15,368 bases of DNA from Candidatus Neomarinimicrobiota bacterium (GTDB lineage Bacteria > Fidelibacterota > UBA2242 > B5-G15), in assembly GCA_017656425.1 (NCBI GenBank), contig JACDNV010000029.1:1-15368 (forward strand), given 5' to 3'. This document shows, in pieces, positions 1 through 15,368 of the stretch. The position numbers and the translations under genes are program-made. The notes beneath the pieces are model-generated. The model worked only from the letters and a program-made list of their open reading frames with translations, was not told the DNA's origin and made no database searches. The stretch's first letter is position 1. Each line of letters starts with the position of its first letter.

Positions 1-75
1 AATGTGTAGAAATACAACATAGTGAGGTTTGGAAAATACAAACGTTATGTATAGTAAATAGGAGCTGTTCATAAA

Positions 76-696
76 TTGGAAAAAGCGGCAAGCAATGTGG
101 TCTGGCAACCATATACCATTACAAAAGAACATAGACAAAGACTGAATCAGCATAAAAGTTTTGTGCTATGGTTTACGGGTTTACCGGCATCCGGTAAATC
201 CACACTTTCAAATGCTCTGGAATGCAAATTGCACGAAATGGGTATCCGCACGTATTTACTTGACGGCGATAACGTTCGCCAGGGGCTGTGTAAAGACCTG
301 GACTTTTCCGAGGAAGGCCGCCGGGAAAACATAAGGCGCATAGCGGAAGTGGCCAAGCTTTTTGTAGATGCCGGTATCGTAGTGATAGCGGCATTTATTT
401 CGCCTTACAGGGCCGACCGTGAAATGGCCCGGAATTTGTTCGAGCCGGGCGAGTTTATCGAAGTATATGTGAAATGCCCCCTGCACGAGTGCGAGCGCAG
501 GGATCCAAAGGGGTTATACAGAAAGGCGCGGAGTGGAGAAATTAAAAATTTTACTGGAGTAAGTGCACCATACGAGGAGCCACTTCGGCCAGAGATCGTA
601 GTTGAGACACACGTAAATTCAATTACTGAATGCTTACAAAAGATTATTAGTAATTTAGATTTGCAGGAGTTGAAATATTTTGCCGGTAGAAGGTAG
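76..696 (+). CDS. cysC: Adenylylsulfate (APS) kinase CysC
   Basis: Phosphorylates adenosine 5'-phosphosulfate with ATP to give PAPS, the activated sulfate used by sulfotransferases or reduced to sulfite; cytosolic. The 206-residue protein is the normal length for a stand-alone CysC. Visible motifs are the P-loop GLPASGKST (residues 35-43), the APS-binding stretch LDGDNVRQGLCKDLDFS (62-78), FISPYR with Ser109 (107-112, the serine phosphorylated in E. coli CysC) and the lid segment KGLYRKARSGEIKNFTG (145-161). The start is TTG with AGGAG at 60-64. The 3' end overlaps the next gene by 17 bp, suggesting translational coupling. The first 450 bases are clearly richer in GC than the last 160. Lying in a polysaccharide operon rather than beside cysDN, it probably serves glycan sulfonation or sulfation (inference). 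Family call is near certain. Confidence 0.95.
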   Translation: MEKAASNVVWQPYTITKEHRQRLNQHKSFVLWFTGLPASGKSTLSNALECKLHEMGIRTYLLDGDNVRQGLCKDLDFSEEGRRENIRRIAEVAKLFVDAGIVVIAAFISPYRADREMARNLFEPGEFIEVYVKCPLHECERRDPKGLYRKARSGEIKNFTGVSAPYEEPLRPEIVVETHVNSITECLQKIISNLDLQELKYFAGRR

Positions 697-1675
697 ATCC
701 TGGCTAATTACAGGGGGATGCGGTTTTATAGGGACTAACCTTATAGCTGCATTACTTGAAGAAAATCCACTAACAAAAATCCGCGTTTTAGACAATCTTT
801 CTGTAGGCCAAAAGGACGACTTAGCAAAGGTATGTAATGACTTTTTAGAAACTCCGGTTGATGCTATATCAAGTAATCCAAGAGGAGTTGAATTAGTTAT
901 CGGAGATGTCCGCGAGGCCGATTTTGTTTCTAAGACGTGTAAAGGCATAGATATTATTGTTCATCTTGCAGCCAATTCCGGCGTGGCTTCATCTGTAGAA
1001 AACCCGCGTTTAGATTGTGAAGTTAATGTTATTGGAACTCTTAACTTGCTAGAAGCTGCAAGGCATAATAACGTTCAGAAATTTATATTTGCATCAAGCG
1101 GAGCACCATTAGGAGAACAAGAGCCCCCAATACACGAACAAAAAGTACCGCGACCTGTTTCGCCCTATGGTGCAAGCAAGCTGGCCGGAGAAGGGTACTG
1201 CTCTGCCTATTACCGCACCTTTGGCTTATCAACGATAGCATTACGTTTTGGAAATGTTTATGGACCGCGGAGTAAACACAAAAGCAGTGTAGTAGCTAAG
1301 TTTATTCAGCAGGCATTAAGAGGAGAAGTCCTGGAAATATATGGGGATGGGCAGCAAACAAGGGATTTTATTTATATTAAAGATCTTGTTAAGGCGATTC
1401 GACTTGCCGCGGATAGCGATGTTGGTGGAGAAGTATTTCAAATTGCCACTTACCGTGAAACTACGGTTAATGAACTTACTGAGCAACTAACTGCTTTGCT
1501 TAGAAAAAAGTTACCTCAGTTAGACATTAGGGTTAATTATGGTAGTGAACGCTTGGGGGACGTAAAGCGAAATTATTCTGATATATCCAAAGCTCGCAAA
1601 ATTCTTGGTTTTCAGCCTCAGTATGACCTTAGAAAAGGACTGGAAGAAACAATCGACTGGTTTCTAAGCCAATAA
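680..1675 (+). CDS. NAD-dependent nucleotide-sugar epimerase/dehydratase (extended SDR)
   Basis: Extended short-chain dehydrogenase of the UDP-glucose 4-epimerase/dTDP-glucose dehydratase superfamily, 331 residues, cytosolic. It has the NAD motif GGCGFIG (residues 12-18), LAANSGVASSVENP (96-109), the Tyr-x3-Lys pair in SPYGASKLAGE (Tyr163, Lys167), RFGNVYGP (189-196) and GDGQQTRDFIYIKD (222-235). The usual SSxxVYG segment before the Tyr motif reads SSGAPLGEQE (139-148), so Ser139/Ser140 are kept but the following Tyr is lost; this may define a subfamily with a different substrate. Start is TTG 680 with AGGAG at 665-669, inside the end of cysC. It probably supplies a UDP-sugar for the locus glycan, for example by C4 epimerisation; the exact substrate cannot be read from sequence. 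Confidence 0.88.
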   Translation: MPVEGRSWLITGGCGFIGTNLIAALLEENPLTKIRVLDNLSVGQKDDLAKVCNDFLETPVDAISSNPRGVELVIGDVREADFVSKTCKGIDIIVHLAANSGVASSVENPRLDCEVNVIGTLNLLEAARHNNVQKFIFASSGAPLGEQEPPIHEQKVPRPVSPYGASKLAGEGYCSAYYRTFGLSTIALRFGNVYGPRSKHKSSVVAKFIQQALRGEVLEIYGDGQQTRDFIYIKDLVKAIRLAADSDVGGEVFQIATYRETTVNELTEQLTALLRKKLPQLDIRVNYGSERLGDVKRNYSDISKARKILGFQPQYDLRKGLEETIDWFLSQ

Positions 1676-1700
1676 TACATATTGTGAAAGAGTGAGGCTT

Positions 1701-2732
1701 ATGAGTATCTTTGATGGAAAACATGTCCTAGTTACGGGAGCTTCTGGTACAGTAGGCAAGGAATTGGTACGCCAGCTATCGGAGCGATTTTATCCTGCTG
1801 AAATTCGGGCTATTGACAATAATGAGTCGGGATTATTCTTTTTAGACCAAAATTATTATCAGGACCATCGCGTTAGGTGTTTTTTAGGAGATGTTCGAGA
1901 CCGGGATACACTTGTCAATATAATGCAAGGTATTGATATCGTTATCCATACTGCAGCCCTAAAGCATGTGATCTTGTGTGAAAAATCTCCGTGGGATGCT
2001 GTAGAGACTAACATCCTCGGAATTCACAATATCATACAAGCTGCTACATCCTGTGGGGTAGAAAGGGTTTTATTCACTAGTTCAGACAAGGCTGTTAACC
2101 CAACTAATGTAATGGGTACTTCGAAGCTAATGGGAGAACGGCTAATGACGGCTGCCAACGCCAAGAAGTTTGGCGGAAACGGGCCTGTTTTCTTTTCTAC
2201 AAGATTCGGTAATGTTCTTGGGTCACGCGGGTCTGTTATTCCCATTTTTAAGCAGCAGATTGCCAAAGGGGGACCGGTAACACTAACCGATTATCGAATG
2301 ACCCGCTTTATTATGACCTTGTCCGAAGCAGTATCCCTTGTGCTTAAGAGTGTTGAACTTGCGATGGGGGGAGAAGTATTTGTTTCTAAAATGCCGGTTG
2401 TTAAAATAAAGGACTTGGCCGAAATAATGATAGAGATTTTAGCGCCCACATATGGGTATAGACCTTCAGATATAGAAATTATCGAAATCGGGGCCAAGCC
2501 TGGTGAGAAGTTGTACGAAGAGTTAATGAGTTTGGAAGAAACGCGCCGAGCGATGGAGTTGCGAGACATGTTTGTTGTATTGCCAGCATTCAGATCAGTA
2601 TACGAAGACATTAAGTATGACTACAAAGGAATAGTACGTAGCAAGGTTGAACGTCCATACAACTCTAGTACCGAACAACCTATGACAAAGGAAGATTTAA
2701 GAAATTACCTTATCACTCACAAGTTGGTTTAG
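1701..2732 (+). CDS. CapD/WbpM-type nucleotide-sugar 4,6-dehydratase (short form)
   Basis: Soluble polysaccharide-biosynthesis SDR of the CapD/FlaA1/WbpM group; members convert UDP-GlcNAc to UDP-4-keto-6-deoxy sugars. Residues below are numbered from GTG 1692. Motifs are GASGTVG (16-22), LGDVRD (65-70), HTAALKHV (86-93), TSSDKAVNPTNVMGTSK (129-145), STRFGNVLGSRGSVIP (169-184) and the C-terminal GAKPGEKLYEELMS (267-280). The position usually held by the catalytic Tyr is Met141 (Lys145 retained), matching the Ser-Met-Lys arrangement of WbpM-like enzymes rather than the Ser-Tyr-Lys of FlaA1/PseB. There are no membrane segments, unlike full-length WbpM. I take ATG 1701 because family members begin close to FDGKHVLVTG; GTG 1692 is an in-frame alternative, and neither has ideal Shine-Dalgarno spacing. 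It sits 25 bp after the epimerase-like gene. Confidence 0.87.
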   Translation: MSIFDGKHVLVTGASGTVGKELVRQLSERFYPAEIRAIDNNESGLFFLDQNYYQDHRVRCFLGDVRDRDTLVNIMQGIDIVIHTAALKHVILCEKSPWDAVETNILGIHNIIQAATSCGVERVLFTSSDKAVNPTNVMGTSKLMGERLMTAANAKKFGGNGPVFFSTRFGNVLGSRGSVIPIFKQQIAKGGPVTLTDYRMTRFIMTLSEAVSLVLKSVELAMGGEVFVSKMPVVKIKDLAEIMIEILAPTYGYRPSDIEIIEIGAKPGEKLYEELMSLEETRRAMELRDMFVVLPAFRSVYEDIKYDYKGIVRSKVERPYNSSTEQPMTKEDLRNYLITHKLV

Positions 2733-2752
2733 AAACATTAAGGGGTGGATTT

Positions 2753-3901
2753 ATGCGCGTACTTATATTGGGAGTGGACGGTTACTTGGGGTGGCCAACA
2801 GCAATGGCCTTTTCCAAATTGGGGCACGAAGTCTATGGTGTAGATAACTATCTGCGGCGAAATCTTTGCCGCGAGGAAAATGCGGAACCGTTGTTTCCGG
2901 TACCAAACCTTCACGAACGGGTTGAATTATGGAAGATATTAACTGGTAAAAATATTAAAATTCGCATAGGGGACTTGCGAGACTGGAACGTTATAAGTGA
3001 GGTTTTTCAGGAGTTTCAACCCGAGGCCGTAGTACACTATGCCGAACAGCCCTCCGCGCCCTATTCCATGCTGAGACGGGAAGCAGCGATGTTGACTCTG
3101 CAAAACAATTTGACCGTAACAGCCAACCTTATTTACGCCGTAAAAAAAAATTGTCCGGATTGCCATATCATAAAGCTCGGGACGATGGGGGAATATGGTA
3201 CGCCTAATATTGACATCGAGGAAGGCTGGCTGGAAATAGAACATAACGGCCGGCGTGATATATTTTTGTTCCCGCGCCAGGCAAGTTCTCTTTATCATAC
3301 TACTAAGATAATGGATACCGACCTGTTGTGGTTTTATGTCCGCACCTGGGGATTACGGGTAACAGACCTAATGCAGGGCCCTGTCTATGGTCTGTACACG
3401 GATGAATGTAAGGATGACGAACGGCTATGGCCTTTCTTTAATTATGATGAGATCTTTGGAACGGTTCTTAATCGCTTTGTAGTGCAGGCTGTGGCTGGAT
3501 ACCCCCTCACTGTTTATGGAAAAGGCGGCCAAACACGGGGGTACATCAATATCAAAGACACTATCAACTGTGTCCGCTTGTCGATGGAGAATCCTCCTAA
3601 AAAAGGAGAGCTACGAATTTTTAATCAGTTTACTGAGACCTTTACTGTCAACGAGCTTGCGGAGAAAGTTAAGAGAGTGGGCAATGAAATGGGTTTAAAT
3701 GTGCGTATAAGGCATATTGAAAACCCTCGTAAGGAAGCAGAGGAGCATTATTATAATCCTAAGCATACTGGATTACTTGAATTAGGATTGCAGCCCCATT
3801 ATCTGACTGATGAGGTAATTCACGATATGCTAGAAGCGGTTATGGAACACGAGACTCGGATTAATAACTCAAGTATTCTAAGAAACGTACGTTGGGCTTA
3901 G
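2753..3901 (+). CDS. sqdB: UDP-sulfoquinovose synthase-like SDR (SQD1/SqdB family)
   Basis: Homologue of SQD1/SqdB (Agl3 in archaea), which makes UDP-sulfoquinovose from UDP-glucose and sulfite using bound NAD. Recognisable stretches shared with plant SQD1 as I recall it include GVDGYLGW (7-14), EQPSAPYSM (98-106), KLGTMGEYGTPNIDIEEG (141-158), SSLYHTTK (178-185), TVYGKGGQTRGYINIKDT (253-270), NQFTETFTVNELA (291-303) and NPRKEAEEHYYNPKHT (324-339). The catalytic Thr144, Tyr181 and Lys185 are all present, at almost the same numbering as the plant enzyme. Its 382 residues match the family, and no plastid or signal peptide is seen. ATG 2753 has a strong ribosome site, AAGGGGTGG, at 2740-2748. 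APS kinase three genes upstream points to a sulfonated sugar for the locus glycan. The family is secure; that sulfite is the nucleophile in this organism is inference. Confidence 0.92.
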   Translation: MRVLILGVDGYLGWPTAMAFSKLGHEVYGVDNYLRRNLCREENAEPLFPVPNLHERVELWKILTGKNIKIRIGDLRDWNVISEVFQEFQPEAVVHYAEQPSAPYSMLRREAAMLTLQNNLTVTANLIYAVKKNCPDCHIIKLGTMGEYGTPNIDIEEGWLEIEHNGRRDIFLFPRQASSLYHTTKIMDTDLLWFYVRTWGLRVTDLMQGPVYGLYTDECKDDERLWPFFNYDEIFGTVLNRFVVQAVAGYPLTVYGKGGQTRGYINIKDTINCVRLSMENPPKKGELRIFNQFTETFTVNELAEKVKRVGNEMGLNVRIRHIENPRKEAEEHYYNPKHTGLLELGLQPHYLTDEVIHDMLEAVMEHETRINNSSILRNVRWA

Positions 3902-4065
3902 ATTCACGTTATAAGGGTTATTGATAAGGTAAAGCAAATCCAGCGGAATGGTTTTGTTTTATATCACCTTAATATGACTTTGGTGTGGTGCATATATCCG
4001 TAAAATATGTTCGAGTTACGATGGGAAAAGGAGAATTTAACCGAAATTGCGGAATGTAATTAGTT

Positions 4066-5538
4066 ATGGATAAGAATTTTACTTTTGAATTAGTTGCAAG
4101 GTTTGTTGTATTGGGAACAACTACCTTAGTCAGTTTTATTTTAATACCCCTTTTGTCCAAGAACTTAGGTGCTCAAGGGTATGGAGTTTGGACTCAGATT
4201 AGTATTACAAGTAGCTTGATTGCTCCTTTCATAACATTAAAGACAGAAATTGCTACTATTAGATTTGCGAACCGGTATGATCACGCGAGGATGAACTGGA
4301 TCTATATAATACTATCCTTGGGCGTGATATTAAATTGCTTGCTTTTAATTGGTATTTCTCTTTTATTTCTAGATGATATCTGTGGATTTTTGTTTGGGCT
4401 GGAAAGCAAGACGAATTCCCTAGGCATGTTTATTCTCTTTTGGGGTTTTATTATCTCAACTGTAACTAGCCGTTTTTGGGAACACATCCTGAGAGCAAAA
4501 GATAAAAACTTGCACCTTAGCTTGTTACAGACTATACGTGCTTTATTACTTCTGTTATGTAGTTTGTGCTACATTACTATTAAAAATACCTTTATGCTCG
4601 AAGTATTTTTAACTATTAGTATAATACTAAATGTTATAGTTATTATTATTATTTTAACAACAGAACTTACAAAAGGGATTTACAAGTTATCCTGGAACGA
4701 TTCTCTTCAAGAAATTTTTAAACTGGTAAAATATAGCTTTCCTTTAGTTCCATATGCCTTTCTTGTATGGGTTAGCGATGTTTCAGATAGATATATTATT
4801 AATTACTACCTGGGTTTATCCAGTGTTGGGAGTTATGGATTAAATTATAACATTTGTAAATATCTTTCTTTGGCTATCGGTCCAATTACTTTTGTAGTTT
4901 TTCCTAGTGTTTCAAAGTTATGGGATCAAGGGGATTACTCCCGTGTTAGATATTATTTAGATGTATCTCTGAAGCTTTTTACGATTATGACTTTGCCATT
5001 TCTAATGATTTTCTTTGTTTTCTACGATGAGCTAATTACGCTACTTGCCAAACAAGAGTTTGTGGTTTCTTTGTGGACAGTTGCCTTTTTAATGTTAGGA
5101 ACGTATGTATTTAATTTAAGCCAAATTATCAGGATTGGCCCACATCTTATTGAAAAAACTAAAATACTGTCTTATGGCGCAGTTATTAGTGCTTTCCTAA
5201 ATCTGGTATTGAATTTTGCTTTGGTTCCCCAGTTTGGCTTAGGGGGTGCCGCGTTCTCTACCCTGATATGTTATAGCTTATTTACTATTGTTATTCTATA
5301 CATTAATATAAAAAACAATTTGTTTTTTATAATAGATGTAGAATTTTATACCAAGTTTTTCTTTATTTGCTTTGTTTTCTTTTTTATTTCTAAATTTATT
5401 GATTTACATCTTGAACTGGGCTTGTTTCTAAAGCTAGGTTTAGCATTTGGTGTTTTTATTTTAACTTGTTATGTTTTTAGGCTTCTACCTAAAGATACTA
5501 TTAAAGCGGTTAGAGCTATCTATAGGGGAAGGGGTTGA
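4066..5538 (+). CDS. Wzx-type polysaccharide flippase (MOP superfamily)
   Basis: Integral membrane protein of 490 residues with many hydrophobic segments spread along its length (roughly 12-14), as in Wzx/RfbX flippases that move undecaprenyl-diphosphate-linked repeat units across the cytoplasmic membrane. The N terminus (FVVLGTTTLVSFILIPLLSK, residues 12-31), with GAQGYGVWTQ following, is the typical opening of the family. A mid-protein amphipathic segment FPLVPYAFLVWVSDVSDRYI (226-245) and SSVGSYGLNY (252-261) also fit. The gene is strongly AT-rich compared with cysC. ATG 4066 is forced by an upstream in-frame TAA at 4057; its ribosome site is weak (GCGGAATG, 4049-4056). The 164 bp upstream contain no clear terminator or promoter, so it probably continues the operon. 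Substrate cannot be predicted. Confidence 0.88.
   Translation: MDKNFTFELVARFVVLGTTTLVSFILIPLLSKNLGAQGYGVWTQISITSSLIAPFITLKTEIATIRFANRYDHARMNWIYIILSLGVILNCLLLIGISLLFLDDICGFLFGLESKTNSLGMFILFWGFIISTVTSRFWEHILRAKDKNLHLSLLQTIRALLLLLCSLCYITIKNTFMLEVFLTISIILNVIVIIIILTTELTKGIYKLSWNDSLQEIFKLVKYSFPLVPYAFLVWVSDVSDRYIINYYLGLSSVGSYGLNYNICKYLSLAIGPITFVVFPSVSKLWDQGDYSRVRYYLDVSLKLFTIMTLPFLMIFFVFYDELITLLAKQEFVVSLWTVAFLMLGTYVFNLSQIIRIGPHLIEKTKILSYGAVISAFLNLVLNFALVPQFGLGGAAFSTLICYSLFTIVILYINIKNNLFFIIDVEFYTKFFFICFVFFFISKFIDLHLELGLFLKLGLAFGVFILTCYVFRLLPKDTIKAVRAIYRGRG
5524..5534 (+). promoter_or_regulatory. Purine-rich ribosome binding site for the acetyltransferase
   Basis: AGGGGAAGGGG lies in the last codons of the flippase gene, 5 to 8 nt before the TTG codons at 5540 and 5543. 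It supports starting the acetyltransferase there rather than at an upstream ATG inside the flippase gene. Confidence 0.6.
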
Positions 5539-5539
5539 T

Positions 5540-6064
5540 TTGTTGAATTTTCTAAAAAAGATTGCAGTAAAAGTAGTGTTGTCTTTGTACTTAAAATTTG
5601 AAAAAAGTATATGGCGTATTGTAGCAGAAAGTTACAAAACACGCCTTGGTAAATGTGGAAAGAATGTCAAATTTAATGGTAAAATATTTATCAGTCGTCC
5701 TGAATTATTAGAAATAGAAGATAACGTTCATATAGGTCATAACGCAAGTATTTTATCGGGAGGTAAAGTTTATATTGGAGCCAATACTCATATCGGACCT
5801 AATTTGGTTATTTAAAGTGTAAATCATAATTATAACGGTACTAGGCTTCCATATGATGAAGAGAAAATATATAAACCTGTATATATTGGGAAAAATGTTT
5901 GGATTGGGATGAATGTAATTATTGCTCCGGGGAGCATTATTAAAGACGGTGCGATTGTAGGGATGGGAACGGTAGTTTCGGGGGAGGTGCCTCGTTTGGC
6001 TATAATTGGTGCTCAAAAATTTAGAATTCTAAAATATCGAGACAATACCATTATGAATATTTAA
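5540..6064 (+). pseudogene. Hexapeptide-repeat O-acetyltransferase, interrupted by in-frame TAA
   Basis: A left-handed beta-helix acyltransferase of about 174 codons, broken only by a TAA at 5813-5815 (codon 92). Before the stop come a hydrophobic N terminus and isoleucine-rich hexapeptide turns (IEDNVHIGHNASILSGG, 59-75). Directly after it, in the same frame, the coil continues with VNHNYNGTRLPYDEEKI, VYIGKNVWIGMNVIIAPGS and IKDGAIVGMGTVVSGEVP, ending at TAA 6062-6064. The likely catalytic His lies in the VNHNY segment, past the stop, so the 91-residue product should be inactive. There is no frameshift, only one codon. The start is TTG 5540 (or 5543) behind GGGGAAGGGG at 5525-5534, just after the flippase stop. 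It would acetylate a glycan sugar. A sequencing error or readthrough cannot be excluded. Confidence 0.85.
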
Positions 6065-6236
6065 TCCGAAAAATCTAAAAAGCAGTTAAAATCTAAGAAA
6101 GTATTAATCCTAACTCTTAACCATTACCCTCACTTTAAAAAAGAAGGTGTAAAATGGCAATAGGATGCCCGGGCCGCATTAAGAGGCTTGTTTTAATTAC
6201 AATTATTACAAGTATGTCATTAAGAAACCCGTTGGT
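6065..6236. other. Spacer between acetyltransferase pseudogene and IS110 recombinase; degraded coding scraps
   Basis: No intact gene is seen. One plus-strand frame, from about 6087 to 6159, reads like the start of a protein (KSKKVLILTLNHYPHF and so on) but ends at a TAG after about 24 codons. A 28-codon open frame begins at ATG 6154 behind AAAGAAGG and ends at 6240, inside the end of the recombinase gene. Either could be the remains of a gene broken by the IS, or the non-coding right end of the element. An AAACC/GGTTT hairpin at 6225-6238 overlaps the recombinase stop codon. Confidence 0.4.
6110..6119. repeat. 10-bp direct repeat, copy 1 (IS110 right flank)
   Basis: CTAACTCTTA, identical to 7706-7715. 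It is a candidate shared core/target sequence on the 3' side of the recombinase gene. Confidence 0.45.
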
Positions 6237-7538
6237 TTAAGCCGTCTTCCCCTCAGGAAGAGTAACAATATAACCTTTCTTTGTAAGGAGTTTGATCGCA
6301 GCATCTTCAGGACTTTTTACTTGTTTCTTTTTAAAATAATCTTCGCCAAGCTCATTGTAGGGCGTTTTATTTTTCAACATGTAATAAACAATAATAAGAA
6401 TTTCGTGGGCAGTGGCAACAGCAGCTTTTTTCTTACCATGTTTTCTGGTGATGCGCCAAAACAAGGCGTTTAACCGGGTTCCTCGTTTTTTTGACGCCGC
6501 CCAAGCGCATTGATTTAATGCACTTTTTAATGCTGCATTTCCATAAGTCGTTTTGCTATGTTTCTTTTTACCGGCACTTTCATTATTGCCCGGACTAACA
6601 CCTGCCCATGACGAAATGTGTTTCTCTGATGGAAATACATCCATATTGGTGCCCAATTCCGAGATGATAACAGCGGCAGTATTATCTTTGATTAACGACA
6701 ACGATTTTAATAATTCAACTTCTTCCTGATAAGGAGCTAATGCTTGAGCAATACGACTTTCTAATTCAGCAAGTAGTTGTTCTAAAGCCTCGATATGCTT
6801 CCAGCAAAAGCCAATCATTTCACGATGATGTTGCCGCAGACGGCCATTAAGTGCATCTTGTAATTCAGGAATTTTGTTGCATAATTTTCCTTTAACCAAT
6901 TTTTTTAAATCTTCTACTTCTATCTTTTCGCCATTAATAATGGCCTGCAGCAAGTTTCGGCCCGAAACTCCAAAAATGTCTGACATATATGTCGTCAATT
7001 TAATGTTGGCATCTTGCAGGAATTTATGAATTCGGTTCTTTTCAGCGGTGATATCAGCAATTAATTTTTTCCTGTAACGGGTCATATCCCGCAAATCGCG
7101 AATAGGCTCAGGAGGTACAAAGCTGCTTTCTATCAAACCATTGCGCAGCAACTTTGCTATCCATTCCGCATCTTTGATGTCTGTTTTACGCCCGGGAACA
7201 TTTTTAATCGTACGGGCATTCGCTAAGAGAAGGGTAAATGAACCTTCCAATACATTCCAAACAGGTTTCCAGTAAACAGAGGTGCTTTCCATTGCTACAT
7301 GGGTTACATTATGCTCTGATAAAAAATCTGACAGTTTTAACAAGCCGGATGTTGTTGTTGAAAACGTTTCGATTACTTTTTTAGGACGCCGGTCAAGAGG
7401 GCCAAACAGCACACACGCTACAACGGTTTCTTGGTGTACATCTAATCCGGCACAGCTTTCGTACAGCGCATCACTTTCTGTTTCCATTATCCTGGTTTGT
7501 TTCGACGACTTACGCTTGCGCTTTTTGCTCTCTGGCAT
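6237..7538 (-). CDS. IS110-family DEDD recombinase/transposase
   Basis: Full-length recombinase of 433 residues. The N-terminal RuvC-like domain carries the acidic tetrad Asp33 (GLDVHQETVVAC), Glu84 (VAMESTSVYWKP), Asp120 and Asp123 (GRKTDIKDAEWIAKLL). A coiled middle section follows (about 150-275), then the C-terminal domain with SSWAGVSPGNNESAGKKK (309-326), holding the proposed nucleophilic Ser321. No internal stops or shifts are seen, so it may be active. The start is the ATG read from 7538, with GAGGGG just upstream on the minus strand (about 7546-7551); an open frame extends upstream but overlaps the RNA-like leader. Family members excise as circles and insert using a bridge RNA from the element's non-coding end. 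It is transcribed against the glycan genes. Confidence 0.93.
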   Translation of the reverse strand: MPESKKRKRKSSKQTRIMETESDALYESCAGLDVHQETVVACVLFGPLDRRPKKVIETFSTTTSGLLKLSDFLSEHNVTHVAMESTSVYWKPVWNVLEGSFTLLLANARTIKNVPGRKTDIKDAEWIAKLLRNGLIESSFVPPEPIRDLRDMTRYRKKLIADITAEKNRIHKFLQDANIKLTTYMSDIFGVSGRNLLQAIINGEKIEVEDLKKLVKGKLCNKIPELQDALNGRLRQHHREMIGFCWKHIEALEQLLAELESRIAQALAPYQEEVELLKSLSLIKDNTAAVIISELGTNMDVFPSEKHISSWAGVSPGNNESAGKKKHSKTTYGNAALKSALNQCAWAASKKRGTRLNALFWRITRKHGKKKAAVATAHEILIIVYYMLKNKTPYNELGEDYFKKKQVKSPEDAAIKLLTKKGYIVTLPEGKTA

Positions 7539-7564
7539 GAAAAATCCCCTCAATTCATTAAAAT

Positions 7565-7709
7565 TTAGCAGTGGTACAGCAACCGAAATAAGTGAAATTT
7601 TAATCCGCGTGCTCAAGACACAATCAGTTGTACTTCCAGGTTGCTGCAGTCAGTTTAGATAACAGGGTCAAGCCACCAATAATATCCCGACTTATACGCA
7701 CACTGCTAA
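7565..7709 (-). ncRNA. Candidate IS110 bridge RNA (structured leader)
   Basis: The non-coding stretch just 5' of the recombinase can fold. Read on the minus strand, TTAGCAGTG (7701-7709) pairs perfectly with CACTGCTAA (7565-7573), closing the whole region. Inside it, GCAGCAACC pairs with GGTTGCTGT (8 bp plus a G-U), and the interior holds unpaired loops. In the IS110 subgroup the bridge RNA is encoded in this position and its loops match donor and target DNA. I saw the stems by eye; loop-to-target matches were not established. Confidence 0.6.
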
Positions 7710-7715
7710 CTCTTA
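7706..7715. repeat. 10-bp direct repeat, copy 2 (IS110 left flank)
   Basis: CTAACTCTTA, identical to 6110-6119, at the outer edge of the candidate bridge RNA and overlapping the closing stem. Confidence 0.45.
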
Positions 7716-7720
7716 TTATA
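7715..7720 (-). promoter_or_regulatory. Possible -10 box for IS110 leader/recombinase
   Basis: On the minus strand this reads a perfect TATAAT just upstream of the RNA-like leader. No good -35 hexamer lies 15-18 nt upstream. In IS110 elements a full promoter can form when the ends join in the circle, which would fit, but the box may equally lie just outside the element in an AT-rich flank. Confidence 0.35.
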
Positions 7721-7739
7721 AAATATACCAGGATTTTTC

Positions 7740-7844
7740 ATGCTCGGTTGTGAATTACAAGTTCATGGAAGTTTAGATAAACATAAACAATATGGGGCTG
7801 AAGATGGAAAACCTTATAAGGAGCCATTTGCAAAATTAGTTTAA
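7740..7844 (+). pseudogene. Orphan 34-codon open frame, possible C-terminal gene fragment
   Basis: An ATG frame with protein-like composition (reads GSLDKHKQYGAEDGKPYKEP in its middle) ends at TAA 7842-7844. It has no ribosome site and no room upstream for a gene, since an in-frame TAA lies at 7719 and the IS110 starts there. It looks like the 3' end of a glycan-locus gene cut off by the IS events. I do not recognise the family. Bases 7845-7995 beyond it hold nothing I can support. Confidence 0.3.
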
Positions 7845-7995
7845 ACTTAATGGCAACATAATCAATTACACTTAAATTTCCATTTTTTAAGGGATGCTAC
7901 TATTAAAGATTGAAGATTATGGATTCACTGCATGTAATGCCCAAAAAGAAGGACAGACTACCCCTTCATGTTACGGCTTTCAAAAATTTTACCTG

Positions 7996-8880
7996 TTAAG
8001 CAGCTTCCTGCTTAGCTTTACAGGCAAGCATAGCAGCCGTTCCGGCCAGATAAGCCAACATACACAGGTTGACGTGAAGAATGACCTTGGATAATCCTCT
8101 AACAGTTACCTGACCTAAATTCAGTTTATTTTTAAGGACATTAAGCAGACGCTCTATATGCCACCGCAACTTATACAGCTCTTCCCATCGCTTACTACCG
8201 CGGTGCGGGCTGCTAAATAAACGGGGATTTTTTCGAATACTAACATTGGTTACTTTGCCACAGGCACTTTTACAACCGCATTCCTTGTTGCATATAACGT
8301 TTTTGCCCACGGCCTTAGGACAGCGGAATTTATTTAAAAGCCGCTTTTTATCAGTGCCCCAGTAAACCATGGGATGTTTACCGGGACAAATTGGTGTACC
8401 ATCTTCTGTAAAACCAGCAGGAGGTTTTTTCTGGCCCCGGAGATTCAGTTTCACGATGGCCGGAACCTTTAAATCAAGGGCAGCTTTTTCATATATGAAA
8501 TGGGCATCATACCCTGCATCCATTAGAAAATGGTCCAATTTGCTACCATACAGTTCTTCGTGCATGAGACAAGCTTTCTCCATTATTAACGGAGCAACTT
8601 CCATATCACTTACATTGGCCGGAACTATATACACAGTGGTAGAGGCCCGTCTTCCGTTATGAGAGCCGCAGTATGTACCTTGTAGCCGTAAAAAAATTCA
8701 CTTTCACCTGTAGAGGCGGTACGGTGCCCAAATGCTGCACATTTAGTTGGGAGAGGGTAACAAAGAAACGAGAAAATGTTGATGGATGTGGTAATGGTGA
8801 ACCCAAATTAAATCCTCAAAGCAAGCGTAAAACTATATCCCGACGCAATGCCTGGATTGAGTTACGTTGGCAAGGGGTTT
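7996..8880 (-). pseudogene. Decayed IS4-type DDE transposase, frameshifted
   Basis: The C-terminal 212 codons (8634 down to 7996) are intact. They carry the catalytic Asp in FLMDAGYDA (near 8520), a cysteine-rich stretch (six Cys, residues 83-125 of that segment) and a perfect Y-x2-R-x3-E-x6-K signature in YKLRWHIERLLNVLK (8131-8175), typical of IS4-group transposases. Upstream on the minus strand the protein continues in a shifted frame, FGHRTASTGESEFF then YGYKVHTAALITEDGPLPL, so a base was lost near 8635. A third frame holds an N-terminal-domain-like GFNLGSPLPHPSTFSRF (8765-8815), preceded by a TGA. The segment with the first catalytic Asp is not visible. The element is therefore dead. Confidence 0.8.
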
Positions 8881-8952
8881 ACACATTGGAAATAAATAAC
8901 AGCCCTCCGCATAATTCAATATGTTCTTGGTGAGCCCCGAGGCAATTTCAAT

Positions 8953-9114
8953 CAAAGTAGCGCCGTAAGGGAAGTCTTGACAGACGGGGTCCCCGCGTTA
9001 TGGTACAATGGCGTTTTCGACGGGGGATGTATAATTTTCTCACATGTTCCCGGAGCCGCCCGTCGGCAGTTATTACGAACCATACGCGGGGTGGCTGTCA
9101 AGACCGCTACTTTG
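8953..9114. repeat. Long imperfect palindrome (MITE-like or IS end)
   Basis: CAAAGTAGCG (8953-8962) and GTCTTGACAG (8974-8983) are mirrored exactly by CTGTCAAGAC (9095-9104) and CGCTACTTTG (9105-9114). The left arm has 11 extra bases between its two blocks. The arms continue inward with CCCCGCG (8991-8997) against CGCGGGG (9085-9091) and a TATGGT/ACCATA pair, and an inner pair CGACGGG (9018-9024) with CCCGTCG (9059-9065). Nothing inside codes for protein. It is much richer in GC than its flanks. No target-site duplication was found. A non-autonomous element, or the fused ends of an IS, are the best explanations. Confidence 0.7.
8977..9004 (+). promoter_or_regulatory. Possible sigma-70 promoter within the palindrome
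   Basis: Perfect TTGACA at 8977-8982 and, 16 nt later, TATGGT at 8999-9004 (4 of 6 matches). A better -10, TACAAT at 9004-9009, is 21 nt away, which is too far. If functional it would fire toward the downstream glycan genes, but the leader is about 380 nt long. Confidence 0.25.
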
Positions 9115-9267
9115 TTCCTTAATTTTTAGCTTATACTGCAACTTTTGGTGCTGGTAGAAGGAGTTGATCCGGGTAAAGAAAAAAGAATGCTTGCGCTGGT
9201 GTTCTTCCCTTGGTACGGCATTCATAGCAGGGATTTCACCTTCTGTGGCTTTTTGTCGGGATAACAA
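9115..9267 (-). pseudogene. Possible N-terminal transposase fragment
   Basis: An open minus-strand frame with charged, protein-like content (reads KHSFFFTRINSFYQHQKL) runs into the palindrome at 9114 and ends inside it at 9073. The FFTRIN-type start is reminiscent of some IS4-family N termini, but I cannot confirm this. It could be the start of another dead transposase. Bases 9268-9387, between it and the next gene, hold no recognisable feature apart from the ribosome site at 9370-9376. Confidence 0.25.
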
Positions 9268-9387
9268 AGATTTCCATGGAATGGGGTGAAACCCTTTTTC
9301 TATAAGCTACAAGCGTTAGTTTTTAAGGGCTTTTAATTTTGCAATTTGCTCTTATAAGGGCTAGGTAATGAGGTGAAGCAGGATATT

Positions 9388-10341
9388 ATGAAATTGATAG
9401 TTAGTGTCAGTATTAAAGATCAAAAATTTTTGAATGACAAGACTTTTCATATAAGAGGCGAGGTTCGTATTCTAAATATTGGCGAATTAATTCGTGAGAT
9501 TGATCGCATTCCAATTAAAGAATCAAATTCAGTAGTAATGAAAGGGCATCACAAGCTAAACGGGGGAGTGATTATTGGAAGTAAGTATCTATGCACGACG
9601 TATGGTCAAGTGCTTACCGTAGATTTAAACACTCGCAAACAAGAAACCGTATTGTCAGAACCTTTCTTTAACGATTTACATCATGTTAGTTATGCAAATG
9701 ATGAATATGCAGTTGTAAATACTGGGCTTGAACAATTACTTATTTACGACTGCCGCTTTAACCTCAAACGGATTTACAATCTGTTAGATGATATTAACGT
9801 AAATCGAACATTTGACTTGAGTTTGGATTACCGTCACGTATGGTCAACCAAACCTCATTATGTTCATCCTAATTACTGCTTTTATTACGATGGGGAATGG
9901 TGGGTAACGCGATTTTTGCAAAAAGATGCGATTGGAATAGATTCTAAGCGACGTATTAGTTTGGAATCCTATGGTAATCCTCACGACGGATTAGTAATGG
10001 ATGATTGTGTTTATTTTACTACGACAAATGGTTGGGTAGTTAAATATAATTTTAAAACTCGCACGTATGACTCTTGGAACCTAAACGAATTAGTGGGGCG
10101 AGATCAACTGGGGTGGTGTCGTGGTCTTGCTGTAATAGGTGATAAAGCATATGTGTGCTTTACTAAATTTCGTTCAAGTAGAGCTAAAGAGATGGTTAAA
10201 TGGATAATAGATGCGTCAATTAGAGAAGCGCTACCAAGTCGTATATTGGAAGTGGACCTTAAAAGGAATAAAATAACGAGGGAAATAAGTTTTCAGGAAA
10301 AAGATTTGACTTTATTTAGCCTTACATACATATCTAATTAG
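9388..10341 (+). CDS. Unrecognised beta-propeller-like protein of the glycan locus
   Basis: About 317 residues, predicted cytosolic: no signal peptide or membrane segment. I do not recognise the family. It has repeated units of hydrophobic beta strands in the pattern His/Gly, hydrophobic run, Gly/Asp, then Tyr-x-(Val/Thr)-x-Thr and a closing Asp. Examples, in order, are GGVIIGSKYLCTTYGQVLTVD, DEYAVVNTGLEQLLIYD, HPNYCFYYDGEWWVTRF, HDGLVMDDCVYFTTTNGWVV and RGLAVIGDKAYVCFTK. Five or six such units suggest a beta-propeller. ATG 9388 is preferred because GAGGTGA (9370-9376) sits 11 nt upstream; a GTG at 9373 lies within that site. It is the first gene after the IS cluster and leads the run of transferases. 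It could bind or modify a sugar precursor or regulate assembly; nothing shows which. Confidence 0.75.
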   Translation: MKLIVSVSIKDQKFLNDKTFHIRGEVRILNIGELIREIDRIPIKESNSVVMKGHHKLNGGVIIGSKYLCTTYGQVLTVDLNTRKQETVLSEPFFNDLHHVSYANDEYAVVNTGLEQLLIYDCRFNLKRIYNLLDDINVNRTFDLSLDYRHVWSTKPHYVHPNYCFYYDGEWWVTRFLQKDAIGIDSKRRISLESYGNPHDGLVMDDCVYFTTTNGWVVKYNFKTRTYDSWNLNELVGRDQLGWCRGLAVIGDKAYVCFTKFRSSRAKEMVKWIIDASIREALPSRILEVDLKRNKITREISFQEKDLTLFSLTYISN

Positions 10342-10407
10342 GGCTTAAAGCTGGTATCTTAAATCAACGTAGAAAGTTTATATCAGAACTAAGGGAGTTA
10401 AGGGTAA

Positions 10408-11316
10408 ATGCAAAATGCCCCTCTGGTTTCTGTCATTGTTCCGACGTACAACTCAAAATCAGAAGAACTTGAACGTACTATCAATAGCATTCTAAACCAA
10501 GATTACACTAACATTGAAATAATAGTTGTTGATGATGGGTCACGCAATCCTTTTTCCGGGATTAAAGACAGATTCAAAATTGAAAGGAGAATACAATGGT
10601 TAGAAATGTCCGAAAATATGGGAGTTGCAGTAGCTAGAAACGCTGGGATTCAACAAGCGTCGGGAGATTATATAGCCTTTTTAGATGCGGGAGATTGGTG
10701 GGAACCTAATAAAATCCGTTTGCAAGTAAAACTATTTGAATCCTTGTCCAGTGATTATGGGTTAGTCTACTGTGGAGCATTTGTACATAATCCAAATGGG
10801 ATGGTGTACAAATCATTCCCTAAATTTTCAGGGAACATCTATAAACATCTACTTGTGAGTCAGGTAATTACTGGTTCGTGTTCTTCGGTATTAATGCCTC
10901 GACACGTACTAGATAAAGTAGGGGATTTTTTTGAACAATACGACCTGCCGGAGGATAGAGAACTGTGGATGAGGATTTCAAAGAATTACGAAGTATCATA
11001 TGTTAATCAATGTTTAGTCCATTTGAATGTCTGCCCATGCAGTCGTAGCACTAATCCTGAAGTAAAGTCTATAACATATCGACGCCTCTTGAGATTATAT
11101 GAAAAGGATCTTATTAAATATGGTGTTAAGAGTAAAGCTTGGGCACATTGCAAACTTGTAATAGGACAAAAGTACTTAAGAAAAAGAAACATTATTAAAG
11201 CATTTACTTATTTTGCAGATGCGTTATTTACACATCCATCGATTCACGTGACTAAAGGGCTAATAATTTCCTTATTCCCTTTTATTCTTAGGCTAAAGCA
11301 CTTGCGTTTAAAATAG
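10408..11316 (+). CDS. Family 2 glycosyltransferase
   Basis: GT-A fold glycosyltransferase of 302 residues that would add a sugar from a nucleotide donor to the lipid-linked repeat unit at the inner membrane face. It opens with VSVIVPTYNS (7-16), has VVDDGS (40-45), NMGVAVARNAGI (70-81), FLDAGDWWEP (91-100) and the likely catalytic-base region LPEDRELWMRI (180-190, Glu182/Asp183). The DXD position reads Asp93-Ala-Gly95-Asp96, so the second metal-binding Asp of the usual DxDD pattern is Gly. The C terminus is basic with a hydrophobic patch that may touch the membrane. ATG 10408 follows AAGGGAG at 10391-10397. Donor and acceptor are unknown. Confidence 0.93.
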   Translation: MQNAPLVSVIVPTYNSKSEELERTINSILNQDYTNIEIIVVDDGSRNPFSGIKDRFKIERRIQWLEMSENMGVAVARNAGIQQASGDYIAFLDAGDWWEPNKIRLQVKLFESLSSDYGLVYCGAFVHNPNGMVYKSFPKFSGNIYKHLLVSQVITGSCSSVLMPRHVLDKVGDFFEQYDLPEDRELWMRISKNYEVSYVNQCLVHLNVCPCSRSTNPEVKSITYRRLLRLYEKDLIKYGVKSKAWAHCKLVIGQKYLRKRNIIKAFTYFADALFTHPSIHVTKGLIISLFPFILRLKHLRLK

Positions 11317-11373
11317 CAGTAATCAGCAATTTAATATTAGGGTTGTTTTTAACTGTAAATTGGGTGATAATAG

Positions 11374-12624
11374 ATGCGTTTAACAGGCATTTTTAAACCA
11401 ATGCTATTGCTAGTAATAGTTATTTGTTTTATTTTCAACTCGAAAGAGTCCTATTCCTTTGTAATTGGAGGATTAACTATTACATATGATGATATTGTTA
11501 TATTCATTATTTTTTTGTTAGTTATATTGCAAAAGTTATTAAAAGGAGGAAAGTTTGGTTGTGACAATACACTATGTATAAATTTTATATTTTTTGGATT
11601 GATAATGGTTAGTACTTTATTGACCATGTTTGTATCAAATAATCCTTTTGGAGATATAAAGCAGATTATTAGCATCTTTGAATATGCTATAGTATTTTGG
11701 CTGGGCTATACTTTAAATCTTGACTTGAAATCGCAGGAAATAAGTTTCAAGATCATAACGTTAGTCGGGAGTTTTATTGCACTAACATCAATACTCCTAG
11801 CTACTGGTTTTCTCGATATTCATCTTGGTGATGTTAGGGCACCTCGTGTAAGCATTTTAAAATATAGAGCAATTGGTTGGTTAGAGATTTATGGTTCATT
11901 TGGTGTTTGGATGCAGATTTGTTTGGGTATTATTCTTGCTTCTTTAATGCAACCTTTATTTAAAAAAGCCTATAATTATATAATTCTTCTTGTACTTTTA
12001 AGCGGCGTATTTGTTTCGCAATCGCGGGCGACATGGCTAACTACTTTCTTGGTTTTATCTGTTTTTCTTATAATGCTATTATATTTTAAATTAAGAAAAC
12101 TAAAGTTCGGCGCACTAATAGGAGGCATTGCATCTATTGGCATAGTTGTTGTAGTATACTTAAGTTTTTGGCAATTTATTTTAGATTTATTTGAATATCT
12201 AATAAAAATAAAACCATTAAGTTATGTAAGCCGATTGAATCAATATGTTTTAGCGATTAGCATTATTAAAGATCAACCTCTTTTGGGTCTAGGCGCTGAT
12301 GTTTTCAGTCAAATAAGTGCCGATGGTTCGGTTTTGCATAATACCTTTTTGGATATTTACGTGCGTTCTGGTTTGATAGGATTTGTTGGATATGTTAGTA
12401 TCTGGATGTTACCTTTTTTTGCGTTAATAAGAACTATGGTAAAACTCAAAGACACTAGGTATAAATTATTTTGCGTTGCGTATTTAATTGGCATTATCGG
12501 AATGTGTATACAGAGCCAATTCTATTTAGCAGATGGGTTTCTTTTGATATGGTTTTTTTTGGGGATGGCAACTGCCTTTATGAGTTTGCAAGGAGTTAGA
12601 AAGGATGTCTACCTTAATGCATAA
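11374..12624 (+). CDS. Wzy/O-antigen-ligase-like polysaccharide polymerase
   Basis: Polytopic membrane protein of 416 residues with about ten or more hydrophobic segments, of the O-antigen ligase/polymerase (Wzy_C) type. These enzymes join lipid-linked repeat units on the outer face of the membrane. Typical marks are FVSQSRATWLTT (213-224), the PLLGLGADVF segment (302-311) and HNTFLDIYVRSGLIG (322-336), ahead of the last transmembrane helices. An extramembrane loop near residues 265-320 would face outward. The weak ribosome site GGGTGAT (11361-11367) precedes ATG 11374. The gene is very AT-rich, like the flippase. Its 3' end overlaps the next glycosyltransferase by 20 bp, indicating one transcript. 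Polymerase and ligase roles cannot be separated by sequence alone. Confidence 0.87.
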   Translation: MRLTGIFKPMLLLVIVICFIFNSKESYSFVIGGLTITYDDIVIFIIFLLVILQKLLKGGKFGCDNTLCINFIFFGLIMVSTLLTMFVSNNPFGDIKQIISIFEYAIVFWLGYTLNLDLKSQEISFKIITLVGSFIALTSILLATGFLDIHLGDVRAPRVSILKYRAIGWLEIYGSFGVWMQICLGIILASLMQPLFKKAYNYIILLVLLSGVFVSQSRATWLTTFLVLSVFLIMLLYFKLRKLKFGALIGGIASIGIVVVVYLSFWQFILDLFEYLIKIKPLSYVSRLNQYVLAISIIKDQPLLGLGADVFSQISADGSVLHNTFLDIYVRSGLIGFVGYVSIWMLPFFALIRTMVKLKDTRYKLFCVAYLIGIIGMCIQSQFYLADGFLLIWFFLGMATAFMSLQGVRKDVYLNA

Positions 12625-13792
12625 AATTGCAAACGAAAGTATTGAAATCTGCCATATTCAAATGGCCTACTATCCGGGCAGCGAGATGAGAGCGTTTTAT
12701 GAATACACTCAAGCATTGTCTCGGATGGGACATCACGTCTGTGTAATAGCTGCTGGTAAACCTGATGAAGCTACTTTCGAATGTGTAAATGGTGTAGAAG
12801 TTTATAGGATTAAGGTTAGGTCAATATCAAAAAAATCTTTAGAGCCTGTGATATTTTTAAGGAAAGCCATACAGATTTTAAGAGCAGAAGCCAAAAGTAG
12901 GCCGTTTGATGTCATACATACCTATACTTCGTGGGAAATGATACCAATGCCTTTATTAATGTCCTCTGCAGCAAAACGGTTCGTTTTTGATATTAGATCG
13001 AACGCCATTAGTGGTGGACTTTTCACAACAATCGGTAAAGTGTTGCGCAGGATTTCGCGACTTGTTTATGACGCCGTTATAGTACTTGATGATGCGCTAG
13101 GAAAAGATATTTTTGGGAATTGTACGCGATATCATATAGTTCCTTTAGGGGTTGACCTTAACACTTTTAGTCCTGTAGGTATGCGGGACAAAAGACTAGC
13201 AAAAGAACGGTTTGGACTAAACCCCGAAAAGAATACTATAGGTTTTATAAGCAGTCTTTATCCAACTAGGCGTTGTGACAGAGTTTTAGAAACCTATAAG
13301 GTAGTAATGTCTAAAAAACCTGATACTCAAGCACTCATTGTAGGGGATGGCCCTGACTTTAGTAAGTTACAGCATGTTATTAATCACGATAGTATCTTAA
13401 AGAACCGAGTAAAGATGACTGGTAAAGTTCCGATAACTGAAGTACATCACGCTTACCATGCTTGCGATGTTTTTTTGTCATACATTCCAATTAACTCTAT
13501 TTATGATCCACAACCACCACTAAAAACAATAGAAGCATTAGCAAGTGGAGTACCTGTAATAGCAACGGCAACCAGAGGAAATAAGACATTTATTCAAGAT
13601 CAAGTTAACGGATTATTAGCTAATGATAACGTTGAAGATCTAGCATCTAAGTGTTTAACAATATTGTCCAATAAATGCTTAAGACAAGCTCTTATAAAAG
13701 CTGGAATAGAGACTGCAAAGAAGTTTGAGTGGAATAAGATTGTTCGAGATTATCTTCTTCCAATATATCTGGATTTGTTATCTTCTAAGTAA
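12605..13792 (+). CDS. Family 4 glycosyltransferase (GT-B fold)
   Basis: GT-B glycosyltransferase of 395 residues. The N-terminal acceptor domain includes YYPGSEMRAFYEYTQALSRMGH (begins residue 22) and FDVIHTYTSWE (101-111). The C-terminal Glycos_transf_1 domain has VPLGVDLNTFSP (179-190), IVGDGPDFSKL (245-255), VKMTGKVP (269-276), ACDVFLSY (286-293) and LKTIEALASGVPVIATATRG (306-325). In the usual E-x7-E motif the second Glu is Glu310, but the first is replaced: residue 302 is Pro, in YDPQPP. This variation occurs in some active GT4 enzymes. ATG 12605 has AGGAG at 12591-12595, within the end of the wzy-like gene. Donor sugar unknown. Confidence 0.92.
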   Translation: MSTLMHKIANESIEICHIQMAYYPGSEMRAFYEYTQALSRMGHHVCVIAAGKPDEATFECVNGVEVYRIKVRSISKKSLEPVIFLRKAIQILRAEAKSRPFDVIHTYTSWEMIPMPLLMSSAAKRFVFDIRSNAISGGLFTTIGKVLRRISRLVYDAVIVLDDALGKDIFGNCTRYHIVPLGVDLNTFSPVGMRDKRLAKERFGLNPEKNTIGFISSLYPTRRCDRVLETYKVVMSKKPDTQALIVGDGPDFSKLQHVINHDSILKNRVKMTGKVPITEVHHAYHACDVFLSYIPINSIYDPQPPLKTIEALASGVPVIATATRGNKTFIQDQVNGLLANDNVEDLASKCLTILSNKCLRQALIKAGIETAKKFEWNKIVRDYLLPIYLDLLSSK

Positions 13793-13814
13793 AAGTGAGA
13801 GGGTATAATTTAGT

Positions 13815-14954
13815 ATGGTTCCAAAAATTCGAGGGAAAGTTTTACTTATAGCTTCAGTATATACTCATCTCGCTGCATTTCATAAACCATTCATACAATT
13901 ATTAAAAAATAAAGGTTATGAAATCCATACAGCTGCGTCTTCTTCTGAGGGAAGGATTAACGAGATAGAAAGCCTGGGAGTAAAGTGTTGGGACATTCCC
14001 TTTGCTCGGTCACCATATAGCTTAAAAAACTATATGGCTTACTGTAAGTTAAGACAATTATTGATCTGTAACTATTTTAGTTTGATACATGTGCATACTC
14101 CTATGGCCGCGTTCTCAGGTCGGTATCTTGCAAAAGCTACACACCAGGGGCCTGTGTTATATACAGCACATGGCTTTCATTTTTTTAAAGGTGCTTCGAA
14201 ACGTAACTGGTTATTATATTATAATGCTGAGCGTCTGGCTAGTAAATGGACAGATGGTCTAATTGTTATGAACGAAGAGGATTTTGAGGCTGGCAAAAGG
14301 CTTGGTTTTCTTCCTGGTAAGGACTTATTCTTTGTACATGGCGTTGGGGTTGACTTAAATAAATATGGAGAGATAAGATCTTCCTTAACTCTCAAAAAAA
14401 GCCTAGGTATTTCCTCAAGAGACCTAGTTATCAGTTGTGTTGCTGAATTTATACCAAATAAAAACCACGTTTTTCTTCTAAAAGCATGGTCTTATCTTGC
14501 CCAGAAATACAATAATATCCATCTTGTTTTGGTTGGAGATGGTAAGCTGAGGCATATGATTAACAAAGTAATTGACAGAGAAAGACTACAACGTGTTTTC
14601 TTGTTGGGTTTTAGAAACGATGTACCCGAAATACTTGCTGAATCAGATATTGTCACGTTGGTTTCTAAGCGGGAAGGTTTACCAAGATGTATTATGGAAG
14701 CAATGGCATCAAAGAAACCTGTCGTTGCTACAGACGTTAGAGGATCGCGGGATTTGGTTAAACACGGTAAGACCGGGTTTTTAGTTCCTCTTGACGATGT
14801 TAGTGCATTAGTAAAAGCTTTTGAGACTTTAATTAACAATACTGACCTGCGAAATAAGATGGGTCAAGCAGGACGAGAAGTTATCCAGGATTATTCTATC
14901 GACAGGGTTATCGCTGAAATGGAAGAAATATACGATATGTTTCTGCAAAAATGA
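13815..14954 (+). CDS. Family 4 glycosyltransferase (EpsD/CapM-like)
   Basis: GT-B glycosyltransferase of 379 residues, similar in layout to exopolysaccharide/capsule enzymes such as EpsD and CapM. The N-terminal Glyco_trans_4-type domain shows VLLIASVYTHLAAFHKPF (9-26), LIHVHTPMAAFSGRYLAK (90-107) and TAHGFHFFKG (117-126). The C-terminal domain shows HGVGVDLNKY (175-184), LVLVGDGKLR (237-246), ESDIVTLVSKREGLPRC (276-292) with a complete E-x7-E (Glu287, Glu295), and TDVRGSRDLVKHGKTGFLVP (306-325). The ribosome site GAGAGGG (13797-13803) precedes ATG 13815, 22 bp after the previous gene. It probably adds an early sugar, since homologues often follow the initiating transferase. AT-rich like the genes before it. 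Confidence 0.93.
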   Translation: MVPKIRGKVLLIASVYTHLAAFHKPFIQLLKNKGYEIHTAASSSEGRINEIESLGVKCWDIPFARSPYSLKNYMAYCKLRQLLICNYFSLIHVHTPMAAFSGRYLAKATHQGPVLYTAHGFHFFKGASKRNWLLYYNAERLASKWTDGLIVMNEEDFEAGKRLGFLPGKDLFFVHGVGVDLNKYGEIRSSLTLKKSLGISSRDLVISCVAEFIPNKNHVFLLKAWSYLAQKYNNIHLVLVGDGKLRHMINKVIDRERLQRVFLLGFRNDVPEILAESDIVTLVSKREGLPRCIMEAMASKKPVVATDVRGSRDLVKHGKTGFLVPLDDVSALVKAFETLINNTDLRNKMGQAGREVIQDYSIDRVIAEMEEIYDMFLQK

Positions 14955-15005
14955 GAGAAGGTATTGAGATACGTATGGATGGTATTTAAAAGCTGCAAAT
15001 TATGA

Positions 15006-15214
15006 GGAAAACATACGCGCGTGATTAATGGGGCGTTCCATGCTGGCCTTCTGGTTGCGTTTCGGCCGGTACGTACCGGAAGTTAATTTTGCCCTTTTTG
15101 CAAAACATGATTTCTGTTATTGGAGCCAAGAACCGGGAAATTGCAGTTGAGAAATATGATATGCACAAGGTTAACCGGTTAATTATTGAAGTCATTGGGC
15201 TAAAAAGCAATTGA
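15006..15214 (+). pseudogene. Decayed C-terminal scrap of a GT4 glycosyltransferase
   Basis: Two frames together give the end of a GT4 protein. The first (15006 to TAA 15084-15086) reads RVINGAFHAGLLVAF, like the 'v-NG-x-x-GLLVP' turn of GT4 enzymes. The second, ending at TGA 15212-15214, reads VIGAKNREIAVEKYD then MHKVNRLIIEVIGLK, the usual final helix of the family. A frameshift separates them, and everything N-terminal is gone. Base composition is richer in GC than the intact GT4 upstream, and its sequence is different, so it is not a tandem copy. It looks like a leftover of an older glycosyltransferase replaced by the present cassette. Confidence 0.6.
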
Positions 15215-15230
15215 GCGGTGGTACTTAAAT

Positions 15231-15368
15231 ATGCGGTTAATTGTTAAGCGGGTTATGGATATCGTTGGTGCCTTGGCGGGTCTCGTTGTTGCCTTTCCGC
15301 TTATGCTTTTGACTGCCCTTTTAATCCGGTTAAATATGGGTTCTCCCGTAATTTTTCGCCAGTTGCGT
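15231..15368 (+). CDS. Initiating undecaprenyl-phosphate sugar transferase, N terminus (cut by window edge)
   Basis: Forty-six codons run to the window edge from ATG 15231, with GGTGG at 15217-15221. The sequence has the opening of the bacterial sugar transferase family (WcaJ/WbaP/EpsL, polyprenyl-phosphate hexose-1-phosphate transferases): KRVMDIVGALAGLVVAFPLM, a hydrophobic hairpin, then NMGSPVIFRQLR, the usual GSPVIFRQ-R motif. It begins directly with the re-entrant helix, so it is the short form without the N-terminal multi-span domain. It would start the repeat unit by moving a sugar-phosphate to undecaprenyl phosphate. The catalytic domain lies beyond the window. Confidence 0.9.
   Translation, partial: MRLIVKRVMDIVGALAGLVVAFPLMLLTALLIRLNMGSPVIFRQLR

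Follow-up and report, generated by a model that had tools for sequence, protein, structure and literature searches.

A 2026 review attributes the synthesis of sulfoquinovose to phototrophs and to some archaea (PMC12890257). The SQD1-family enzymes (SQD1 of Arabidopsis, SqdB and the archaeal Agl3) have in common an NAD Rossmann motif, a Thr-Met-Gly-Glu-Tyr plus Tyr-His-x-x-Lys centre and an essential His95, all of which are shared, together with homology over the full length, by the bacterial protein described here. Mutational analysis of Agl3 showed that the Arg101Ala protein, made with a primer encoding AEQ[R>A]SAP, is inactive, that the H95A, M145A, Y182A and K186A proteins are likewise inactive, and that Agl3 forms UDP-glucose-5,6-ene when sulfite is absent (PMC4388408).

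The products of these enzymes can have different destinations. For example, the sulfolipid operon sqdBDC of S. meliloti and Marinovum places an SQD1-family gene beside a glycosyltransferase gene, whereas the Agl3 pathway of Sulfolobus acidocaldarius uses an SQD1-family enzyme for a surface glycan, the S-layer N-glycan, rather than for sulfolipid, a use that is also predicted for the locus analysed here. This locus differs from both systems, since Agl3 is an Arg-type enzyme of archaeal N-glycosylation, and sqdBDC encodes an Arg-type enzyme with a GT8-like partner and lacks a flippase, a Wzy protein and the second dehydrogenase-like enzyme (SDR2) described below, while the present gene sits in a bacterial Wzx/Wzy locus. 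In the open-access literature, no paper was found on SQD1-type enzymes in bacterial Wzx/Wzy loci, and nothing relevant was found on sulfoquinovosamine. The variant SQD1-like enzyme of this locus and the dehydratase encoded beside it point to an undescribed and probably sulfonated sugar that many non-photosynthetic bacteria would make.

Organization of the locus

The window, by which we mean the whole 15,368-bp stretch of DNA that was analysed, is the entire contig JACDNV010000029.1, a point that the first-pass annotation had overlooked. Its features are as follows.

76..696, + strand: cysC, APS kinase, TTG start (APS_kinase PF01583, 235 bits; TIGR00455, 275 bits)
680..1675, + strand: SDR1, WbpP/GalE-like extended SDR (SSGA..YGASK) of the Epimerase family
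1692..2732, + strand: SDR2, soluble Met-type (TSSDK..M..K) nucleotide-sugar dehydratase (Polysacc_synt_2, 324 bits)
2753..3901, + strand: Pro-type SQD1-like SDR, 51% identity to Arabidopsis SQD1 (NF041015, 475 bits)
3050..3052, + strand: Pro100 codon, where SQD1 and Agl3 have Arg101
3434..3436, + strand: Phe228 codon, the second class-specific loss of Arg
4066..5538, + strand: Wzx-like flippase (Polysacc_synt PF01943)
6237-8634, opposite strand: two transposase genes (IS110; DDE transposase)
10408..11316, + strand: family 2 glycosyltransferase (PF00535)
11374..12624, + strand: Wzy-like polymerase/ligase (Wzy_C PF04932)
12605..13792, + strand: first GT4 glycosyltransferase (PF00534)
13815..14954, + strand: second GT4 glycosyltransferase (PF00534)
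15231..15368, + strand: initiating sugar transferase, first 46 amino acids, cut by the contig end (Bac_transf PF02397, 35.7 bits)

The cysC, SDR1, SDR2 and SQD1-like genes form a tight operon on the + strand upstream of wzx, with spacings of -17 bp (cysC/SDR1), +16 bp (SDR1/SDR2), +20 bp (SDR2/SQD1-like) and +164 bp (SQD1-like/wzx), so the arrangement described in the first-pass annotation, with overlap or short spacing on one strand before Wzx, is confirmed. Its further observation of glycosyltransferases, a Wzy-like protein and an initiating sugar transferase was also correct, as a GT2, a Wzy_C protein, two GT4 proteins and the start of a Bac_transf protein were found. The flippase, polymerase, glycosyltransferases and initiating transferase (the last as its first 46 amino acids only) together mark a Wzx/Wzy surface-polysaccharide locus, which is split by the two opposite-strand transposase genes and by a frame for an acetyltransferase that contains an internal stop; the first-pass annotation had not noted this interruption.

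Within its metagenome-assembled genome (MAG) the contig stands out by its composition, with a tetranucleotide r of 0.29-0.40 versus 0.53-0.85 for 15 other stretches of the MAG, and a GC content of 38% versus mostly 30-36% in the rest of the assembly. Its IS110 element is present as a single copy in the assembly and has its closest plasmid relative in Peribacillus, and the nearest relative of the gene module, with the same order SDR1-SDR2-SQD-Wzx, is found in a Bacillota MAG (L016). The contig is either mis-binned or a recent import, and because of its outlying composition nothing was drawn from the metabolism of the assembly. The assembly contains Sat-CysC and sulfotransferases, and no CysH, AprA or sulfite reductase was found in it (a weak CysH match is MnmA); an argument from these missing genes, which would count against the use of sulfite, was dropped for the same reason.

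An SQD1-family protein with Pro in place of Arg101

The SQD1-like protein matches the SQD1 crystal structures 1qrr and 1i24 over its full length (E 2e-137), and at 51% identity to a protein of solved structure the predicted SQD1 fold is near certain. It keeps His95, Thr144, Met145, Glu147, Tyr148, Tyr181 and Lys185, including the Thr144/Tyr181/Lys185 triad that had been reported as intact. The exception, which the first-pass annotation had missed, is the motif EQ-R-[SA]APYS of SQD1, SqdB and Agl3, which reads EQ-P-SAPYS in the window protein. Among the Agl3 residues probed by mutation, Arg101 is the only one that has changed. All the plant, alphaproteobacterial and actinobacterial SQD1/SqdB proteins compared have this Arg, among them the SqdB proteins from Sinorhizobium, Marinovum and Palleronia and the proteins from Rhodococcus and Pseudonocardia; bacterial Arg-type proteins share just 42-57% identity with plant SQD1, yet retain it.

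To collect relatives, the window protein was aligned with a second protein (L011) and the alignment was used to scan species genomes, which gave at least 471 relatives; the best 80 of these (63-76% identical) were fetched. All 80 have Pro at position 100. At position 228, where all seven Arg-type proteins compared have Arg, the Pro clade has mostly Phe or Asn, and it has gained invariant Arg175, Thr183, Thr189 and Asp190. The hosts of the 80 include sulfate reducers, alpha- and gammaproteobacteria, Nitrospirota, Chloroflexota, the anammox bacterium Jettenia, Actinomycetota and a Bacillota MAG. The relatives found on plasmids reach no more than about 52% identity, and phage GenBank records yielded no relative. 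We know of no activity or structure for any Pro-type member.

In a phylogenetic tree the window protein falls inside the SQD1 family (100/100) and within a separate Pro clade, with deep forks that the tree does not resolve. The first-pass assignment to the SQD1/SqdB family thus stands with respect to the family, and the placement outside it that had been named as a refutation was not observed; it needs amendment in that the protein belongs to a clade of its own in which Arg101 is replaced by Pro. The NCBIfam model NF041015 (equivalog cut-off 575 bits) was rejected as proof against membership, because a true SqdB, that of S. meliloti, also scores under the cut-off (332 bits).

Because an Arg whose replacement by Ala inactivates Agl3 is Pro here and in 80 of 80 relatives, we do not regard the protein as a canonical UDP-sulfoquinovose synthase, and an intact Thr/Tyr/Lys triad alone is insufficient to identify such a synthase in genome annotation. 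It might nevertheless be an ordinary synthase acting on UDP-glucose and sulfite, as the first-pass annotation had modelled it, if the role of Arg101 had moved to another residue and SDR2 and SDR1 made other sugars of the repeat unit. In keeping with this, the window protein is closer to plant SQD1 than is S. meliloti SqdB (43% identity), the other mutated Agl3 residues are kept, an invariant Arg175 has been gained, and genes for sulfite production are found beside some relatives (see below). We nonetheless consider an ordinary synthase unlikely, as two conserved Arg residues were lost together, a near-obligate pairing with a special SDR2 would be left unexplained, and one locus (L070) contains an Arg-type gene, with its Arg intact, as well as a Pro-type gene, which suggests that the two types differ in function.

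A dedicated dehydratase partner

SDR2 has the [ST]DK plus Yx3K/Mx3K dehydratase centre, and like Pen, FlaA1/PseB and WbpM/PglF it belongs to the Polysacc_synt_2 family and contains the Asp-Lys pair. Its closest solved relative is Pen (6bwc), the UDP-GlcNAc 5,6-dehydratase of Bacillus thuringiensis. All 72 SDR2 relatives have TSSDK..M..K or TSTDK..M..K, in which Met replaces the SDR Tyr, an arrangement that is also that of WbpM/PglF (PMC8987622). SDR2 differs from these enzymes in that it is a short, soluble protein of a subfamily of its own that is tied to the Pro-type enzyme. The module SDR2 proteins lie apart from WbpM-type and CapE-type paralogues in the tree, and eight loci carry a separate WbpM-type or CapE-type dehydratase besides the module SDR2. 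The first-pass annotation had treated SDR2 as background and had overlooked that its SDR Tyr is replaced by Met.

In 70 of the 80 loci an SDR2 gene is found no more than 3 kb from the Pro-type gene, and in 60 of these the distance is under 300 bp. Nine loci are without any SDR2, and six of their genomes hold a module-type SDR2 (55-66%) elsewhere, so that the pair is present in about 76 of the 80 hosts; several of the remaining loci are short contigs of incomplete MAGs. In addition, distances among the SQD-like proteins and among the SDR2 proteins are correlated (r 0.41, p<=0.0005, 72 loci). The conserved unit is therefore the Pro-type enzyme plus a dedicated Met-type SDR2, not cysC plus an SQD1-like gene, and it is found in polysaccharide loci with SDR2 in place of the SqdX or SqdD partners of SQD1 and SqdB.

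Sulfur genes and the supply of sulfite

CysC makes PAPS, not sulfite, and conversion of PAPS to sulfite needs the PAPS reductase CysH. There is no CysH in the window and none was found in the assembly, so a CysC-CysH operon that would supply sulfite was not found in either. As a conserved partner, cysC was rejected when neighbourhoods were counted: only 3 of the 80 related loci have it within 3 kb, in one case beside a sulfotransferase gene. A model in which cysC and the SQD1-like gene make up a sulfonation operon that is fed with sulfite chiefly through CysC can draw on the presence of cysC before the module in L025 and L089 and of cysD-cysNC directly upstream of the SQD1-like gene in L063. 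Given the rarity of cysC, its product PAPS, the missing CysH, and the presence of AprA in sulfate-reducer hosts, which can therefore obtain sulfite without CysC, this model is very improbable. We read cysC as an accessory gene whose PAPS would serve O-sulfation or, given a CysH encoded outside the contig, the formation of sulfite.

CysH makes sulfite and is not known to act in O-sulfation. It is encoded within 3 kb of the module in four loci that represent three lineages, namely Motilimonas (L032), Anaerolineae (L088) and Rhodobacterales (L068 and L069), and no CysH was found in 729 kb of farther flank. Considering cysC and cysH neighbours together, seven of eight lie within 3 kb, versus 37% expected from the share of the searched flank that this distance covers (p 0.005, or p 0.012 when the two Rhodobacterales are counted once). 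The module-adjacent CysH proteins carry the CC...GCxxCT...ECGxH signature, and all three that were scanned pass the NCBI phosphoadenylyl-sulfate reductase cut-off. The genomes with L032, L068 and L069 have a further PAPS_reduct gene outside the module, so that the module CysH is an additional copy there. In contrast, the sole CysH of the 7.3-Mb genome that contains L088 (G265) sits in the module operon, within a same-strand cluster that is a surface-polysaccharide locus; this genome has ATP sulfurylase, whereas neither sulfite reductase nor AprA was found in it. This CysH is the best single argument for the view we favour, that the module uses sulfite.

The opposite possibility is that the Pro-type enzyme has lost sulfonation and instead works alongside SDR2 and SDR1, as an epimerase, a dehydratase or a reductase, in making a rare deoxy or amino sugar, the nearby sulfur genes serving O-sulfation of the same glycan. 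Replacement of the Arg that is essential in Agl3, the lack of any sulfur gene near most of the 80 loci, the order cysC-SDR2-SQD followed by a sulfotransferase gene in L089, and, were the contig not an outlier, the Sat-CysC and sulfotransferases without CysH in the window's assembly all fit this possibility. It seems unlikely to us, as it would have to accommodate a sulfite-making CysH beside the module in three lineages, including the sole CysH of G265, and an SQD1-specific centre (T-M-G-E-Y..Y-H-x-x-K) that is otherwise kept.

A possible two-enzyme route to a sulfonated sugar

As a tentative proposal, to which we give slightly less than even confidence, the operon provides the activated form of a sugar that enters a Wzx/Wzy-exported surface polysaccharide, with SDR2 and the Pro-type enzyme forming a route to a C6-sulfonated UDP-sugar. 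SDR2 would oxidise a UDP-sugar at C4 and remove water across C5-C6, yielding a 5,6-unsaturated or 4-keto sugar; its kinship suggests UDP-GlcNAc or a related sugar as the substrate. The Pro-type enzyme would then act on the SDR2 intermediate, regenerating a 4-keto-5,6-ene, adding sulfite at C6 and reducing C4 to give the C6-sulfonated UDP-sugar. If the Pro-type enzyme is without the Arg for Agl3 chemistry, a separate dehydratase resembling Pen or WbpM would be the natural complement, and such a split pathway would explain together the SDR2 pairing, the Arg loss and the CysH neighbours.

Several observations weigh against a split pathway. Because Agl3 R101A is inactive, loss of the Arg may equal lost sulfonation rather than a new substrate. 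SDR2 has the Asp-Lys pair of 4,6-dehydratases together with Met and could also give an ordinary 4-keto-6-deoxy sugar, in which case no reactive C6 would be left for sulfite. In addition, most of the loci are without a sulfur gene. The prediction of a sulfonated surface glycan in the first-pass annotation is upheld in part: the glycan locus, membership of the SQD1 family and the CysH genes that adjoin the module in unrelated genomes speak for it, while the canonical synthase it invoked does not agree with Pro100.

The broader form of the proposal is that sulfate reducers and other non-photosynthetic bacteria of many phyla use these two enzymes to make a new UDP-sugar, C6-sulfonated and probably N-acetylated, for sulfonated surface glycans; we consider it doubtful. 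If true, the Pro clade would be a further source of anionic glycan that is sulfonated and acid-stable, with hundreds of members among sulfate reducers, proteobacteria, Chloroflexota, Nitrospirota, anammox Planctomycetota and other groups, and an SQD1-type reaction could be divided between two SDR enzymes.

SDR1 is a less constant neighbour, found near the SQD1-like gene in 30 of the 80 loci. Most of its 33 relatives retain SSGA..Y..K, and it is a probable 4-epimerase or reductase, which may epimerise or reduce C4 after the Pro-type enzyme has acted.

Mobile elements and reading frames within the glycan locus

The contig that makes up the window (1-15368) is a composition outlier within its assembly, and it is possible that this contig was mis-binned. 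Three features lie within or beside the glycan locus:

5471-6050, hexapeptide acetyltransferase frame with an in-frame stop after ...HIGPNLVI
6237-8634, - strand, IS110-family gene and DDE transposase gene, splitting the glycan locus into two halves
9373-10341, protein of 322 aa whose sole match, to DUF4915 (PF16261), is sub-threshold

The IS110-family gene is present in one copy in the assembly and matches Peribacillus at 58.6%. Past the internal stop of the acetyltransferase frame, the acetyltransferase reading resumes in the same frame (SVNHNYNGTRLPYD...), and this stretch is probably either a decayed gene or the product of a sequencing error. The 322-aa protein looks like a beta-propeller.

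A second glycan locus and other SQD1-family genes

Elsewhere in the same assembly (L012:8412-12198), a Sat-CysC fusion adjoins a gene resembling an SLC13-type permease, with an apparent Wzz/kinase gene and an apparent DegT-type aminotransferase gene near this pair; the region is read as a second glycan locus, one whose product is probably O-sulfated.

Arg-type and Pro-type SQD1-family genes, which carry Arg or Pro at the position of window Pro100, occur together in one compared locus (L070, at 6350-7558 and 10001-11152). A distant Pro-type SQD1-like gene (41-42%) was also seen on four IMG/VR contigs (L006, L007, L008 and L009), and in L006 it lies directly 3' of a gene resembling dCMP deaminase. 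On a haloarchaeal (Natrinema) plasmid (L099:4001-7170), a divergent Pro-type SQD1-like gene is followed by two further SDR genes, a gene order that is perhaps a parallel three-SDR arrangement.
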